NCBI RefSeq assembly: GCF_018881965.1
Contig: NZ_JACVPI010000001.1
Location: 62,001 to 126,000, forward strand
Origin: Polynucleobacter sp. JS-Polo-80-F4
Lineage (GTDB): Bacteria; Pseudomonadota; Gammaproteobacteria; Burkholderiales; Burkholderiaceae
Direction of reading: 5' to 3'
Length of the DNA: 64,000 bases
Part shown: positions 1 to 64,000 of the stretch, piece after piece
Layout of the letters: each line of letters starts with the position of its first letter
How positions within the stretch are numbered: the first letter of the stretch is position 1
Translations under genes and position numbers: made by a program
The notes under the pieces: model-generated
What the model was told of the DNA's origin: nothing
Database searches by the model: none
Seen by the model: only the letters and a program-made list of their open reading frames with translations

Positions 1-592
1 CATCAATGATGACTGTTTCTACAGTGGCAGATGGATCAAATTCCATTACTGCTTGACCCAATTGCGCCGCAGCAGCCATTGGTGCGGCATCTTCTAAGAT
101 TGGCAAGCTTTGTAAATTTGTCAGGCTGAGATCGTCCAAGAACTGTTTGGTGGTGGCATATAAACCTGGACGGCCAATCGTTTCTTTATGGCCAATCACC
201 TCAACCCAACCGCGATCCTCTAATTGCTTCATCACGTTACTGCTGACGGCAACTCCGCGAATTTCCTCAATCTCACCACGAGTCACTGGCTGACGATAGG
301 CGATGATGGCTAATGTCTCCATCACAGCACGGGAATACTTTGGAGGCTTTTCTGGAGTCAGGCGATCGAGGTATTCACGCATCGAAAGACGGCTCTGAAA
401 ACGCCAGCCGGTAGCGATATGAACTAACTCCATACCCTTGTCATCCCAATTACGCTGGATTTCAATTAATGCTTCATCGATATCTGAGGTAGTGATGTCT
501 TCTATAAATAAGCGAGACAAATCAGCAACGGTGAGTGGCTCCTGCGCGCACAGGAGGGCTGTTTCAATTACGCGCTTATTGTGATCGTCCAT
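1..592 (-). CDS. scpB: Segregation and condensation protein B (3' end outside window)
   Basis: ScpB is the winged-helix partner of ScpA and SMC in the chromosome-condensing complex. The visible 197 codons start at the ATG read from 592 and run off the left edge, so the C-terminus is missing. The protein opens [20 protein letters not shown], and the conserved core reads [20 protein letters not shown] followed by a second winged helix with the IRGVAVSS and GRPGLYATT stretches, all characteristic of ScpB. Family identity is very clear. ScpA would be a normal neighbour but is not in the window. Confidence 0.93.
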
Positions 593-779
593 AAAATTCG
601 GGCTACCAGGAGTCATCCTGATTAGACTTTAAAAATGTATTTAGTAATGGGTTTTGGTGTTCTCTAGCGACTACGGACAATCTATCTCATCAGTTCTTAT
701 TGGGATATGCCCGCGCTGAAACGAAGTCCTTTTCGTTCACCTTCCAACCATTATAAGGTAGGCTCAATACAATAGCTAT

Positions 780-1712
780 ATGCACAAGAATTCCACAAGA
801 CCCCCTTTATCCCCTCCAGATAGCCTAGATTCCATAGGGCGCCGCAGACTCCTGGGTCTCGGGAGCTTCGGAATGGGCATGGGCGCCCTTCTTGGCGCTG
901 CCGGGCTTAGCTCTTGCAGCATGATTAGCAGCAAAAAACCGGTGGTTGGCTTGGTTTTGGGCGCTGGTGCAGCCAGAGGTTTTGCCCATGTAGGTGTCAT
1001 TAAGGCTCTGGAGGCCCAAGGCATCAGACCTGACATTGTTGTCGGCAGTAGTGCAGGGAGCGTTATCGCCACCCTGCTGGCCTCAGGCGCCACAGGAAAT
1101 GATCTCAATCGCCTGGCCCTAAATCTGGATGAGGCCACGATTGCGGACTGGGGCCTTCCCTTTACCGGACGATTTGGCGGACTGATTAAGGGTGATGCGT
1201 TGCAAAACATGGTCAACCGGGAAGTGCAAAACAAAACTATCGAGCAAATGCGCATCCCTTTGGGCATCGTTGCCACAGAACTGCAGTCAGGCAAAGGTGT
1301 TTTATTTAGAACCGGAAATACCGGCTTGGCGGTTCGTGCGTCCTGCAGCGTGCCAGGTGTATTTCAGCCAGCAGTCATCAGCGGAAAGGAATACTTAGAT
1401 GGCGGCTTAGTGGCGCCAGTACCAGTTAGCTACGCCAGACAAATGGGAGCAACCTTAGTGATTGCCGTGAACATCTCAACCGAACCCGTTCTACAAGATG
1501 CCAGCGGAACGTTTGGCGTCTTGCAGCAAACCATTTCCATTATGCAAAGAAGCATCAATCAATACGAATTGAAAAGTGCTGATATCGTCATTCAGCCGCA
1601 ATTAAGGCAGATGAGTAGTAGTGACTTCAAATCCAGAAATGCAGCTATTCTTGCGGGCGAACTTGCCGCTCAAGAGCAAATGGGATTGATTAAAGAGAAG
1701 CTAAAGAGCTAA
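780..1712 (+). CDS. Patatin-like phospholipase, probable lipoprotein
   Basis: 310 aa serine acyl hydrolase of the patatin / RssA type. The N-terminus has a twin-arginine-like stretch (IGRRRLLGLGS) and a lipobox-like LSSC at about residues 43-46, so it is probably exported and lipid-anchored. The catalytic domain shows the glycine-rich oxyanion segment (GAGAARGFAHVG), the nucleophile elbow GSSAG and the DGG motif of the Ser-Asp dyad (LDGGLVAPVPV). The substrate is unknown; family members cleave phospholipids or other acyl esters. Only a weak ribosome binding site precedes the ATG at 780, so a slightly later start is possible. It is convergent with the NlpC/P60 gene. Confidence 0.88.
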   Translation: MHKNSTRPPLSPPDSLDSIGRRRLLGLGSFGMGMGALLGAAGLSSCSMISSKKPVVGLVLGAGAARGFAHVGVIKALEAQGIRPDIVVGSSAGSVIATLLASGATGNDLNRLALNLDEATIADWGLPFTGRFGGLIKGDALQNMVNREVQNKTIEQMRIPLGIVATELQSGKGVLFRTGNTGLAVRASCSVPGVFQPAVISGKEYLDGGLVAPVPVSYARQMGATLVIAVNISTEPVLQDASGTFGVLQQTISIMQRSINQYELKSADIVIQPQLRQMSSSDFKSRNAAILAGELAAQEQMGLIKEKLKS

Positions 1713-1738
1713 CTGCCATCAGGCTGAAGAGCTCTTGC

Positions 1739-2386
1739 TTAAAGGCTGCGTGACTTACGCTTGAGATTTTTAACTTCGTTCAGAAGTTCTTGACGCTCGG
1801 AATCGTTCAGGTTATCGCTACCATCTAAGCGACGTGCACCATCAAAACGCTTATCCCAATAGAGGCTACCAAGATCATCCACTCGAACATTCGTACCTTT
1901 AGAAGGAGAGTGAATGAACTTGTTGTCGCCCACATAAATTCCCACATGAGAAAAAGTGAGGCGCATCGTGTTAAAGAATACAAGATCGCCTGGCTGCAAC
2001 TCTTCACGAGTAATGGGTTTACCAACACGACTCATTTGAGTGGATTTGCGTGGCAACAAAAATCCGAGTTTGTCTTTAAAAACGTAGCCAACAAAACTAC
2101 TGCCATCTAATCCAGATTGCGGCAATTCTGTATCCCAGCGATAACGCACACCAATCACTTCCATGGCGCGGTTAATTAACTCTTCTGATTTACCGGTTAC
2201 GGTGTCTGCCAAGCGATCTGATACACGAGCAATATAAGAACGCCCCGCCTGGAACATGCTTTCTTTGGGAACTGCAACATCCGCAGATGCCTCAATCACT
2301 GGATCGGCCGCATAGGCAGATACAGAGACAATGGCACCCAAACTAAGGCCCAGTAGCTTTAAAAGCAGTACTTTTTTCAATGACAT
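1739..2386 (-). CDS. NlpC/P60 (C40) family protein lacking the catalytic cysteine
   Basis: 215 aa with a signal peptide (cut near AYAADP, residue 27) and a C-terminal NlpC/P60 fold. The order of conserved blocks fits cell-wall endopeptidases: RYRWD, LQPGDLVFF, SHVGIYVG with the catalytic His at about 147, and a final GARRLDG. The block that normally reads DCSGFV is D-G-S-S-F-V here (residues 94-99), so the nucleophilic Cys is Gly, confirmed by the codons GAT GGC AGT AGT. It is therefore either an inactive peptidoglycan-binding relative or uses one of the adjacent serines. It stands alone between a convergent patatin gene and yejF. Confidence 0.85.
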   Translation of the reverse strand: MSLKKVLLLKLLGLSLGAIVSVSAYAADPVIEASADVAVPKESMFQAGRSYIARVSDRLADTVTGKSEELINRAMEVIGVRYRWDTELPQSGLDGSSFVGYVFKDKLGFLLPRKSTQMSRVGKPITREELQPGDLVFFNTMRLTFSHVGIYVGDNKFIHSPSKGTNVRVDDLGSLYWDKRFDGARRLDGSDNLNDSERQELLNEVKNLKRKSRSL

Positions 2387-2533
2387 CGGATCAGTTTAAC
2401 AAAGAACCCTCAATTAACCAAGTCCTTAGTCTATGCTTAAGTCTTTGTTTATAAAGATAAATTTGCTTTAAAGAGGGGCAAATGCACCAATTTAGCCCAT
2501 TTAGGCAGGGTTTTCGCCCGCCCCCACCCTTCG

Positions 2534-4195
2534 CTAAGTCAGCTCAGCAGCTGCAAAAAGTTCTTTGGTGTAGGTCTGACGAGGATGCTTGATGAGGGTT
2601 TCAGTATCGCCAAACTCCACCACCTTACCCCCTTTGAGAACCATCACCTCATGTGACATTGCTCGAATTACTGCCAAGTCATGGCTAATCATCAGATAAG
2701 CCAAGTTGTACTTTTTCTGCAGCTCAGTCAACAAGGCAAGAACCTGCTTCTGTATGGAGACATCTAGTGCGGAGGTCGGCTCATCCAAAACCAAAATTTG
2801 TGGACGCAAGATTAAGGCACGTGCAATTGCAATCCGTTGACGTTGTCCACCAGAAAATTCATGGGGATATCGAAGTAATGCCGAACGATCAAGACCAACT
2901 TCTTTCAGCATATCCACTACACGATTCTCACGTTCCGAAGCCGACAGTTTTGGGAAGTGCACATCCAAACCCTCAGAAACGATCTGCAAAACATTCATGC
3001 GAGGCGACAGCGATCCAAAGGGATCCTGAAAAATCACCTGCAAGCTAGAGCGCATAGCGCGTCGCTCTATCGGTTTTAGTTTCCGCCAGTCATTACCAAG
3101 CACATCAACATCACCAGTAACTTCTGCATCAGAATCCCCTAGCAAACCAAGTACCGCCATACCCAATGTCGTCTTACCAGAGCCTGACTCACCAATGATG
3201 CCAATAGTCTGCCCCTGCTTAAGTTCAAAGCTAACTTTTTTTAGCACTTTATGCGATGGTGCTTTTTTAAACCAAGAAACAGACTCTGAACTCGGGTAGG
3301 CCACTGATAGTTCTTCTGTTTTTAATAGCACCGGTGCCAAGGGCATCAGTGGCGCCAAGTCACGCACGGGCTCACTATTCACCAAGGCGCGGGTGTAAGG
3401 ATCTTCTGGATGCTCAAACACTTTTTTGGTAGAGCCAGACTCTAGCAAGTTCCCTTGATTGAGCACTGCTACTCGTTGGGCAAAATGTTTCACTAAATTG
3501 AGATCATGGGTAATCAACAAAATGCCCATGCCACCATGATCCTTGGATTCTTCTTGGAGCTCTTTGAGTAAATCTAAGATTTGCAAACGCAAACTGACAT
3601 CCAAAGCCGTGGTGGGCTCATCTGCAATCAATAGCCGTGGTTTACACGCCAAAGCCATCGCAATCATGGCGCGCTGCCTTTGACCACCAGATAGTTGATG
3701 TGGATAAGAATGGAAACGACGCTCGGGCTCAGGAATCCCAGTCTTTCTGAGCAAGTCAATCGCAGCATCAATGGAGTCTGCTTTAGAAATTAAAGGCTGG
3801 TAAATTTGTACTGCTTCAATAATTTGATTGCCGACAGTAAATAACGGGTTAAGAGCAGTCATTGGCTCCTGAAACACCATTGCAATTTCACGACCACGAA
3901 TTTCCCGAATGTCTTGCATAGACATGGATAGCAAATCTACCGTGCCCTTACCGTCCTTTTTGCTCCACAGGATCTTTCCAGAAACCTTGGCACCCTCAGG
4001 TTCGAGCCGCAAAGGCGCTAAGGCGGTCAGCGTCTTACCAGAACCCGACTCTCCCACTAAAGCAACACGCTCACCAATGCCGATTTCTAAATCGAGATGA
4101 TTGACAGCAAACTTTTCGCGTCGACCCGATCCAAATGAAATGCACAGATCTTCATAGCGCAATAAGGACTGCTTTTGAGTTGAAACTTCGCTCAT
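2534..4195 (-). CDS. yejF: Peptide ABC transporter, duplicated ATP-binding protein YejF
   Basis: 553 aa protein with two ABC ATPase domains in one chain (about residues 8-265 and 295-545), as in YejF. Each half has a Walker A (GESGSGKT), an LSGGQRQR or FSGGQRQR signature and a Walker B with LIADEPT or LVLDEPT. It should energise uptake of oligopeptides through YejB and YejE; the family also imports microcin C-like compounds. Its start overlaps the yejE stop by an ATGA, so translation is coupled. It is the last gene of the yejABEF operon. Confidence 0.95.
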   Translation of the reverse strand: MSEVSTQKQSLLRYEDLCISFGSGRREKFAVNHLDLEIGIGERVALVGESGSGKTLTALAPLRLEPEGAKVSGKILWSKKDGKGTVDLLSMSMQDIREIRGREIAMVFQEPMTALNPLFTVGNQIIEAVQIYQPLISKADSIDAAIDLLRKTGIPEPERRFHSYPHQLSGGQRQRAMIAMALACKPRLLIADEPTTALDVSLRLQILDLLKELQEESKDHGGMGILLITHDLNLVKHFAQRVAVLNQGNLLESGSTKKVFEHPEDPYTRALVNSEPVRDLAPLMPLAPVLLKTEELSVAYPSSESVSWFKKAPSHKVLKKVSFELKQGQTIGIIGESGSGKTTLGMAVLGLLGDSDAEVTGDVDVLGNDWRKLKPIERRAMRSSLQVIFQDPFGSLSPRMNVLQIVSEGLDVHFPKLSASERENRVVDMLKEVGLDRSALLRYPHEFSGGQRQRIAIARALILRPQILVLDEPTSALDVSIQKQVLALLTELQKKYNLAYLMISHDLAVIRAMSHEVMVLKGGKVVEFGDTETLIKHPRQTYTKELFAAAELT

Positions 4196-5217
4196 GGGCG
4201 CCCTCCACTCATCAACCCAGCTTTGCGAGAATCAAAAGCATTACGCAATGCTTCGCCCATAAAAGTTAATAGCAACAGGGTCGCTACCAAGACTACGAAA
4301 GTGGATAAAGAGATCCACCAAGCATCCAAATTACTTTTCCCTTGAGAGAGCAACTCCCCAAGACTTGGCGTTCCAGGAGGAACCCCTAAACCTAAAAAGT
4401 CCAAACTAGTTAAAGAAAGGATGGCAGCGCTCATGCGAAACGGCAAAAAGGTAATTACCGGTGTCAGACTATTAGGCAGAATATGGCGCCACATGATTTG
4501 GACATTCGTCAAACCTAGCGCTCTTGCGGCACGCACATACTCCAAGGCGCGATTACGGAAAAATTCTGCGCGGACGTAATCCGATAAACCCATCCAACCA
4601 AATGCTGCTAGCAAAATAATTAATAAAGAAACGCTGGGATTAAAGATTGAAGCAAAAATAATGAGCAAGTAGAGCTCAGGCATAGCCGACCAGATTTCAA
4701 TTAAGCGCTGGGAAACCAAGTCAAACTTGCCCCCAAAGAAGCCCATTAAAGATCCAGTAATGATGCCTACACTCACTCCGACAATAGTCAGTGCGAGACC
4801 AAAGAGAATGGATAGACGGAAACCATAAATGAGGCGAGCCAATACATCGCGCCCACGATCATCAGTCCCTAACCAGTTCTCCCAAGAAGGCGGCGCAGGA
4901 TTGGGTACTTGTGAAAAGTAATTGAGCGTCTCATAGCTATAGTGAATCGGCGGATAGATTGCCCAGTTGCCATCACTGGTGATGTTGTGACGGATGTCAG
5001 GATCCAAGAAGTCAGTTGGCGTAGCGAAGTCGCCGCCAAAAACAGTTTCCGGTTGGCTTTTCACAATTGGGAAGTAGAAATGGCCTTCGTAGCGGACTAC
5101 CAATGGCTTGTCATTCGCAATCAACTCAGCACACATCGACAAGCCAAATAGAATCATGAAGATCCATAGGCTCGCATAACCCACGCGGCTATTTTTAAAT
5201 CGGTGCCAACGACTCAT
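4192..5217 (-). CDS. yejE: Peptide ABC transporter permease YejE
   Basis: 341 aa inner-membrane permease, with one N-terminal helix, a periplasmic segment of about 100 residues (including the ENWLGTDDRGRDVLARL loop typical of DppC/OppC/YejE) and about five further helices. The EAA-loop equivalent lies near the RAARALG stretch. I chose the ATG at 5217 (MSRWHRF) because it overlaps the yejB stop as ATGA. The open frame extends 17 codons upstream to 5268, but only over the end of yejB. Confidence 0.93.
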   Translation of the reverse strand: MSRWHRFKNSRVGYASLWIFMILFGLSMCAELIANDKPLVVRYEGHFYFPIVKSQPETVFGGDFATPTDFLDPDIRHNITSDGNWAIYPPIHYSYETLNYFSQVPNPAPPSWENWLGTDDRGRDVLARLIYGFRLSILFGLALTIVGVSVGIITGSLMGFFGGKFDLVSQRLIEIWSAMPELYLLIIFASIFNPSVSLLIILLAAFGWMGLSDYVRAEFFRNRALEYVRAARALGLTNVQIMWRHILPNSLTPVITFLPFRMSAAILSLTSLDFLGLGVPPGTPSLGELLSQGKSNLDAWWISLSTFVVLVATLLLLTFMGEALRNAFDSRKAGLMSGGRP

Positions 5218-6290
5218 GAGCCCCCTCCAGCACCAAACTGAATGCGCGGGTCCACATATACATAGCAAAGATCAGAAATGAGCTTAGTGAATAAGCCAAT
5301 CAGCGTAAACAAATATAAAGTGCCGAAAACTACTGGGTAGTCACGACGCATCACAGACTCGTAAGAAAGCAAACCAAGTCCGTCCAGAGAAAATAGCGTC
5401 TCGATCAACAATGAGCCAGTAAAGAATGCGCCAATAAATGCTGCGGGGAAACCCGTCACTAGCGGCAAGAGTGCATTGCGAAATACGTGCTTCCATAACA
5501 CTTGCTTTTCAGTAAGTCCTTTTGCGCGCGCAGTCAAAACATACTGCTTACGAATCTCTTCCAAGAAAGAATTCTTAGTCAACATAGTAACTACGGCAAA
5601 ACTACCTAAGACAGATGCGGTAATTGGCAACACTAAATGCCACAAGTAATCCATGACCTTACCAATCAAACTGAGATCACTCCAGTTATCCGATGTTAGA
5701 CCTCGTAGTGGAAATAGCTGCAAGAAGCTACCACCTCCAAAGAGCACGAGCAATAGGACTCCCAATACAAAGCCTGGAATCGCATAACCAACCAGAATCA
5801 TGCTACTTGTAATGGCATCAAAGCGCGAACCATCGCGCACTGCTTTGGCAATACCCAAGGGAATAGATACCAAATAAGTAATGAAGAAAGTCCATAAACC
5901 GATGCTGATCGAGACCGGTAATTTAGAGACGACCAAACTCCAAACACTTTCATGCTGGTAATAGCTTTGCCCTAAATCAAATCTAGCAAAGCGCCCCAAC
6001 ATCATGAAATAACGCTCGAGTGGCGGCTTATCAAAACCGTACAAAGCTTTTACTTCTTCAAGGCGCTGCGCATCTACACCTTGGCGCCCGCGATAGGTTG
6101 AACCAGAGCCAGAAGATTCAGAGCCTCCTGTTGCTGCGCCACCCTTGCCTTTTAACTCAAGCACCATTTGCTCTACAGGGCCACCCGGCACAAATTGCAC
6201 AACTGCAAAGGTAAGCGTTAGCACCCCCAAGATGGTTGGGATCATTAAGAGCAAACGTTTAAAAATATAGGCGCGCATTTGACCTTGCAT
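5214..6290 (-). CDS. yejB: Peptide ABC transporter permease YejB
   Basis: 358 aa integral membrane permease of the DppB/OppB/YejB type. The first helix reads YIFKRLLLMIPTILGVLTLT, followed by the PGGPVEQ segment, a soluble insert rich in Gly and Ser, and the BPD_transp_1 domain with the RAKGLTEKQVLWKHVFRNAL cytoplasmic loop that contacts the ATPase. The start overlaps the stop of yejA as TAATG. The order A-B-E-F on the minus strand is the standard operon. Confidence 0.94.
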   Translation of the reverse strand: MQGQMRAYIFKRLLLMIPTILGVLTLTFAVVQFVPGGPVEQMVLELKGKGGAATGGSESSGSGSTYRGRQGVDAQRLEEVKALYGFDKPPLERYFMMLGRFARFDLGQSYYQHESVWSLVVSKLPVSISIGLWTFFITYLVSIPLGIAKAVRDGSRFDAITSSMILVGYAIPGFVLGVLLLVLFGGGSFLQLFPLRGLTSDNWSDLSLIGKVMDYLWHLVLPITASVLGSFAVVTMLTKNSFLEEIRKQYVLTARAKGLTEKQVLWKHVFRNALLPLVTGFPAAFIGAFFTGSLLIETLFSLDGLGLLSYESVMRRDYPVVFGTLYLFTLIGLFTKLISDLCYVYVDPRIQFGAGGGS

Positions 6291-8158
6291 TATTTAGCCT
6301 CTTCCTTCCACCAATTTTGCATGATCCAGGCCTCGGCCGAGTAATACAAAGGGGGCTCTGGGTAGCGCATCTCATTACGGAAGGCAACGCGATGGGTTGG
6401 GTTGTACCACTGCGGCACCACGTAGTAACTATTCCACAAGACTCTATCCAATGCTCTGGTAGCGGTTCTTAACTGCTCGCGATTTTGTGCTTTAGTAATT
6501 TCATCGATCAAAGCGTCAACCACTGGCGATTGCACGCCAATCACATTGTCAGAGCCTTTTTCTTTAGCGGCCTGACTACCAAAGCGATCCCAGAGTTCGT
6601 TGCCTGGGTTTTGGGAGTCCTGAAAACGCACTGTTGTCATATCAAAGTCATACTCATTCATGCGTTTTTGATGCAGAGCGAAGTCGCTTGTTCGAATATC
6701 TACCTGCACTCCCAACTTTTCTAAGTTACGCACATAAGCAGAGATCACTCTCAAGAAAAATCCGCCATCCTCGACAATCTCAAAACGAAATGGCTCGCCC
6801 TTTTCATTGCGCAATGCGCCGTCACGATATTGCCAGCCAGCATGCAGCAGGAGTTCACGGGCTTTCTTTAAGTTCTGACGCAAACTACCCGGGGGCTTTG
6901 TTGATGGTGCAGCAGGCATGGGCCCAAAGACAGCATCTGGAACCCATTGCGGATATTTATCCTTTAAGGGCTTAAGTAACTTTAATTCAGCATCAGTTGG
7001 CTTACGGGGACCATCAAAGTTAGCACTCAAGTCACTGTTCGTGAAATAGCTATTAATCCGACTGTATTGATCAAAAAAGATTTGGCGATTGAGCCATTCA
7101 AAATCGAGTGCGTAACCCAAGGCTTCACGAACACGCGCATCTTTGAATATGGGGCGACGGACATTCATGGCGAAACCTTGCATGCCAGCACCGTTGTGAT
7201 TGAGGAATGCTTTCTTTAATAGAATGCCCTTATCAAATTTGGAGCCCACATACCCTTTGGCCCAAATCTTGGCGCGGTATTCCACTAGAGCATCAAACTC
7301 TCCTGCCTTAAAGGCTTCTAGCCTGACAGCATCGTCGCTATAGAGTTTGTAAAGCACTCGATCGAAGTTATAAAAACCAACTCTCACGTTTAAGGGCTTA
7401 CTAAGTTGATCCGCCCAATAGTTTGGGTTCTTTTTATAAACTATCGATTTACCCGCTTTAAAAGATTCAATCAAATAAGGCCCGCTACCAATCGGCGCCT
7501 CAAAGGCGATCTTCTCAAAAGGGATGACCGTTCCATCTGGTTTCTTACCCCAGTTACGCGAGAACACTGGAAAGGTTCCCGCCAAGATTGGAAGTTCAGC
7601 GTTGTCATTTTTGAAATCAAATCGAATCGATCGTTCCGATAAAACTATCGCTTCTTTAATATCTACAAAGGTAGTTTTATATCGGGGGTGAGCTTTACCA
7701 CTCATCAAAGTATCAAAACTATATTTAACGTCTGCAGCCAAGACTGGGCTGCCATCTGAAAACTTCGCCTCAGAGCGAATGTGGAAAGTGACCGACTTAT
7801 GGTCTTTGGCCACTTGAATATCGTCCGCCAATAGACCGTAAATACTAGACACCTCATCAGCACTTCCCTCTGCCAAGGATTCAAACATCAACTCGATACC
7901 GGGGGCAGTGATGCCTCTGAGGGTGAATGGGTTGAATTTATCAAAGCTCGTTCTTTGTCCAGGGTTTGGCAATACCAGGGTTCCACCCCTGGGAGCATTG
8001 GGATTTACGTAATCAAAATGGGCAAATCCCTCGGGATACTTGGGTTTACCGTACTGCGCAATCCCCTGCCCAGCTAGAGCTATATTGGCCCCAAGCCCTA
8101 CTAGCAGGGCTAGCAGCAAGAAATGGGCGATTTGTCGAATGGGCTTTAGGGTGGGCAT
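6290..8158 (-). CDS. yejA: Periplasmic peptide-binding protein YejA
   Basis: 622 aa extracellular solute-binding protein of family 5, the length expected for YejA. It has a signal peptide ending near ANIALAGQG. The mature part contains the YPEGFAHFDYVNPNAPRGG opening and the ADDVKYSFDTL block of SBP_bac_5 proteins. It delivers peptides to YejB/YejE. It is the first gene of the operon, and its promoter must lie in the 50 bp shared with the divergent fabI. Confidence 0.94.
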   Translation of the reverse strand: MPTLKPIRQIAHFLLLALLVGLGANIALAGQGIAQYGKPKYPEGFAHFDYVNPNAPRGGTLVLPNPGQRTSFDKFNPFTLRGITAPGIELMFESLAEGSADEVSSIYGLLADDIQVAKDHKSVTFHIRSEAKFSDGSPVLAADVKYSFDTLMSGKAHPRYKTTFVDIKEAIVLSERSIRFDFKNDNAELPILAGTFPVFSRNWGKKPDGTVIPFEKIAFEAPIGSGPYLIESFKAGKSIVYKKNPNYWADQLSKPLNVRVGFYNFDRVLYKLYSDDAVRLEAFKAGEFDALVEYRAKIWAKGYVGSKFDKGILLKKAFLNHNGAGMQGFAMNVRRPIFKDARVREALGYALDFEWLNRQIFFDQYSRINSYFTNSDLSANFDGPRKPTDAELKLLKPLKDKYPQWVPDAVFGPMPAAPSTKPPGSLRQNLKKARELLLHAGWQYRDGALRNEKGEPFRFEIVEDGGFFLRVISAYVRNLEKLGVQVDIRTSDFALHQKRMNEYDFDMTTVRFQDSQNPGNELWDRFGSQAAKEKGSDNVIGVQSPVVDALIDEITKAQNREQLRTATRALDRVLWNSYYVVPQWYNPTHRVAFRNEMRYPEPPLYYSAEAWIMQNWWKEEAK

Positions 8159-8208
8159 ATATGCAACAATTGTAGATAGCTAATCATATTTGAAGTAAAG
8201 GACACAAC

Positions 8209-8994
8209 ATGGGCTTTCTCACCGGCAAAAAAATCCTCATTACCGGACTCCTCTCCAACCGCTCTATTGCCTATGGCATCGCCAAGGCCTGCCACCGTGA
8301 AGGCGCTGAACTAGCCTTTACCTATGTGGGCGAGCGCTTTAAGGACCGCATTGTTGATTTTGCTAAAGAATTCAATACCGAACTCATTTTTGACTGCGAT
8401 GTGGGCAGCGATGAACAAATCAGCGCTCTTTTTAAGGATTTAGCCAAATCCTGGCCTCAGTTTGATGGCTTTGTACACGCCATTGGTTTTGCCCCACGCG
8501 AGGCAATTGCAGGTGATTTCTTAGAAGGCCTTTCTCGCGAAGGATTCAAGATTGCACATGACATCTCTGCATATAGCTTCCCAGCAATGGCAAAAGAGGC
8601 ACTGCCAATGTTGCGAGATAAATCTTCATTGCTCACCTTGACGTATTTAGGCTCCATGAAGAATGTTCCTAACTACAACACGATGGGTTTAGCAAAAGCA
8701 TCACTTGAAGCTTCTGTTCGATACCTCGCTGGTTCCGTTGGTCCCAAAGGTATTCGCGCTAACGGCATCTCTGCTGGACCAATCAAAACTTTGGCAGCTT
8801 CAGGCATCAAAGGCTTTGGCAAGATTTTGCAAGCGGTTGAGGAGACTGCACCCCTTCGTCGCAACGTGACGATTGATGACGTAGGCAATACTGCTGCATT
8901 CTTATTATCTGATCTAGCAAACGGCATCACAGCTGAAATCATTTATGTGGATAACGGCTTTAGTCAAGTTGTAGGTGGAATGGACGAAGTTTGA
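8209..8994 (+). CDS. fabI: Enoyl-[acyl-carrier-protein] reductase (NADH)
   Basis: 261 aa short-chain dehydrogenase of the FabI type, which performs the last reduction in each fatty-acid elongation cycle. The Rossmann start reads GKKILITGLLSNRSIAYGIA, with the long FabI glycine loop. The catalytic Tyr-x6-Lys is in YNTMGLAK, with the preceding conserved Tyr in LTYLGS. A good ribosome binding site (AAAGGA) lies 8 bp before the ATG. It overlaps the downstream chrA start by 4 bp. Confidence 0.96.
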   Translation: MGFLTGKKILITGLLSNRSIAYGIAKACHREGAELAFTYVGERFKDRIVDFAKEFNTELIFDCDVGSDEQISALFKDLAKSWPQFDGFVHAIGFAPREAIAGDFLEGLSREGFKIAHDISAYSFPAMAKEALPMLRDKSSLLTLTYLGSMKNVPNYNTMGLAKASLEASVRYLAGSVGPKGIRANGISAGPIKTLAASGIKGFGKILQAVEETAPLRRNVTIDDVGNTAAFLLSDLANGITAEIIYVDNGFSQVVGGMDEV

Positions 8995-10331
8995 GCATCC
9001 CTTCATCGGTAACCCTGCGTGAAGCCCTGAAGTTTTGGGCTAAGCTAGGTTTCATTAGTTTTGGCGGGCCAGCAGGACAAATCGCTGTTTTGCACCAAGA
9101 GTTAGTTGAGAAGCGTCGCTGGATTTCTGAGCGGCGCTTTTTACATGCACTCAACTACTGCATGCTGCTTCCAGGGCCAGAAGCTCAACAACTAGTGACT
9201 TATATTGGCTGGCTCATGCATCGGAGTTGGGGTGGCATTTTGGCCGGCACCCTCTTTGTATTGCCCTCCTTATTGATCTTGATTGGCCTATCTTGGGTTT
9301 ACCTCACTTTTGGACAGGTTCCTTGGATTGCTGCCATCTTCTTTGGCATCAAACCTGCAGTCACTGCAATCGTGCTGCATGCTGCAGTTCGCATTGGCAA
9401 GCGCACGATTCATAACCAAGCGCTTCAGTGGATTGCACTTGGATCTTTTCTGGCAATCTTTATTCTCAATTTAGCCTTTCCTATCATCGTATTGATTGCC
9501 GCTGCCATCGGCTACTGGGGAGGCAAACGCTATCCAGAATATTTTCAGCAAGGTAGTGGGCATGGCGCCAAAGAAACAAAACAATACGGCGCTGCCATTA
9601 TTGATGATCACACCCCCACGCCTGAGCATGCGAAATTGACGTACTCAAAGGCAGCTCGCCATGGCTTGGTTGCACTGGCATGTTGGTTGATTCCAATGGG
9701 CGCTTTAGTGGCAATCTTTGGCTGGAAGACTTTATATGTCAATATCGCGTGGTTCTTTACGAAGGCTGCGTTTCTGACTTTTGGTGGCGCTTATGCGGTA
9801 CTTCCTTACGTATACCAAGGCGCAGTTGAACACTTTCATTGGCTCAGCGCTAACCAAATGATTGATGGCTTAGCTCTAGGAGAGACGACACCAGGTCCAC
9901 TCATTATGGTGGTGGCTTTTGTGGGCTACCTAGCAGGACACATTCAATCTCTGATCGGCAATAGCAATCCATTTTGGTTTGGCGTTATCGGTGCCTGTGT
10001 TGCCACCTGGTTTACTTTCCTACCCTCTTTCTTTTTTATCTTAGTGGGTGGCCCTCTGATTGAATCAACTCATGGCAAGATCGGATTTACTGCCCCTCTG
10101 ACAGCCATTACTGCTGCAGTCGTTGGCGTCATTGTTAATCTCGGTCTATTTTTTGCATATCACGTGTTTTTACCGAGGGGCTTTGGTGGCTCGATTTCTT
10201 GGGTCTCGATTCTTATCTGCGTCCTAGCTGGTCTGGCCTTATTTAAGTTTCAGAAGGGCGTAATGTCGGTATTGGCTGGCTCTGCATTGGCTGGATTGTT
10301 GTTCTATTGCATCTCCGTTTTGATGGGGTGA
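8991..10331 (+). CDS. chrA: Chromate efflux transporter ChrA
   Basis: 446 aa long-chain CHR transporter with two homologous membrane halves (about residues 8-190 and 225-440). The first opens with FWAKLGFISFGGPAGQIAVL and contains LPGPEAQQL; the second has FLTFGGAYAVLPYV and TTPGPLIMV, the duplicated signatures of ChrA. The protein should expel chromate, perhaps also sulfate-like oxyanions, by proton coupling. The start is a TTG (8991-8993) overlapping the fabI TGA, so it is probably translated by coupling to fabI. The association with fatty-acid synthesis has no obvious functional meaning. Confidence 0.92.
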   Translation: MSIPSSVTLREALKFWAKLGFISFGGPAGQIAVLHQELVEKRRWISERRFLHALNYCMLLPGPEAQQLVTYIGWLMHRSWGGILAGTLFVLPSLLILIGLSWVYLTFGQVPWIAAIFFGIKPAVTAIVLHAAVRIGKRTIHNQALQWIALGSFLAIFILNLAFPIIVLIAAAIGYWGGKRYPEYFQQGSGHGAKETKQYGAAIIDDHTPTPEHAKLTYSKAARHGLVALACWLIPMGALVAIFGWKTLYVNIAWFFTKAAFLTFGGAYAVLPYVYQGAVEHFHWLSANQMIDGLALGETTPGPLIMVVAFVGYLAGHIQSLIGNSNPFWFGVIGACVATWFTFLPSFFFILVGGPLIESTHGKIGFTAPLTAITAAVVGVIVNLGLFFAYHVFLPRGFGGSISWVSILICVLAGLALFKFQKGVMSVLAGSALAGLLFYCISVLMG

Positions 10332-10353
10332 GTTTTTCTACAAGATTGGCATA

Positions 10354-11238
10354 ATGGAACTCATGCGAATCGAACCTCAAACCATCACCCACCTCCAAGA
10401 ATGGCTTGGCAAAACCGAGTCACTTCAAGATACCGTCACAGCAGCGCCCGTACGCGCACTATCGGCAACCTTAGACCGTGAAGACGCTACGCCCAATAAG
10501 GGAACTTTTTTACCTGAGCTATGGCACTGGTTGTATTTCTTACCCCATGCTCGCCAATCAGAAATTGGACCTGACGGTCATCCGAAGCGCGGCGGCTTTC
10601 TACCACCAGTTCCTCTACCACGGCGCATGTGGGCAGGTAGTCGTATTGAATGGTTAAAGCCTCTAGCTATTGGTGATGAGATTGAGCGCATCTCCACAAT
10701 TGAGTCAGTTACGCACAAAGCAGGTCGTACTGGTGATTTGATTTTCGTATTAGTTAATCACAAGATCTCCAATCAAGATGGTCTTGCGATTATTGAAGAG
10801 CATGACATTGTCTATCGCAATGCGCCTGGACAAGATGACAAGCCCGTTGCCCCCACACCCGCACCAACTGATGCCAAGTGGAGCAAAACCATTACGCCTG
10901 ATGATGTTCTGCTGTTTCGCTATTCAGCACTGACTTTTAATGGTCACCGCATTCACTACGATCGCAAATATGTGACTGAGGTTGAAGGCTATCCAGGTTT
11001 AATTGTGCACGGTCCTTTGATTGCCACTCTATTGGTTGACTTAGTGCGTCAAAGTATCCCTGATTGCAGGCTGAAGAGCTTTGAGTTCCGTGCCATTCGC
11101 CCAACCTTCGATATCAACATTTTTAAGGTGAGCGCCAAACCTGATCTAGAAAAAGATCCAAGTGGAAAAACAATTTCCATTTGGGCGCAAGATCACGAAG
11201 GCTGGCTCACTATGCAAGCAACCGCTGTTTTAGCTTAA
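10354..11238 (+). CDS. MaoC / hotdog-fold CoA hydratase (itaconyl/mesaconyl-CoA hydratase-like)
   Basis: 294 aa double-hotdog protein. The N-terminal half resembles the FAS1-like dehydratase domain (GHPKRGGFLPPVPLPRRMWAG); the C-terminal half has the hydratase-2 region with SALTFNGHRIHYD and GYPGLIVHGPL. Proteins of this build include mesaconyl-C4-CoA hydratase and itaconyl-CoA hydratase, which form citramalyl- or malyl-type CoA esters. The next genes are MmgE/PrpD and a CitE-like lyase, which supports a C4/C5 dicarboxylyl-CoA role. An in-frame ATG at 10363 is an alternative start. The exact substrate is inference. Confidence 0.82.
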   Translation: MELMRIEPQTITHLQEWLGKTESLQDTVTAAPVRALSATLDREDATPNKGTFLPELWHWLYFLPHARQSEIGPDGHPKRGGFLPPVPLPRRMWAGSRIEWLKPLAIGDEIERISTIESVTHKAGRTGDLIFVLVNHKISNQDGLAIIEEHDIVYRNAPGQDDKPVAPTPAPTDAKWSKTITPDDVLLFRYSALTFNGHRIHYDRKYVTEVEGYPGLIVHGPLIATLLVDLVRQSIPDCRLKSFEFRAIRPTFDINIFKVSAKPDLEKDPSGKTISIWAQDHEGWLTMQATAVLA

Positions 11239-11255
11239 TAAAATACTTTTAATTC

Positions 11256-12632
11256 ATGACCACTGAACGTCTTTCTCGTGAGCTAGCTACTTTTGCTGCC
11301 AATTTACAGGCTGCTGATATACCTGCAGAGGTGATGAACCGTGCTGAGGATTTATTGGTCGATTGGTTTGGTTCCGCTATCGCAGGCAAAGGCTCTCGCC
11401 CGGTAGAACTCATTACGCAGTTTGCACAAAATATGGGTGGCTTTAGTAACGCACATGCTGGCCCTTCAGAGGTGCTGATTTCTCGTAAAACCTCCAGCCC
11501 TTTTTTAGCAGCGATGGCTAATGCTGCAGCCTCACACGTCGCAGAACAAGATGATGTTCACAATGGTTCAGTCTTTCATCCGGCGACAGTGGTGTTTCCA
11601 CCCGCACTAGCTTGTGCTCAAGCCATTGGCGCTTCTGGTGAAGATCTATTGGTAGCCGCAGTTGCGGGATACGAAGTGGGTATTCGGGTTGGTGAATTCT
11701 TAGGTCGATCTCATTACAAAGTGTTTCATACAACCGGAACTGCCGGCACCTTAGCGGCAGCTGCAGCGGTTGGAAGACTTCTGAAGCTGTCTCCCGAGCA
11801 AATGCTGAATGCCTTTGGCTCTGCGGGCACACAGTCGGCCGGTCTTTGGGAATTTCTGCGCGATGCTGCAGACTCAAAGCAACTCCACACTGCGCACGCA
11901 GCATCTACTGGATTAATGTCTGCCTACATTGCACAAACTGGCTTTACAGGCGCACAGCATATTTTGGAGGGCAAGCAAGGTCTAGCAGCCGGTATGTCTA
12001 GCGATAGCGATCCAAGCAAGTTAGTTGATCGCCTAGGAAGTCGCTGGGCCTTGGCAGAAACAAGTTTTAAATATTACGCCTCATGTCGTCACACTCACCC
12101 TGCTGCTGATGCATTACTGCAAGTCATGTTGTCAAACAAACTTACTCCAAGCGATATCGCTAAGGTAGAAACCTTAGTCCATCAGGGTGCTATTGATGTC
12201 TTGGGTCCAGTCACCGATCCCGCAACGGTGCATCAGTCGAAGTTCTCCATGGGTACCGTACTTGCACTTGTTGCGCACTATCAATTTGCTGGCTTGCAAG
12301 AATTTGATCAACACTTTCATGATGATGAAATTTGCGCGTTCCGTGAGCGTGTCTCGATGACGCTCGATCCTGAGGTAGATGGCGCCTATCCACAACGCTG
12401 GATAGGCAAAGTTCAAGTTCATTTAAATAATGGGCAAGTTTTAGAGGGTCGAGTCGATGAACCCAAAGGTGACCCAGGCAATACCCTCTCTCGTGCAGAA
12501 ATTACCGATAAAGCTATGCGCCTAGCTGCCTTTAGCGGAGGCGCTAGCCCAGCAGAAATGACTAAGGCAATTGATCTCTTGTGGAATATCCGCAAACAAG
12601 CCAAGATGGGCTTTCTTTTTCCGTCAAACTAA
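11256..12632 (+). CDS. MmgE/PrpD family protein
   Basis: 458 aa member of the MmgE/PrpD family, which includes 2-methylcitrate dehydratase, cis-aconitate decarboxylase and iminodisuccinate epimerase. Family features visible are the helical N-terminal domain with LLVDWFGSAIAG, the HVAEQDDVHNGSVFHPATVVFPPALA stretch holding the HPA motif, and FKYYASCRHTHPAADAL. The 18-bp gap after the hydratase gene suggests one transcript. Family membership alone does not decide between dehydratase, decarboxylase and epimerase; next to an itaconyl-CoA hydratase-like enzyme, a tricarboxylate or itaconate-type substrate is plausible. Confidence 0.85.
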   Translation: MTTERLSRELATFAANLQAADIPAEVMNRAEDLLVDWFGSAIAGKGSRPVELITQFAQNMGGFSNAHAGPSEVLISRKTSSPFLAAMANAAASHVAEQDDVHNGSVFHPATVVFPPALACAQAIGASGEDLLVAAVAGYEVGIRVGEFLGRSHYKVFHTTGTAGTLAAAAAVGRLLKLSPEQMLNAFGSAGTQSAGLWEFLRDAADSKQLHTAHAASTGLMSAYIAQTGFTGAQHILEGKQGLAAGMSSDSDPSKLVDRLGSRWALAETSFKYYASCRHTHPAADALLQVMLSNKLTPSDIAKVETLVHQGAIDVLGPVTDPATVHQSKFSMGTVLALVAHYQFAGLQEFDQHFHDDEICAFRERVSMTLDPEVDGAYPQRWIGKVQVHLNNGQVLEGRVDEPKGDPGNTLSRAEITDKAMRLAAFSGGASPAEMTKAIDLLWNIRKQAKMGFLFPSN

Positions 12633-12646
12633 GTACATACTTATTC

Positions 12647-13492
12647 ATGAATCCACTTGATACGCCATTAGGCTACAGCACTAACTTTCTATTTGTACCG
12701 GGCACTCGCCCTGAGCGCTTTATAAAGGCTCTCGACAGTGGTGCTAGCGGGGTTGTACTGGATCTGGAGGATGCTGTTGCTGAAGAAGATAAAGCGAGTG
12801 CTCGTGATGCTATTCGCGCTGCCTGGCCAAACTTTAGTGCTGAACAAAAGAAACGCTTAGTAATTCGGACGAACTCCCCAGGTAGCAAGTTTTACTCAGC
12901 TGATTTAATTTTGGCTCAAGAACTTCAAGTTGCCTGCCTATTGATCCCCAAGAGCGAATCACTCGACCAGATTAATGGCGCTGCCCTAATCCTCCCTAAT
13001 ACCGCAATCATTCCGATGATTGAAACGGCAATTGGCTTAGATCAACTAAAGGCAATTGCAAACTCCAATCAAGTTATTAGACTCGCCTTAGGTAATTTAG
13101 ATTTACAGGCGGACCTCGGAATGATCTGCGATCGACAAGAAACTGAATTACAAACCGCACGCTTTCAAATCGTATTGGCCTCTCGGCTCGCGCAGATTGC
13201 CCCTCCTATTGATGGGGTTACACCATCCACTGATGATATTGAACGTATCACTGATGATGCTGAGCGAGCAAAGCGCATGGGCTTCGGCGGGAAACTCTGC
13301 ATTCATCCAAAGCAAGTAGACCTTGTCATCAAGGCGTTTACCCCAACAGAAGAAGATCTGGCGTGGGCCCAACGCGTCATCGAAGCGGATAAGGCCTCCA
13401 AGGGAGGTGCCGTGAAATTAGATGGCCGCATGATCGATCGCCCCGTTGTTCTATTAGCCCAAAGGACGCTGGCAATTACTGGTAAACACTAG
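12647..13492 (+). CDS. HpcH/HpaI aldolase / citrate lyase beta (CitE-like) CoA ester lyase
   Basis: 281 aa TIM-barrel lyase. The opening FLFVPGTRPERFIKAL, the GVVLDLEDAV block carrying the metal-binding acidic residues, PMIETAIGL and GGKLCIHPKQV are all hallmarks of malyl-, citramalyl- or citryl-CoA lyases. It probably cleaves a 3-hydroxyacyl-CoA into acetyl-CoA (or propionyl-CoA) plus an oxo-acid, following the upstream hydratase. I chose the ATG at 12647, 15 bp after the MmgE/PrpD stop; the frame extends to 12581 only inside the preceding gene. Confidence 0.88.
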   Translation: MNPLDTPLGYSTNFLFVPGTRPERFIKALDSGASGVVLDLEDAVAEEDKASARDAIRAAWPNFSAEQKKRLVIRTNSPGSKFYSADLILAQELQVACLLIPKSESLDQINGAALILPNTAIIPMIETAIGLDQLKAIANSNQVIRLALGNLDLQADLGMICDRQETELQTARFQIVLASRLAQIAPPIDGVTPSTDDIERITDDAERAKRMGFGGKLCIHPKQVDLVIKAFTPTEEDLAWAQRVIEADKASKGGAVKLDGRMIDRPVVLLAQRTLAITGKH

Positions 13493-13560
13493 GGTCTTTA
13501 GTTGCTGAAAAAGTTATAAAACTGGCAAAATTGGTCTACATAAAAAAGATGGAGACCAAT

Positions 13561-14550
13561 ATGAAAATCAAACAATTCTTATTCTCAGGAGTTGCTGCCG
13601 CCTTAGCGGCTGGAGCATTTCTGAGCACTAGCGCCCTCGCTCAAAAAGATTGGCCTACCAAGTCTATTACCATGGTGATTCCTTTTGCAGCAGGTGGCCC
13701 AACCGATACTGTTGCGCGTTTAATTGCAGTCCCAATGGGTCAAGCCCTTGGACAAACCATCATAGTTGAAAACGTCAATGGGGCTGGTGGCACAATCGCC
13801 ACCACCAAGGTTGCGCGCGCTGCACCTGATGGCTACACAATCTACTTGCATCACATGGGCATGGCAACAGCTAACGCCCTCTATGACAAACTCCCATACG
13901 ATCCTTTGCAAAACTTTGAATATATTGGCCAAGTTGCTGACGTGCCGATGGTGCTCTTAGGCAAAAAAGATTTGCCAGCGAATAACTTTAAAGAGCTAGA
14001 GGCCTACATCAAAGCGAATGGCTCCAAAGTGACAATGGCAAATGCTGGGCCTGGTGCCGTATCTCAATTGTGCGGACTCTTGTTCCAGAGTCGCATGGGT
14101 GTCAAGCTGACCAATATCCCCTATAAAGGAACCGGCCCGGCCTTAACCGACTTATTGGGCGGTCAGGTCGACTTGCTTTGCGATCAAACCACTCAAACCA
14201 TTCCCTATATTAAAGATGGTCGCGTCAAGGCTTTCGGCACAACTACTTTGAAACGTTTACCTGCGATTCCTAACGTCCCCACTTTAGATGAGCAAGGTCT
14301 CAAAGGCTTTGAGGTTAAAGTTTGGCACGGCATGTACACACCAAAAGGTGTTCCAAAGCCCATCTTGGATAAATTGAATGCTGCATTGATAAAGGCACTC
14401 AACACTCCCGATGTCAAAAAACGTTTGGAAGATGCCAATATTGATATCGTCTCCCCCGAGAAGATGACTCCCAAAGGTCTAAAAGCACATCTGGAAGCAG
14501 AGATCAATAAATGGGGTCCAATCATTCGCAAGTCTAATATTCCAGACTAA
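13561..14550 (+). CDS. Tripartite tricarboxylate transporter receptor (Bug/TctC family)
   Basis: 329 aa periplasmic binding protein with a signal peptide (cut near ALAQKD). Bug-family motifs are present: KSITMVIPFAAGGPTDTVAR near the N-terminus, IIVENVNGAGG, and NIPYKGTGPALTDLLGGQVD. Such proteins capture carboxylates for TctAB membrane partners, none of which is in the window. The ATG at 13561 is preceded by GGAG at good distance; longer in-frame starts at 13531 (TTG) and 13549 are less likely. It probably binds the acid used by the preceding enzymes, which is inference from position. Confidence 0.9.
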   Translation: MKIKQFLFSGVAAALAAGAFLSTSALAQKDWPTKSITMVIPFAAGGPTDTVARLIAVPMGQALGQTIIVENVNGAGGTIATTKVARAAPDGYTIYLHHMGMATANALYDKLPYDPLQNFEYIGQVADVPMVLLGKKDLPANNFKELEAYIKANGSKVTMANAGPGAVSQLCGLLFQSRMGVKLTNIPYKGTGPALTDLLGGQVDLLCDQTTQTIPYIKDGRVKAFGTTTLKRLPAIPNVPTLDEQGLKGFEVKVWHGMYTPKGVPKPILDKLNAALIKALNTPDVKKRLEDANIDIVSPEKMTPKGLKAHLEAEINKWGPIIRKSNIPD

Positions 14551-14567
14551 GCCTTGATTGCATCAAT

Positions 14568-14595
14568 AAAAAAGCCAGCATCTGCTGGCTTTTTT
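14568..14595. terminator. Bidirectional Rho-independent terminator
   Basis: GCCAG and CTGGC form a stem (extendable to 7 bp) with an A-run on the left and TTTTTT on the right, so it can stop transcripts from both the Bug gene (+) and the Rap1a-like gene (-), which converge here. Confidence 0.85.
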
Positions 14596-14609
14596 ATTGT
14601 TCTGAACTC

Positions 14610-14978
14610 TTATTTACATGGGTAATTATCAGTAAAGAAACGCATTAAGGCTTTGGCCGCTTTCTCTTTACCGAATTGAGGATTTGCCTTGGTCCACGCC
14701 AAGAACTTTTGTAAGACCTCGTTACGAGTCTCGCTCTTATTTACAAAGCATATTGTTGACTTAGCATCCGGACGGCGATTCGCCAAGTACCCTTGATAGA
14801 CGCCTTCTCCAAAGCCAAAACAAAAGCTGCGGCCTTGCTCATCATCCGGGTTTTTACAGAGCTCTACAAATGCGGCCGTACTTGCATCGTCTACTGGGAG
14901 ATCCTTCTGTGCAAATGCACTGGGGGCAAAAGAAAGGATGGATGCAATGAGTATGAATGTTGCTGTTAATGTTTTCAT
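14610..14978 (-). CDS. Small secreted Rap1a/Tai-like protein
   Basis: 122 aa with a signal peptide ending at SAFAQKD. The mature 95 residues have the pattern of the Rap1a immunity domain: a first Cys in ELCKNP, FCFGFGEGVYQGYLANR, a Cys in TICFVN, TRNEVLQKFLAW and a terminal YPCK. Family members are small periplasmic proteins. Rap1a itself protects against a type VI amidase in Serratia, but no T6SS effector is nearby, so that role should not be assumed. The protein has four cysteines, probably in disulfides. Confidence 0.72.
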   Translation of the reverse strand: MKTLTATFILIASILSFAPSAFAQKDLPVDDASTAAFVELCKNPDDEQGRSFCFGFGEGVYQGYLANRRPDAKSTICFVNKSETRNEVLQKFLAWTKANPQFGKEKAAKALMRFFTDNYPCK

Positions 14979-15000
14979 GATTCTTTTCTCTAAATAAAAG

Positions 15001-16269
15001 TTAACGTCTAAAGCCGCTCATATGGCCGCCGCCAAATCCACCCGCATGACCACCACCGCCACCACCAAATCCGCCCATGTGGCCACCACCGCCACCGCCA
15101 GCAAAGCCACCCATATGCCCGCCGCCAAATCCACCATCACGTCCGCCACCACCAAAACCTCGTGAACGATCTTGATTGCCATCAAAGCGCGCTTGATCGC
15201 GCAACTCATTTTCTTGAGCAGCCTCGCGATACTCGTTGGGGTTCACTCTATCCATCTGGGCATCATTACGTGCCTCTTGATTTAGACGCGCCGCTTGATT
15301 TCTTTCTTGAGGAGTTGCATCTCTCTGAAATGCATTATTGGCGCGCTGACCATCCATTCTGGCGGCCTGCCTCTCCTCGGGGGTGGCTTTATTTTTCCAA
15401 TCGTTCAGCAAACGCTGTTGATTGGCAACGTTTGCCGGCCCGATAATTGCGCGAGAAGGTATGCGTCCGGATGCATTGATGTTCGTTGCATTAATAGTTC
15501 CATTATTCCAATTGGGTTGAGCCCAAAAACCATCGCCAATCATAAAACCCACACCAAAAGTCATCAGACCCCAATCAGGGTCATAGATAGGATACGGCGG
15601 GTACTCTGGATAAGGCCATGGCCCATAAACTACTGTGGGGTTATAGCTTGGGATATAGACCACTGTTGGGCTAGCTGGGCCAATCAGAATATTTCCGCTT
15701 GCATCAGTGGTGACCTTTATTTGTTGGCTAGACTTCAAAGTGCCAGAAGCAATAGCCATTTTTCTGAGAGCTTGTACTGCTTTCATAGTGTCTGCAGCTT
15801 GGAGCTTATAAGCATTGCCTAGATTCTGAGTCCACTCTAATTTTCTACCCATCATATTGAATGCTTTTGGAAACGCTATTAAAGATTTAACGCTGTCATT
15901 CCAGGTTTGTGCATTGAGTGCATTCTGTAGATCGTCGCCTTTCAACGAGGCATTACTAGTGCGCCAGTTATAGGCTTCTGCAACTTCTAGAGGATAGGTT
16001 GAGGCTAGCAACATCAGTGAGAGCAGAGAGTCGGGGTATAGCGCTATCGGCGAGACCAATGACTGTAATTGCTCTGAAGAAATATTTTGTGGGCCAGCGT
16101 TGTAGATAGGTTCCTGGGTGTAGCTCTGAGGGTAATATCCGCTGTATTGGTATGGGCCAGGATTCATAACGCATCCATTGAGGAGGGATCCAAAAGCAAT
16201 TGTTGCTAGCGTTAGCAATCCCACTTTTTTATTGAATGCAGGAGTACTTTCTTGATGTGCGTGTTTCAT
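15001..16269 (-). CDS. DUF3300 lipoprotein with glycine-rich tail
   Basis: 422 aa. The N-terminus has a lipobox-like LLNGC at about residues 29-33. Residues about 65-245 are the DUF3300 domain (PIALYPDSLLSLMLLASTYP, VVYIPSYNPTVVYGPWPYP). A Gln/Arg/Asn/Ala-rich linker follows, and then about 55 residues of GG-H-M-GGF repeats. Function is unknown; it is probably an envelope protein. The glycine-rich repeat makes the antisense frames look open, but no product is likely there. The preceding small secreted protein lies 22 bp downstream on the same strand and may be co-transcribed. Confidence 0.85.
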   Translation of the reverse strand: MKHAHQESTPAFNKKVGLLTLATIAFGSLLNGCVMNPGPYQYSGYYPQSYTQEPIYNAGPQNISSEQLQSLVSPIALYPDSLLSLMLLASTYPLEVAEAYNWRTSNASLKGDDLQNALNAQTWNDSVKSLIAFPKAFNMMGRKLEWTQNLGNAYKLQAADTMKAVQALRKMAIASGTLKSSQQIKVTTDASGNILIGPASPTVVYIPSYNPTVVYGPWPYPEYPPYPIYDPDWGLMTFGVGFMIGDGFWAQPNWNNGTINATNINASGRIPSRAIIGPANVANQQRLLNDWKNKATPEERQAARMDGQRANNAFQRDATPQERNQAARLNQEARNDAQMDRVNPNEYREAAQENELRDQARFDGNQDRSRGFGGGGRDGGFGGGHMGGFAGGGGGGHMGGFGGGGGGHAGGFGGGHMSGFRR

Positions 16270-16344
16270 ATTTACCTCAATATTGATCCATCTAAATAAC
16301 TTGCTAGATTCACCCTACTCTACTACGTTGCATTTAAATGGACA

Positions 16345-16959
16345 TTAACCTGGTCTAAATAAATATCCAGATCGCGCCTTATCGCGACGTTTTCTATACA
16401 GCATTCCAATCAAGGCAATAAGAGCCCAGATAGCCAAAAATGGATCAAGCAGGTAATCCCAAAGGTTCGCAGATTCATGCCAATGTGCTGCCCACGCAAT
16501 GATGGCAATAGCAATAATCCAAACACCCATACTCCAGTTGGCCAATCCACAGACCAGCGCAAAAAATAGTACTGCCATTAAAAACGTAATCGTTCCATAT
16601 CCCCATGCATAAGGATCAATCATTCCTACGCCTAAGGCGAATGGATAAAAACACAAAGAGATGATTGCTACCGTTAACTTAAAGATCATCGGTGCAGGCT
16701 TATTGGTAGGCAGTAATGAGCTCCATAACAATAGCGTTAGGACAATACTGAGGTCACCTGTTGCGCCCCGTATATAAGCGACCAAAGGTAAATCCATACC
16801 CATAGGCCAAAATAAGAGATTGCCAATCAGAATCACAAGAAATGCTTTTACAGTAAATGGAAAAGGATTTGGGGTGAATTTTTGCAAGGCCCACACGCAC
16901 ACTACCGCGCACGTAATAGACAGCTCAATTAATGCCAAGCTTTGCATGTATGCATTCAT
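16345..16959 (-). CDS. Integral membrane protein of unknown function
   Basis: 204 aa with about six predicted hydrophobic helices and a basic C-terminus (RKRRDKARSGY). I do not recognise the family. It starts at the ATG that overlaps the stop codon of the sialidase-like gene as TAATG, so it is the third gene of a coupled unit with that gene and the GT39 glycosyltransferase, and probably shares their envelope-glycan role. It ends 75 bp before the DUF3300 gene start. Confidence 0.75.
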   Translation of the reverse strand: MNAYMQSLALIELSITCAVVCVWALQKFTPNPFPFTVKAFLVILIGNLLFWPMGMDLPLVAYIRGATGDLSIVLTLLLWSSLLPTNKPAPMIFKLTVAIISLCFYPFALGVGMIDPYAWGYGTITFLMAVLFFALVCGLANWSMGVWIIAIAIIAWAAHWHESANLWDYLLDPFLAIWALIALIGMLYRKRRDKARSGYLFRPG

Positions 16960-18191
16960 TATTGCGCCTCCTGGCGTGATGCTTCTGCTTCTATGGATTG
17001 CGCCTTACTTAAGGAATGCTTTAACCAAGCACCAGAAAAATAACGATGGCGAATCTTTTTGCGGTCCCAGGTGTAAACCAAATGCGCATCATCGCCATCA
17101 ACCGTGATTAAGTATGGGTATGAAAATTCTTTACGCTGCGCCTCAGGCAAGGCCTCATCATCTTCTAAGACCTCAACAGTTTGCCATTGTGATTTGGGAT
17201 CACTTATCAATAAAACCAAACGATAGCGGCCGTTTTCAATATTATTCAAAACCAAAATACGTGACCCATTTTTAAGAGCTAAGCCCGCTACCGCAGAATT
17301 AGGATTAGCAATCCCCAAATCTTCTGACGGTTGCCAGCTTTGGCCGGCATTTTGGGTATGACTTACTGGTATTTGTTTTGGCAAACCTGCGCTACGCGTC
17401 TGGCGAAAATAAGCGTTGGCATCCTGCGCATCATTCACAAAAATCAAGGGCTGAATTGCACTGCGGCCAGAACTCATTCGACGTTTATCAATAACTTGAC
17501 CCGCCTCTATCCTCAAGAACTCTCCAAAGCGACCTATCCACTCGTGATAGGCAGGCAAACCCAGGAGTCCATCAGAGAACATGACGCTTGGTGATTTAAC
17601 CAGCGTGCTTAAATTAAGCAAAGGCGAACTAATTAAGCGCTGAGGATTGCTCCAGGTTAAACCTTCATCATCGGATGTCATTGCAGATATTGAGCTTCCA
17701 GCCCAACCACCCATAGAAACCGTCACAAAGAATAATTGCAAGCGCCCATCAGATAATCTCGCGGGCACCGGGTTACCCAACTTGGCGATATAGCGTGAAA
17801 GACGCTTCTCCGCATCAATGCGATCAATCACAACAGTAGGCGCACTCCAGTTAGCAGACCTCGAATCGTATACAGAGCTATAGATAGATACGTCAGCAGC
17901 GCCTTCACGGCTACCGGCGAACCAAAATGCCCTCACTGCACCATCTTTTAGGGCAATCATGGATGCGGCATGAACTGAAGCAGCACCTGTATCAGGCAGC
18001 CAATTGGACTGAGGGATAGGAATGCCCACTTTTATTGAGCCCTTTGATTTGGTGGTGGTAGATTCCTCCACCACCTCGTCAGCCTGAGTAGCTGAAATCA
18101 CAAATGGCACCCAAACTGGACGGCTATCAATATGCAGAAATCCAATCACTGCAGCAAGCAATAAAAAACACAGGGCAATGACACGACTCAT
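16959..18191 (-). CDS. Sialidase-like (BNR/Asp-box) protein
   Basis: 410 aa with one N-terminal hydrophobic segment (CFLLLAAVIGFLHI) and a beta-propeller of the exo-alpha-sialidase BNR-2 type. A clear Asp box is S-D-D-E-G-L-T-W near residue 168 and a second is degenerate (SHTQNAGQSW). LKDGAVRAFWFAGSREG matches the opening of bacterial sialidase-like proteins. Whether it is an active glycosidase is open. It overlaps the GT39 gene by 4 bp (ATGA) and the small membrane protein by 1 bp, so the three should act together on an exported glycan. Confidence 0.8.
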   Translation of the reverse strand: MSRVIALCFLLLAAVIGFLHIDSRPVWVPFVISATQADEVVEESTTTKSKGSIKVGIPIPQSNWLPDTGAASVHAASMIALKDGAVRAFWFAGSREGAADVSIYSSVYDSRSANWSAPTVVIDRIDAEKRLSRYIAKLGNPVPARLSDGRLQLFFVTVSMGGWAGSSISAMTSDDEGLTWSNPQRLISSPLLNLSTLVKSPSVMFSDGLLGLPAYHEWIGRFGEFLRIEAGQVIDKRRMSSGRSAIQPLIFVNDAQDANAYFRQTRSAGLPKQIPVSHTQNAGQSWQPSEDLGIANPNSAVAGLALKNGSRILVLNNIENGRYRLVLLISDPKSQWQTVEVLEDDEALPEAQRKEFSYPYLITVDGDDAHLVYTWDRKKIRHRYFSGAWLKHSLSKAQSIEAEASRQEAQ

Positions 18192-19909
18192 CTACAAACA
18201 TCCTTTAGGTTTGATAAATCTGGATTGGGTGCCGATGTAGAAACTACATACTCATTTACAAATAAATATTTGCCAATCTGCCCCATCAACATCTCCCTAA
18301 TTTCTTCAGTGGAGTGACGAGCCCTCATTTCCATTCTTTGCCCAACTATCTGACAAGAATCGCAGAGTATTGGCTGAACCCCCAAGGGAGCATGAACGGC
18401 TACCAAGGGATAAGCAGATGTTAGGGTTGCTATATCAGCAGCATCTTTGGCTAAATAACCATGCAGTTTTGCACCTGGCAGCAACAATCGATATTCCTCA
18501 TCTTTTGCGCGATAGTCGCAAGGAATCCAGACATCCTTGCCCTGCAACTGCGCAATGGTTTCCACAGAGTAGCGCCCTAAACGACCCTCTAGTGGAGCAA
18601 GACTGCTGGTCAAAGCGCAATAGACTAGAAAACAAGCAGCTAAAGAAAAGGTTTTGGTGAGGTTTCGTTTGAATAGACCCGCTAAGATAAGCATTAATCC
18701 TGCAGCCATGAGAAGCCAGTGGCAATAGGGATATATCCACTTGCCTGCGTCCCCCAGGAACTGTGAGAATTGCAGATTGATACCAATCCACGTTAATAGC
18801 GATAGCACTAGCAACTGCAAAAGTAATGCGATGCGAAAGCCCCATAAAGGCAATCGATCCCAATACAGAGCAATCAAAGCTGCAAATGCAGGCATCACTG
18901 GCAAAAGATAGCGACCAGATCTTTGGCTAGGCACACTGAACACCATGAAGAATGCTGCAATCATTAAAAGGAGGAGAACCTCTTCCAAGCTGAGAAACCG
19001 ACGAGTACGCCAGCACTGCACCAAACTAGAAATTAATACAAAGCTAAATAAACCTGCATTGGCTATCGTAGTGAGCATTAGAAGCCATATGCTGTCACCA
19101 CCCCGCAAAAGATCCATGAAGTAACTAGACTGACGTGCGGCAAACTTACCGGCATTTTCACCTACTACAAATTCTTTCCAAACGGCCTCTGGATTTGGAT
19201 CCACGGCAAACCATAGTGCAAACACACCTAGGGCAAGTGCAGCAATCATGATTAATTTATATAGATCTCGGATGATTACTTGAGGAATACTCCACTGCCG
19301 CCAGCGCCAATAGTAGAGACCCATAGCAAATGTGGCGGGCACGATATAAGCAAATGATTTTGCAAATAAGGCGAAACCGAAACACACTCCAGCCATGAGC
19401 GGAAAAAAGAATTTAGATTCGAGCGCACCCCTACCCCAATACAAGACTGCCAAAAATGGTAACGATATCCAAAAGACTTCGGGAGGGTCAGCCAAGAATG
19501 GCCGACCGTAGCGATAGGTTGCAAAAAATGAAAGCCAAACTACAGCAGCCAAGATACCCGTTTGTGTTTTGCCACTAAATCGACGAACCGCTAAAAATAA
19601 GAAAAATGCTGTGAGGCTGGTATATAAAACGCTAGGCCAACGTAAATCGGCTAGAGTCCATTCACTTGCCCAATGGGTGCTCGCAATGCCCTGCCAAAAA
19701 ATGAGTGGGGGCTTTGTGTTTTTAATGCCGTCCATTTCAGACTGGAGTGGAAGCCAGTGGCCCGAATCAGCAGTCATCCGCACAATATGCATATAGGGGT
19801 ACTCATCGCCGTTTTTAGGGGCAAATCGGCTATCCAAACCATAAAGGTAGGTAAATACACCTAAAAGGAGTATCAATATGGCAGAACGGTAAGAAAATGT
19901 ACCTCGCAT
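18188..19909 (-). CDS. GT39 (ArnT/PMT-like) membrane glycosyltransferase
   Basis: 573 aa with about eleven to twelve transmembrane helices. The first periplasmic loop has the acidic pair in KNGDEYPY, and NTKPPLIFW follows, matching the polyprenyl-phosphate-sugar transferases of the ArnT/PMT group. Such enzymes move a sugar from undecaprenyl phosphate to lipid A, protein or glycan in the periplasm. The acceptor cannot be read from the sequence. It is the first gene of the unit with the sialidase-like protein and a small membrane protein; upstream is 181 bp shared with the divergent cytochrome c gene. Confidence 0.86.
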   Translation of the reverse strand: MRGTFSYRSAILILLLGVFTYLYGLDSRFAPKNGDEYPYMHIVRMTADSGHWLPLQSEMDGIKNTKPPLIFWQGIASTHWASEWTLADLRWPSVLYTSLTAFFLFLAVRRFSGKTQTGILAAVVWLSFFATYRYGRPFLADPPEVFWISLPFLAVLYWGRGALESKFFFPLMAGVCFGFALFAKSFAYIVPATFAMGLYYWRWRQWSIPQVIIRDLYKLIMIAALALGVFALWFAVDPNPEAVWKEFVVGENAGKFAARQSSYFMDLLRGGDSIWLLMLTTIANAGLFSFVLISSLVQCWRTRRFLSLEEVLLLLMIAAFFMVFSVPSQRSGRYLLPVMPAFAALIALYWDRLPLWGFRIALLLQLLVLSLLTWIGINLQFSQFLGDAGKWIYPYCHWLLMAAGLMLILAGLFKRNLTKTFSLAACFLVYCALTSSLAPLEGRLGRYSVETIAQLQGKDVWIPCDYRAKDEEYRLLLPGAKLHGYLAKDAADIATLTSAYPLVAVHAPLGVQPILCDSCQIVGQRMEMRARHSTEEIREMLMGQIGKYLFVNEYVVSTSAPNPDLSNLKDVCR

Positions 19910-19991
19910 TCCTATAGTTTATAGGGCTTAGCAGAAACTCGAATAAAAATGGTGATATCCAGATTTTCGAATGAGCTTATGAAAAATGTGT

Positions 19992-20014
19992 CTGAAATGA
20001 ATACCCTATTTCAG
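19992..20014. repeat. Inverted repeat between GT39 gene and cytochrome c gene
   Basis: CTGAAAT (19992-19998) and ATTTCAG (20008-20014) form a perfect 7-bp inverted repeat with a 9-bp spacer, about 80 bp before the cytochrome start. No T-run follows, so an operator is more likely than a terminator. The binding protein is unknown. Confidence 0.4.
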
Positions 20015-20090
20015 CGCCTTCTTGATTAAGATGCTAGCAAAGCAATATGTAGTTTATTACCCGGAAATATTCTGAACGGAGACAGATTTT

Positions 20091-20423
20091 ATGTGTGCAA
20101 AGTTTTTAAAACCCGCAGTCTTATTGTCAATTTATATTGGCATAAGTCATTGGAGCGGAACCGCCCTTGCCCAAAATACGGATGCAAGCAATTTATATAA
20201 GCGCGGCCTTGCAGCAACCTGCGCTAATTGCCATGGAACTGATGGAAAAGGTGTGGTTGATGGCGGAATGCCACTGATTAATAACCTTACTAGCGAACAA
20301 ATGCTGACTCAACTCAAGGCATTTAAATCTGGCGCACGCGAAGGTACCATCATGCCCCAGTTAGCTAAAGGCTATACGGACGAGCAACTCGAAACCATCT
20401 CCAATCAACTTGGCAAGAAATAA
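20091..20423 (+). CDS. Class I cytochrome c, flavocytochrome c sulfide dehydrogenase heme subunit
   Basis: 110 aa with a signal peptide ending at TALAQNT. One heme site, CANCH at about residues 43-47, and a C-terminal Met region (GTIMPQLAKGYTD) that can supply the axial ligand. It lies 14 bp before the FAD subunit, so the pair forms a flavocytochrome c (FccA or SoxE-like with FccB or SoxF). Electrons from sulfide would pass from FAD to this heme and on to the respiratory chain in the periplasm. No other sox genes are near. Confidence 0.88.
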   Translation: MCAKFLKPAVLLSIYIGISHWSGTALAQNTDASNLYKRGLAATCANCHGTDGKGVVDGGMPLINNLTSEQMLTQLKAFKSGAREGTIMPQLAKGYTDEQLETISNQLGKK

Positions 20424-20437
20424 GAAGGAATCACATC

Positions 20438-21712
20438 ATGGATCGTCGACACTTTATTGGCCAAGGCACTGCAGCGCTTGGCTTGCTCGCTGGCTTCTCA
20501 ACTCCAGCCACCGCCAATTTAAAAAAAGCAGAAATTGTTGTCATTGGCGGGGGGTACGGTGGCGCTACTGCTGCAAAGTACCTGCGCTTATTTTCGAATA
20601 ACACCGCCAATGTAACGCTGATTGAACCCAATACATCCTTCGTTTCATGCCCAATGTCCAACTTAGTTATTGGTGGATCACGTAGCTTGGCGGAGATTAC
20701 CTCCCCTTATGACACCCTCAGCAAACGTCATGGCATCAAGATTATTCAAGATAGTGTTGCTAGCATTGATCCGGATAAGAAAACTGTGAAGCTGGCCTCT
20801 GGAAAAACTCTGCGTTACGACAAAGCAGTTGTATCGCCAGGAGTCTCTCTCAATTTTAAGAGCATTGAGGGTCTTGCTCAGGCGAATAAGGATGGCGTCA
20901 CCTTGCAAGCTTGGAAGGCTGGACCAGAAACGGTCGCCTTACATAAACAAATCGCCGCTATGCGAACCGGTGGCACCTTTGCAATCAGCATTCCTGAAGC
21001 GCCTTACCGCTGCCCTCCCGGACCTTACGAGCGCGCTTGTCAAGTAGCGAATTACCTGAAGCAACACAATCCTAGCGGTAAAGTGCTGATTCTAGATGCC
21101 AACCAAGATGTCACTTCTAAGGGCGCACTATTCAAGAAGGTATGGGCTGAACAGTACTCCGGAATTATTGAGTACCGACCAAAAAGTAATGTCGTTGGTG
21201 TGGATGCCAAAACCAAAACACTCAAGCTGGAAGTTGAGGATGATGTCAAAGCAGACGTATTAAATGTCTTGCCACAAATGGCTGCCGGTGAAATCGCTAT
21301 TCAAACTGGCTTAGCAAACTCCAATGGTCGCTGGGTAAACGTGAACTTCTTGAACTTTGAATCCACTGCACGCAAAGATATTCATGTTTTAGGAGATTCG
21401 ATCCAAGTTGCCTATGCAATGCCTAAATCTGGCCACATGGCCAACCAACATGCAAAAGTCGCGGCTGCAGCAATCGTGGCAGAACTCAGTGGCTGGGAAT
21501 TAAATCCTGCACCAGTACTCACCAATACCTGTTACAGCTTTGTGAATGACCGAGAAGTGGTTCACGTCGCCAGTGTGCATCAGTACATTGCCGCTGAAAA
21601 AACCTTTAAACCGGTTCCAGGCTCTGGAGGGCTCTCCCCAGCACCTTCCACCCTAGAAGGAGTCTATGCCTGGGGCTGGGCTCACAATATCTGGGCCGAT
21701 AGTTTGGGTTGA
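20438..21712 (+). CDS. Flavocytochrome c sulfide dehydrogenase, FAD subunit
   Basis: 424 aa. A Tat-type signal (DRRHFIGQG, then hydrophobic to about residue 27) suits a cofactor-loaded periplasmic enzyme. The FAD-binding start reads AEIVVIGGGYGGATAAKYLR. Redox-type cysteines lie in FVSCPMSN and near YRCPPGPYERACQ, and the C-terminal FCSD flavin-binding region holds TCYSFV. The enzyme oxidises sulfide to sulfur or polysulfide. A good ribosome binding site (AAGGAA) precedes the ATG, and an intrinsic terminator follows. Confidence 0.9.
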   Translation: MDRRHFIGQGTAALGLLAGFSTPATANLKKAEIVVIGGGYGGATAAKYLRLFSNNTANVTLIEPNTSFVSCPMSNLVIGGSRSLAEITSPYDTLSKRHGIKIIQDSVASIDPDKKTVKLASGKTLRYDKAVVSPGVSLNFKSIEGLAQANKDGVTLQAWKAGPETVALHKQIAAMRTGGTFAISIPEAPYRCPPGPYERACQVANYLKQHNPSGKVLILDANQDVTSKGALFKKVWAEQYSGIIEYRPKSNVVGVDAKTKTLKLEVEDDVKADVLNVLPQMAAGEIAIQTGLANSNGRWVNVNFLNFESTARKDIHVLGDSIQVAYAMPKSGHMANQHAKVAAAAIVAELSGWELNPAPVLTNTCYSFVNDREVVHVASVHQYIAAEKTFKPVPGSGGLSPAPSTLEGVYAWGWAHNIWADSLG

Positions 21713-21729
21713 TCAAAGTCAATACTTCC

Positions 21730-21760
21730 AAAAAAAGGGGGCCTTAGCGCCTCTTTTTTT
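21730..21760 (+). terminator. Rho-independent terminator after the sulfide dehydrogenase genes
   Basis: A GC-rich imperfect stem (GGGGGC against GCGCCTC) flanked by an A-run and a T-run of seven ends the transcript 20-50 bp after the stop. Confidence 0.75.
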
Positions 21761-21761
21761 G

Positions 21762-21789
21762 TTTACATGGCTCGATAGATACCTATACT
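21762..21789 (+). promoter_or_regulatory. Predicted sigma-70 promoter of psiE
   Basis: TTTACA at 21762-21767 and TATACT at 21784-21789 with 16 bp between, 32 bp before the ATG. No PHO-box repeat is visible here despite the gene's family name. Confidence 0.5.
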
Positions 21790-21820
21790 GAGGAAAATAT
21801 ACTAAAAACTCGGAGGCTTA

Positions 21821-22279
21821 ATGAACATGACCCCTACCTCACCTAAAGATGCATCTAAATTAGAAGATGCGATTGAAAAATGGACTGTACCTATCGGCAA
21901 CTTATTTGTCTCATTGTTTCATCGGATTGCATTGTTTGGAATCGGCGCAGCAACTGTTTGGTCAGCCGCCGTTGCATTCCTGGGAATGGTGCATAAGGGC
22001 TCAGCCTCGATTGAAGACCTGCTCCTGCTTTTTATCTATTTAGAGATTGGCGCGATGGTGGGTATTTATTTCAAGACCAACCATATGCCAGTACGCTTTT
22101 TGATCTACGTAGCGATTACCGCAGTTACTCGCCTCATTATTGATTTAGTCAATACTAAACATGAGGCAGACCTGCCCATTCTCTATATGGGCTTAACCAT
22201 CCTGATACTAGCTTTGGCTAATGCTGTAGTTCGCTACGCATCATTTAAGTTCCCGAGCAGATCCGGCGAGAGTGAATAA
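21821..22279 (+). CDS. PsiE-family membrane protein
   Basis: 152 aa with four hydrophobic helices. LLLFIYLEIGAMVGIYFKTNHMPVRFLIYVAITA and ADLPILYMGLTILILALA match the phosphate-starvation-inducible PsiE family, of unknown biochemical role. GGAGG lies just before the ATG. It ends 4 bp before the convergent TAXI receptor gene. Confidence 0.83.
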   Translation: MNMTPTSPKDASKLEDAIEKWTVPIGNLFVSLFHRIALFGIGAATVWSAAVAFLGMVHKGSASIEDLLLLFIYLEIGAMVGIYFKTNHMPVRFLIYVAITAVTRLIIDLVNTKHEADLPILYMGLTILILALANAVVRYASFKFPSRSGESE

Positions 22280-22283
22280 GACT

Positions 22284-23705
22284 CTATAAGAGGGGCTGCG
22301 CGCTCTCCCCCTCTCCCTCACTAAATTGATAGGGGTGAATGCCCCTATTTAAGCAATTTCGCACATAGTCAATGCTGGTTCGCAGGGAATAGTAATCACT
22401 AGAGAGGTGTTTTGAGATTTTAATATTCAGAGCCTGATACTCAAGCAAATTAAGTCTTTTCAAATACTCATCCCGCTGCTGATTGTCAAAGCCATTTAGC
22501 AACTCTTGCTCCAAAGCTTTTAGCGAGCTATATAAGCGATGAATCTTATTTTTCATGCGCTTGGCCCGATATCCTGGCAAAGCCTGCAAAAGTGGATACC
22601 CCAAAATACAGAAAGGTAGTACTACAAACATGAGACGACTAATGAGCTCTGCTACCCAAAACGGAAAATAGGCTGCCAACATCGGATAATTGTTTTTCTC
22701 GAAATGAACCGCTACAGGGCTTTCGGGCAGCATGGAATCCTTGAATGATGGAAACTCCCCACGTTCAGAGAAGAAAGATTCTTTTCCATTAATTTCTTTA
22801 GCGGCCTCTAGAAAAAGAAATTGTATGGCGGGATGCATACGATCATCAATCAATAGAATTGTTGTGGTTGCCAACATCTTCATATCGGTTGCTGGGAAGT
22901 TACGTGGCAGATTAAAGGCCCCTTGGGGGATATGCAAGATATTGAGATAAGGCATTAATTTGGCATAGGCTGCCGCACGCTTAAAAGTAACCAGATGTAA
23001 TGATTTGTCATTAAGCAAACTTTGCACATTAGGAGCCTCGTAAGAATCTACGATAAAGGCTCCATCGATCTCACCTGCCTGCAGCGCTTTGACTGCGTCA
23101 TGTCCAGCAAGATTGAGAACTTGTATCCCCTTCTCATAGCCGGCAGCCTTTAGTATTTTGGTTGACTGTGCATAGGTCCCGCTGCCCGGAATTCCGACAG
23201 AAATCTTTTTATTGGCAAAATGTTGAAGTACGACGCCAATCGTATCGGACTCAGCAGTCTTTAGCTCTGAACCGCGATAAAAAAACCAAATAGGATCATA
23301 GGCAATTGCACCTAAGGACTGAATACCAGTGACTTCCTGAGCATGGTCCACACCGGCTTGAACAAAAGCAGCCTGTACGGGATCTTTGCGATCTGCTAAG
23401 CGATCAATATTCTCTTGAGCCCCCGTTGTGGGTACCAACTCTAGAGTAATACCCTTTGCCTTGAAAAACTCGACATACTTTTTTCCGAGGTCTTCATATG
23501 AGCCACCTGCAGATCCAGTGGCCATGAGAACGTGTCTTGGAGGAGGTGGGTCTGAATACCACCAAATACCCATCAAGATTGTCAGTAGCAGAATCAGAAT
23601 CGGCCAAGTCTCATGTAAAAATTGAGTGAAATCGCTCCAGCTCTGCTGAGCGCTCTCAGATATACCTAGGCATGTCTCTTGAAGGTCTTCTTTAAAGCTT
23701 CCCAT
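22284..23705 (-). CDS. TAXI-family TRAP transporter solute receptor, membrane-anchored
   Basis: 473 aa. A helix at about residues 33-50 anchors a periplasmic TAXI domain (HVLMATGSAGGSYEDLGKKY, LVPTTGAQENIDRL, VGIPGSGTYAQS), and a second helix at about residues 350-375 returns to a cytoplasmic coiled tail. This double-anchored form differs from soluble TAXI receptors. The TRAP membrane subunits (DctQM) are not nearby, so it may work with a distant permease or as a sensor. The ligand is unknown. Confidence 0.83.
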   Translation of the reverse strand: MGSFKEDLQETCLGISESAQQSWSDFTQFLHETWPILILLLTILMGIWWYSDPPPPRHVLMATGSAGGSYEDLGKKYVEFFKAKGITLELVPTTGAQENIDRLADRKDPVQAAFVQAGVDHAQEVTGIQSLGAIAYDPIWFFYRGSELKTAESDTIGVVLQHFANKKISVGIPGSGTYAQSTKILKAAGYEKGIQVLNLAGHDAVKALQAGEIDGAFIVDSYEAPNVQSLLNDKSLHLVTFKRAAAYAKLMPYLNILHIPQGAFNLPRNFPATDMKMLATTTILLIDDRMHPAIQFLFLEAAKEINGKESFFSERGEFPSFKDSMLPESPVAVHFEKNNYPMLAAYFPFWVAELISRLMFVVLPFCILGYPLLQALPGYRAKRMKNKIHRLYSSLKALEQELLNGFDNQQRDEYLKRLNLLEYQALNIKISKHLSSDYYSLRTSIDYVRNCLNRGIHPYQFSEGEGESAQPLL

Positions 23706-23791
23706 ATGTTACCAATCAGCAAATTTCATTAAAGCTAATGATAATAGGCTTATTCTGATTCTTTCAATTGGCCCTTAAACACCCTTAAAAC

Positions 23792-24493
23792 ATGATAAAT
23801 CTTAGAAAATCCCAAGAACGTGGCTACGCTGACCATGGTTGGCTCAAAAGCTTCCACTCCTTCTCATTTGCTAGCTATCATGACCCCCGCTTTATGGGCT
23901 GGGGAAATCTCAGGGTGATTAATGAAGATCGCATAGCTGCAGGAAAAGGCTTTGGCAAGCACAGCCATCGCAATATGGAAATTATTAGCTACGTCCTATC
24001 TGGAGAATTGGCGCACGAAGATAGCATGGGCAATATCAAAGGAATCCCGCCAGGAGATGTCCAACGAATGAGTGCGGGCAATGGAGTAACACATAGCGAG
24101 TTCAATCACGCCAAAGATCAAACTACGCATTTTCTGCAAATTTGGATAGAGCCAAATGTTTCTGAAATAGAACCAAGCTACGAACAAAAGTCCGTCCCCA
24201 AAATAGAAAAAGACGGTAAGCTACGTATCATCGCATCCGCAACCGGCAATGATGGCGCCGTGAAAATCCATGCTGACGCCACAATATACGCAGGACTTTT
24301 TAATGGCCCTGAGACAGCGGCCTTAATATTGGATCCAAGTCGTAAGGCTTATGTTCACCTGATTAGTGGGACTATCGATATTAACGACCAGCCACTAAAT
24401 GCCGGCGATGCTTTGCTGATTCAAGATGAAAGCAAACTGGAAATTAAAAATGGAAAAGGCGCCGAAGTCTTAGTATTTGACCTCAGCGCCTAG
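23792..24493 (+). CDS. Pirin family protein
   Basis: 233 aa bicupin. The N-terminal cupin has the pirin metal ligands in FGKHSHRNMEIISYVLSGE and the conserved DSMGN and VQRMSAGNGVTHSEFN segments; the C-terminal part is the YhaK-type second cupin. Some pirins are quercetinases or redox regulators; the function here is not decided. It stands alone with a weak ribosome binding site. Confidence 0.92.
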   Translation: MINLRKSQERGYADHGWLKSFHSFSFASYHDPRFMGWGNLRVINEDRIAAGKGFGKHSHRNMEIISYVLSGELAHEDSMGNIKGIPPGDVQRMSAGNGVTHSEFNHAKDQTTHFLQIWIEPNVSEIEPSYEQKSVPKIEKDGKLRIIASATGNDGAVKIHADATIYAGLFNGPETAALILDPSRKAYVHLISGTIDINDQPLNAGDALLIQDESKLEIKNGKGAEVLVFDLSA

Positions 24494-24508
24494 TATGTAT
24501 AACGTTAT

Positions 24509-25480
24509 TTAGTCTAATTTAATTTTAGATTTTTCAATAACTACTTTCCACCTAGCAATTTCAGTGTTGTATAGATCGGTGAATTGCTGAGTATTCATAG
24601 GTGCGATCTGAACCCCCGCCTTCTGAAAGCGCTCTTTCATTTCTGGAGTGTCCAATACTTTCAACACTGAATTGTTGAGCGCATGCACAATGTTGTTTGG
24701 CGTTCCAGATGGAACAAACATTCCTTGCCACAAAGCCATCTCGTAACCCTTAACGCCAGCCTCTTGGATCGCTACTAATTCAGGGGCGCCACTAAAGCGT
24801 GCTTTACTAGTCACTGCTAAAGCCCTTACCTTCTCACCCTTGTACAAAGGAAGACCCACTGGCATACCGGCAAAATAAAAATCGATTTGACCACCAACTA
24901 AATCGGTTGCCGCTGGCGAACCGCCTTTGTATGGAATGTGAATAGCCTGCGTACCAGTAGTCGCTAAAAATAATTCTCCAGCCATGTGATCTGAGTTACC
25001 AATCCCTGAGGAGCCAAAACTTAATTTACCCGGCTCAGCCTTTAGCATTGCAATTAATTCAGCAACATTTTTAGCGTTGGAATTATTGTTCACAATCAGA
25101 ATATGGGGAGTAGCAGCAACACCCACTACAGGCAATAAATCTTTTTGACCATTAAATGGCAACTTTGGATTAGCCGCCACATTAATGGCAAGGCCATTTT
25201 GGGCAAACAAGATCGTATAGCCATCTGGAATACTTTTTGCAACAGCATCAGCCGCTAGACTCCCGGCAGCGCCACCTCGGTTCTCCACAATGATGGGTTG
25301 CTTTAACGCAATACTCAAATCATTAGCAACCATCCTGCCAACAATATCTGTCGAACTGCCAGGCGCATAACCAATCAACATCTTGATTGGTTTATCTGGA
25401 TAAGCTGCCAGAGCTGACCCTGCTATCACAGGAACTATTACTGCACTTATTGCTATGTTTTTTATTAATTTTTTAAACAT
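24509..25480 (-). CDS. Tripartite tricarboxylate transporter receptor (Bug/TctC family)
   Basis: 323 aa with a signal peptide ending at SALAAYPDKP. Family motifs are KPIKMLIGYAPGSSTDIVGR, IIVENRGGAAGSLAA and HIPYKGGSPAATDLVGGQID. It is the last gene of a minus-strand unit with an Ldh-type dehydrogenase, a GntR regulator and a lactonase, so the ligand is probably the sugar acid used by those enzymes (inference). No TctAB partner is visible. Confidence 0.9.
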   Translation of the reverse strand: MFKKLIKNIAISAVIVPVIAGSALAAYPDKPIKMLIGYAPGSSTDIVGRMVANDLSIALKQPIIVENRGGAAGSLAADAVAKSIPDGYTILFAQNGLAINVAANPKLPFNGQKDLLPVVGVAATPHILIVNNNSNAKNVAELIAMLKAEPGKLSFGSSGIGNSDHMAGELFLATTGTQAIHIPYKGGSPAATDLVGGQIDFYFAGMPVGLPLYKGEKVRALAVTSKARFSGAPELVAIQEAGVKGYEMALWQGMFVPSGTPNNIVHALNNSVLKVLDTPEMKERFQKAGVQIAPMNTQQFTDLYNTEIARWKVVIEKSKIKLD

Positions 25481-25508
25481 ATGTCTCCTCCAGTAATTTG
25501 GTATTTTT

Positions 25509-26558
25509 TTAAAACCTTAAAACAGGGATGCCGCATTCCTGAGCACAATCATTTAATGCCTCTAGCAACTCAGGCGAGACTGGGATGCCACTTTTACTTC
25601 TCTCTGCCATTGTTTTTGCTGCACCCTCACCTGGAACACGAATTTCCTTTACTCCCGGTAATGTTGATGAACTCTTGATATCCTCAACTAAATCAATAAC
25701 GCGCCCGATAAAGGCATCTTTATCACCAAATGCACTGGGATCAACTGCGATGATCGTTTGACCGGTATTGGTAATTACGTCGTGATGTGCATTGAAGTCG
25801 ATCGTTCCCTTGCCTACGGCTGCGTTGTTTAAGGCTCCCGCCAATAATCCAATCATGACAGCCAGACCATAACCCTTATATCCGCCGATCGGCAATAAAG
25901 AGCCTTCTGAAGATTTATGAGGATCGGTAATGGGATTGCCCTGACGATCAATCATCCATCCTTCGGGAATGGGTTTGCCCTTTTGCGCCGCCACTTTGAC
26001 TTTCCCATATGCGGCTACTGTTGTGGCTATATCTAGCAGCACCATGGGGTGGTCACCCGCTGGAACCGCAATCGCAATCGGGTTGGTAGAAAGCAATAAA
26101 TCAATTCCGCCCCAAGGTGCCATATGATTTGCATTGCCAACGGCCATATATATACCGATATAGCCTTGCTCAGCTAACTTGCGAACATATACCGACGCAG
26201 CACCTGAATGATTGCCATAGTGACTGCCAATCCAACATACGCTGTGCTGCCTCACCTTTTCAATCGCCAGATCAACAGCCCTATTCATCACTAAATGACC
26301 TAGCGCGTTATCGCCATTGATCAGGGCGGTGGCACCTTGTTCGCGTTCAATATGAATATTGGGGTGCAAGTTGATGCCGCCAGCCCGTATTCTTTTCAGG
26401 TAGGCGGGCAGACGAAAAATGCCATGCCCGTCAGCACCAACAAGATCAGACTTCACCATCAGACTTGCGGTGATGTCTGCATCACTTGCAGGAACGTTTT
26501 CTGATTGAAGTGCGCTCGAGATAAATCTTTCAGCGTCAATAATAGATAAATAATTCAT
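25509..26558 (-). CDS. Malate/L-lactate (Ldh2) family NAD(P)-dependent dehydrogenase
   Basis: 349 aa of the type-2 malate/lactate dehydrogenase family (YiaK, AllD, ComC relatives). Typical stretches are GADGHGIFRLPAYLKRI, NHMAPWGGIDLLLSTNPIAIAVP and GYKGYGLAVMIGLLAGAL. Members oxidise 2-hydroxy acids such as ureidoglycolate, sulfolactate or 3-dehydro-gulonate. In this locus a 2-hydroxy sugar acid is likely. It is 6 bp downstream of the GntR regulator gene and 28 bp before the Bug receptor gene. Confidence 0.88.
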   Translation of the reverse strand: MNYLSIIDAERFISSALQSENVPASDADITASLMVKSDLVGADGHGIFRLPAYLKRIRAGGINLHPNIHIEREQGATALINGDNALGHLVMNRAVDLAIEKVRQHSVCWIGSHYGNHSGAASVYVRKLAEQGYIGIYMAVGNANHMAPWGGIDLLLSTNPIAIAVPAGDHPMVLLDIATTVAAYGKVKVAAQKGKPIPEGWMIDRQGNPITDPHKSSEGSLLPIGGYKGYGLAVMIGLLAGALNNAAVGKGTIDFNAHHDVITNTGQTIIAVDPSAFGDKDAFIGRVIDLVEDIKSSSTLPGVKEIRVPGEGAAKTMAERSKSGIPVSPELLEALNDCAQECGIPVLRF

Positions 26559-26564
26559 CGTGAT

Positions 26565-27332
26565 TTAAGCCTCTGAGCTCGCCTTAAATTCCATGCTGTA
26601 GACATACTTATTCTCTGGATGGTGCGTTACCGTGACTTCAAATAATTTGTCTTGGTCATCAAAATAGCGTCGAATAATTACCAGGCATGCAGTTTCAGGC
26701 TTGATGCGAAGTTTTTCAGCAATTTCAGGTGTCGCCTGAGAGGCATATACATCCACTTCCGCTCTCTCGATGCGGGCGCCATATTTTTCCTCAATCTGCT
26801 CATACACCATTACTTGGGTATGCTCTGGATCTTTTGTCAGCGAAGCAAACTGAGGCAGGATATAAATATCCGTCCAGGCAATCACCTCTTCAGCTTGTTG
26901 ACGCTTACGAATTCCGCCAATGTGATACCAAGATGATCCAATCGGAGCCCCGACTATCTGACTGAGGGATTTATTCAGCTCTATAAACTCTTCGACTAGG
27001 TTCTGGCGATAGGTATCACGGGAGTAACTCAGGATATCAATTGGAGAGTTGTAGCTTTGAGTGAAACGTCGTAAGCGCTGCCTAGATACCACTTTCGTAG
27101 GCGCACCTTGATGGCGATAAATCAGGCCATTGGACTCAAGAATTTGTAATGCATGTCGCAGCGTATGTCGACTGGACTGAAAATCCCGACAAAGATCCGC
27201 CTCGGCAGGCAAGACGGATCCCACGGGCCAATCACCGTTATAAATACGTTGCTCTAGCGTCTTTGCTAGAGATTTATATAGCGGTGATCGCTGGCTCAAT
27301 TTAGGTAAGTCCAAACATTTTTTTACCAGCAA
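26565..27332 (-). CDS. GntR/HutC family transcriptional regulator
   Basis: 255 aa. The N-terminal winged helix (about residues 15-82) carries WPVGSVLPAEADLCRDFQSSRHTLRHALQ; the rest is a UTRA effector domain (HIGGIRKRQ, ACLVIIRRYFD). The start overlaps the 3' end of the lactonase gene by 32 bp on the same strand. It likely controls this catabolic locus; candidate operators are the paired motifs at 28256-28267 and 28351-28362. Confidence 0.9.
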   Translation of the reverse strand: MLVKKCLDLPKLSQRSPLYKSLAKTLEQRIYNGDWPVGSVLPAEADLCRDFQSSRHTLRHALQILESNGLIYRHQGAPTKVVSRQRLRRFTQSYNSPIDILSYSRDTYRQNLVEEFIELNKSLSQIVGAPIGSSWYHIGGIRKRQQAEEVIAWTDIYILPQFASLTKDPEHTQVMVYEQIEEKYGARIERAEVDVYASQATPEIAEKLRIKPETACLVIIRRYFDDQDKLFEVTVTHHPENKYVYSMEFKASSEA

Positions 27333-28233
27333 CTGGCAAACGAGCTTTCAGGATGTCGCCAGACAAAGACTCAGTAATGTAGAGATCTTTGCCATCCGCC
27401 CCACCAAAACACATATTAGCCAAATGATGGTGATGTGGGTTCTCAGAGTAGATTAAGTGCGTTGGCAGCATATTGCTATCAAATCTCCAGATACCAATAC
27501 CAAGGTGGCATACCAATAGGCCATTTTCTGAGTCCATTTCAATTCCATCTGGACCTGCAACACCACCCGTTAACTGAATTGCAACCCCAGTCTTAGAAAC
27601 AGAACCGTCAGCCATCAAAGGCAATCTCCAGATTTGCTGTGATCTTGTAGCAGCTACAAACACATGCTTTTCTTGAGTATTCAAGGTAATGCCATTAGGG
27701 CTTGGAACATTGAGCGCTAAGCGATCTAATTGGCCATTGGCTCGCAATCTAAATACGCGACCAGTTGGATCGGCAATACCAGTCTGCCCTTGGTCAGTGA
27801 AATACAGATCGCCGTTAGAGGCGAAGTGCAGATCATTTAATCCCTTAAAGTTTTCGCTGTACATTGAACCTAAGATAGTTTCAATTTTTCCAGTCTTTGG
27901 ATCTAGCGCTATCAAACCAGCTTTGTAGTCACAAATAAAGGCGCGGCCATCTTTATGAAACTTCAAGCCGTTTGGCCAGCCATCGTATTGCGTAATCAGC
28001 TCCCACTCTCCCTTGGTATCGATACGAAAAATACGGCCAAAGGGAATATCAACAAACCACAAATTACCTTCGCGATCGAATGAAGGCCCCTCTAAAAAGC
28101 ATTCAACTTCTGCGCCTTGACGATTTGGGTCAGACCAGCCAGTACGGGATTTCTTGCGAAATTTCTCCGGCATGGTTGAAAAAACTTCCGTTTTAATTTT
28201 CTCAACGGGCTGGAAAGGGTTATGCATCGTCAT
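27301..28233 (-). CDS. SMP-30/gluconolactonase family lactonase
   Basis: 310 aa six-bladed propeller. Metal-ligand segments are CFLEGPSFD (Glu), PSPNGITL (Asn) and GPDGIEMD (Asp). It should hydrolyse an aldonolactone to the free sugar acid. It is the first gene of the minus-strand operon, 142 bp from the divergent dehydrogenase gene. Confidence 0.9.
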   Translation of the reverse strand: MTMHNPFQPVEKIKTEVFSTMPEKFRKKSRTGWSDPNRQGAEVECFLEGPSFDREGNLWFVDIPFGRIFRIDTKGEWELITQYDGWPNGLKFHKDGRAFICDYKAGLIALDPKTGKIETILGSMYSENFKGLNDLHFASNGDLYFTDQGQTGIADPTGRVFRLRANGQLDRLALNVPSPNGITLNTQEKHVFVAATRSQQIWRLPLMADGSVSKTGVAIQLTGGVAGPDGIEMDSENGLLVCHLGIGIWRFDSNMLPTHLIYSENPHHHHLANMCFGGADGKDLYITESLSGDILKARLPVAGKKMFGLT

Positions 28234-28255
28234 AGAGTGTTTCCTAGGGTAAGTT

Positions 28256-28267
28256 ATACGGATAAGT
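28256..28267 (+). promoter_or_regulatory. Candidate GntR operator half (ATACGGATAAGT)
   Basis: This 12-mer recurs inverted at 28351-28362 with one mismatch. It lies 23 bp upstream of the lactonase start. The pairing around a divergent promoter suggests binding of the locus regulator. Confidence 0.45.
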
Positions 28268-28350
28268 AAGTTCTAATATAAAACAATTAAACCATAAATA
28301 ATGATAACCTACGGTAAATATTGATCAGAATGTAGTCCATCTTTTTTATT

Positions 28351-28362
28351 ACTTAACCGTAT
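28351..28362 (-). promoter_or_regulatory. Candidate GntR operator half (minus strand ATACGGTTAAGT)
   Basis: It sits 12 bp before the start of the hydroxyacyl dehydrogenase gene and is part of a near-palindrome, TTAACC-N5-GGTTTA (28353-28369). It is the inverted partner of the motif at 28256-28267. Confidence 0.45.
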
Positions 28363-28374
28363 AGGTTTATAAAT

Positions 28375-29310
28375 ATGAAATCTGTAGCTGTTATTGGAAC
28401 CGGAATTATGGGTGCTGGCATAGCAGCCGGCTTTATTGCCCAAAACATCCCCGTAGTCATACTGGGTAGATCAAATGACAAGGCTGATGCCTGCTTGGAT
28501 AAGGCCATCACCCTTGCAAAGAAAATTGGCATGGCTGGAGATAGCGCTACTAGAGAAGAATCTGACATTAAGAAGCAACAATTCATTGGAACCCTAGAGG
28601 ATTGGCAGGGCTGGAATCAATTCTCATGGGTCATTGAGACAGTTGCCGAGAACTTAGACCTAAAGAAACAGGTCTTCAAATATCTCGATCAAGTTGTGCC
28701 AGCAGATGTTCCCATTGGTAGCAATAGCTCAGGTTTTCCCATTAGCAAAATCGCAGAAGGCCTCAAAACTGCAAATCGCATGATGGGTGCCCACTATTTC
28801 ATGCCGGCAGAAGTTGTCCCCTTGGTTGAAATTGTGATGGGGCAAAAAACTGAACTCCAGTATGCGGAACAAGCTTGCGAACTTTATAAGGCTATCGACA
28901 AGAAACCTGTCTTAGTAAAGAAAGATATCCCTGGATTTTTGGCCAATCGTATTCAGCATGCATTGATGAGAGAGGCACTCTCACTGGTGCAGGATGGCAT
29001 TGCTACGCCCGCTGATATTGATGATGCAGTGCGCTATAGCTTTGGCTTTCGCTATGCTGCTGTTGGCCCAATGACACAGAAAGAAATTTCAGGATGGGAT
29101 GGGATGGCAAATGCCGCGAAAGAAATTTATCCATCGCTCTCCAATATCACTACCCTACCCCCAAAAGTAGTTCAGCTCATGGCCGAAGGAAAAACAGGTA
29201 TGAAAGCTGGGGAGGGATTTAGGAAGTGGACACCAGAAGAAATTAAAACGGTTTCTGACTCTTACTCGCGTAGATTAAAGGCTGCTTTTGATGTTCTTAA
29301 TATTGAATAA
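28375..29310 (+). CDS. 3-hydroxyacyl-CoA dehydrogenase family / L-gulonate dehydrogenase-like oxidoreductase
   Basis: 311 aa. The Rossmann domain begins SVAVIGTGIMGAGIAAGF; the mid-part has SNSSGFPISKIA and GAHYFMPAEVVPLVEIV (catalytic His region); the C-terminal domain contains IPGFLANRIQHALMREALSLV. Proteins of this size oxidise 3-hydroxyacyl-CoA, carnitine or free 3-hydroxy sugar acids. The neighbouring UxaA-type dehydratase and lactonase favour a sugar acid. It is divergent from the lactonase operon and 102 bp before the dehydratase gene. Confidence 0.85.
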   Translation: MKSVAVIGTGIMGAGIAAGFIAQNIPVVILGRSNDKADACLDKAITLAKKIGMAGDSATREESDIKKQQFIGTLEDWQGWNQFSWVIETVAENLDLKKQVFKYLDQVVPADVPIGSNSSGFPISKIAEGLKTANRMMGAHYFMPAEVVPLVEIVMGQKTELQYAEQACELYKAIDKKPVLVKKDIPGFLANRIQHALMREALSLVQDGIATPADIDDAVRYSFGFRYAAVGPMTQKEISGWDGMANAAKEIYPSLSNITTLPPKVVQLMAEGKTGMKAGEGFRKWTPEEIKTVSDSYSRRLKAAFDVLNIE

Positions 29311-29412
29311 TTGAGCAATCCTGAACTTGTCTATGCAAGGCAACTTGAGGCCCATTATGAAGAAATCCGGCACAACTGCTAAATAAATAAACCATCTCAT
29401 CGAAAGAATTCC

Positions 29413-30960
29413 ATGATTGAAATTTCTGAAAAGCGCTTAATAGGCCCAATTATTCGCCTACACCCAAACGACAACATTGTCGTAGCGCGAATTGATATTG
29501 CTATTGGCACTGAAGTTCCAAGCGAAAGCTTTACAAGTCGCAGTCAAGTGCCTGCTGGTTATAAGATTGCTGCCAAAAAGATTCTTAAGGGTGAGGCTAT
29601 CCTCAAATACAACGTTACGGTTGGTTTTGCTAACGTCGACATTGAGCCAGGCACCATGGTTCATAGCCACAATACAGAATTCCGAGAATTTGATCGTGAT
29701 TACGCTTATGCGAGCGAATTCAAACCTACGCAAATGCTGCCAGAGTCAGAGCGCGCCACCTTCCAGGGCTACGTCAGGCCCAACGGCAAAGTAGGAACGC
29801 GCAACTTTATCGGAATCTTATCCACCGTCAATTGCTCGGCAACGGTAGTCAATAAGATTGCTGACTGGTTCACTCCAGAGAGACTAAAAGACTTTCCAAA
29901 TGTGGATGGGGTAGTGGCATTTAGTCATGATATCGGCTGCGGCATGGAAATGAGTGGCGAGCCAATGCAATTACTACGTCGCACGATGGCTGGTTACGCG
30001 CGTCACCCCAATCTCGCTGCCGCACTCATCGTTGGCTTGGGCTGTGAACGCAATCAGCTTAAAGGTCTGATGGAGCAGGAAGATCTGACTGCTGGCACCA
30101 ATCTACATACTTTCATAATGCAAGAATCTGGCGGTACACGTAAAACTATTGAAGCAGGTATTGAGGCTGTTAAAGCCCTACTTCCAGAGGCCAATAAAGC
30201 AAAACGTGAAACAGTTTCTGCCAGTCATTTATGTGTTGGCTTGCAATGCGGAGGGTCAGATGGTTTTTCTTCCATTACAGCTAACCCCGCATTAGGTGCA
30301 GCGATTGATATCTTGTCTCGTCATGGTGGCACCGGAATTCTTTCGGAAACGCCAGAGATTTATGGTGTTGAACATACCCTTACCCGTCGCGCAGTAAATC
30401 AAGCGGTTGGTGAAAAGCTGATTAAACGGATTCGCTGGTGGAAGGATGAATACTCAGTTGGTAGAGATGTACAAATTAATGGACAAGTCAGCCCTGGAAA
30501 TCAAATCGGTGGCTTAGCCAACATCTTTGAAAAATCCTTAGGCTCCTCTATGAAAGGTGGTACTGGCCCCCTCATGGAAGTCTATAAATACGCTGAACCG
30601 GTAAACACTAAAGGCTTTGTATTTATGGATACCCCTGGCTTTGACCCTGTTTCAGCCACTGGTCAGATTGCTGGCGGCGCCAATCTCATCGCCTTTACTA
30701 CTGGCCGCGGCTCCATGTTCGGCTCCAAGCCAGCGCCCTGCATCAAGCTTGCTACTAATACCCCCATGTATCAACGACTTACAGAAGACATGGACATTAA
30801 CTGTGGCGAAATCCTAGATGGGACCGTATCTGTTCAAGAGATGGGACAAAGGATATTTGAGCTCTTCCTCAGAACAGCATCTGGAGAAGCCTCCAAGAGC
30901 GAGCTCCTTGGTTTGGGTGACTATGAATTTGTGCCCTGGCAAATTGGGGTCATGAGCTAA
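29413..30960 (+). CDS. UxaA-type (altronate/galactarate) dehydratase
   Basis: 515 aa, the fused form with an N-terminal SAF domain (about residues 1-95) and the C-terminal altronate/galactarate dehydratase domain. Conserved metal and substrate regions include FSHDIGCGMEMSG, IVGLGCERNQ, LQCGGSDGFSSITANPALG and FTTGRGSMFGSKPAP. It should dehydrate a hexonate or hexarate to a 2-keto-3-deoxy acid. It is probably co-transcribed with the dehydrogenase gene before it. The substrate is not decided. Confidence 0.9.
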   Translation: MIEISEKRLIGPIIRLHPNDNIVVARIDIAIGTEVPSESFTSRSQVPAGYKIAAKKILKGEAILKYNVTVGFANVDIEPGTMVHSHNTEFREFDRDYAYASEFKPTQMLPESERATFQGYVRPNGKVGTRNFIGILSTVNCSATVVNKIADWFTPERLKDFPNVDGVVAFSHDIGCGMEMSGEPMQLLRRTMAGYARHPNLAAALIVGLGCERNQLKGLMEQEDLTAGTNLHTFIMQESGGTRKTIEAGIEAVKALLPEANKAKRETVSASHLCVGLQCGGSDGFSSITANPALGAAIDILSRHGGTGILSETPEIYGVEHTLTRRAVNQAVGEKLIKRIRWWKDEYSVGRDVQINGQVSPGNQIGGLANIFEKSLGSSMKGGTGPLMEVYKYAEPVNTKGFVFMDTPGFDPVSATGQIAGGANLIAFTTGRGSMFGSKPAPCIKLATNTPMYQRLTEDMDINCGEILDGTVSVQEMGQRIFELFLRTASGEASKSELLGLGDYEFVPWQIGVMS

Positions 30961-31021
30961 GAGAACTGTAGAATTAATCCTAATAGCTCAACCCAGATAG
31001 AAACCGAACTGAAACAGGCTT

Positions 31022-32002
31022 ATGAAATTTAGGGATTACTACGAAACACTCGGAGTTGCTCGTGGCGCTACTGAAGCAGACATTAAGTCAGCTTATCGGA
31101 AGCTAGCTCGCAAATATCATCCGGACGTCAACAAAGATGCTGGTGCTGAAGAGCAGTTCAAGCAAATCGGTGAAGCATATGCTGTTTTAAAAGACACTGA
31201 GAAACGCGCCGCCTACGATCGCTTTGGCGAGAACTGGAAAAACGGTCAAGACTTTACCCCTCCCCCTAATTGGAATGAAGGCTTTGAATATTCTGATGGT
31301 GGTTTTGGTGGTGGTAACCCAGGCTATGGCGGAGGCTTTGAGGGTGATCAAAGCGAGTTCTTTGAATCACTATTCGGCAGAGGCAAACATCGCCAAGGTG
31401 GACGCGGTGGTAATACTCGTCAGGGAATGAACTTCAAAGGCCAAGATCATCACGCCAAAATTTTGATCGATTTGGCTGATGCTTATAACGGAGCGAAGCG
31501 CACTATTGCATTACATATGCCTGTGCAAGATGCGAATGGTCATGTCAGCACTCAAGAACGCAAGTTAGATGTCAGCATTCCCAAAGGTATTAAGGCTGGA
31601 CAAAACCTCAGACTGACAGGCCAAGGTGGACCTGGTGTTGGCGAGGGTCCTGCAGGCGACCTTTATCTGGAAATTGATTTTCATCCAAACCCTATCTATC
31701 GCATAGAAGGCAAGGATGTTTTCATTGATATTCCTTTAGCGCCTTGGGAGGCTGCTCTGGGAACAACGGTGAATGTGCCAACCCCAGCAGGAAGCACTTT
31801 GGAGTTAAAGATTCCAGCTGGAACAGTTGCGGGTCGCAAAATGCGACTCAAAGGAAAAGGCATTCCAAGCGCAGAGGCAGGTGATCTTTATGTAGTGCCT
31901 TCTATCGCCCTACCGCCAGCCGATACAGATGCACACAAAGAAGCCTATCAATCCTTTGAAAAGGCTTTTGATTTCAACCCCAGAACTCACTTGAAGGGAT
32001 GA
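31022..32002 (+). CDS. cbpA: Curved-DNA-binding protein / DnaJ-class co-chaperone
   Basis: 326 aa. J-domain (residues 4-70) with the HPD triplet in KYHPDVNKD, a Gly/Phe-rich linker (GGFGGGNPGYGGGFEG), no zinc-finger CXXCXGXG repeats, and two C-terminal beta-domains. This is the CbpA layout, a DnaK partner that also binds DNA. The stop overlaps the cbpM start as ATGA. Confidence 0.93.
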   Translation: MKFRDYYETLGVARGATEADIKSAYRKLARKYHPDVNKDAGAEEQFKQIGEAYAVLKDTEKRAAYDRFGENWKNGQDFTPPPNWNEGFEYSDGGFGGGNPGYGGGFEGDQSEFFESLFGRGKHRQGGRGGNTRQGMNFKGQDHHAKILIDLADAYNGAKRTIALHMPVQDANGHVSTQERKLDVSIPKGIKAGQNLRLTGQGGPGVGEGPAGDLYLEIDFHPNPIYRIEGKDVFIDIPLAPWEAALGTTVNVPTPAGSTLELKIPAGTVAGRKMRLKGKGIPSAEAGDLYVVPSIALPPADTDAHKEAYQSFEKAFDFNPRTHLKG

Positions 32003-32310
32003 TTGATATGACATCAACCAATATCACCTGGATTGAAGGCGCAGTTGTAGAGAATGAAGTTCACATGACGATTGTGGAACTCTCTCATGCATCACGCACT
32101 CCTGAGGATCTCATCATGACTTGGGTTTCGGAGGGAGTACTGAGCCCAGTGGGATCCTCTCCTCAAGATTGGCGCTTTAGTGGCGACTCTTTACGAAGAG
32201 CAAAAACTGCTGCGCACCTTACGCATGATCTGGAGCTCAATGTGCCAGGCGTTGCCCTGGCGCTAGACCTGCTTGATGAAATCGCCCAGTTGCGGGCTCG
32301 CTTAAAGTAA
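31999..32310 (+). CDS. cbpM: Chaperone modulator CbpM
   Basis: 103 aa, MerR-like helical modulator that binds the CbpA J-domain and inhibits it. It contains the WVSEGVLSPVGSSPQDWRFSGDSLRRAKTAAHL stretch typical of CbpM. The ATG at 31999 overlaps the cbpA stop; the in-frame ATG at 32008 has a better placed ribosome binding site (AAGGGA) and would shorten the protein by three residues. Stops abut the convergent ABC-F gene. Confidence 0.88.
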   Translation: MIDMTSTNITWIEGAVVENEVHMTIVELSHASRTPEDLIMTWVSEGVLSPVGSSPQDWRFSGDSLRRAKTAAHLTHDLELNVPGVALALDLLDEIAQLRARLK

Positions 32311-34245
32311 TTAGGATTCCGAACGACTTAGAAGAAGTTCCCAGCGCTGCAGCTTTTGATCTAAGTCTGCAGTAATTTCACTCAGACGCGCTTGCATACT
32401 GGCTGCTAACTCAGGTTCATTTTTATACAAATCTGGATTGCTCATTGCAATACCAATATCAGCCTGCTCTGTTTCTAGCGTCTCGATTTGTAAGGGCAAG
32501 ACTTCTAACTCTTGACGCTCTTTACCATTGAGCTTTTGAACACCACTTTTAGCGACTGGCTTATTTTCTGCCTTAGCTTCCACCTTAGCTTCGATCTTTA
32601 CCTCCGCCTTAGCTTCTGCTTTATCTCCAGATTTTGCATTGGCTGCTCGAATTTTGTCTGAACGCGCTTTCTGAATTTTCCAATCTTCGTAGCCACCCTC
32701 ATATTCACGCCAGAAGCCATCACCCTCATTAGCAATAATGCTGGTAACCACGTTATCTAAGAAGTAACGATCATGACTAACCAAGAAAACCGTGCCCTTA
32801 TAGTCTTGCAATAGTTGCTCAAGTAAATCTAAGGTATCAATATCCAAGTCATTGGTTGGCTCGTCCAAGACCAAGACGTTTGCAGGGCGAGCAAATAAGC
32901 GCGCCAACAGTAAACGATTGCGCTCACCACCCGACAAAGTGCTTACTGGAGAATTCGTTCTTTCAGGCGCAAACAAGAAGTCACTCAAGTAACTCTTGAC
33001 GTGCTTTTTATTGCCATTGATCTCAATCCACTCACTACCCGGGCTAATGTAATCCTCTAATGAGGCATTTAGATCCAAGCCTTCACGCATTTGATCAAAG
33101 TAAGCTACCTCAATCCGTGTTCCCATTGTTGCGGTTCCCGAATCAGGTGTAATCGTTCCTAAAATCAATTTAAGCAAAGTTGTTTTGCCCGCACCATTAG
33201 GACCCAATAAGCCCACCTTATCGCCACGCAAAATCGTTGCCGTGAAATCTTGCACAATCGGACGATCGTAGGATTTACTCACGTTTTGCAAATCGGCCAC
33301 AATCTTGCCGCTTCGATCCCCAGCAGACACTGCTAACTTAACCTGCCCCATAGCATCTCTGCGTTCGGCGCGGCTACTGCGTAACTTTTCCAAGCGGGCG
33401 ATCCTGGCAACACTTCGAGTGCGACGTGCCTCAACCCCTTTACGTATCCAGACCTCTTCTTGCGCCAATAATTTATCAGCGCGGGCATTTGCCAAAGACT
33501 CAGAGTTCAGCTCCTGCTCCTTAAGAACTTCATACTGAGTAAAGTTCCCGGGATAGCTACGGAGAATGCCGCGATCTAGCTCCACAATCTGTGTACAAAC
33601 GTTATCCAAGAAAGCACGGTCATGGGTAATCAGAATGACTGAGCCTTGATATTCCTTGAGCAACTCTTCTAACCAGGCAATCGAATCTAAATCCAGATGG
33701 TTGGTTGGCTCATCCAATAGAAGGACATCAGGCATCTCGACTAAGGCACGCGCTAAGGCAACGCGTTTTTTGGTACCACCAGAAAGCGTATTGATTTTGA
33801 GGTCTGCTTCGAGATGCAATCGGTCTAGGGTTTCATGAACACGTTGCTCCCAATTCCAACCACTCAAAGCTTCTAATTGGGACTGCACTTCGTCGAGTCG
33901 ATGATGGGAGGCATCATCCCATTCACCTACGCTAAGAGCCTCATACTCCTCACGCAAGGCCTTAGCTTGAGCAACGCCTTTGGAGACAGCATCAAAAACA
34001 GTTTCTTCAGCCTCAAAAATTGGCTCCTGTGGAACATATGCAATGCGAAGGCCTTGCTGATATTGCAGCAGACCATCATCCATTTTTTCGATACCAGCCA
34101 AGATCTTCAGCAAGGAAGATTTGCCAGTGCCATTGCGGCCAATTAAACCAACACGTTCACCCGATTCGAGTGAAAAAGCAGTGTTTGCGAGGAGGTCAAC
34201 GTGGCCAAAAGCCAGTTTTGCATCAGTGAGTACGATTAAAGCCAT
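32311..34245 (-). CDS. uup: ABC-F family ATPase (Uup-like)
   Basis: 644 aa soluble protein with two ABC domains: Walker A GRNGTGKSS and GPNGAGKTT, signatures LSGGTKKR and LSGGERNR, and a linker between them. A lysine/alanine/glutamate-rich linker (repeats of KAEAK and KVEAK, about residues 545-580) leads to a C-terminal coiled coil, as in Uup. ABC-F proteins act on ribosomes; Uup also affects transposon excision and Holliday junctions in E. coli. Uup is preferred over EttA and YheS because of length and the tail. Confidence 0.87.
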   Translation of the reverse strand: MALIVLTDAKLAFGHVDLLANTAFSLESGERVGLIGRNGTGKSSLLKILAGIEKMDDGLLQYQQGLRIAYVPQEPIFEAEETVFDAVSKGVAQAKALREEYEALSVGEWDDASHHRLDEVQSQLEALSGWNWEQRVHETLDRLHLEADLKINTLSGGTKKRVALARALVEMPDVLLLDEPTNHLDLDSIAWLEELLKEYQGSVILITHDRAFLDNVCTQIVELDRGILRSYPGNFTQYEVLKEQELNSESLANARADKLLAQEEVWIRKGVEARRTRSVARIARLEKLRSSRAERRDAMGQVKLAVSAGDRSGKIVADLQNVSKSYDRPIVQDFTATILRGDKVGLLGPNGAGKTTLLKLILGTITPDSGTATMGTRIEVAYFDQMREGLDLNASLEDYISPGSEWIEINGNKKHVKSYLSDFLFAPERTNSPVSTLSGGERNRLLLARLFARPANVLVLDEPTNDLDIDTLDLLEQLLQDYKGTVFLVSHDRYFLDNVVTSIIANEGDGFWREYEGGYEDWKIQKARSDKIRAANAKSGDKAEAKAEVKIEAKVEAKAENKPVAKSGVQKLNGKERQELEVLPLQIETLETEQADIGIAMSNPDLYKNEPELAASMQARLSEITADLDQKLQRWELLLSRSES

Positions 34246-34312
34246 GGCGACATTATCGCCACTTCCCCAAAAGAGGAGATATTTCTGCCAATATCTGCGA
34301 GACTAAGCACAT

Positions 34313-34909
34313 ATGGTTTGCAAATTAACACCCTCTGCGCCCCGCCTCATCCTCTTTGCAGGGCATGCTGGCACTGGGAAGTCGACCCTAGCCAAGAAGG
34401 CCCTGCCTCTAATTATTGAGAAAACAGGAGAGGATTTTTTCTTTCTCGACAAAGACACGGCCTATGGGGCCTTTAGCGCCCATGTCATGAAGCTAACCAC
34501 TCAGAACCCCAATGATCGTGATAGCCCCTACTACCTGGAGAATTTACGTGATTGGGAGTACCAAGGTCTTATTGATATTGCTAGAGAAAATTTGCTCTTA
34601 GGGGTTAATGTCATTCTTGTTGGACCATTTTCTAGGGAGATTCAAAGCGGCAAGATGTTCGATGCACTGGCTCTTGGGATTCCACCTCAAACCAGCATTC
34701 AGATTGCTTGGATTGATTTAGATGAAACAGAAGCAAAGCAGCGGATGACTAAACGTGCTGACCCTAGGGATGAATGGAAGCTTGCACATTGGGATCAATA
34801 CACCAAGCGCCGGACTGAACCACCAGTCCACACTTCATTGCATTGCTTTAATAACAAAAACTTTAATGAGCTCGCATTCAATAGGCTGATTGATGACCTA
34901 GCCTTGTAA
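34313..34909 (+). CDS. AAA / zeta-toxin-like P-loop kinase
   Basis: 198 aa with a Walker A, GHAGTGKSTLAK, at about residues 17-28, a DKDTAYGAFS substrate-like segment and an RMTKRADPRDEWK lid. The layout is that of small nucleoside- or metabolite-kinase-like ATPases. The substrate is unknown. It is divergent from the ABC-F gene. Confidence 0.75.
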   Translation: MVCKLTPSAPRLILFAGHAGTGKSTLAKKALPLIIEKTGEDFFFLDKDTAYGAFSAHVMKLTTQNPNDRDSPYYLENLRDWEYQGLIDIARENLLLGVNVILVGPFSREIQSGKMFDALALGIPPQTSIQIAWIDLDETEAKQRMTKRADPRDEWKLAHWDQYTKRRTEPPVHTSLHCFNNKNFNELAFNRLIDDLAL

Positions 34910-34917
34910 TTAGAAGT

Positions 34918-34947
34918 AAAAAAATAGGACCCCTAAGGAGCCCTATC
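34918..34947 (-). terminator. Rho-independent terminator of ompW
   Basis: On the minus strand an imperfect 11-bp stem (ATAGGGCTCCT against AGGGGTCCTAT) is followed by a run of seven T. It lies 23 bp past the ompW stop. Confidence 0.75.
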
Positions 34948-34969
34948 TCAAGACCTAAGAACTAAATTC

Positions 34970-35596
34970 TTAGAACTTGTAAGTTACGCCAACAGCAGGC
35001 ATCCATGGGTTCAATGTCAACTTACCAACGTTTGCACCGCCAGCAACAGTCTGTACGTTTGTCGCAATCGTTGCGTATTTAACATCCACGTTTAAACCCC
35101 AGTTTTTGTCGAACATATAGTCCATACCAACTTGACCAACAACGCCAAAGCTTGATGGCTCAACTTGCAAACCTGCGCCACCACCATAGAAATTTTGACG
35201 GTTACCGAAAACGGTGTAGTTAACACCAGCACCGATATAAGGCTTAAATGCACCTAGGTCAGTAAAGTGATATTGAGCCAGCAATGATGGTGGCAAGGCT
35301 GATACCTTGCCAATGTTGGTACCACCTGCAGTGATGTTGACCTGTTGCGGCCAAGTTAATACAAGCTCTGCAGCAATATTCTTAGTAAAGAAGTAAGAAA
35401 CGTCAAATTCAGGAATCCACTGATTTTTTGCCTGTACGTTTAGTGCCTGTACAGCGCCAGTTTGACCATTCTGCCAAAGGAGATCAACAGCACGAACACG
35501 AACCATCCAAGGATTCTCTTCCGCTTGTGCTTGAGCTGCGATTGGGGCTAAGGATGCTACTGCAGCCATTGCTGCTACGAGTGACTTAATACGCAT
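34970..35596 (-). CDS. ompW: OmpW family outer-membrane protein
   Basis: 208 aa eight-strand beta-barrel. It has a signal peptide cut near AAQAQAEE, the NPWMVRVRAVDL start of the mature protein, IPEFDVSYFFTKNIAAELVL, LPPSLLAQYHF and a C-terminal aromatic residue (GVTYKF). The start at 35596 is supported by AAGGGAAA just upstream; the frame is open to 35713 but lacks a signal there. OmpW forms a channel for small hydrophobic molecules and is under FNR control in enterics. Two perfect FNR boxes lie upstream here. Confidence 0.92.
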   Translation of the reverse strand: MRIKSLVAAMAAVASLAPIAAQAQAEENPWMVRVRAVDLLWQNGQTGAVQALNVQAKNQWIPEFDVSYFFTKNIAAELVLTWPQQVNITAGGTNIGKVSALPPSLLAQYHFTDLGAFKPYIGAGVNYTVFGNRQNFYGGGAGLQVEPSSFGVVGQVGMDYMFDKNWGLNVDVKYATIATNVQTVAGGANVGKLTLNPWMPAVGVTYKF

Positions 35597-35659
35597 GATG
35601 GTTTCCCTTTTGTTATCAATTTCGATGTAACCATTTTCGAATTGATACAAACGCAGCAA

Positions 35660-35673
35660 TTGATGTAAATCAA
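35660..35673. promoter_or_regulatory. FNR/CRP-type box upstream of ompW
   Basis: TTGATGTAAATCAA is a perfect match to the FNR consensus TTGAT-N4-ATCAA, 64 bp upstream of the ompW start codon. An FNR, Dnr or Anr relative would bind it when oxygen is low. Confidence 0.78.
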
Positions 35674-35731
35674 ATAGACAGCACTTGGGATTTTTTTGTT
35701 TGCCTAAAAGCAACAGTGTTTATGAGCTTAT

Positions 35732-35745
35732 TTGATCTAGATCAA
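35732..35745. promoter_or_regulatory. Second FNR-type box upstream of ompW
   Basis: TTGATCTAGATCAA is again a perfect FNR palindrome, 72 bp (about seven helical turns) further upstream. It lies just after the 3' end of hemN on the same strand, so it can serve ompW but not hemN. Confidence 0.72.
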
Positions 35746-35763
35746 ATGACCTATGGCTTACGC

Positions 35764-37197
35764 CTACAAAACCTTAGAATAAGTACCTTTTGCTTGCGAC
35801 TCTCTGAGATGTCGGTCGAAAGTCATAGCCACCCTTCTTGCTAGAAGACGGCCCTTGATAGGGACCAAAATACTCCCCTCCTGCCAATTGAGAAGTCCAG
35901 CTTCTTCTAGATTTTTTAACTCTTCAATCTCTGCCTTAAAGTAGCTTGAGAAATCAATCTGATGAGAGGCTGCAAAAGCCTTGGTATCCAATGCAAATTG
36001 GCACATCAATTTCCCAATAAGCTCACGGCGCAAAAGATCATCTTTGTCGAGTTGCAGTCCTCGCAATACTGGCAAGTGTCCGCCATCAATTGCCTCGTAA
36101 TATTCATCTAGAGTGCGTACATTCTGCGAGTAGCAATCATCTATCTTGCCAATTGAAGAAATTCCGAAAGCCAATAGGTCGCACTCTGCTTGGGTCGAGT
36201 AGCCCTGAAAATTACGATGGAGCTTGCCTTCTTTCTGGGCAATCGCTAACTCATCGTCAGGCTTAGAAAAATGATCCATGCCAATAAAGACGTATCCGGC
36301 CTCACCAAGGCGAGCAATAGTATTGGAAAGAATATCTAGCTTATCAGCAGCAGCTGGTAAATCCGCTTCTGCAATTCGGCGTTGTGGCTTAAAAATATGC
36401 GGCAGATGTGCATAGTTATAAACAGACAAGCGGTCTGGATTCATGGCCAAGACTATATCTATAGTTTCTTTAAAGGTTTCAGGCGTCTGTTTTGGCAGGC
36501 CGTAAATTAAATCCACACTTCTCGATTTAAACCCATACTTCCTGGACCAATCCATCACTGCTTGAGTCTCTTCAATTGTTTGCACACGGTGTACAGCTTC
36601 TTGGACTGCTAAATTAAAATCCTGTACGCCCAAGCTGATACGGTTGAAACCTAACTCTGCCAAGAGGGCAATATCTTGCTCAGTAACACGCCTTGGATCT
36701 ATCTCAATCGAATACTCACCTCCGGGCAAGAGCTCAAAATGCTGGCGTGTGTGAAACATCAACTCAGTCATTTCTTCGTGCGATAGAAAAGTAGGTGTGC
36801 CGCCACCCCAATGCAATTGCGTTACAGGAATCTTCTTCTGGGCACCCATGGCTGCAGTAACCATGGCCATTTCTTTGGCAAGGTACTTAATGTACTTAGC
36901 GCTGCGTCCATGATCTTTTGTGATGATCTTGTTACAGCCACAGTAGTAACAAATATTTGGGCAGAACGGCAAATGAAAATACAACGAAAGAGGTTCGTTT
37001 GCTTTGGCTACCCTATTTAAGGCGCCCAAATAGTCAGCCTCAGAGAAGTTGTTATGAAAACGATCTGCGCTCGGATAAGAGGTATAGCGGGGCCCATTGA
37101 TATCAAACTTCTTCAACAACTCCGGATGAAATAAAACTTCTTTTTCTTCGTTTTTTTCTTTTACTACTATGGATGAATGAGTTGCTACGGGGTTCAT
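35764..37197 (-). CDS. hemN: Oxygen-independent coproporphyrinogen III oxidase
   Basis: 477 aa radical-SAM enzyme that decarboxylates coproporphyrinogen III without oxygen in heme synthesis. The cluster motif CPNICYYCGC is at about residues 80-89, preceded by the HemN opening GPRYTSYPSADRFH. The C-terminal HemN domain has GHLPVLRGLQLDKDDLLRRELI. It starts 18 bp after the preceding FAD-dependent gene on the same strand, so they may share a transcript; FNR boxes lie only downstream of it. Confidence 0.95.
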   Translation of the reverse strand: MNPVATHSSIVVKEKNEEKEVLFHPELLKKFDINGPRYTSYPSADRFHNNFSEADYLGALNRVAKANEPLSLYFHLPFCPNICYYCGCNKIITKDHGRSAKYIKYLAKEMAMVTAAMGAQKKIPVTQLHWGGGTPTFLSHEEMTELMFHTRQHFELLPGGEYSIEIDPRRVTEQDIALLAELGFNRISLGVQDFNLAVQEAVHRVQTIEETQAVMDWSRKYGFKSRSVDLIYGLPKQTPETFKETIDIVLAMNPDRLSVYNYAHLPHIFKPQRRIAEADLPAAADKLDILSNTIARLGEAGYVFIGMDHFSKPDDELAIAQKEGKLHRNFQGYSTQAECDLLAFGISSIGKIDDCYSQNVRTLDEYYEAIDGGHLPVLRGLQLDKDDLLRRELIGKLMCQFALDTKAFAASHQIDFSSYFKAEIEELKNLEEAGLLNWQEGSILVPIKGRLLARRVAMTFDRHLRESQAKGTYSKVL

Positions 37198-37215
37198 AGA
37201 GCTCTTATGTGGAAG

Positions 37216-38829
37216 TTACTTTGACAGATAATCTAGCGCTACTGCTTCTGCCACTTTAATCCCATCGACACCAGCAGACAAGATCCCACCCGCATAACCC
37301 GCGCCCTCACCCGCTGGATAAAGGCCTTTGATATTCAAGCTTTGGTAATTATTGCCCCTGGTAATTCGCAAGGGAGAGGAAGTACGTGTTTCTACGCCAG
37401 TCAATACAGCATCTTTCATAGAGAAGCCTTTGATTTGCTTTTCAAAGGCAGGGATCGCCTCCCGAATTGCTTCAATGGCGTAAGCAGGCAAGCTGTCTGC
37501 AAGATCGGTTAAGTGAACGCCGGGCTTATAGGAAGGCATAACGCTGCCGAACTGTGTTGAAGGCTTACCCTCCAGAAAGTCACCAATCAGCTGGCCTGGA
37601 GCTTCGTAAGTGCCACCACCCAATTCAAAAGCCTTGGATTCAATAGCGCGCTGGAATGCGATACCAGCAAGTGGGCCGCCGGGATAATCCTCTGGAGTAA
37701 TGCCAACAACAATACCCGCATTGGCATTGCGTTCGTTACGCGAATACTGACTCATGCCATTGGTCACTACACGATTGGGCTCCGAAGTCGCAGCGACCAC
37801 TGTCCCACCTGGACACATACAGAAGCTGTAAACGGCGCGGCCATTTTTGGCGTGATGGACTAATTTGTAATCTGCTGCACCAATCAGTTCGTTACCTGCA
37901 TGAGGGCCAAGGCGTGCTTTATCAATCAGAGACTGGGGATGCTCAATTCGAAAGCCGACTGAGAATGGCTTGGATTCCATGAAGACGCCGGCATGATGCA
38001 GGGCCTCAAAAGTATCGCGTGCACTGTGGCCAAGCGCCAAGATCACATGGTTAGCCGGTAAATCAGGCTGACCTTCTATTTTGACACCAGTAATTTGTTC
38101 ATTCTCAATATCAAATCCAATGACCTTTTGTGAAAACCGAATCTCTCCACCTAGATCAATGATTTCCTGGCGCATCTTCTCAACGACACCCACCAAGCGG
38201 AAGGTACCGATGTGAGGTTTAGCTACATAGGTAATTTCTTGTGGAGCACCAGCTTTTACAAACTCATTAATTACCTTGCGGCCATAAAACTTAGGATCTT
38301 TAATTTGGCTATACAACTTGCCGTCTGAAAACGTACCAGCACCACCCTCACCAAATTGCACATTGGATTCTGGGTTCAGGACATTTTTGCGCCATAAGCC
38401 CCAGGTATCTTGCGTGCGCTCTCGTACTTTTTTACCGCGTTCGAGCACGATGGGTTTAAAACCCATTTGGGCCAGGATCAATGCAGCAAAAATTCCGCAT
38501 GGCCCAAATCCAACGACAACGGGTCTTAGCGATTTGCCATCAGTTATTGAATCAGGCGCTTTTGCTACAAAGTGGTAACTCGTATCTGGGGATGGTCTTA
38601 CATGGCTGTCGCCTGAAAATTGCTTGAGAAGAGCCTCTTCATGTTTTACAGATAAATCAACCGTATAAATGAAAGAGAGCGCAACGTTTTTTCGGGCATC
38701 GTAACTGCGCTTAAAGACGTCAAATGCAATTAAGTCTTTAGCGTCCAAGTTGAGACGCTGAAGAATCGCCTTCTCCACCGCTTCAGGAGCATGGTCAATT
38801 GGCAGACGTAATTCAGTAATACGGATCAT
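37216..38829 (-). CDS. FAD-dependent oxidoreductase (COG2509-like)
   Basis: 537 aa. A flavin site reads VVVGFGPCGIFAALILAQMG at about residues 104-123. It also contains SNVQFGEGGAGTFSDGKLYSQ and a C-terminal YPAGEGAGYAGGILSAGVDG, features of uncharacterised FAD-dependent dehydrogenases found widely in bacteria. The substrate is unknown. Its stop is 18 bp from the hemN start; a link to heme synthesis is possible but unproven. Confidence 0.85.
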   Translation of the reverse strand: MIRITELRLPIDHAPEAVEKAILQRLNLDAKDLIAFDVFKRSYDARKNVALSFIYTVDLSVKHEEALLKQFSGDSHVRPSPDTSYHFVAKAPDSITDGKSLRPVVVGFGPCGIFAALILAQMGFKPIVLERGKKVRERTQDTWGLWRKNVLNPESNVQFGEGGAGTFSDGKLYSQIKDPKFYGRKVINEFVKAGAPQEITYVAKPHIGTFRLVGVVEKMRQEIIDLGGEIRFSQKVIGFDIENEQITGVKIEGQPDLPANHVILALGHSARDTFEALHHAGVFMESKPFSVGFRIEHPQSLIDKARLGPHAGNELIGAADYKLVHHAKNGRAVYSFCMCPGGTVVAATSEPNRVVTNGMSQYSRNERNANAGIVVGITPEDYPGGPLAGIAFQRAIESKAFELGGGTYEAPGQLIGDFLEGKPSTQFGSVMPSYKPGVHLTDLADSLPAYAIEAIREAIPAFEKQIKGFSMKDAVLTGVETRTSSPLRITRGNNYQSLNIKGLYPAGEGAGYAGGILSAGVDGIKVAEAVALDYLSK

Positions 38830-38949
38830 GAGTTTTACGATACACAGTAATTTGAGGCATTTCCAGGCTCATTGCGAGCCGCAAGCCAAATAATACTGGT
38901 TATGAGCCCACTCAGGCCAGGAGTTGGCTCATAAAGGCGATAATGCGTC

Positions 38950-39495
38950 ATGGCTCTACGCGCAACTATCCACAAAGCCGACCTTCACGTCGCAGATTCT
39001 GACCGCCACTACTATGGCAGTCACTCCCTCACTATCGCTAAACACCCTTCTGAGACTGAGCAACGAATGATGATCCGCATCATCGCCTTTGCATTGCAGG
39101 CGCATGAAGATCTGGTGTTTACAAAGGGATTAAGCGATACCGATGAACCAGATCTTTGGATTAAAGACCTCACCGATGCCATCAAGCTGTGGATTGAGAT
39201 TGGTCAGCCGGATGAGCGCCGCATTCTCAAAGCCTGCGGCCGTTCAGATCAAGTCATTGTCTATTGCTATGGCGGTCATACCAGCAAAATCTGGTGGGAT
39301 GGCATTGCAAATAAGCTGACTCGTGCTCGCAATTTACAAGTAATTTCCATTCCAGCCGAACAAGCAGAAGATCTCAATAAGTTGGTTGAACGCAGCATGG
39401 TCATTCATGTGAATGTTCAGGATGGTGAAGCCTATGTCTCCTCCGACCAAGGTCAGGTGACCATCACCCCAGAGATTTGGCGCAACAATCAATAG
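38950..39495 (+). CDS. YaeQ family protein
   Basis: 181 aa. MALRATIHKADLHVADSDRHYY and the ELWIKD-like LWIKDLTDAIKLWIEIGQPDERRI segments are characteristic of YaeQ, which has a PD-(D/E)XK-like nuclease fold of unknown activity. Upstream, TATGAGCC (38901-38908) and GGCTCATA (38926-38933) form an 8-bp inverted repeat. The PIN gene begins 9 bp after the stop. Confidence 0.92.
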   Translation: MALRATIHKADLHVADSDRHYYGSHSLTIAKHPSETEQRMMIRIIAFALQAHEDLVFTKGLSDTDEPDLWIKDLTDAIKLWIEIGQPDERRILKACGRSDQVIVYCYGGHTSKIWWDGIANKLTRARNLQVISIPAEQAEDLNKLVERSMVIHVNVQDGEAYVSSDQGQVTITPEIWRNNQ

Positions 39496-39504
39496 GCCTG
39501 CAAT

Positions 39505-39921
39505 ATGAAGGTGGTTGTTTTCGATACCAATGTCTTATTAGATCTCTTTGTCTTTAATGACTTTAGGGCGCTACATTTAAAGCAAGCTCTTATTGAAGGT
39601 AAGTTGGACGCTTTAGCAACCCCAATTACATTAGCAGAATTCGCTGACGTCATTGCGCGCCCATTGTTTTCGCTTGACGAGGCACAGCAGAAGCAAATCT
39701 ATCTGCAATGGCAGAATCTAGCAAGAGTGATGGATGAGCCAAGCTTAAGCAAGGCACCTTGGACATGCAATGATCCAGACGATCAGATCTTTTTAGATCT
39801 TGCCTATACAGCAAGGCCTTGCGCATTAATTAGCAAAGACAATGAAGTTCTTCGATTTGCGAATAAGGCAGCAACAGAGCAGGTTTTAATTACTGCTGAT
39901 TACACCGTATTTGATCTATAA
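39505..39921 (+). CDS. PIN-domain protein (toxin-like)
   Basis: 138 aa PIN nuclease. Acidic residues typical of the fold are in [21 protein letters not shown] and [12 protein letters not shown]. It belongs to the PIN toxin-like group often annotated as a toxin component, but no antitoxin-sized gene lies beside it; its partner is yaeQ, 9 bp upstream. It is thus a solitary RNase or an RNA-processing enzyme. Confidence 0.85.
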
Positions 39922-40914
39922 GCCTTGTGCAGCTTGCGCTGCTATCTCAAATGACCTGAGACGAGCTTGATGATCAAATATTTGCCCCGTCAGAATAAGC
40001 TCATCCGCACCAGTAAGATCCAACCAGCGACGCATGCCTTTCCTTATAGTCTCTAGCGAACCAACTACCGAGACCTGCAAAGTATGATCTGCCGCTGCCT
40101 GCTCATGAGGCTCGCAGAATTCATTCATATCAGCGATTGGAGGTGGCAACTGCCCTCTTGTATTCCTGCGCATTCTGACAACGTTCTGTTGCAGAGTTGT
40201 AAATAGATGCTGGGCTTCTTCATCGGTATCGGCAGCCACTACATTCATCACAAATGCTGAATATGGTTGAGCTTGCTGGGCCGATGGTTTAAAGAGTTCT
40301 CGATAAATCTTCATTGCCTCCAGGAGTTGGTCTGGCGCAAAGTGAGAAGCGAATGCATAAGGAAGACCGAAGTGTGCCGCTAATTGAGCGCCATACAGAC
40401 TAGAGCCCAAAATCCAGATAGGTACATTGGTCCCTATACCCGGAATGGCTTTGACGGATTGCCCCTCTTGAAGCGGGCCAAAATAATGCTGCAGCTCTCG
40501 CACGTCTTGCGGAAAACGATCATCGCTTCCTAGCAAATCTCGGCGTAATGCCCTTGCCGTCATTTGGTCAGTGCCAGGCGCCCTACCCAATCCGAGTTCA
40601 ATCCGTCCTGGATATAAAGACTCTAAGGTGCCAAACTGCTCGGCAATTACTAGGGGCGCATGGTTAGGAAGCATCACGCCGCCAGACCCTACCCGAATAT
40701 GAGACGTACCGGAGGCGATATAGCCTATGAGTACCGCAGTAGCGGAACTCGCATTACCGGTCATATTGTGGTGCTCTGCTACCCAGTAACGGGTATAGCC
40801 CCATTTTTCAGCGTGCCTTGCTACATCCAGAGAGTTGTGAAGGGCGTCGGCAGCAGTAAATCCCTGTGGAATCGGAGATATATCTAGAATGGAGTACGGG
40901 ATGGAATTTGCCAT
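39916..40914 (-). CDS. LLM-class (luciferase-like) flavin-dependent oxidoreductase
   Basis: 332 aa TIM-barrel. [69 protein letters not shown] and PIWILGSS are hallmarks of the group 1 luciferase-like monooxygenases (YhbW type). It uses reduced FMN; the substrate is unknown. The 3' ends of this gene and the PIN gene overlap by 6 bp. Confidence 0.92.
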
Positions 40915-40947
40915 CGCTAGATCATACTGAGAAAGTGTATTGTTGAC

Positions 40948-41169
40948 ATGAGTAAACCCAAAATGGCCGATCCAGATGACGGCCTCTTCAAGCCGGGGTG
41001 CAAGCTAAGGCACATCAAGACTGGTGGCTTTTATAAAGTCGTTTTTTTGGCAAATGTGGAGGCAACTTTAGAGCCCGCTTACGTATACGAATCTCTGCAA
41101 TCCCATGACTTTTGGGTTAGACCAAAAGCAGAAATGGAAGATGGGCGCTTTGAGCTCATCTCAGAATAA
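40948..41169 (+). CDS. DUF1653-like small protein
   Basis: 73 aa. [31 protein letters not shown] and [16 protein letters not shown] match the DUF1653 beta-barrel family. Function unknown. It is 15 bp before slyX and divergent from the LLM oxidoreductase. Confidence 0.78.
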
Positions 41170-41184
41170 GAAAGTCCATTAACT

Positions 41185-41385
41185 ATGTCTGAAGAACGTA
41201 TTACCAATCTAGAAATCAAGCTCAGCTTCACAGAAGACCTCATTGAAAAGCTCAATGAGACTGTTTATAAACAGCAGCAGCAAATTGAATTCCTGTATCG
41301 CGAACTAAAGGCGATCAAAGAGCAATCCAGTAGCAGTGGAGGCGGTGGTGGAAGCCTCAAAGATGAAATCCCCCCACACTATTGA
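41185..41385 (+). CDS. slyX: SlyX family protein
   Basis: 66 aa coiled coil (about residues 1-50) followed by a Ser/Gly tail and the terminal PPHY that is conserved in SlyX. Function is unknown; the protein is widespread in proteobacteria. Confidence 0.88.
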   Translation: MSEERITNLEIKLSFTEDLIEKLNETVYKQQQQIEFLYRELKAIKEQSSSSGGGGGSLKDEIPPHY

Positions 41386-41445
41386 TCAACTGCTAATATA
41401 GGCATTAGGCATAAACCCCTTACAACATCAGTAAAGGAATCATCC

Positions 41446-41793
41446 ATGAGCAACTTAACGCTATTTCTAGTCCAGTGGGGCTTAACTTCTTTATCCCTTT
41501 GGGTTGCTAGCTATATCTTTAGTGGCTTGCGCTTTGCAGATGGTGGCTCACTCATCATTGCTGCCTTGCTACTAGGCTTTGCCAATGCAATCGTTAAACC
41601 ATTATTAGTGTTATTCACGCTGCCACTCACTGTAGTGACCATGGGCCTCTTCTTGCTCGTGATAAACGCGTTGGTATTGATGCTGGTCTCTGCAGTAGTG
41701 AGCGGCTTTACGATCTCCAGCTTCTGGACTGCATTCTTTGCCAGCATTTTTATTTCTTTGTTCAGCCTCTTTGTCAGCGGCTTAGTATTCTAA
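41446..41793 (+). CDS. Phage holin family IV-like membrane protein
   Basis: 115 aa with three to four hydrophobic helices. LRFADGGSLIIAALLLGFANAIVKPLLVLFTLPLTVVTMGLFLLVINALVLML is the Phage_holin_4_2 pattern (YvlD-like). Despite the family name there are no phage genes here; it is probably a chromosomal membrane protein. AAAGGAA precedes the ATG. Confidence 0.87.
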   Translation: MSNLTLFLVQWGLTSLSLWVASYIFSGLRFADGGSLIIAALLLGFANAIVKPLLVLFTLPLTVVTMGLFLLVINALVLMLVSAVVSGFTISSFWTAFFASIFISLFSLFVSGLVF

Positions 41794-41802
41794 GAAACAG
41801 AT

Positions 41803-41840
41803 TAGCAAGCTTAGTGTGGCTTAGTTTGGCTTACTTGCTA
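41803..41840. repeat. Tandem TAAGC repeat inside a 7-bp inverted repeat at the asmA 3' end
   Basis: TAGCAAG (41803-41809) and CTTGCTA (41834-41840) bracket three minus-strand copies of a 10-bp unit starting TAAGC; the first copy includes the asmA stop codon. A similar array occurs at 44079-44107. Confidence 0.45.
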
Positions 41841-43630
41841 GCGGGGTAGATATCAGACCAAGAATGCAGCGCTGTTTTGCATGGCTGCGACTTGGTCGCC
41901 AATGATTTAGCATTCTCCGCGGCGATACTAATGCCGCCCGTTAAGAAGCCCAATCCAATGGATACGGCACTATTCACAACCCCCGCTTTATTGACCCCGG
42001 TTTGTGGGTTTTGCAGAGTTCCCTCAATCTTCACCAGCCCAGCAAGATCCAAGCCAGTTGTCAGGCCTGATTTTTCTCTTGGGTTAATGGTGATATTGAG
42101 AGCCTCGTTAGAGAGATTAATGGAACCCGCCAAGGTGATATCGAGTCGGTCAGTTTCAACGCCAACTGAATTCTGAATATTAACTACCCCACTGCTAATG
42201 GGCAAATAAGCAACTGCGCAATCTAATATAGTTTGATTTGATTTTTTGTACATCGGATTGATTGAATCAATCACGGTAATGACAAAGTCCCCGCCCTTAT
42301 TAATGAATTTAGAATCTAATTTGCTTGGGCCTACTGAAACCTGAATGGCTCCATTAGCTCTGCTAGCCATTTGATGTGGACTTAGACCGCTTCCCTGTAA
42401 ATTCCAGGCCACTTTTGTATCGCCACCAGAAACCCTAGCACTGGAGTCAGTAGTGGCAATAATTTGCTCTAAGGTAAAGTCTTTCGCCAAACCCTTCATG
42501 GCAAATTTTGGGGAGGGGCTATCAAATTGCGAAATAGAAATTTGTGCCTGGGTACTTCCTTTGCCAACATTAAAACTGACATCATTTGCATCAATAGCAT
42601 TTTTCTTAAATTGCAGGGTCGTCTTGAAGTTAGTAAATGGGGCTTGATCCGGCACCCCAAGTTCAGCAATATTGATATTGATCGATCCATCAGCTAAAGG
42701 CAGTAGATCGAAAGGCAATGCCTCATCAGAGAAAAAATACTTTCCTTGAGATTTATGTGGGGATGCATGACTGGCTTTTCCAGTTGAGCCAGCAATTGCA
42801 GCCGACCCCACCAAGGGAGCTAAATCAAATGATTTGGAGTTGAGGTTGATATTAAATTGCGGCAAGACATGAGGCTTCTTATCAATCACCCCTGTAATCG
42901 CAAGTGACTTGCCATTCAAAGTAAGAACTAAATCGAGATCCGTTTTTACCGGAGATTGGTCCCAAGCAAAATAAGCATTCCGCAAAGATCCTGTTTTGCC
43001 TTTGAGATTGAGGGTGTAGTTGGGATACTGAAGATCCATCAGAATCGTAGATTTTCCATCTCCGCCATCCAAAATGAATTTTGGAATCTTTAATGACTTA
43101 GCAGCTTGACCACCATCTTGATAATTAATACGCGCATCAACAACATCTATTGAATTAATCGAGACGAGTACATTGTCAGAAGAACTGCTTGCCGTTGCTT
43201 GAGCCGCTAAATTACTAGATGCTATGACTGGTGCAGTCAAATTCCAATTGCCCTCGCCCGATTTGTTGGTTTGTAAATTGGCTTCTAGGCCCACGACACC
43301 AATTCTGCTGATCTCAACGTTACCCCTGAGTAAGGGCAATAACTTAATGTCTAACTCGACTTTCTTAAAAGTCAGCATATCGGGATTGCTTGCCCACGAT
43401 GCATTGCTTAAAGATAACTGTTCTGCTTTTACGCTAATGGAAGGAAAAATACTCAGGCTAACTGGTCCAGTAATCTTTAGGTCACGCCCAGTGGAGTCCT
43501 TGACTGAAGAGCTTAGGAGCTGAGTTAATTGAGCGGGGTTGATAAAGGATGCCGCATACCAGGCGCCCAGACCTACCACGGCAAGAAAGCCTATAAATGC
43601 AATGAGAGAAATCTTTAGGGTTTTATTCAC
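41831..43630 (-). CDS. AsmA family protein
   Basis: 599 aa with one N-terminal helix (LIAFIGFLAVVGLGAWYAA), then a long beta-rich periplasmic repeat domain. The N-terminal domain carries DSTGRDLKITGPVSLSIFPSISVKAEQLSLSN, and the C-terminal AsmA_2 region has NISINPREKSG-like text (NITINPREKSGLTTGLDLAGLVKIEGTL). The family bridges inner and outer membrane for lipid transport. It stands alone. Confidence 0.9.
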   Translation of the reverse strand: MNKTLKISLIAFIGFLAVVGLGAWYAASFINPAQLTQLLSSSVKDSTGRDLKITGPVSLSIFPSISVKAEQLSLSNASWASNPDMLTFKKVELDIKLLPLLRGNVEISRIGVVGLEANLQTNKSGEGNWNLTAPVIASSNLAAQATASSSSDNVLVSINSIDVVDARINYQDGGQAAKSLKIPKFILDGGDGKSTILMDLQYPNYTLNLKGKTGSLRNAYFAWDQSPVKTDLDLVLTLNGKSLAITGVIDKKPHVLPQFNINLNSKSFDLAPLVGSAAIAGSTGKASHASPHKSQGKYFFSDEALPFDLLPLADGSININIAELGVPDQAPFTNFKTTLQFKKNAIDANDVSFNVGKGSTQAQISISQFDSPSPKFAMKGLAKDFTLEQIIATTDSSARVSGGDTKVAWNLQGSGLSPHQMASRANGAIQVSVGPSKLDSKFINKGGDFVITVIDSINPMYKKSNQTILDCAVAYLPISSGVVNIQNSVGVETDRLDITLAGSINLSNEALNITINPREKSGLTTGLDLAGLVKIEGTLQNPQTGVNKAGVVNSAVSIGLGFLTGGISIAAENAKSLATKSQPCKTALHSWSDIYPASK

Positions 43631-43696
43631 AGCTCCATTCTAGTTCGAGTAAAGGCAGTTAGCCATATATCACTGCTGCTAGACTAAAATGAGTCC

Positions 43697-44041
43697 ATGA
43701 GCACAGATAACCTACCAAAGTGTCCCGCCTGCCAGGAGGATATGACTTACCCCGATGGCGAGAATTACGTTTGCGCGCAGTGCGGCCATGAATGGCTCAT
43801 TGCTTCAGCTGCCGAAGAAGTGGAATCTGGCTTAATTGTGAAGGATGCCAATGGCAATCTCTTGGCTGATGGCGATACCGTCACCCTCATTAAAGACCTG
43901 AAGGTCAAAGGCTCCTCCACCACCCTCAAGGTAGGCACCAAGATCAAAGGCATTCGCCTTGTCTCTGGCGATCATGAGGTCGACTGCAAAACAGAAGCAG
44001 GCAATATGCTACTCAAAGCCTGCTTTCTGAAAAAAGCCTAA
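43697..44041 (+). CDS. yjdM: Zinc-ribbon protein YjdM (PhnA family)
   Basis: 114 aa. The N-terminal zinc ribbon is CPACQ...CAQCGHEW (residues 9-31), followed by the SH3-like PhnA domain ([42 protein letters not shown]). Although once linked to alkylphosphonate use, the family's function is unknown. Confidence 0.92.
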
Positions 44042-44078
44042 ATCCACTTGGCATCTAGGCTCTTCAAATTACATTGGG

Positions 44079-44107
44079 GCTTAGTTGTGCTTAGTTGCGC
44101 TTAGTTA
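44079..44107. repeat. Three tandem 10-bp GCTTAGTT repeats at the ydcH 3' end
   Basis: Three copies of GCTTAGTT-NN occur in direct order in the convergent gap of yjdM and the YdcH-like gene, the last reaching into its stop codon. On the minus strand each copy carries a TAA in a successive reading frame. Confidence 0.5.
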
Positions 44108-44316
44108 CTCGCCTTCTTTAAAACGGCGTAAATCTGATCCTTCAGAAGTAACTTTTCTTTTTTGAGGGTCTCAATTTCTTCTGGAGTACTTGGCTCACTA
44201 TGCGCCTCCATTCTCTGGATCTTTTGATCCAAATTATTGTGCTTATCAAACAAATGCGAAAAATGGCGATCTGACGTTTTTAACTGAGTAATGAGTTCAC
44301 GATATTCTGGAAACAT
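44101..44316 (-). CDS. YdcH family (DUF465) small protein
   Basis: 71 aa helical protein. MFPEYRELI, DRHFSHLFDKHNNLDQKIQRME and LKKEKLLLKDQIYAVL fit DUF465/YdcH. Function unknown. Confidence 0.88.
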   Translation of the reverse strand: MFPEYRELITQLKTSDRHFSHLFDKHNNLDQKIQRMEAHSEPSTPEEIETLKKEKLLLKDQIYAVLKKASN

Positions 44317-44455
44317 AGATCCTCTTGATATTTAGGTTAAACAAGACTTTGTAAATTGAGTGTAGCAATCCTGCGTTACAAGAACAATAACTTGATCTAT
44401 CTATTTATTTCAACCCTCCCCTTGTAATCCGCAGGAAAAACCCCATATAGGAAAG

Positions 44456-44477
44456 GCGAATTCCTACAGGAATTTGC
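44456..44477. repeat. Palindrome upstream of the H1-like fusion gene
   Basis: AATTCCT and AGGAATT form a perfect 7-bp arm on each side of AC; the stem extends by three pairs (one G-T). It lies about 55 bp before the ATG at 44534 with no T-run, so it may be an operator. Confidence 0.4.
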
Positions 44478-44533
44478 AGTAATATCAGTAAGTGCATAAA
44501 GCACAATAACTACCAAAAGAAGGGTAATAAACC

Positions 44534-45412
44534 ATGGCTACAAAGAAGTCTCCAGCAAAAAAGAAAGTAGCTACCAAGGTGGTAACAAAAGCCCCCGCTA
44601 AAAAAGCCGTCAAGAAGGTTGCTGCCAAGAAAGTAGCAAGCAAAAAGACAGTCAAAAAGGTAGTGAAAAAACCAGCAACTAAGAAAGTGGCTGCAAAGAA
44701 GCCAGCCGCCAAAAAAGTAGCTGTTAAAAAATCACCGGCAAAAAAACCTGCTGCTAAAAAGCCAGCGGCTAAGAAAGTTGCCAAGAAGCCTGTTAAATCA
44801 GCTTCATCTAAAACTCCAAAAGTAGACCAATATGGTCTTGAGCAAGATGATGAGTTTTACGGTCTGTATTTTGCAAAATCCACCAATAAGGGATTAGTTG
44901 AAGTAAAACCTTGCACCTTCTCACTCATGTATTGGTGGAAAGGCTTGCTTGGCTACCCTGACATGATCGAGATCTCCAAAGGAAGCAATACTGCAATGTT
45001 GCAGTTTGAGTCTACTTTTGGCGGCGGCGATTCTGGCGAGACAGAGTTAACTGAAAAAGATGTTCTGGATATTGATCACATCATTGAAGTGGATGAAGAA
45101 GAAATGATGATCTCCCTCTACTCTTATGTGCCTATTCCTGTACCCGAGAAATTGGTTGGGGCCTTAAGCCTTGCTGTTCTCAATATCAATCCAGAAACTC
45201 GCTACGGCAGCCTAGAGATTTGTCCGACTGAGAATGAAGAAGGTGTAACAGAGCATTTCTTGCGCTATCGCGCTGCAACCTATTTGCGCGGCATTAAGTC
45301 AGGCAAAGTGGAGGCCATTGAAAGCATGGTAACCAATGGCTCTGAATTCTTTGGCCTAGCCTTAGATGCAATGTGTGTGAATAAGTCTATTAAGAAGTGG
45401 TTATTGAGTTAA
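44534..45412 (+). CDS. Histone H1-like N-terminal tail fused to an unrecognised domain
   Basis: 292 aa in two parts. Residues 1-95 are nearly all Lys, Ala, Val and Pro with PAKK and AAKK repeats, like H1-like nucleoid proteins. Residues about 97-292 form an acidic globular domain (YGLYFAKSTNKGLVEVKPCTFSLMYWWKGLLGYPDMIEISKG, later VDEEEMMISLYSYVPIPVPEKLVGAL) that I do not recognise. The frame is continuous and a GAAGGG ribosome binding site precedes the ATG, so the fusion is real. DNA or polyanion binding by the tail is inference. Confidence 0.8.
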   Translation: MATKKSPAKKKVATKVVTKAPAKKAVKKVAAKKVASKKTVKKVVKKPATKKVAAKKPAAKKVAVKKSPAKKPAAKKPAAKKVAKKPVKSASSKTPKVDQYGLEQDDEFYGLYFAKSTNKGLVEVKPCTFSLMYWWKGLLGYPDMIEISKGSNTAMLQFESTFGGGDSGETELTEKDVLDIDHIIEVDEEEMMISLYSYVPIPVPEKLVGALSLAVLNINPETRYGSLEICPTENEEGVTEHFLRYRAATYLRGIKSGKVEAIESMVTNGSEFFGLALDAMCVNKSIKKWLLS

Positions 45413-45451
45413 TCACACACTGGTGGTGTATGGCGGACTAACTATCCGCCA

Positions 45452-45715
45452 CTATCTGCAAAGATAGATATAAGTAATGGGAAAACGGTCATTGACCGTT
45501 TTTCTGCTTTCTAGAATCGTCACAGTTCTCTTGCCCTGCTTCTTACACTCTACAAGAGCTGCTTCCTGAGCCTCGTTCTCTTTAGCAGTCTTAGGTGCAT
45601 GCACCCCAATCGTTCCGTCGGATTGTTGATAGACACCAAAATCACTTTGCGGTGTTGAGCAAGCAAATAGGCCAAAGCCCAATCCTAGGAACAGCAATTT
45701 ATTTAAGGCTTTCAT
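45452..45715 (-). CDS. Small lipoprotein of unknown function
   Basis: 87 aa. A signal peptide with a lipobox-like LFACS (Cys about residue 19) is followed by a polar mature part of about 68 residues ending YIYLCR, with two further cysteines. GGAG lies 7 bp before the ATG. Family not recognised. Confidence 0.7.
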   Translation of the reverse strand: MKALNKLLFLGLGFGLFACSTPQSDFGVYQQSDGTIGVHAPKTAKENEAQEAALVECKKQGKRTVTILESRKTVNDRFPITYIYLCR

Positions 45716-46025
45716 TCAATCTCCATCATTTCTTCAATCTTAAAGCACCCAGAGCGAAGATGAGCAGAGACCCTGCTGTTGATATTTATTTCTGATATTT
45801 TTGATTTTTTGCAGTAGTGATACGTTTTAAACGATCCGTCAACTTGGTTGACCACACGTCTGCGATAGATTTCTTTTAAAGAGCGTACTAACAGTCTCCA
45901 CATCTGCGGTAAAACTTTACGTCTGTACGCTCTTTAATGCTGTGGGCGAACCCTCAGCGAGTTATCACTATATTCCTTACTTCATCAAAAGTCAAGGGTT
46001 TACCCTAATATTAAGCAACTATATT
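45716..46025. other. 310-bp gap between lipoprotein gene and acr3
   Basis: It holds the leader of the lipoprotein gene (minus) and a long inverted repeat at 45876-45937. A 63-codon minus frame (45712-45903) lacks a ribosome binding site and a recognisable product. I see no RNA gene. Confidence 0.5.
45876..45937. repeat. 13-bp perfect inverted repeat with boxA-like arms
   Basis: TTAAAGAGCGTAC (45876-45888) and GTACGCTCTTTAA (45925-45937) are perfect inverse copies separated by 36 bp. A second small stem, GTAAA/TTTAC (45909-45920), lies inside. Each arm contains CGCTCTTTAA, close to the boxA antitermination element of rRNA leaders, but no rRNA gene is near. Confidence 0.6.
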
Positions 46026-47093
46026 TCATCTGTGAATGGCGTCTTCCCGGATGACATAAAAAAGCTTTTCCTTGATCCACAGAGCCACTGAGACTAGGCC
46101 AACCATGATTGGCACTTCAACTAAGGGCCCTATCACTGCGGCAAACGCTGCTCCTGAGTTAATACCAAATACAGCGATGGCTACTGCAATAGCTAGCTCA
46201 AAGTTATTACTAGACGCTGTAAACGATAAAGTGCAGCAGCGCTTATATTCAATACCCATTTTGATGGTGATAAAGAAGGTGAGCAAGAACATCACCACAA
46301 AGAACACGAGCAATGGAACAGCAATAGTGACTACATCCATTGGCAATTGAAGAATTAACTTACCTTTCAAACTAAACATCACCACGATCGTAAAGAGCAA
46401 GGCTATTAATGTGAGCTTGCCAATTCTAGGAATGAAAGTATTTTGATACGACTCTCGCGATACAAATTTGAGCGCAATGTATCTGGTCAAGAATCCTGCA
46501 ACACAAGGAATCCCTAAATAGATCGCAACTGTCTTAGCGATTTCACCAATAGTGATATTGACAACAGAGCCTGCAAAGCCAAAATACGGTGGCAGAACAG
46601 TTAAGAAAAAATAGGCATACAAGCTAAAGAACAGCACTTGAAAGACCGCATTAAAGGCAACTAAGCCAGCCGCATACTCTGTAGAGCCTTTGGCAATATC
46701 GTTCCAGACAATTACCATCGCAATACAGGGCGCAATGCCTATCAATATCAAGCCAGCCATGTACTCAGGCTGATTAGGCACAAAGAGGATGGCCAAGAAG
46801 AACATTAAGGTTGGCGCAACTATCCAATTGAGCAGAAATGCCAAACCAAATATACGTTTATCTCTGAATACATCAGGTAAGTCTTCGTACTTCACCTTAG
46901 CAAACGGTGGGTACATCATCAATATCAGCCCAATCGCTATTGGGATATTGGTTGTGCCAGATTGAAAGGAGTTAATGAACCCCTCTACCCCAGGCACAAA
47001 ATACCCCAAGCCAATACCCACTGCCATGGCAGCAAATATCCAAAGAGTGAGATATCGATCTAAAAAGGAAAGCTTGCTAGTAACAGTGTTCAT
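46026..47093 (-). CDS. acr3: Arsenite efflux transporter, ACR3 family
   Basis: 355 aa with about ten helices. [41 protein letters not shown] and [31 protein letters not shown] (with the conserved Cys of the arsenite path) match ACR3. It exports arsenite made by ArsC. Its start overlaps the arsC stop (ATGA); it is the last gene of arsR-arsC-acr3. Confidence 0.95.
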
Positions 47094-47569
47094 ACTTTGT
47101 GGTGAATTTCTTTTAGGCTTATCGAATCCAATTTGTCCAATGGCATTGCAGCAAGAATATCAATGCGTTTCTGAAGGCCGTTCATAACCTCAATAAAGGC
47201 AGTCTTCTTCTCTATATCGGTGCCCTCTACTTTGGATGGGTCAGGAAAGCCCCAATGCGCAGTTGCTGGGCTGCCCGGCCAAAATGGGCACTGTTCGCCA
47301 GCGGCATTGTCACAAACCGTGATGATGAAATCCATCTTAGGCGCATCTGGCATACCAAATACATCCCAGCTCTTAGACTTTAACTTTGCAGGGTCCATCC
47401 CCATCTCGATAGCTATTTCTCTGGCAATAGGATTAACGCTAGTGCCTGGAGTCGATCCTGCTGAGTAACCGACAAATTTGCCGCTAGGATGAGTAGATGC
47501 CAATGCCTCTCCCAGAATGGAGCGAGCAGAATTATGCGTACATAGGAAGAGAATATTAAATTGCTTCAT
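47090..47569 (-). CDS. arsC: Arsenate reductase ArsC (LMW-PTP type)
   Basis: 159 aa. The P-loop CTHNSAR is at residues 10-16; the second region has [22 protein letters not shown] with the further redox cysteines. It reduces arsenate to arsenite using thioredoxin or glutaredoxin. ATGA overlaps both arsR upstream and acr3 downstream, so the three are translationally coupled. Confidence 0.94.
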
Positions 47570-47895
47570 TTAGCCTTCGCCTTTTTAATAATCGATGCCG
47601 GCGCACATGCTTTGCCACCACAGCAGTTTTCCAGTAAGAACCCACTTAACTCTTGAACCAAGCTCGCATTGGGTCGATAAATGAGATTGCGACTCTGGCG
47701 CTCCACTGACAATAAATCAGCCCCCACCAACTCTTTTAGATGAAAGCTGAGAGTGGCATTAGCTATCCCCAGTTTTTCAATAATTTCACCGGGCGTTAAG
47801 CCCGTATCACCTCGCTGCACTACTAAGCGAAAGATGTTTAAACGGGTCTCCTGACCTAAGGCCAGAAATGCATTGATGGCATCTGTATTTTTCAT
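47566..47895 (-). CDS. arsR: Arsenic-responsive repressor, ArsR/SmtB family
   Basis: 109 aa winged helix. ALGQETRLNIFRLVVQRG and LGIANATLSFHLKELVGADLL form the DNA-binding part. There is no CVC motif in helix 3; instead three cysteines lie near the C-terminus (CC at 91-92 and C97), similar to the arrangement reported for Acidithiobacillus ArsR. The perfect palindrome GAAATATATATTTC upstream overlaps the promoter and is the likely operator. Confidence 0.92.
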   Translation of the reverse strand: MKNTDAINAFLALGQETRLNIFRLVVQRGDTGLTPGEIIEKLGIANATLSFHLKELVGADLLSVERQSRNLIYRPNASLVQELSGFLLENCCGGKACAPASIIKKAKAK

Positions 47896-47910
47896 ATTTC
47901 CAATTGTATA

Positions 47911-47941
47911 GAAATATATATTTCATAATCATGACAATCAA
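47911..47941 (-). promoter_or_regulatory. arsR promoter and palindromic operator
   Basis: On the minus strand TTGATT (47941-47936) and TATATT (47918-47913) are spaced by 17 bp. The -10 is covered by the perfect palindrome GAAATATATATTTC (47911-47924), which would let bound ArsR block the promoter. Confidence 0.6.
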
Positions 47942-47969
47942 TGTCATAAAACTGACTTATAAGTGTCAT
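47941..47969 (+). promoter_or_regulatory. PHO box upstream of H1-like gene and ppk2
   Basis: Three 7-bp units in the same direction at exact 11-bp steps: ATGTCAT (47941), CTGACTT (47952), GTGTCAT (47963), close to the PhoB unit CTGTCAT with A/T-rich 4-bp spacers. The ATG is at 48057. The -10 is not clear. Confidence 0.65.
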
Positions 47970-48056
47970 ATTTGCTTGAAAAGTACAAGAATAAAACGTA
48001 GGATTGGGTCGAGAAGATCAAATCAACGAAACCAACAATCAATTTAGGAATACATC

Positions 48057-48332
48057 ATGAGTCAAAAGAAGCTGGTCAAGCAACTATTAAAAAAGCTCGA
48101 TAAATTAGAATCCGACCGTGAGAAGCTGATTGATAAGCTTGCAAAAGCATTGGATAAGCTAGACAAGAAAGTAGCAACCAAAAAAGCTCCAGCGAAAAAA
48201 GCTGCAGCAAAAAAGGTTCCAGCTAAGAAGGCTCCAGCGAAAAAAGCTGCGGCTAAGAAGATTCCTGCCAAGAGGGCACCTGCTAAGAAGGCGCCAGCTA
48301 AAAAGGTAGTGAGCACAACCGAAGCAAGTTAA
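48057..48332 (+). CDS. Histone H1-like Lys/Ala/Pro-rich protein
   Basis: 91 aa. Residues 1-40 form a basic/acidic coiled coil (LLKKLDKLESDREKLIDKLA); residues 41-85 are KKAPAKKAAAKK-type repeats, like eukaryotic H1 tails and bacterial H1-like proteins. AGGAA precedes the ATG. Its stop and the PPK2 start share one base (TAATG), so the two are made together under a PHO box. Binding of DNA, polyphosphate or both is inference. Confidence 0.85.
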   Translation: MSQKKLVKQLLKKLDKLESDREKLIDKLAKALDKLDKKVATKKAPAKKAAAKKVPAKKAPAKKAAAKKIPAKRAPAKKAPAKKVVSTTEAS

Positions 48333-49099
48333 TGGGTCATAAAGACAAGCTAGAGCAATCTAGCTATGACGAGCAACTTCGCCTATTGCAGATTGAATTA
48401 GTAAAGCTACAAAATAGCCTGATTAGTAACGGCGATCAGATATTGGTGATTCTTGAGGGTCGCGATACGGCCGGTAAAGATGGCAGCATTAAAGTCATCA
48501 CCCAACACTTAAGTCCTAGAGAAACCCGTGTTGTTGCCCTAGGGAAACCATCTGATACCGAATCCGCGGAATGGTACTTTCAACGCTATGTTGCAGAGCT
48601 ACCTAAGAAGGGTGAGTTCGTTCTATTTAATCGCAGCTGGTACAACCGCGCTGGCGTTGAAGTGGTAATGAATTTCTGCACCAAGGAGCAATACGCCAAC
48701 TTCATGGGATCTGTGAATGAACTTGAATCTATCCTGGCCAGCTCAGGCATGACCATTCTCAAATACTATTTGGACATTTCCAAGCAAGAGCAGGCTCTCC
48801 GTCTTGCCGATAGGACCAAAGATCCTCTGAAGCAATGGAAGATCAGCCCAATTGATCAGCAAGCGCAAATTAATTGGAATGCCTATAGCAAGTGCAGAAA
48901 TGACATGCTAGAAAAAACCAGCTCTAAAGATGCGCCATGGATTGTTGTGAAGGCAAACGATAAAAAGGTGGCCCACATCAATATGATTCAAGATCTTCTA
49001 TCTAGAGTTTCTTATCCAGGTAAAGATAAAAGCCTGTTAAAGGCTGATAAAGACATCGCCTTCAAATGGGACGGCAAATTATCCAAGCTCGAAAAATAA
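48332..49099 (+). CDS. ppk2: Polyphosphate kinase 2 (PPK2) family protein
   Basis: 255 aa one-domain PPK2. Walker A is EGRDTAGKDG (residues 42-51), then HLSPRETRVVALGKPSD, WYFQRYVAELP and FNRSWYNRAGVE. The last block usually reads FDRSWYNR; here residue 100 is Asn (codon AAT) in place of the Walker B Asp. PPK2 uses polyphosphate to phosphorylate nucleotides, or the reverse. It is coupled to the H1-like gene and lies 4 bp from the convergent second PPK2. Confidence 0.92.
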   Translation: MGHKDKLEQSSYDEQLRLLQIELVKLQNSLISNGDQILVILEGRDTAGKDGSIKVITQHLSPRETRVVALGKPSDTESAEWYFQRYVAELPKKGEFVLFNRSWYNRAGVEVVMNFCTKEQYANFMGSVNELESILASSGMTILKYYLDISKQEQALRLADRTKDPLKQWKISPIDQQAQINWNAYSKCRNDMLEKTSSKDAPWIVVKANDKKVAHINMIQDLLSRVSYPGKDKSLLKADKDIAFKWDGKLSKLEK

Positions 49100-49103
49100 A
49101 TCT

Positions 49104-50009
49104 TTAGAACACTTCAGGTACGTACATCTGAGGAGGCACTGGCCCGCGTAGGTAGTCTGGATTATGAACACGCTTTGGCAAAGTAATTACTGGATGATCA
49201 ATCTCTTTATAAGGGATCTGATCTAACAAATGCGTAATACAGTTTAAGCGGGCTTTTTTCTTATCATTAGCAGCAACCACCCACCAAGGCGCTTCAGGAA
49301 TATGCGTGCGCTCCAGCATGGTTTCTTTGGCTTTGGTGTAAGCCTCCCAGAGCCTTCTTGCTTCTAGGTCCATTGGGCTTAACTTCCATTGCTTTAATGG
49401 ATCATGAATGCGCATCATGAAGCGGTTGTATTGCTCATCGTCAGAAATGGAGAACCAATATTTGATGAGAATAATTCCGGAGCTAATCATCATGCGCTCA
49501 AGATCGGGGACTGTTCTTAAGAACTCTTCGTACTCATCATCAGTACAAAATCCCATGACTTTCTCAACGCCAGCACGGTTGTACCAGCTTCGATCAAATA
49601 GAACGATCTCACCGCCAGCCGGTAACTGAGAAATATATCTTTGGAAGTACCACTGCGTTTTCTCACGCTCGTTGGGTGCAGGTAATGCCACTACCTTACA
49701 AACACGAGGATTGAGACGCTGAGTAATGCGCTTAATAGCCCCGCCCTTACCTGCTGAATCTCTTCCTTCAAATAAGACTGCTACCTTAAGCTTATTTTCT
49801 ACCACCCAGTCTTGAAGCTTTACCAACTCACCCTGGAGTCTAAAGAGCTCACGGAAGTAGACATTGCGTGGAATTTGGGAGCTCTCGCTGCCATCAGGCG
49901 AAAGCCTATCATCATCGAGCTCCATTTCAAGCTCTTCATCCATGCTATCAAGAATCTCTTCTTGAGCACGGCGATACCACTCGGCCATTTCTGTATGCTT
50001 CGATGTCAT
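49104..50009 (-). CDS. ppk2: Polyphosphate kinase 2 (PPK2) family protein
   Basis: 301 aa. An acidic N-terminal extension (about 45 residues, DEELEMELDDD) precedes the PPK2 domain with Walker A EGRDSAGKGG (81-90), and LFDRSWYNRAGVEKVMGFC with the Walker B Asp at 139. It is the canonical member of the two and most like class I nucleoside-diphosphate enzymes. AGGAG lies 9 bp before the ATG. A PHO-box-like promoter lies at 50033-50066. Confidence 0.94.
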   Translation of the reverse strand: MTSKHTEMAEWYRRAQEEILDSMDEELEMELDDDRLSPDGSESSQIPRNVYFRELFRLQGELVKLQDWVVENKLKVAVLFEGRDSAGKGGAIKRITQRLNPRVCKVVALPAPNEREKTQWYFQRYISQLPAGGEIVLFDRSWYNRAGVEKVMGFCTDDEYEEFLRTVPDLERMMISSGIILIKYWFSISDDEQYNRFMMRIHDPLKQWKLSPMDLEARRLWEAYTKAKETMLERTHIPEAPWWVVAANDKKKARLNCITHLLDQIPYKEIDHPVITLPKRVHNPDYLRGPVPPQMYVPEVF

Positions 50010-50032
50010 TGGTTCCCACTCCTAGTGGTAGA

Positions 50033-50066
50033 TTTATAACTAGAAATGATGACACATTTATTACAT
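50033..50066 (-). promoter_or_regulatory. PHO-box-like promoter of the second ppk2
   Basis: Minus-strand units ATGTAAT (50066-50060) and GTGTCAT (50055-50049) are 11 bp apart; exactly 10 bp further is a -10-like TATAAA (50038-50033). The units match CTGTCAT at 5 and 6 of 7. Confidence 0.55.
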
Positions 50067-50855
50067 CAGGCGATGATTGCCTTTTAATTGATTGGAAATG
50101 GCCTCTTGACTGTGCAAAGCCAGCCACTTTCGGTCTTTAGATGCCTCCGGGCTTGCTCCTGAGGGCGAAATAAAGTTCAACTCAACAACTAGCTGGCGAT
50201 TATTCAAGATCTTCGCCATGGACTCCAGCAGCCCCATATCTCCAATAAAGGCAGCCACCTCACTTCTGTCGCCTGATGGCAATGATTTATAGGTAATTGC
50301 CAAGGAATAGACTGGCACCTGAGCAATAACGGCTGATTCAAATAAATTCGGTTTGAATGGGAGAACGCCCTCACCTATTGTGGAGGTGCCCTCCGGAAAA
50401 ATGCAGACAGACTGAGTTTTGAGTACATCACTCACTTCACTCGCAACATACTTTCCATGACGTGCGCTATCACGCTTAATGAATACCGTACCTAATTGCT
50501 TGGCCATCCATCCAAATACTGGCCAGCCCGCCACATCCGATTTGGCGACAAATCGGATGGGCTTGAATGCATTAATCGCATGGATATCCATCCAGGAGAT
50601 ATGGTTTGACGCCAGCAAATATGGAGCAGAAGGAAGTATCTCGTGATTCTGCAACCTTAAGGTAATTCCAAAAATATCTAATAATTTTTTTGACCAATTC
50701 TGGATCAGCTTATTTTTAGCTTCATAGGTAGCAAATGGAAATCGCAAGAACAGCGTAACCAATCCACCAATTACGTGACTCCATACCTGAATCCAAGACC
50801 ATATAGTGGCCAAGCACTCGAATAGGGAATGTCTTATGGTTTGATTCTGACTCAT
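50061..50855 (-). CDS. PlsC-type acyltransferase, OlsA-like
   Basis: 264 aa. An N-terminal helix is followed by the acyltransferase blocks NHISWMD (His85-Asp90), SARHGKYVASEV and FPEGTSTIG. This is the LPLAT fold of 1-acylglycerol-3-phosphate acyltransferases and of OlsA, which adds the second acyl chain to lyso-ornithine lipid. It is divergent from an operon that contains an OlsB-like gene, so an OlsA role is favoured by context; a housekeeping PlsC role cannot be excluded. Confidence 0.85.
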   Translation of the reverse strand: MSQNQTIRHSLFECLATIWSWIQVWSHVIGGLVTLFLRFPFATYEAKNKLIQNWSKKLLDIFGITLRLQNHEILPSAPYLLASNHISWMDIHAINAFKPIRFVAKSDVAGWPVFGWMAKQLGTVFIKRDSARHGKYVASEVSDVLKTQSVCIFPEGTSTIGEGVLPFKPNLFESAVIAQVPVYSLAITYKSLPSGDRSEVAAFIGDMGLLESMAKILNNRQLVVELNFISPSGASPEASKDRKWLALHSQEAISNQLKGNHRLM

Positions 50856-50895
50856 ATGAGGTAAGAATATAAATCAATTGTTAAAAATAATTGCT

Positions 50896-50924
50896 TCGTC
50901 ATAAAACTGTCTTGGAACTGTCAC
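50896..50924 (+). promoter_or_regulatory. PHO box of the lipid-remodelling operon
   Basis: Three units at exact 11-bp steps: TCGTCAT (50896), CTGTCTT (50907), CTGTCAC (50918). A weak -10 (CATACT, 50933-50938) follows and the ATG is at 50960. Confidence 0.75.
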
Positions 50925-50959
50925 TCTAGTTTCATACTCAGTAGGCTTAATACTGTTTC

Positions 50960-51769
50960 ATGATGCATTACAAAGCCATCTGGATTTCAGACGTACACCT
51001 AGGAACATCAGGGTGTCAGGCAGACTACCTTCTCGATTTCCTAAAACACAACGAAGCTGATAAATATTATCTCGTCGGTGACATTATTGATGGCTGGAGA
51101 CTGAAAAAGTCATTCTATTGGCCTCAATCACATAACGATGTAGTGCAAAAGCTGTTGCGTAAAGCACGTAAAGGTAGCGAAGTAATCTACGTCCCTGGAA
51201 ATCATGATGAAAGCGCTAGACAGTTTTTTGGACTCTCTTTTGGAGACGTCAAAGTCGTTGAGGAAGTTATTCATACAACGGTAGACGGTAGAAAGCTATG
51301 GGTAACGCATGGCGATCAGTTTGATGGCGTGATGCAGTATGCCAAGTGGCTTGCCTATGTTGGCGACAACCTGTATTCGTTCATTCTTTACGTCAATCGC
51401 TACTTTAATATGATCCGCGCCAAAATGGGTCTGCAGTACTGGTCACTATCTCAGTATCTTAAGCACCAAGTAAAAAATGCAGTCAGCTATATCGCAGACT
51501 TTGAGCACATTATGGCCAGAGAGGCCCGCTTACGAGGCTGTGATGGGGTTGTTTGTGGGCATATTCACAAAGCAGAGATTCGCGAGATCGATGGACTGCT
51601 GTATTGCAACGATGGTGATTGGGTTGAAAGCCTCTCCGCTCTTGTTGAAACACAAACCGGCGAACTCAAACTGATTTACTGGACACATATCAAGGGTGAA
51701 CCAGTTGAGACCCCTCAAATCACCCTTCAACCTACTATCGAATCACTTATCAAAGAGGCTGTGCTATGA
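50960..51769 (+). CDS. PlcP-like phospholipase C / LpxH-like metallophosphoesterase
   Basis: 269 aa calcineurin-type phosphoesterase. Metal ligands are in SDVHLG (Asp11, His13), GDIIDGW, GNHDE (about 80-84), THGDQFD and GHIHKAE. Annotation pipelines would call it UDP-2,3-diacylglucosamine diphosphatase, but the PlcP enzymes of phosphate-starved bacteria belong to the same group and remove the phospho-head of phosphatidylcholine or phosphatidylethanolamine to give diacylglycerol. A PHO box, and a glycosyltransferase overlapping by ATGA, make PlcP the better reading (inference). Confidence 0.86.
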   Translation: MMHYKAIWISDVHLGTSGCQADYLLDFLKHNEADKYYLVGDIIDGWRLKKSFYWPQSHNDVVQKLLRKARKGSEVIYVPGNHDESARQFFGLSFGDVKVVEEVIHTTVDGRKLWVTHGDQFDGVMQYAKWLAYVGDNLYSFILYVNRYFNMIRAKMGLQYWSLSQYLKHQVKNAVSYIADFEHIMAREARLRGCDGVVCGHIHKAEIREIDGLLYCNDGDWVESLSALVETQTGELKLIYWTHIKGEPVETPQITLQPTIESLIKEAVL

Positions 51770-52794
51770 AAATTATGATTATCACTGATGCATGGGATCC
51801 ACAGGTGAACGGCGTTGTCCGAACCCTCAAGCAAACCCGTGCTGAATTAACTGCCATGGGTCATGAAGTAGAGATGATTACGCCAAATGGCTTTAAATCC
51901 ATTCCTTGCCCAACTTATCCTGATATCGCCCTATCACTCTTCCCAGGCAAAGAAGTAGCTCGTTGCATTAAAGAATTTGCTCCCGATGCAATGCATATTG
52001 CAACAGAGGGCCCACTAGGCTTATCTGCACGTGCCTACGCAGTCAAAAATCGTCTACCGTTTTCCACCGCTTATCACACCCGCTTCCCAGAATATGTCAA
52101 AGCGCGTACTGGCATTCCTTTGGCAATTACTTATGCGTTTATTCGCTGGTTCCATGGCCCATCAATGGCAGTAATGGCACCAACTATTGTTGTTAAAGAT
52201 GATTTAGAAAAATATGGCCTCAAGAATGTCGTGCTGTGGTCAAGAGGCGTGGATCTTGATATTTTTAAGATGCAAGATTCAAAAGCCTTGAACACTGCCC
52301 ATCCTATCTTTTTATATGTAGGCCGGGTTGCTGTTGAGAAAAATATCAATGCATTCTTAGAAATTGATTTACCAGGTTCGAAGTGGGTGGTAGGAGACGG
52401 TCCAGCCATGGCTGGAATAAAAGAAAAATACCCAGAAGTGAACTACCTGGGAGTATTGCAACAGCATGAATTAGCAAAAGTGTATGCAGCGGCTGATGTA
52501 TTTGTATTTCCGAGTAAGACAGACACATTTGGCTTGGTTTTACTTGAGGCAATGGCTTGTGGCACACCGGTTGCAGCCTATCCTGTTACAGGACCTATTG
52601 ATGTTTTAGGAAACTCCAATTCTGGCGCAATGGATGAAGACTTACGCGTGGCTTGCATGCAGGCATTGAAGATTCCTCGCGAGGTAGCGCGCGCACATGC
52701 CGAAAAGTTCTCCTGGAGAGCTGCTTCAGAACAATTTGCCAATCATCTCAAGCCAGTGCCGACACCAGAAGTGCACGTCACTGCACTAGCCTAA
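51766..52794 (+). CDS. GT4-family glycosyltransferase (Agt-like)
   Basis: 342 aa GT-B enzyme. The N-terminus has the acceptor-side ITDAWDPQVNGVVRTLKQT; the C-terminus has VFVFPSKTDTFGLVLLEAMACGTPVAAYPV with the E-x7-E nucleotide-sugar motif. Such PimB-like enzymes, next to PlcP, glycosylate diacylglycerol to phosphorus-free glycolipids. It overlaps the phosphoesterase stop by 4 bp. Confidence 0.9.
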   Translation: MKIMIITDAWDPQVNGVVRTLKQTRAELTAMGHEVEMITPNGFKSIPCPTYPDIALSLFPGKEVARCIKEFAPDAMHIATEGPLGLSARAYAVKNRLPFSTAYHTRFPEYVKARTGIPLAITYAFIRWFHGPSMAVMAPTIVVKDDLEKYGLKNVVLWSRGVDLDIFKMQDSKALNTAHPIFLYVGRVAVEKNINAFLEIDLPGSKWVVGDGPAMAGIKEKYPEVNYLGVLQQHELAKVYAAADVFVFPSKTDTFGLVLLEAMACGTPVAAYPVTGPIDVLGNSNSGAMDEDLRVACMQALKIPREVARAHAEKFSWRAASEQFANHLKPVPTPEVHVTALA

Positions 52795-52803
52795 AGAAAG
52801 TTC

Positions 52804-53214
52804 ATGTTGAACGCTCCATACCATATCGACCAAAATCCCCATAAGGGCAATCGTGGTCTTGCCAGGGCATGGCATGCAGCCAAAAACTCTTGGTGTGGGT
52901 TGGTATATGCATTTATGGAAGAAAGTGCTTTTAGACAAGAACTTACTTTATTTGCATTGCTAACACCGGTTGCCTGCTTGCTGCCGATTTCACTGCTAGA
53001 AAAAGCATTACTAGTTTCTTCATTGGTTATGGTTCTTGTGATTGAACTTCTTAACTCAAGCGTAGAAGCAGCAATCGATCGCATTTCATTCGAACATCAT
53101 GATCTCTCTAAGCGAGCAAAAGATTTTGGTAGTGCCGCTGTCATGCTTGCTCTGCTTGTGGCCACCCTTCTCTGGGCAGCTGTCTGTGCCCCCCTCATAT
53201 TTAATGTCAATTAA
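52804..53214 (+). CDS. dgkA: Diacylglycerol kinase
   Basis: 136 aa with three helices. Signature regions EESAFRQELTLFA and VLVIELLNSSVEAAIDRIS contain the catalytic Glu and the conserved Glu-Asn pair of DgkA. It rephosphorylates diacylglycerol to phosphatidic acid in the inner membrane, and would recycle what the PlcP-like enzyme releases. It starts 9 bp after the glycosyltransferase stop. Confidence 0.93.
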   Translation: MLNAPYHIDQNPHKGNRGLARAWHAAKNSWCGLVYAFMEESAFRQELTLFALLTPVACLLPISLLEKALLVSSLVMVLVIELLNSSVEAAIDRISFEHHDLSKRAKDFGSAAVMLALLVATLLWAAVCAPLIFNVN

Positions 53215-53222
53215 GGCTAACT

Positions 53223-54146
53223 ATGTCTGATATTCCTAACCCAATCGGCTCATTTGAGATTTTCGCCCCCAAGAAAGTCAAGGCATTCAAAAGAAAGAAG
53301 CCAAGCGCATTTAAAAAACTCTCTAAAAAGTTAGCCAAGAAGCTTTTTGGTAAAAAGTTTGCGACTAAGACAAGAGCTGAACTCAGAGATGTTGATATCA
53401 CCCCCGCCGTTCAGATAGATAAACCCAAAAAACCTGCTTTTCAGATTATTTGGGCGAGCACTCCTGGCGAAGTTAAAGAAGCGCAAAGATTACGCTTTAA
53501 GGTGTTTGCTGAAGAAATGGGTGCTAACCTCCCTAAAAATGCTGAAGGCTTAGATGTTGATGAATTTGATTCGTATTGCGATCATTTATTGATTCGTGAT
53601 CAAGATACCCTCAAAGTAGTTGGCACTTATCGCGTGCTGCCACCACATAAAGCACTAGAAATTGGTCGCCTCTACTCTGATTCTGAGTTCGATCTCTCCC
53701 GCATTGACCACCTCCGCCCGAAATTGGTTGAATTAGGTAGATCCTGCGTTCACCAAGACTATCGCTCAGGCGCAGTCATCATGGCTCTATGGAGTGGCTT
53801 AGCCCAGTACATGCAGAAGAATGGTTATGAAATCATGTTGGGTTGCGCTAGCATCCCGATGGCTGATGGCGGACATTTTGCGGCCAGCCTTTACAACTCG
53901 CTAGGCAACGACCAAATGGCGCCAACAGAGTTCCACGCCTTCCCACGTTTACCTTTACCTTTAGATAAATTAAATGGTGGCTTGGATGTCCAACCTCCAC
54001 CATTGATTAAGGGCTATCTAAAGCTTGGCGCAAAAATATGTAGCGCTCCAGCATGGGATCCAGACTTCAATACGGCTGACTTGTTAACCATGCTGCGTCT
54101 CTCAGAAATCAACCCACGTTATGCAAAGCATTTCTTAGGCTTGTAA
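53223..54146 (+). CDS. OlsB-like N-acyltransferase (GNAT, hemolysin-like)
   Basis: 307 aa. A basic Lys/Phe-rich head of about 50 residues (KKVKAFKRKKPSAFKKLSKK) precedes an acyl-homoserine-lactone-synthase-like fold with EAQRLRFKVFAEEMGANL, DEFDSYCDHLLIRD, VVGTYRVLPP and ELGRSCVHQDYRSG. These features match OlsB, which makes lyso-ornithine lipid from ornithine and acyl-ACP. It is 8 bp downstream of dgkA. The substrate amino acid is inferred. Confidence 0.85.
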   Translation: MSDIPNPIGSFEIFAPKKVKAFKRKKPSAFKKLSKKLAKKLFGKKFATKTRAELRDVDITPAVQIDKPKKPAFQIIWASTPGEVKEAQRLRFKVFAEEMGANLPKNAEGLDVDEFDSYCDHLLIRDQDTLKVVGTYRVLPPHKALEIGRLYSDSEFDLSRIDHLRPKLVELGRSCVHQDYRSGAVIMALWSGLAQYMQKNGYEIMLGCASIPMADGGHFAASLYNSLGNDQMAPTEFHAFPRLPLPLDKLNGGLDVQPPPLIKGYLKLGAKICSAPAWDPDFNTADLLTMLRLSEINPRYAKHFLGL

Positions 54147-54168
54147 TCTCAGCGCATTCATTGAAAGC

Positions 54169-54199
54169 AAAAGCCACTTCAGATTGAAGTGGCTTTTTT
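54169..54199 (+). terminator. Rho-independent terminator of the lipid operon
   Basis: GCCACTTC and GAAGTGGC form a perfect 8-bp stem around AGATT, with an A-run before and a run of six T after. Confidence 0.9.
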
Positions 54200-54237
54200 A
54201 TGCTTACTTTAAGATTTATTTGAAGCTTATTTTAGGC

Positions 54238-55812
54238 TTACTTAAAACTTACCTGGTAGGAGTGACCAATTCTTTCCCACTCTGCAGCCTCTTTCATCAG
54301 ACTAAACTCGGTTAAAGGATGTTCGGCTGCCCACTCTTTAGAAAGGCTCACAAGATAAGAGCCACCATGTTCGGAAACCTTGACCTTAGGAAAGTTAACG
54401 TCGTTTCGACCCCGACAGAGCACCTGCGCCAGTCTTAAACAAAAGAGCATGCGCCAGTCTTCAAAACTATGATTATTCGCCAACTTACCCAACTTGCCGG
54501 TATGCCCAATTAATAGCGCTGCAAGTCTTGCTTGATCATTTTTAGAAAATCCTGGCATGTCGGCATTGCCCGCTATGTAAGCAGAATGCTTGTGATATCC
54601 ATTGTGGGCGATAGACAAACCAATTTCATGGAGGTTAGCTGCCCACTGCAATAAAGCAACGTTATCTGCTCTACTCTCTGCCTCAGGTTTAGGTAATTGC
54701 TGTAAAAAATCAGCAGCCAATTTACCCACCCTGTCAGCCTGCTCTCGATCGACTGCATATCGCTGCATAAATTGCTCAACAGTGACATAACGCATGTCAT
54801 GATGTTGTGAGCGGCCAAGCAGGTCATATAAAACACCGCTACGTAAAGCGGCATCCGTAACTTCCATTTCTTCGATACCCAATTCATCGAATGCTGCCAA
54901 CATAATTGCTAGACCACCTGGCCATACCGCTCTTCTATCGTCCTTAAGACCTACTAATTCAACCTGATTTACATGCTCATACTTCAGGAGATGCTTTTTG
55001 AGATTCTTCAAGCCCTCACGGGTAATGAGGCCACTTGCACCATTGACGCGGCCCATCGTCAAACCGTCACCAGGTCCATTAAAGTGGTTATTTGCAATCA
55101 AATCGGCTAAAGCTCTAGCAGTTCCAGAGGAGCCAATCACCTGCTTCCAGCCACTCTTCAAATAAGCACCTGAGATAACCTGTATTTCACGGCGGGCAGC
55201 TAGCTCAGCCTCCTTAAAGGCATGCGCATCAATATTTCCCTTAGGGAAAAAACGCATACTGTGAGAAACGCAGCCAATATAAAGACTCTCCATCAGCTTT
55301 GGCTCATAGCCTTTACCGATAATGAATTCTGTAGAACCGCCACCAATATCTATAACCAGCCTATTACCCTGGATAGCCTGGACTTCATGGGCTGCTCCAA
55401 TATAAATAAGTCGAGCCTCTTCTACGCCTGCAATCACTTCGATTGGAAACCCTAAGGCTTCTTGCGCATCCTGAACAAATTGTTGGGAATTTTTAGCAAC
55501 CCGTAAGGTGTTTGTGGCAACCGCTCGTACATTAGAAGGATCAAATCCACGGATGCGCTCACCAAAACGCCTAATAGCAATTAATCCCCGCTGATAAGCA
55601 TCATTACCAAGCAATTTATTTTCGGTAAGGCCTGCAGCCAGACGTACCGTTTCGCGCAAGGTATCGATTGGGCGTAATTGCGTACCGGATGGTGTATTTA
55701 CTGCTTGAGCCACTAGCATACGAAAACTATTGGATCCCAAATCAACCGCAGCAACTAGGTCTGCGGAATTCACTAAAGGATCTACGGGATTGCTGGCCAA
55801 AATATTCCCCAA
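54238..55812 (-). CDS. ppx: Exopolyphosphatase (Ppx/GppA family)
   Basis: 524 aa. The ASKHA-type phosphatase opens VAAVDLGSNSFRMLVAQ; DIGGGSTEFIIG and GSSGTARALADLI complete the P-loop regions, and the C-terminal HD-like helical domain follows (LLQWAANLHEIGLSIAHNGYHKHS). It removes terminal phosphates from polyphosphate (or pppGpp). It sits in the polyphosphate neighbourhood and carries a PHO-box-like promoter just upstream. Confidence 0.93.
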   Translation of the reverse strand: MGNILASNPVDPLVNSADLVAAVDLGSNSFRMLVAQAVNTPSGTQLRPIDTLRETVRLAAGLTENKLLGNDAYQRGLIAIRRFGERIRGFDPSNVRAVATNTLRVAKNSQQFVQDAQEALGFPIEVIAGVEEARLIYIGAAHEVQAIQGNRLVIDIGGGSTEFIIGKGYEPKLMESLYIGCVSHSMRFFPKGNIDAHAFKEAELAARREIQVISGAYLKSGWKQVIGSSGTARALADLIANNHFNGPGDGLTMGRVNGASGLITREGLKNLKKHLLKYEHVNQVELVGLKDDRRAVWPGGLAIMLAAFDELGIEEMEVTDAALRSGVLYDLLGRSQHHDMRYVTVEQFMQRYAVDREQADRVGKLAADFLQQLPKPEAESRADNVALLQWAANLHEIGLSIAHNGYHKHSAYIAGNADMPGFSKNDQARLAALLIGHTGKLGKLANNHSFEDWRMLFCLRLAQVLCRGRNDVNFPKVKVSEHGGSYLVSLSKEWAAEHPLTEFSLMKEAAEWERIGHSYQVSFK

Positions 55813-55839
55813 AAATGGACTGCTGTATCAATTGTGTCT

Positions 55840-55873
55840 ATTTTATGTAAAAACAATGACACATTGATGAAAA
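55840..55873 (-). promoter_or_regulatory. PHO-box-like promoter of ppx
   Basis: Minus-strand units TTTTCAT (55873-55867) and GTGTCAT (55862-55856) are 11 bp apart; 10 bp further is TAAAAT (55845-55840), 28 bp before the ATG. The first unit matches CTGTCAT at 5 of 7. Confidence 0.5.
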
Positions 55874-55910
55874 GACCAGCAAGCCTTTATGGCTGGGGGT
55901 GCTATTTAAG

Positions 55911-56138
55911 CTAGGCTGCCAAATTTTGCTCTGAGCTTGAGCAATCTCGATTGCCAAAACTGCACAAAATGCAGCAGTCACCTGATTTAGGCTTCAGAAT
56001 CGCACTACAGGAACGGCAGCGGTAGAAGTGCTGGGAACCCTCTTCGGAGCTGATGATTTCAGAGGCCTGGCAATGTGGGCAAGTAACAGTAGCTTGCGGG
56101 TATTGGATAGTCTTATTCACACTGCAATACTGAATCAA
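55911..56138 (-). CDS. Small zinc-ribbon protein (GDCCxxCS type)
   Basis: 75 aa. Two CXXC pairs (CPHCQ and CRSCS) and a terminal cysteine cluster GDCCILCSFGNRDC form a compact metal-binding protein of a widespread uncharacterised family. A later start at the VTCPHC region cannot be excluded. It lies between ppx and mgtC, on the same strand. Confidence 0.7.
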   Translation of the reverse strand: MIQYCSVNKTIQYPQATVTCPHCQASEIISSEEGSQHFYRCRSCSAILKPKSGDCCILCSFGNRDCSSSEQNLAA

Positions 56139-56174
56139 GATTATGTCAATAGTGTGTCAAAGCAGATACACCGC

Positions 56175-56891
56175 TTAATCTGTTGTACTGGGGCTCCAGA
56201 ATGCTTGGGTTACAAAGTCCTGATCGGCAATTTTTTCAATGAGCTTATCCATCTCATCACCATCTACAGCCGACGCCGTTAATACCGCTTGAATTTCTAC
56301 ATCTTCACTACCAAATTGATGCACTTCAATATCTTGGGTTTGGTAGCCCGCCTCTTCCAGCGTTCTAATAAATTGCTTTAATGCATGCTTTTGAGCATGT
56401 TTAGGGGTAATGATGAATATGGAATTTGTTACCTCAACCGAAACGGTATCAAGGGGTTGGCGATTAATAAACGTCACCACAGGACGCAACAGTGTATTGG
56501 CTGCCAACACGAATACAGTTGCTAATCCAGCCTCCAATATCAAGTCCGCGCCAGCGCAGGCTCCCACCGCTCCTGATGCCCATAGGGTTGCCGCTGTGTT
56601 AATCCCGCGAACATTACCTTCTTCACGCATGATGACACCAGCGCCTAAAAATCCAATGCCTGAAACGACATATGCCATTACATGTACTGCCCCATCATGA
56701 CCGGTAAGACGATTCGCAGCATCTACAAAAATGGCAGCACCGATAGCAACCAAGATGTTGGTTCGCAAACCAGCAGTTCTTTGGCGATATTGACGCTCAA
56801 GACCAATTAAGCCGCCAAAGAAAAAGGCAGCAGTCAGGCTGATTGCAGTATCAGTCAGGGATGCATAGTTAATGTTGCTAACAAATTCCAT
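56175..56891 (-). CDS. MgtC/SapB family membrane protein
   Basis: 238 aa. The hydrophobic MgtC domain has FFFGGLIGLERQYRQRTAGLRTNILVAIGAA, GIGFLGAGVIMREEGNVRGINTAATLWASGAVGACAG; the C-terminal 85 residues form a soluble ACT-like domain. MgtC proteins support growth at low magnesium and regulate phosphate/ATP balance. It starts 11 bp after phoA, so the two form an operon. Confidence 0.92.
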   Translation of the reverse strand: MEFVSNINYASLTDTAISLTAAFFFGGLIGLERQYRQRTAGLRTNILVAIGAAIFVDAANRLTGHDGAVHVMAYVVSGIGFLGAGVIMREEGNVRGINTAATLWASGAVGACAGADLILEAGLATVFVLAANTLLRPVVTFINRQPLDTVSVEVTNSIFIITPKHAQKHALKQFIRTLEEAGYQTQDIEVHQFGSEDVEIQAVLTASAVDGDEMDKLIEKIADQDFVTQAFWSPSTTD

Positions 56892-56902
56892 GGTACTGGT
56901 AA

Positions 56903-58648
56903 TTATTTTGAGCCGAGACCTAGGGACTCTACCATCACTTTAAATACCTCAGTGTTATCCATGAAACCCTTGAATTTTTCGGATCCTGGGCCCATCGCAT
57001 TCAGAACAGCATCATCGGCCGTATGCACACCAGAATCTTGATACGACGGCAAATTGCCCCCCACATGAATGGCATCTTCCTGAAGCTGGATATATTTTGG
57101 ATTGGCTACATATTTACCGGAATCATCTTTAACGGCGGGAACAAATGTGCCATCTAGTTTTGGATGCAAGGTTTCGTAGTGATCCGGATAGTTGCCATAA
57201 AAGAATGCGATGCGTTTAGAGACATCAATCTTATTTGGGTATCCCTGTATATCGGCCTTAGGATAATTTGGATAACCTGCCTCAGCATAAATACCCACTT
57301 TTTCACGCAACGGTCCCGGCTTGTCATCATGCACCACTCCACTAATTGAGCCACTGTGCGTATGATCTGGCGTCACAATGATCAGGGTATCGGGATGGGT
57401 TTTAGCAAAGTCCTTGGCAATCTGGACCGCATTACTGAGCATGATGGTGTCAAACGCCGCCCGCTCCCAATCCAGGGGGTGATTAAACTTATCGATCAGC
57501 GCAGCTTCCACCATCAAGAAAAATCCATTGGGATTTCTGGATAGAACATCAATCGCAGATTGCGTCATTTCTGTGAGGTCTGGTTGATTGGGGTATTGCT
57601 CAACCGTATTCTTTTTAAGGTATAGACGATCTAGAGAACCGTCCATGTTATCCGGATGAAACACGCCGAATAATTTTCTTGTTCCCTTACTCTCTGATGC
57701 CAAAAGTAATTCTTGTTTTGTAAAAGCTAACTGATAGCCATTCGACTTAAAGTTTTCAACTAAATTCTGCTCATCTTTACGCTTCGAACCCTTGGATGAC
57801 TTAGGATAAAAGTAAGCCGAACCTCCGCCTAGAATAACTTCCGCACCACTGGATAGCAATTGGTCAGCAATATATTGCTTATCAGCCCTCCGCCTTGTAT
57901 GCGAGACCATAGCGCCTGGAGTAGCATCCTCCAATTCCGCATCCGAAACGATGCCCACTGCCATTTTGGTATTGCGTTTGATCAATTCTGCAATGGTTTC
58001 TACCTTGGGATGCGAAAGATTGTCATTTGCACGGGATACATAAACGCCCATGGCATTTACTGCTGTTTTATGACCAGTTGTATAAGCACTCATTGAATTA
58101 GCGGAGTCTGTAATAAGCGAATCAGACCCGGATGTGCCAATCATTGCTGTACTAGGCATATCGTCAAAAGCCAATCGTCCCTGATACTTTCCCTCCTGAA
58201 TACCTTTAGAAAGAACCCTAGCAGTGGTGCGATTGGCAATCGTCATACCATCACCAATAAATAGAATCACATTCTTTACGCGGCGAGGACCAGTAGCATA
58301 AACATCCCAATTGACCTGCAAACGCTCCTGAGATGTTCGAGCGACAACTTGATATTTACCCGCTTTGGATAGTTGAACATCCCTAAATAGAATGGAACTA
58401 CCTTTACCATTTTCATTCGCAATAAACTCTGATTTAGCGCTTATGGTTTTATTAATGGGTGCACCATTAAGCTCAATAATGACCTCTTTAGGATCGAGCA
58501 CGGAGTTGAATTCAATCTTGATATCAAACTTAGATCCGGCCAAAATAGAGGCTTGATCGATTGGATAAACTGCTGCAGCCTGAGCTATACCAGTAAGGCT
58601 TCCAAATAAAATAAGAAATACAACTCTTAGAAATGGTGATGTTTTCAT
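56903..58648 (-). CDS. phoA: Alkaline phosphatase
   Basis: 581 aa with a signal peptide cut near AQAAAV. A beta-sandwich-like N-terminal domain (about residues 25-125) precedes the phosphatase domain: VILFIGDGMTIANRT, nucleophile region TDSANSMSAYTTGHKTAVN, TPDHTHSG. It releases phosphate from organic esters in the periplasm. A PHO box with canonical spacing to a -10 lies just upstream; mgtC follows in the same unit. Confidence 0.9.
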   Translation of the reverse strand: MKTSPFLRVVFLILFGSLTGIAQAAAVYPIDQASILAGSKFDIKIEFNSVLDPKEVIIELNGAPINKTISAKSEFIANENGKGSSILFRDVQLSKAGKYQVVARTSQERLQVNWDVYATGPRRVKNVILFIGDGMTIANRTTARVLSKGIQEGKYQGRLAFDDMPSTAMIGTSGSDSLITDSANSMSAYTTGHKTAVNAMGVYVSRANDNLSHPKVETIAELIKRNTKMAVGIVSDAELEDATPGAMVSHTRRRADKQYIADQLLSSGAEVILGGGSAYFYPKSSKGSKRKDEQNLVENFKSNGYQLAFTKQELLLASESKGTRKLFGVFHPDNMDGSLDRLYLKKNTVEQYPNQPDLTEMTQSAIDVLSRNPNGFFLMVEAALIDKFNHPLDWERAAFDTIMLSNAVQIAKDFAKTHPDTLIIVTPDHTHSGSISGVVHDDKPGPLREKVGIYAEAGYPNYPKADIQGYPNKIDVSKRIAFFYGNYPDHYETLHPKLDGTFVPAVKDDSGKYVANPKYIQLQEDAIHVGGNLPSYQDSGVHTADDAVLNAMGPGSEKFKGFMDNTEVFKVMVESLGLGSK

Positions 58649-58679
58649 GGAAAAAAGGGCTTGGGATAGGTCAAACTAG

Positions 58680-58713
58680 ACTATCTTCCAATCAAATGAC
58701 AATTTGATGACGG
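58680..58713 (-). promoter_or_regulatory. PHO box and -10 of phoA
   Basis: Minus-strand units CCGTCAT (58713-58707) and TTGTCAT (58702-58696) are 11 bp apart, followed after exactly 10 bp by GATAGT (58685-58680). The start codon is at 58648. Confidence 0.75.
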
Positions 58714-58736
58714 CCATAAAGCGCTTTACTTAAATA

Positions 58737-60170
58737 CTATTTTGTCTTTGCAACCTTAAGTCTTCCACTCTTAACCGCCTTACGAAATAACTCAAAATCG
58801 CGCTCATTCTGCTTCGCATAGGATCTGGCAAATGAATACATTGCCTCACTAAACTCTTTATCTTGACCGCAATACCCAGCGAGCTCTGCTGCATCCCCAG
58901 AGCGCGCATGGCCAAGAGCGAGCGCCCAACCAAATAGCTTGGAATAGTCCGCAAAATTCTTTAAGGAAATACCCCCCGGGCCTATCTCGATGCCGCCTTT
59001 CATATCGCGTAATTGACGCAGATAAAACCCTTGGCTTTTATCAACATCGAACTGCATGGAGCCGTAATTCAAAAAGATATCCGGAGCGCCTTGGAGCAAT
59101 CTCTGACCAGCTACTACACGCAGACCCATATCTCGATAAATGGATTCGCCCAAGTAAGGACTTAAGACAGATTTTTGTGCTTCCTTATATTGCAAGAATA
59201 AGGGGTCATTTGCACTATCCCCCTCAAAATATAGGACCATGCAATTAGTTCCCACACTTCCAACGCCAACTACCTTACGTGCAAAATCTTTCAAAACGTA
59301 ACGCTCAAACAAAATCTTGCGATCAGCTAGTAAGGTGCTTGAATAATTCAGCAAAGCCTTATCTATTAGGGAGCTCAAAGGGTGTCCAAAAGCATTCTTT
59401 TTGAAGTGCTCAATTAATGGGGGCTTATTGATAATCTTTCGGTCTTTGCCAACAAGGGTAGTGAGTTTTTGTAATACCTGTACATTCCCTTGCCCCTTGG
59501 TCTGATTGAAGTAGACATCAATTTTTTTTTGATGTTCTTTACTAAAATTCTTGCGAACATCTGCTTCGCCAATGAATTCTTGCGCCAAATCCAGATAAGG
59601 CATTTTGGCATATTGAGCCAGCCGTTTTTGGTACTCAGCGCATATACGGAATGCTAATTTTTTGCTTAATGCTTTATCCCCACCATTGCTTTCACAAGCA
59701 ATGACTGCGCTCGTAACAAGACGCTTCATATCCCACTCCCAGCTACCGGGAAGAGTTTCGTCAAAGTCATTAATCCCAAATACCAGTCGATGTTCTGTAG
59801 TTCCAAACAAGCCAAAATTTGACACATGCATATCACCGCAAAGCTGAACTGTAATATTGGTGTATGGCTGGCTCGCCAAATCTTGAGCCATGATGGCTGC
59901 ACCACCGCGATAAAAAGCAAAGGGTGACTGAAGCATGCGCTCATAGCGAATCGGAATCAAAGACTCAATTCGAGTCTTGGCTTGATTCTCCAAAATGCTA
60001 ATGGGATCAATTCGATGTTTTGGCGGAGTGTATATACCTTGCTCTGCAATGCTCACTACTTTTCGCAAGGCCTTACCATCACCCATACGCTTTTTAATGC
60101 TGGGCCTAGGGTTACTAAAGGACTCTACCGATCTAAGAACAGCAAATTTGGGTTTCTTCTGTGAGGGCAT
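58737..60170 (-). CDS. DUF2252 family protein
   Basis: 477 aa. RYERMLQSPFAFYRGGAAIMAQDLA, CGDMHVSNFGLFG, FGINDFDETLPGSWEWDMKRLVTS and LGHARSGD are the DUF2252 signature; the family has a kinase-like fold and no known activity. It stands 88 bp upstream of phoA on the same strand, but phoA has its own PHO box. Confidence 0.9.
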   Translation of the reverse strand: MPSQKKPKFAVLRSVESFSNPRPSIKKRMGDGKALRKVVSIAEQGIYTPPKHRIDPISILENQAKTRIESLIPIRYERMLQSPFAFYRGGAAIMAQDLASQPYTNITVQLCGDMHVSNFGLFGTTEHRLVFGINDFDETLPGSWEWDMKRLVTSAVIACESNGGDKALSKKLAFRICAEYQKRLAQYAKMPYLDLAQEFIGEADVRKNFSKEHQKKIDVYFNQTKGQGNVQVLQKLTTLVGKDRKIINKPPLIEHFKKNAFGHPLSSLIDKALLNYSSTLLADRKILFERYVLKDFARKVVGVGSVGTNCMVLYFEGDSANDPLFLQYKEAQKSVLSPYLGESIYRDMGLRVVAGQRLLQGAPDIFLNYGSMQFDVDKSQGFYLRQLRDMKGGIEIGPGGISLKNFADYSKLFGWALALGHARSGDAAELAGYCGQDKEFSEAMYSFARSYAKQNERDFELFRKAVKSGRLKVAKTK

Positions 60171-60230
60171 GGGCTACCTGAGCAATGGATATACCCGCCC
60201 ATCTTAAAGCCATTCCAAATACAGCGCGAA

Positions 60231-60671
60231 CTAGGAATTGAGGTAATTTAACTTCTTCTGAATGCCTGCAGGCAGTGTAGAGAACCAAATACTATCGTCC
60301 CCTACCGCAGGTAGTATTTGGCCATATTCAACCATTTGACCCGGGGTAATTTCATCAATATATGCCCAGATCTGATGCCCAGCCAATCCTGAAGCGCCCT
60401 GAAGTGCTACCTCAAGCTCAACGAGAAGTTGCTTTTTCATTTGCTCACTTCTACCGTTGCGGATTTGTCCACTCAAAAAGAGATGGGGTTCATCAAGAAG
60501 AACGCCACCAATAAAGCAATCATGTAAATCTAATTGTTTAAAAATCACTTGAGCAAAATAGGCCTCTGCACCAGTGATATCAGCATGAATTTTAGTAATC
60601 GCCTTAGCAACCGTAAATCTTTGATGGGTTGTCAGCGAAAAGCCAGCGTAATTAACGGTATATGTAGCCAT
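60231..60671 (-). CDS. Tautomerase-superfamily protein without the N-terminal proline
   Basis: 146 aa. TYTVNY at the start, AITKIHADITGAEAYFAQVIF, LFLSGQIRNGRSEQMKKQLL and IWAYIDEITPGQMVEYGQILP match the Tautomerase_3 (cis-CaaD-like) group. In this superfamily Pro2 becomes the catalytic N-terminal base; here codon 2 is GCT (Ala). It begins 22 bp after the arsC paralog and may be co-transcribed. The function is open. Confidence 0.78.
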   Translation of the reverse strand: MATYTVNYAGFSLTTHQRFTVAKAITKIHADITGAEAYFAQVIFKQLDLHDCFIGGVLLDEPHLFLSGQIRNGRSEQMKKQLLVELEVALQGASGLAGHQIWAYIDEITPGQMVEYGQILPAVGDDSIWFSTLPAGIQKKLNYLNS

Positions 60672-60693
60672 GTTGAGATGCGTTTATAAAACT

Positions 60694-61191
60694 CTAGTTA
60701 CATTGTTGATGGATGGAGTGAAGCTCATCTTTTATCTGCAAGTGATCCAACTTATCCATTGGAAGATCAAGTAATAGCTCGATACGATTGCGTAAACCCA
60801 TCTCGACTTTTCTAAAAGCATCCCACATTTCTTGCTCGCTACCAGTCACCGCTGCTGGATCAATAAAACCCCAATGAGCAGTCGTCGGATGGCCGGGCCA
60901 GTAAGGGCACTCCTCACCTGCAGCAGAGTCGCAAACGGTGATAATAAAGTCCATGTGGGGCGCATCATGTCTACCGAACTCATCCCAAGTTTTACTTCTG
61001 AGTAATTCGAGTGGATACCCCATCTCTCTTGCAAGCTTAAGTGCAATTGGATGAACAAATTGCTTTGGATTTGAGCCAGCAGAATAACCTATAAATCGGC
61101 CATGACTCAGAGTGGTTGCAAGGGCCTCACCCAAAATGGAGCGTGCTGAGTTACCGGTGCACAAAAAGAGAATGTTATAAGGACGAGTCAT
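60694..61191 (-). CDS. Second ArsC-type reductase / low-molecular-weight phosphatase
   Basis: 165 aa. P-loop CTGNSAR at residues 11-17 and [22 protein letters not shown] with the redox cysteines, closely like the arsC at 47090-47569. It is separate from any arsR or acr3 and is followed by the tautomerase-like gene. It could be an arsenate reductase used when phosphate is low, or a phosphatase. Confidence 0.88.
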   Translation of the reverse strand: MTRPYNILFLCTGNSARSILGEALATTLSHGRFIGYSAGSNPKQFVHPIALKLAREMGYPLELLRSKTWDEFGRHDAPHMDFIITVCDSAAGEECPYWPGHPTTAHWGFIDPAAVTGSEQEMWDAFRKVEMGLRNRIELLLDLPMDKLDHLQIKDELHSIHQQCN

Positions 61192-61217
61192 GCAACCTCA
61201 GTTAAACATTAGATATT

Positions 61218-61391
61218 TCAAATGATTTCATCAAGACGTAATGCATATTTTCTGTCTATCAGAAATTGACTCACTCTTGAATCATTTAAAGCAGGAGTCC
61301 TAAGCTCTTGCTCCTTTAACCCTGAGACCACCTTCTCCCGCACTTCATTTCTCAGGACATTTGATAAATATTTAGTGAGAGTAGCATTCAT
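61218..61391 (-). CDS. Possible small ORF, 57 aa
   Basis: It encodes a charged helical peptide starting MNATLTKYLSNVL and ending YALRLDEII. Upstream, TTGAAT (61463-61458) and TATACA (61441-61436) form a sigma-70-like promoter with a 16-bp spacer. No good ribosome binding site is visible, so it may be chance. No family recognised. Confidence 0.35.
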   Translation of the reverse strand: MNATLTKYLSNVLRNEVREKVVSGLKEQELRTPALNDSRVSQFLIDRKYALRLDEII

Positions 61392-61477
61392 AAGCTTTGC
61401 TTTATAAAAATAGTGAATGCAATCATCCTAGGCTATGTATATTTCAATTTTATTAATATTCAATGGCCGGGGACAAG

Positions 61478-61500
61478 AAAAAAACCTAGCGTATGCTGGG
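61478..61500 (-). terminator. Rho-independent terminator of the small Pho-linked transcript
   Basis: On the minus strand CCCAGC and GCTAGG pair around ATAC, followed by seven T (61484-61478). It ends any transcript coming from the PHO box at 61771-61799. Confidence 0.75.
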
Positions 61501-61591
61501 CTATAAAGGAAGACAAGATACCTTATCTTGGTCAGATGAGATCCGACGATTCAATGTACCTTTGGTTCATTACATCTAGATAACTAATGAC

Positions 61592-61684
61592 TTAGCTACC
61601 AAGTCGATGAACCATATAACGGTTTGCGTAAGCTACCCTTGCCTCACTCCATGCTTGCCATAAGCGTGTGATTAATTTTTTCAT
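61592..61684 (-). CDS. Candidate Pho-regulated small protein, 30 aa
   Basis: ATG at 61684 with AAGGA 7 bp upstream; stop TAA at 61592. The peptide starts MKKLITRLWQAWSEARVAY and ends VHRLGS: basic, with an amphipathic helix pattern that suggests membrane association. It sits between a minus-strand PHO box (61771-61799) and a terminator (61478-61500), so a transcript of about 250-270 nt is expected. The RNA itself could be the functional product. Confidence 0.5.
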   Translation of the reverse strand: MKKLITRLWQAWSEARVAYANRYMVHRLGS

Positions 61685-61754
61685 ATTGCATCCTTGTGGT
61701 GAAAGATTTTCAGGCATCCCTATTTTGTAGAGAAGCGACATTGACTACACTTTG

Positions 61755-61799
61755 ATTATTCATGATGAAGATGACAGGGTGAAGTCGCTTTTATGACGC
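61755..61799 (-). promoter_or_regulatory. PHO box and -10 pointing to the small transcript
   Basis: Three minus-strand units at exact 11-bp steps: GCGTCAT (61799-61793), GCGACTT (61788-61782), CTGTCAT (61777-61771). Exactly 10 bp after the last unit is AATAAT (61760-61755), a 5 of 6 match to TATAAT. Confidence 0.75.
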
Positions 61800-61858
61800 A
61801 ATCAACTAGCTGGGATAAACTGGGTTGTACCTATAACCATCTCCAATAAGGAAACGAC

Positions 61859-62335
61859 ATGTTTGATTGGGATATCTACGGAACTATTGCGCTCCGGCTG
61901 GCTTTAGCCTTGTTAGTTGGTGCCGTTCTTGGCCTCAATCGCTGGTTACACCATAAATCTGCCGGTATTCGCACGCACTCTTTAGTAGCTATAGGTTCGG
62001 CAACCGCCGTCATGCTCATCAGCGACTTTGTGAGAGATGATGCTCAATCAGTCAGCCGCGTTCTTCAGGGCCTTATTACCGGACTTGGCTTTTTGGGAGC
62101 TGGAGTGATCATTCGAGAACAACGCTCTCAAAGGGTTCATGGGCTGACTACGGCAGCCAGCCTTTGGGCCTGCGCCCTGATTGGGGCAGCCTTTGGAGCC
62201 GGGCAATTTGCGCTTGGAGGGCTGTCCTTGGGGGCGATTTTGATCACCCTACTGCTTGGCGGCCCCCTAGAAAGAATGGTTGCCAAGCTTAATGGCGTTA
62301 GAAGGGGCTCTGAAATTTCAGGGGATCCCGACTAA
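61859..62335 (+). CDS. MgtC/SapB family membrane protein, short form
   Basis: 158 aa. LALLVGAVLGLNRWLHHKSAGIRTHSLVAIGSA and GLITGLGFLGAGVIIREQRSQRVHGLTTAASLWACALIGAAFGAG give the MgtC domain; it lacks the soluble C-terminal domain of the copy at 56175-56891. AAGGAAA precedes the ATG. It is divergent from the small Pho-linked transcript. Confidence 0.9.
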   Translation: MFDWDIYGTIALRLALALLVGAVLGLNRWLHHKSAGIRTHSLVAIGSATAVMLISDFVRDDAQSVSRVLQGLITGLGFLGAGVIIREQRSQRVHGLTTAASLWACALIGAAFGAGQFALGGLSLGAILITLLLGGPLERMVAKLNGVRRGSEISGDPD

Positions 62336-62418
62336 ACCCCCTTAAAACACTCAAAAAAGCGAGTTTTGTCATATTTGTTTGATAGGATTGCCATCTTCGT
62401 CAATTACAAGATAAAGCC

Positions 62419-62619
62419 ATGAGTGATTACAAATATGCAGATGCAGTAAAACAGCTCCAGGAAAGTGGCGCTATTGGCCTAGTGGACCTTAAGAGCCTTC
62501 CTCATGAGGATCTTGAAGAGCTATTTGAAGAAATCAAAGTCTGGTGCCTATATGCCGGAGGCAAGACTGAAAAGCTTTGTAAAGAGTCTAAAAAGAAGAA
62601 GAAAAAGAAGAAAGATTAG
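62419..62619 (+). CDS. Small protein with polylysine tail
   Basis: 66 aa. An acidic helical part (ADAVKQLQESGAIGLVDLKSLPHEDLEELFEEIKVWCLYAGG) is followed by a C-terminal run of eight lysines before the final Asp. Family not recognised. The lysine run could bind nucleic acid or polyphosphate, which is only a guess. It converges on phoR with 2 bp between stops. Confidence 0.65.
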   Translation: MSDYKYADAVKQLQESGAIGLVDLKSLPHEDLEELFEEIKVWCLYAGGKTEKLCKESKKKKKKKKD

Positions 62620-62621
62620 CC

Positions 62622-63920
62622 CTAGAGAGCTATACGCTCTTTAGGAAAGCGAAGTATGAAAGTGCTGCCCTTACCTGGCGTGCTTTCAATAATGAGCTGA
62701 GCTTGATGTCGACTGGCAATATGCTTAACGATTGCTAATCCCAGGCCAGTTCCCCCTGTATCCCGAGAACGACTTCTATCAACGCGATAAAACCGCTCAG
62801 TAAGTCTTGAAATATGTTCGGATGCAATACCTGGGCCGCTATCTGTTACAGAAAATTCTCCCTGCCCTTCAGTATTGAGCTTCCAACTCACATCAATTGC
62901 CCCAGAGTCAGGCGTATAACGAATGGCATTGGAGACTAAATTACTAAACGCAGAAAGTATCTCTCTTTCATCACCCAATAAAGAAGATGGATCTTCTACT
63001 TTAAAACTAAAACTATGTTTACCTTTAGATAAAGCCTCAGCATCATTCCTGAGCAATGCCATTAAGGTTTCGACATTGACACCATTGGTGGCCGCAGGTA
63101 ACGAGTTGGCCTCTAAGTTAGCCAAGGTCAATAAATCCTCAACCAAACTTTTCATGCGTTGCGCCTGCGACATCATCATGTCGAAATACTGATCACGTTG
63201 ACCCTTCTCAAGATCTAAGGTTTGAACTGTCTCCAAAAAGCCCATCAATACAGTGATAGGCGTTCTCATCTCATGAGAAACGTTGGCAACGAAATCACGA
63301 CGCATCGCATCTATTTTTTGTAGGTCAGTGACATTTTGGACTAACAATAAGTGACGTTGATTGCCAAACGGAAATAACTGTAGCAGCAAGCTAAGACTGC
63401 TATTTGGCCCCATTCGCTCCAATAGCAAGGGCTCTTCGAAGTTACGCTTATTAATGTATTGAATGAACTCTGGGCGACGAATGAGGAAGTTAATTCGCTG
63501 CAATGCATCGCGCTTGAAGTTCAAACCAAAAAAACGTTCTGCAATTGCGTTACACCATTCAATTTGATCATTTTGATCAAGCATCAGAATGCCATTAGGT
63601 GAAGCTTGAAAAGCTTCAATAAAGTGGTCATGCTGCTGTTCAATGCTCAGCATTCTTTGTTTCAATGATTTAACTAAACGTTGTAATCGAAACAAAACCT
63701 CTTCCCAAAAACCACTAGGCAAGGACATAGACTCAACTGAGTCAGTTTGAATGGCCTTTTGAAGACGAGCTAAATTGATGTACGAATAGACCAGAGGGAT
63801 GGATATCAAGGCCACTGTTGTCAAAATAGCCCATTGAGCACCCCAGTTATAAAGGGTGATAAAAGAGATTATCAAAACAACGCAAATAAGGAAAATGAAG
63901 CGACTTAAGGCGGAAATCAT
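62622..63920 (-). CDS. phoR: Phosphate-regulon sensor histidine kinase PhoR
   Basis: 432 aa. Two helices (about residues 6-24 and 30-48) are followed by a PAS-like domain (about 100-200), the H-box FVANVSHEMRTPIT with His216, N-box NLVSNAIRYTP and GTGLGLAIVKHI of the ATPase. This is the PhoR layout. It senses phosphate status through Pst/PhoU and phosphorylates PhoB, which would act on the PHO boxes in this window. PhoB probably lies beyond the right edge. Confidence 0.88.
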   Translation of the reverse strand: MISALSRFIFLICVVLIISFITLYNWGAQWAILTTVALISIPLVYSYINLARLQKAIQTDSVESMSLPSGFWEEVLFRLQRLVKSLKQRMLSIEQQHDHFIEAFQASPNGILMLDQNDQIEWCNAIAERFFGLNFKRDALQRINFLIRRPEFIQYINKRNFEEPLLLERMGPNSSLSLLLQLFPFGNQRHLLLVQNVTDLQKIDAMRRDFVANVSHEMRTPITVLMGFLETVQTLDLEKGQRDQYFDMMMSQAQRMKSLVEDLLTLANLEANSLPAATNGVNVETLMALLRNDAEALSKGKHSFSFKVEDPSSLLGDEREILSAFSNLVSNAIRYTPDSGAIDVSWKLNTEGQGEFSVTDSGPGIASEHISRLTERFYRVDRSRSRDTGGTGLGLAIVKHIASRHQAQLIIESTPGKGSTFILRFPKERIAL

Positions 63921-63962
63921 AGTGCAATCTTAGACGATCTCTGAAGCGCCCCAGAAATGAGT

Positions 63963-63986
63963 AAAAAAGCCTAAAAAATAGGCTTT
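63963..63986 (-). terminator. Rho-independent terminator upstream of phoR
   Basis: AAAGCCTA and TAGGCTTT form an 8-bp stem around five A; on the minus strand it is followed by a T-run. It would end a minus-strand transcript entering from beyond the window, so phoR may have its own promoter. Confidence 0.65.
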
Positions 63987-64000
63987 AGATATCGGTTGGG

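Follow-up and report, generated by a model that had tools for sequence, protein, structure and literature searches.

Promoters of the Pho regulon carry PHO boxes, which have been described as direct repeats of 11 bases with seven bases well conserved, CTGTCAT in Escherichia coli (E. coli) (PMC4415409, available in part). The sensor kinase of this regulon, PhoR, is itself contacted by other proteins. In Salmonella, MgtC binds PhoR, activates it and promotes its autophosphorylation (PMC6658541, available in part). Moreover, the small basic proteins of the DUF1127 family bind PhoR (PMC12501420, available in part). Here, we analysed a stretch of 64,000 nt, hereafter referred to as the window, from Polynucleobacter sp. 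JS-Polo-80-F4 (assembly GCF_018881965.1, contig NZ_JACVPI010000001.1, positions 62,001-126,000 of the forward strand), in which a 30-codon open reading frame (ORF) lies behind a PHO-type box, beside mgtC and phoR. Polynucleobacter is an abundant freshwater genus that is frequently phosphorus-limited. The three genes are located as follows.

61592..61684, minus strand: 30-codon ORF MKKLITRLWQAWSEARVAYANRYMVHRLGS and its stop (ATG at 61684, TAA at 61594-61592)
61859..62335, plus strand: mgtC, with a match to PF02308 (MgtC); divergent neighbour of the 30-codon ORF
62622..63920, minus strand: phoR, sensor kinase of the phosphate regulon, over the cut-off of TIGR02966

The product of the ORF is similar to the DUF1127 proteins (Agrobacterium SDPs and E. 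coli YjiS; PMC12501420, available in part) in being very short, basic and linked to phosphate, the link to phosphate control being here its place beside phoR and the PHO box. However, it has 30 residues where those proteins have 47-54, and its conserved residues differ. Membership in DUF1127 (PF06568) was rejected, as the 30-aa protein gave no profile match. DUF1127 was not found in any of the 61 genus genomes searched for it, and the E. coli control was positive. Charge pairing with an acidic PhoR segment was also rejected: PhoR residues 47-95, which on reading the sequence precede the PAS domain, lack acidic character in this case (net charge +2), so that the published DUF1127 charge model does not carry over. 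The locus also recalls that of Salmonella MgtR, likewise a very small protein encoded next to mgtC, with MgtC acting on PhoR (PMC6658541, available in part). In contrast to MgtR, the gene described here is divergent from mgtC, lies behind a PHO box and encodes a basic protein with no long hydrophobic span. MgtR is a short hydrophobic peptide that spans the membrane; a peptide of this type was rejected for the ORF, whose product, as read from the sequence, has charged residues throughout and a net charge of +5. If its target were PhoR, the protein would also be like the small MgrB-type feedback inhibitors, since its expression would be governed by the response regulator of the kinase on which it acts. 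MgrB differs in being a 47-residue membrane protein that acts on PhoQ.

All the parts from which the preliminary description had assembled a transcription unit (PHO box, AATAAT, AAGGA, ATG, ORF, stop, hairpins and seven T) lie where it placed them. Those upstream of the ORF are the following.

61793..61799, minus strand: PHO unit 1, GCGTCAT, whose complement starts ATGACG, at the -35 position of the plus-strand mgtC promoter
61782..61788, minus strand: PHO unit 2, GCGACTT, a weak middle unit
61771..61777, minus strand: PHO unit 3, CTGTCAT, nearest to the start
61755..61760, minus strand: -10 hexamer AATAAT, 10 nt past unit 3, like other Pho promoters in the genome
61690..61705, minus strand: 5'-UTR block CTTTCACCACAAGGAT with the ribosome binding site AAGGA (61695-61691); sole exact match in the genome

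The box is composed of three 7-base units at 11-base spacing, which are followed by 10 bases and then by AATAAT (61799-61755, minus strand). The other Pho-type promoters of the genome have the arrangement 7+4+7, ten bases, -10. Within the window they precede two ppk2 genes, an lpxH-like gene, ppx and phoA, and just outside it pstS and a porin-like gene, these names coming from a reading of the proteins. A position weight model was made from hand-picked sites of seven other Pho promoters, leaving out the box under study; it comprised 17 units, a 10-nt gap and -10 hexamers padded with TATAAT. The three-unit score of the box, 28.0 bits, has rank 1 over the scored positions on both strands of the 64 kb. 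Its two-unit score has rank 4 in the window, after three training sites, whose own ranks carry no meaning because they were hand-picked. What had been called a strong three-unit PHO box is therefore strong as a three-unit array and not as a pair, the middle unit agreeing with CTGTCAT at 3 of 7 bases. As in the PHO-box promoters of the Pho regulon (PMC4415409, available in part), the units are direct, 11 bases long and well conserved at seven bases, but here there are three of them, the middle one is weak and the distal one lies on the -35 of a divergent gene. These CTGTCAT-like direct repeats, 10 nt before a -10 hexamer and kept in relatives, suggest that the box is a target of PhoB.

The ORF is kept from start to stop in relatives within the genus, with a W-x-E-A-R-x-A-Y core and the end H-R-L-G-S. 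In an alignment of 40 rows, residues G29 and S30 are invariant, while W12, E14, R16, Y19, R22, H26 and L28 reach 90%. Substitutions were counted in 27 of the 33 genes of class 1, defined below, with comparisons limited to pairs sharing 65% identity or more (223 in frame and 207 for each other frame). The ratio pN/pS is 0.28 in frame, while the remaining frames give 1.25 and 1.21; pS in frame is 0.68, which is near saturation, and the largest differences are found at third codon positions. The ribosome binding site block, CTTTCACCAyAAGGAT, is largely conserved in 18 aligned class-1 loci. Purifying selection in frame, the fixed start and stop and the retained ribosome binding site bear out the earlier proposal of a small protein. 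Lack of conservation of both the ORF and the PHO box in close relatives had been named in advance as evidence against it, and both turned out to be conserved. Two database proteins have exactly 30 aa, one of them called 'hypothetical protein' (JGI) and the other carrying no name. The 30-aa protein matched no Pfam family up to E 5 and no NCBIfam family, and the Pfam search gave for one diverged class-3 variant a match to DUF3500 at E 0.076, which is below the cut-off. By its pattern of conservation, the ORF is a real gene of an undescribed small-protein family in the genus. An ORF standing by chance behind a real or chance box would be in keeping with its very short length and missing family name, but that reading is scarcely credible, being already contradicted by the conservation, the pN/pS, the PHO boxes and the fixed start and stop in many species.

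The protein had been described as basic and amphipathic. The first term agrees with its net charge of +5 and with a mean of +5.2 over the 40 rows. The second finds weak support, as the hydrophobic moment of residues 3-26 has a P of 0.07; strong amphipathicity was rejected, since the column-averaged moment has a P of 0.19 and its best angle is 60 degrees. The conservation moment peaks at 100 degrees per residue, the angle of a helix (P 0.03). The protein is probably helical, with one conserved face formed by W12, R16, Y19, R22 and H26.

Strong matches to the family (E 5.2e-8 or better) occur at 74 places in 63 of 186 Polynucleobacter genomes. Some match at E 0.1 is seen in 110 of the 186, the weak ones (E 1e-7 to 0.1) being candidates. 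Nine of ten records of named relatives are from Polynucleobacter and the remaining one is a metagenome-assembled Burkholderiaceae. Outside the genus, no convincing member was found in 399 genomes of 158 genera sampled across the order. Twelve of these genomes matched at E 0.01: five matches are strong and from the same genus, and the other seven were rejected because five fall within long frames (764-1187 aa), another within a frame of 129 aa, and the last contains an internal stop. A similar long frame within the genus, L019, looks like a topoisomerase subunit. As phoR is over the cut-off in 173 of the 186 genus genomes and the small gene has strong matches in about one third of them, the small gene is accessory and no core partner of PhoR.

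Seventy-five loci were assigned by hand to four classes according to their neighbours, leaving out of the counts L012 and L024 (same places as L052 and L058), L030-L038 (same places, from a DNA search) and the long frame L019. Class 1 consists of 33 loci next to phoR. In 32 of them, mgtC is the immediate upstream neighbour, in the opposite orientation, and most class-1 loci continue with a 57-aa ORF and then a low-molecular-weight phosphatase gene. At L066, the small gene stands at phoR without this mgtC alongside. The 23 loci of class 2 are divergent from corA or mgtC in 22 cases and adjoin phoR in 22, the exception, L052, lying about 24 kb from phoR. In class 3 (12 loci), the gene is second behind a 53-aa ORF, and a paralogue of a 66-aa ORF of the window is adjacent in 10. 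Class 4 comprises seven scattered loci. One genome (G007) has three copies and another (G031) two or three.

Some diverged copies were also seen. A second copy at L092, near 3601 (rc), is more diverged (MRKLINLFWKFLMTWAEARHAY...PIGS, 17 bits), and what may be a remnant, with a very weak match (MKKSIIKALWLT..., 3.7 bits), lies near 2172 of L160, a phoR locus. The class-4 loci L084, L091 and L093 encode 33-aa members ending in GHQLGS or GHQMGS, followed by short hairpin-like repeats as read by eye; they have no PHO-type box, so that their regulation must differ.

Positions 47900-64000 of the window, with 1186-8581 of L096, form a dense phosphate island with at least seven PHO-type promoters. Its genes are two ppk2-like, an lpxH-like, a ppx-like, an alkaline phosphatase-like and a DUF2252 gene and phoR, after which come phoB-, phoU-, pst- and corA-like genes, most names being a reading of the proteins. 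The island also has two arsenate-reductase-like low-molecular-weight phosphatase genes, 60694-61191 and 47090-47569 (both minus strand), the latter identified by similarity to the former; one such gene stands behind the small genes at most class-1 loci. A lysine-tailed 66-aa ORF (62419-62619, plus strand) adjoins phoR at nearly all phoR loci inspected and has a weak three-unit PHO-like match upstream, at 62366.

PHO-type boxes were found upstream of the small gene at 33/33 loci of class 1, 23/23 of class 2 and 12/12 of class 3 (68/68), and before two of the seven class-4 genes, being absent from the other five. The test takes the best box anywhere within 260 nt, and a pass is a score above the 99th percentile of a non-Pho background, window positions 1-47000; 2.4% of 720 background stretches pass. 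Two of the class-2 boxes, at L094 and L052, are questionable, and at some loci of this class the best three-unit score is located a long way upstream. With a stricter background taken from the Pho loci themselves, 27/33, 10/23, 5/12 and 0/7 loci of classes 1 to 4 pass; this background was replaced by window positions 1-47000 because its highest scores suggest that it contains real PHO boxes. The recurrence of PHO-type boxes in different contexts is the strongest sign of the place of this family in the phosphate response.

The preliminary description did not mention that the box overlaps the mgtC promoter, whose -35 position is occupied by the distal PHO unit. The -10 element of that promoter is the following.

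61816..61821, plus strand: mgtC -10 hexamer TAAACT (TACACT in most class-1 loci), 17 nt after ATGACG

Toward mgtC, the window therefore has the hexamers ATGACG (61793-61798) and TAAACT (61816-61821). Across class 1, the complement of unit 1 mostly starts with RTGAC, and [TC]A[CA]ACT follows RTGAC at 17 nt in 27 of 33 loci and at 18 nt in two. The four loci with neither spacing, L007, L041, L045 and L066, retain unit 1, which is thus likely a PHO unit in its own right. Five mgtC loci without the small gene were compared by eye: the -10 is kept in all five, so that it belongs to mgtC and the PHO box sits at the expected place of the -35. TGAC at 17 nt is present in one of the five; its absence from the other four makes it doubtful how much the -35 match contributes to mgtC, and this match may chiefly reflect a PHO unit. 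On binding the three units, PhoB should turn the small gene on and, judging from the geometry of the site, there is an even chance that it would also block mgtC. Such overlapping promoters predict opposite responses of the small gene and mgtC to phosphate.

The predicted RNA is about 270 nt long. Downstream of the ORF, it has the following elements.

61531..61547, minus strand: 3'-UTR hairpin GTCGGATctcATCTGAC, a covarying stem present at 17/33 class-1 loci
61514..61530, minus strand: hairpin CAAGATAAGGTATCTTG, named in the preliminary description; not consistently conserved
61478..61500, minus strand: terminator-like stem CCCAGC-ATAC-GCTAGG and T7 (hairpin 61500-61485, T 61484-61478), with one mismatch

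The hairpin at 61514-61530 is present as had been claimed, but its stem is not kept in several aligned relatives (e.g. L003, L039), and the one that relatives keep is the next upstream, at 61547-61531. A terminator of its own had also been ascribed to the gene. The hairpin with seven T is there, but the window stem has a C-A mismatch at a pair that is C-G in the other 15 of 16 distinct aligned rows, and a consensus scan did not list this stem. Hairpin and terminator were predicted from an alignment of 17 class-1 loci, in which six pairs have 13 cells changed on both sides. As many were reached by 1 and 0 of 500 shuffles, the shuffles making no correction for kinship, and slid controls gave 1-3 pairs and 1-3 cells. 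The fold of the whole transcript has no exceptional stability (z -1.37, matched by 21 of 200 shuffles), and Rfam gave no match at gathering in the window and none at E 1 in 61400-61860.

A regulatory RNA, or an RNA and a protein together, had been suggested for this transcript. The covariation at 17 class-1 loci agrees with an RNA element, but the hairpin is absent from the other 16 of 33, which have the same ORF and PHO-type box, so that the RNA is at most a second product. A dual-function RNA, which would encode the protein and, in part of the genus, base-pair as a small RNA through its 3' UTR (hairpin, CCAAGAtAA stretch and terminator), would account for the covarying hairpin and terminator at those 17 loci. 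It is a possible but tentative reading, given the 16 loci with ORF and box that lack the hairpin, the missing Rfam match, the overall fold (z -1.37) and shuffles that ignore kinship; the hairpin may only protect the 3' end. Secondary to the protein, the hairpin is perhaps an RNA element of part of the genus, serving for 3'-end protection or as a source of small RNA.

The succession of peptide, hairpins, terminator and downstream genes in many class-1 loci would also be expected of a leader peptide with an attenuator, where translation of the 30 codons sets readthrough into the 57-aa ORF and the phosphatase-like gene. That is very improbable, as the amino acids are conserved to the last residue, also in contexts without those downstream genes, and the 57-aa gene has its own conserved promoter in 23 loci. 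The 57-aa gene (MNATLTKYLSNVLRNE...RLDEII; 61218-61391, minus strand) is a second small gene, with 16 database relatives, none named for a function. Its promoter (61425-61458, minus strand) reads nnTTAAT-AAAA-nTGAAAT-10 nt-TAGGAT and has the PHO geometry with no GTCA core; the pattern occurs in 24 of the 75 loci, although at L064 it matches by chance at another place. This promoter is possibly a low-affinity PHO box or the site of a related regulator.

A PhoB-activated gene with a selected, translated basic protein of 30 residues is, as a whole, the likely reading of the locus. Phosphate starvation would very probably bring PhoB to the three-unit box and RNA polymerase to AATAAT, producing the terminated RNA; this step is drawn from the anatomy of the promoter and its conservation. 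The ORF is almost certainly translated, with the protein as the selected product. Occupancy by PhoB would hinder transcription of mgtC because the distal PHO unit covers the mgtC -35 position, and starvation would then exchange MgtC for the small protein, a step whose geometry leaves it evenly balanced. The protein may act in trans, through its conserved helix face and invariant GS end, on an inner-membrane partner in phosphate or magnesium homeostasis.

PhoR, as part of a feedback, is the single likeliest target, in view of the position of the gene beside phoR and mgtC, the lack of any DUF1127 match in the 61 genus genomes searched and the published PhoR binders; the assignment is a tentative one. 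Its role at PhoR would be that of a modulator that can be dispensed with. Alternatively, the protein may work on MgtC or CorA, as MgtR works on MgtC in Salmonella, tuning magnesium and phosphate jointly. MgtR has been named as a peptide that guides proteolysis of MgtC (PMC6658541, available in part). The gene is divergent from mgtC in class 1 and, at 22 of 23 class-2 loci, from either corA or mgtC. In addition, mgtC or corA adjoins 54 of 55 phoR-proximal members (L052 left out) versus eight of 20 phoR loci without the gene (Fisher P 6e-8, which ignores kinship and the hand-picking of the 20 from genomes without a strong match); these eight keep mgtC, and some corA too. Nevertheless, a target in MgtC or CorA is rather doubtful: class-3 and class-4 copies lie elsewhere, L066 is at phoR without this mgtC, and a protein of net charge +5 with no long hydrophobic stretch is unlike the membrane-spanning MgtR. 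Furthermore, should PhoB repress mgtC, both proteins would seldom be produced at the same time.

Returning to PhoR as the target, one PhoB operator could serve as a two-way switch that exchanges the partners of PhoR, which we consider unlikely. With phosphate present, MgtC would be made and would keep PhoR poised. Under starvation, PhoB would start the small protein and stop MgtC by covering the mgtC -35 position, and the small protein would then hold PhoR, or the PstSCAB-PhoU complex, in the starvation setting. If true, the genus would have in this small protein its own counterpart to control by DUF1127, of which none was found in the 61 genomes searched.

A small protein in a two-component regulon is of a known kind; for the 30-aa family and the overlapping promoters, no published record was found within a limited literature search. 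One of the best-studied regulons thereby gains a small-protein family, in a genus of fresh water. The evidence for regulation of this family is strong, some species carry several copies, and its location next to phoR and mgtC is well defined. This evidence and this location make the tuning of PhoR by a small protein and by MgtC directly testable in organisms in which DUF1127 was not detected. The sequence comparisons are pointing to an undescribed small protein in the phosphate control of Polynucleobacter.
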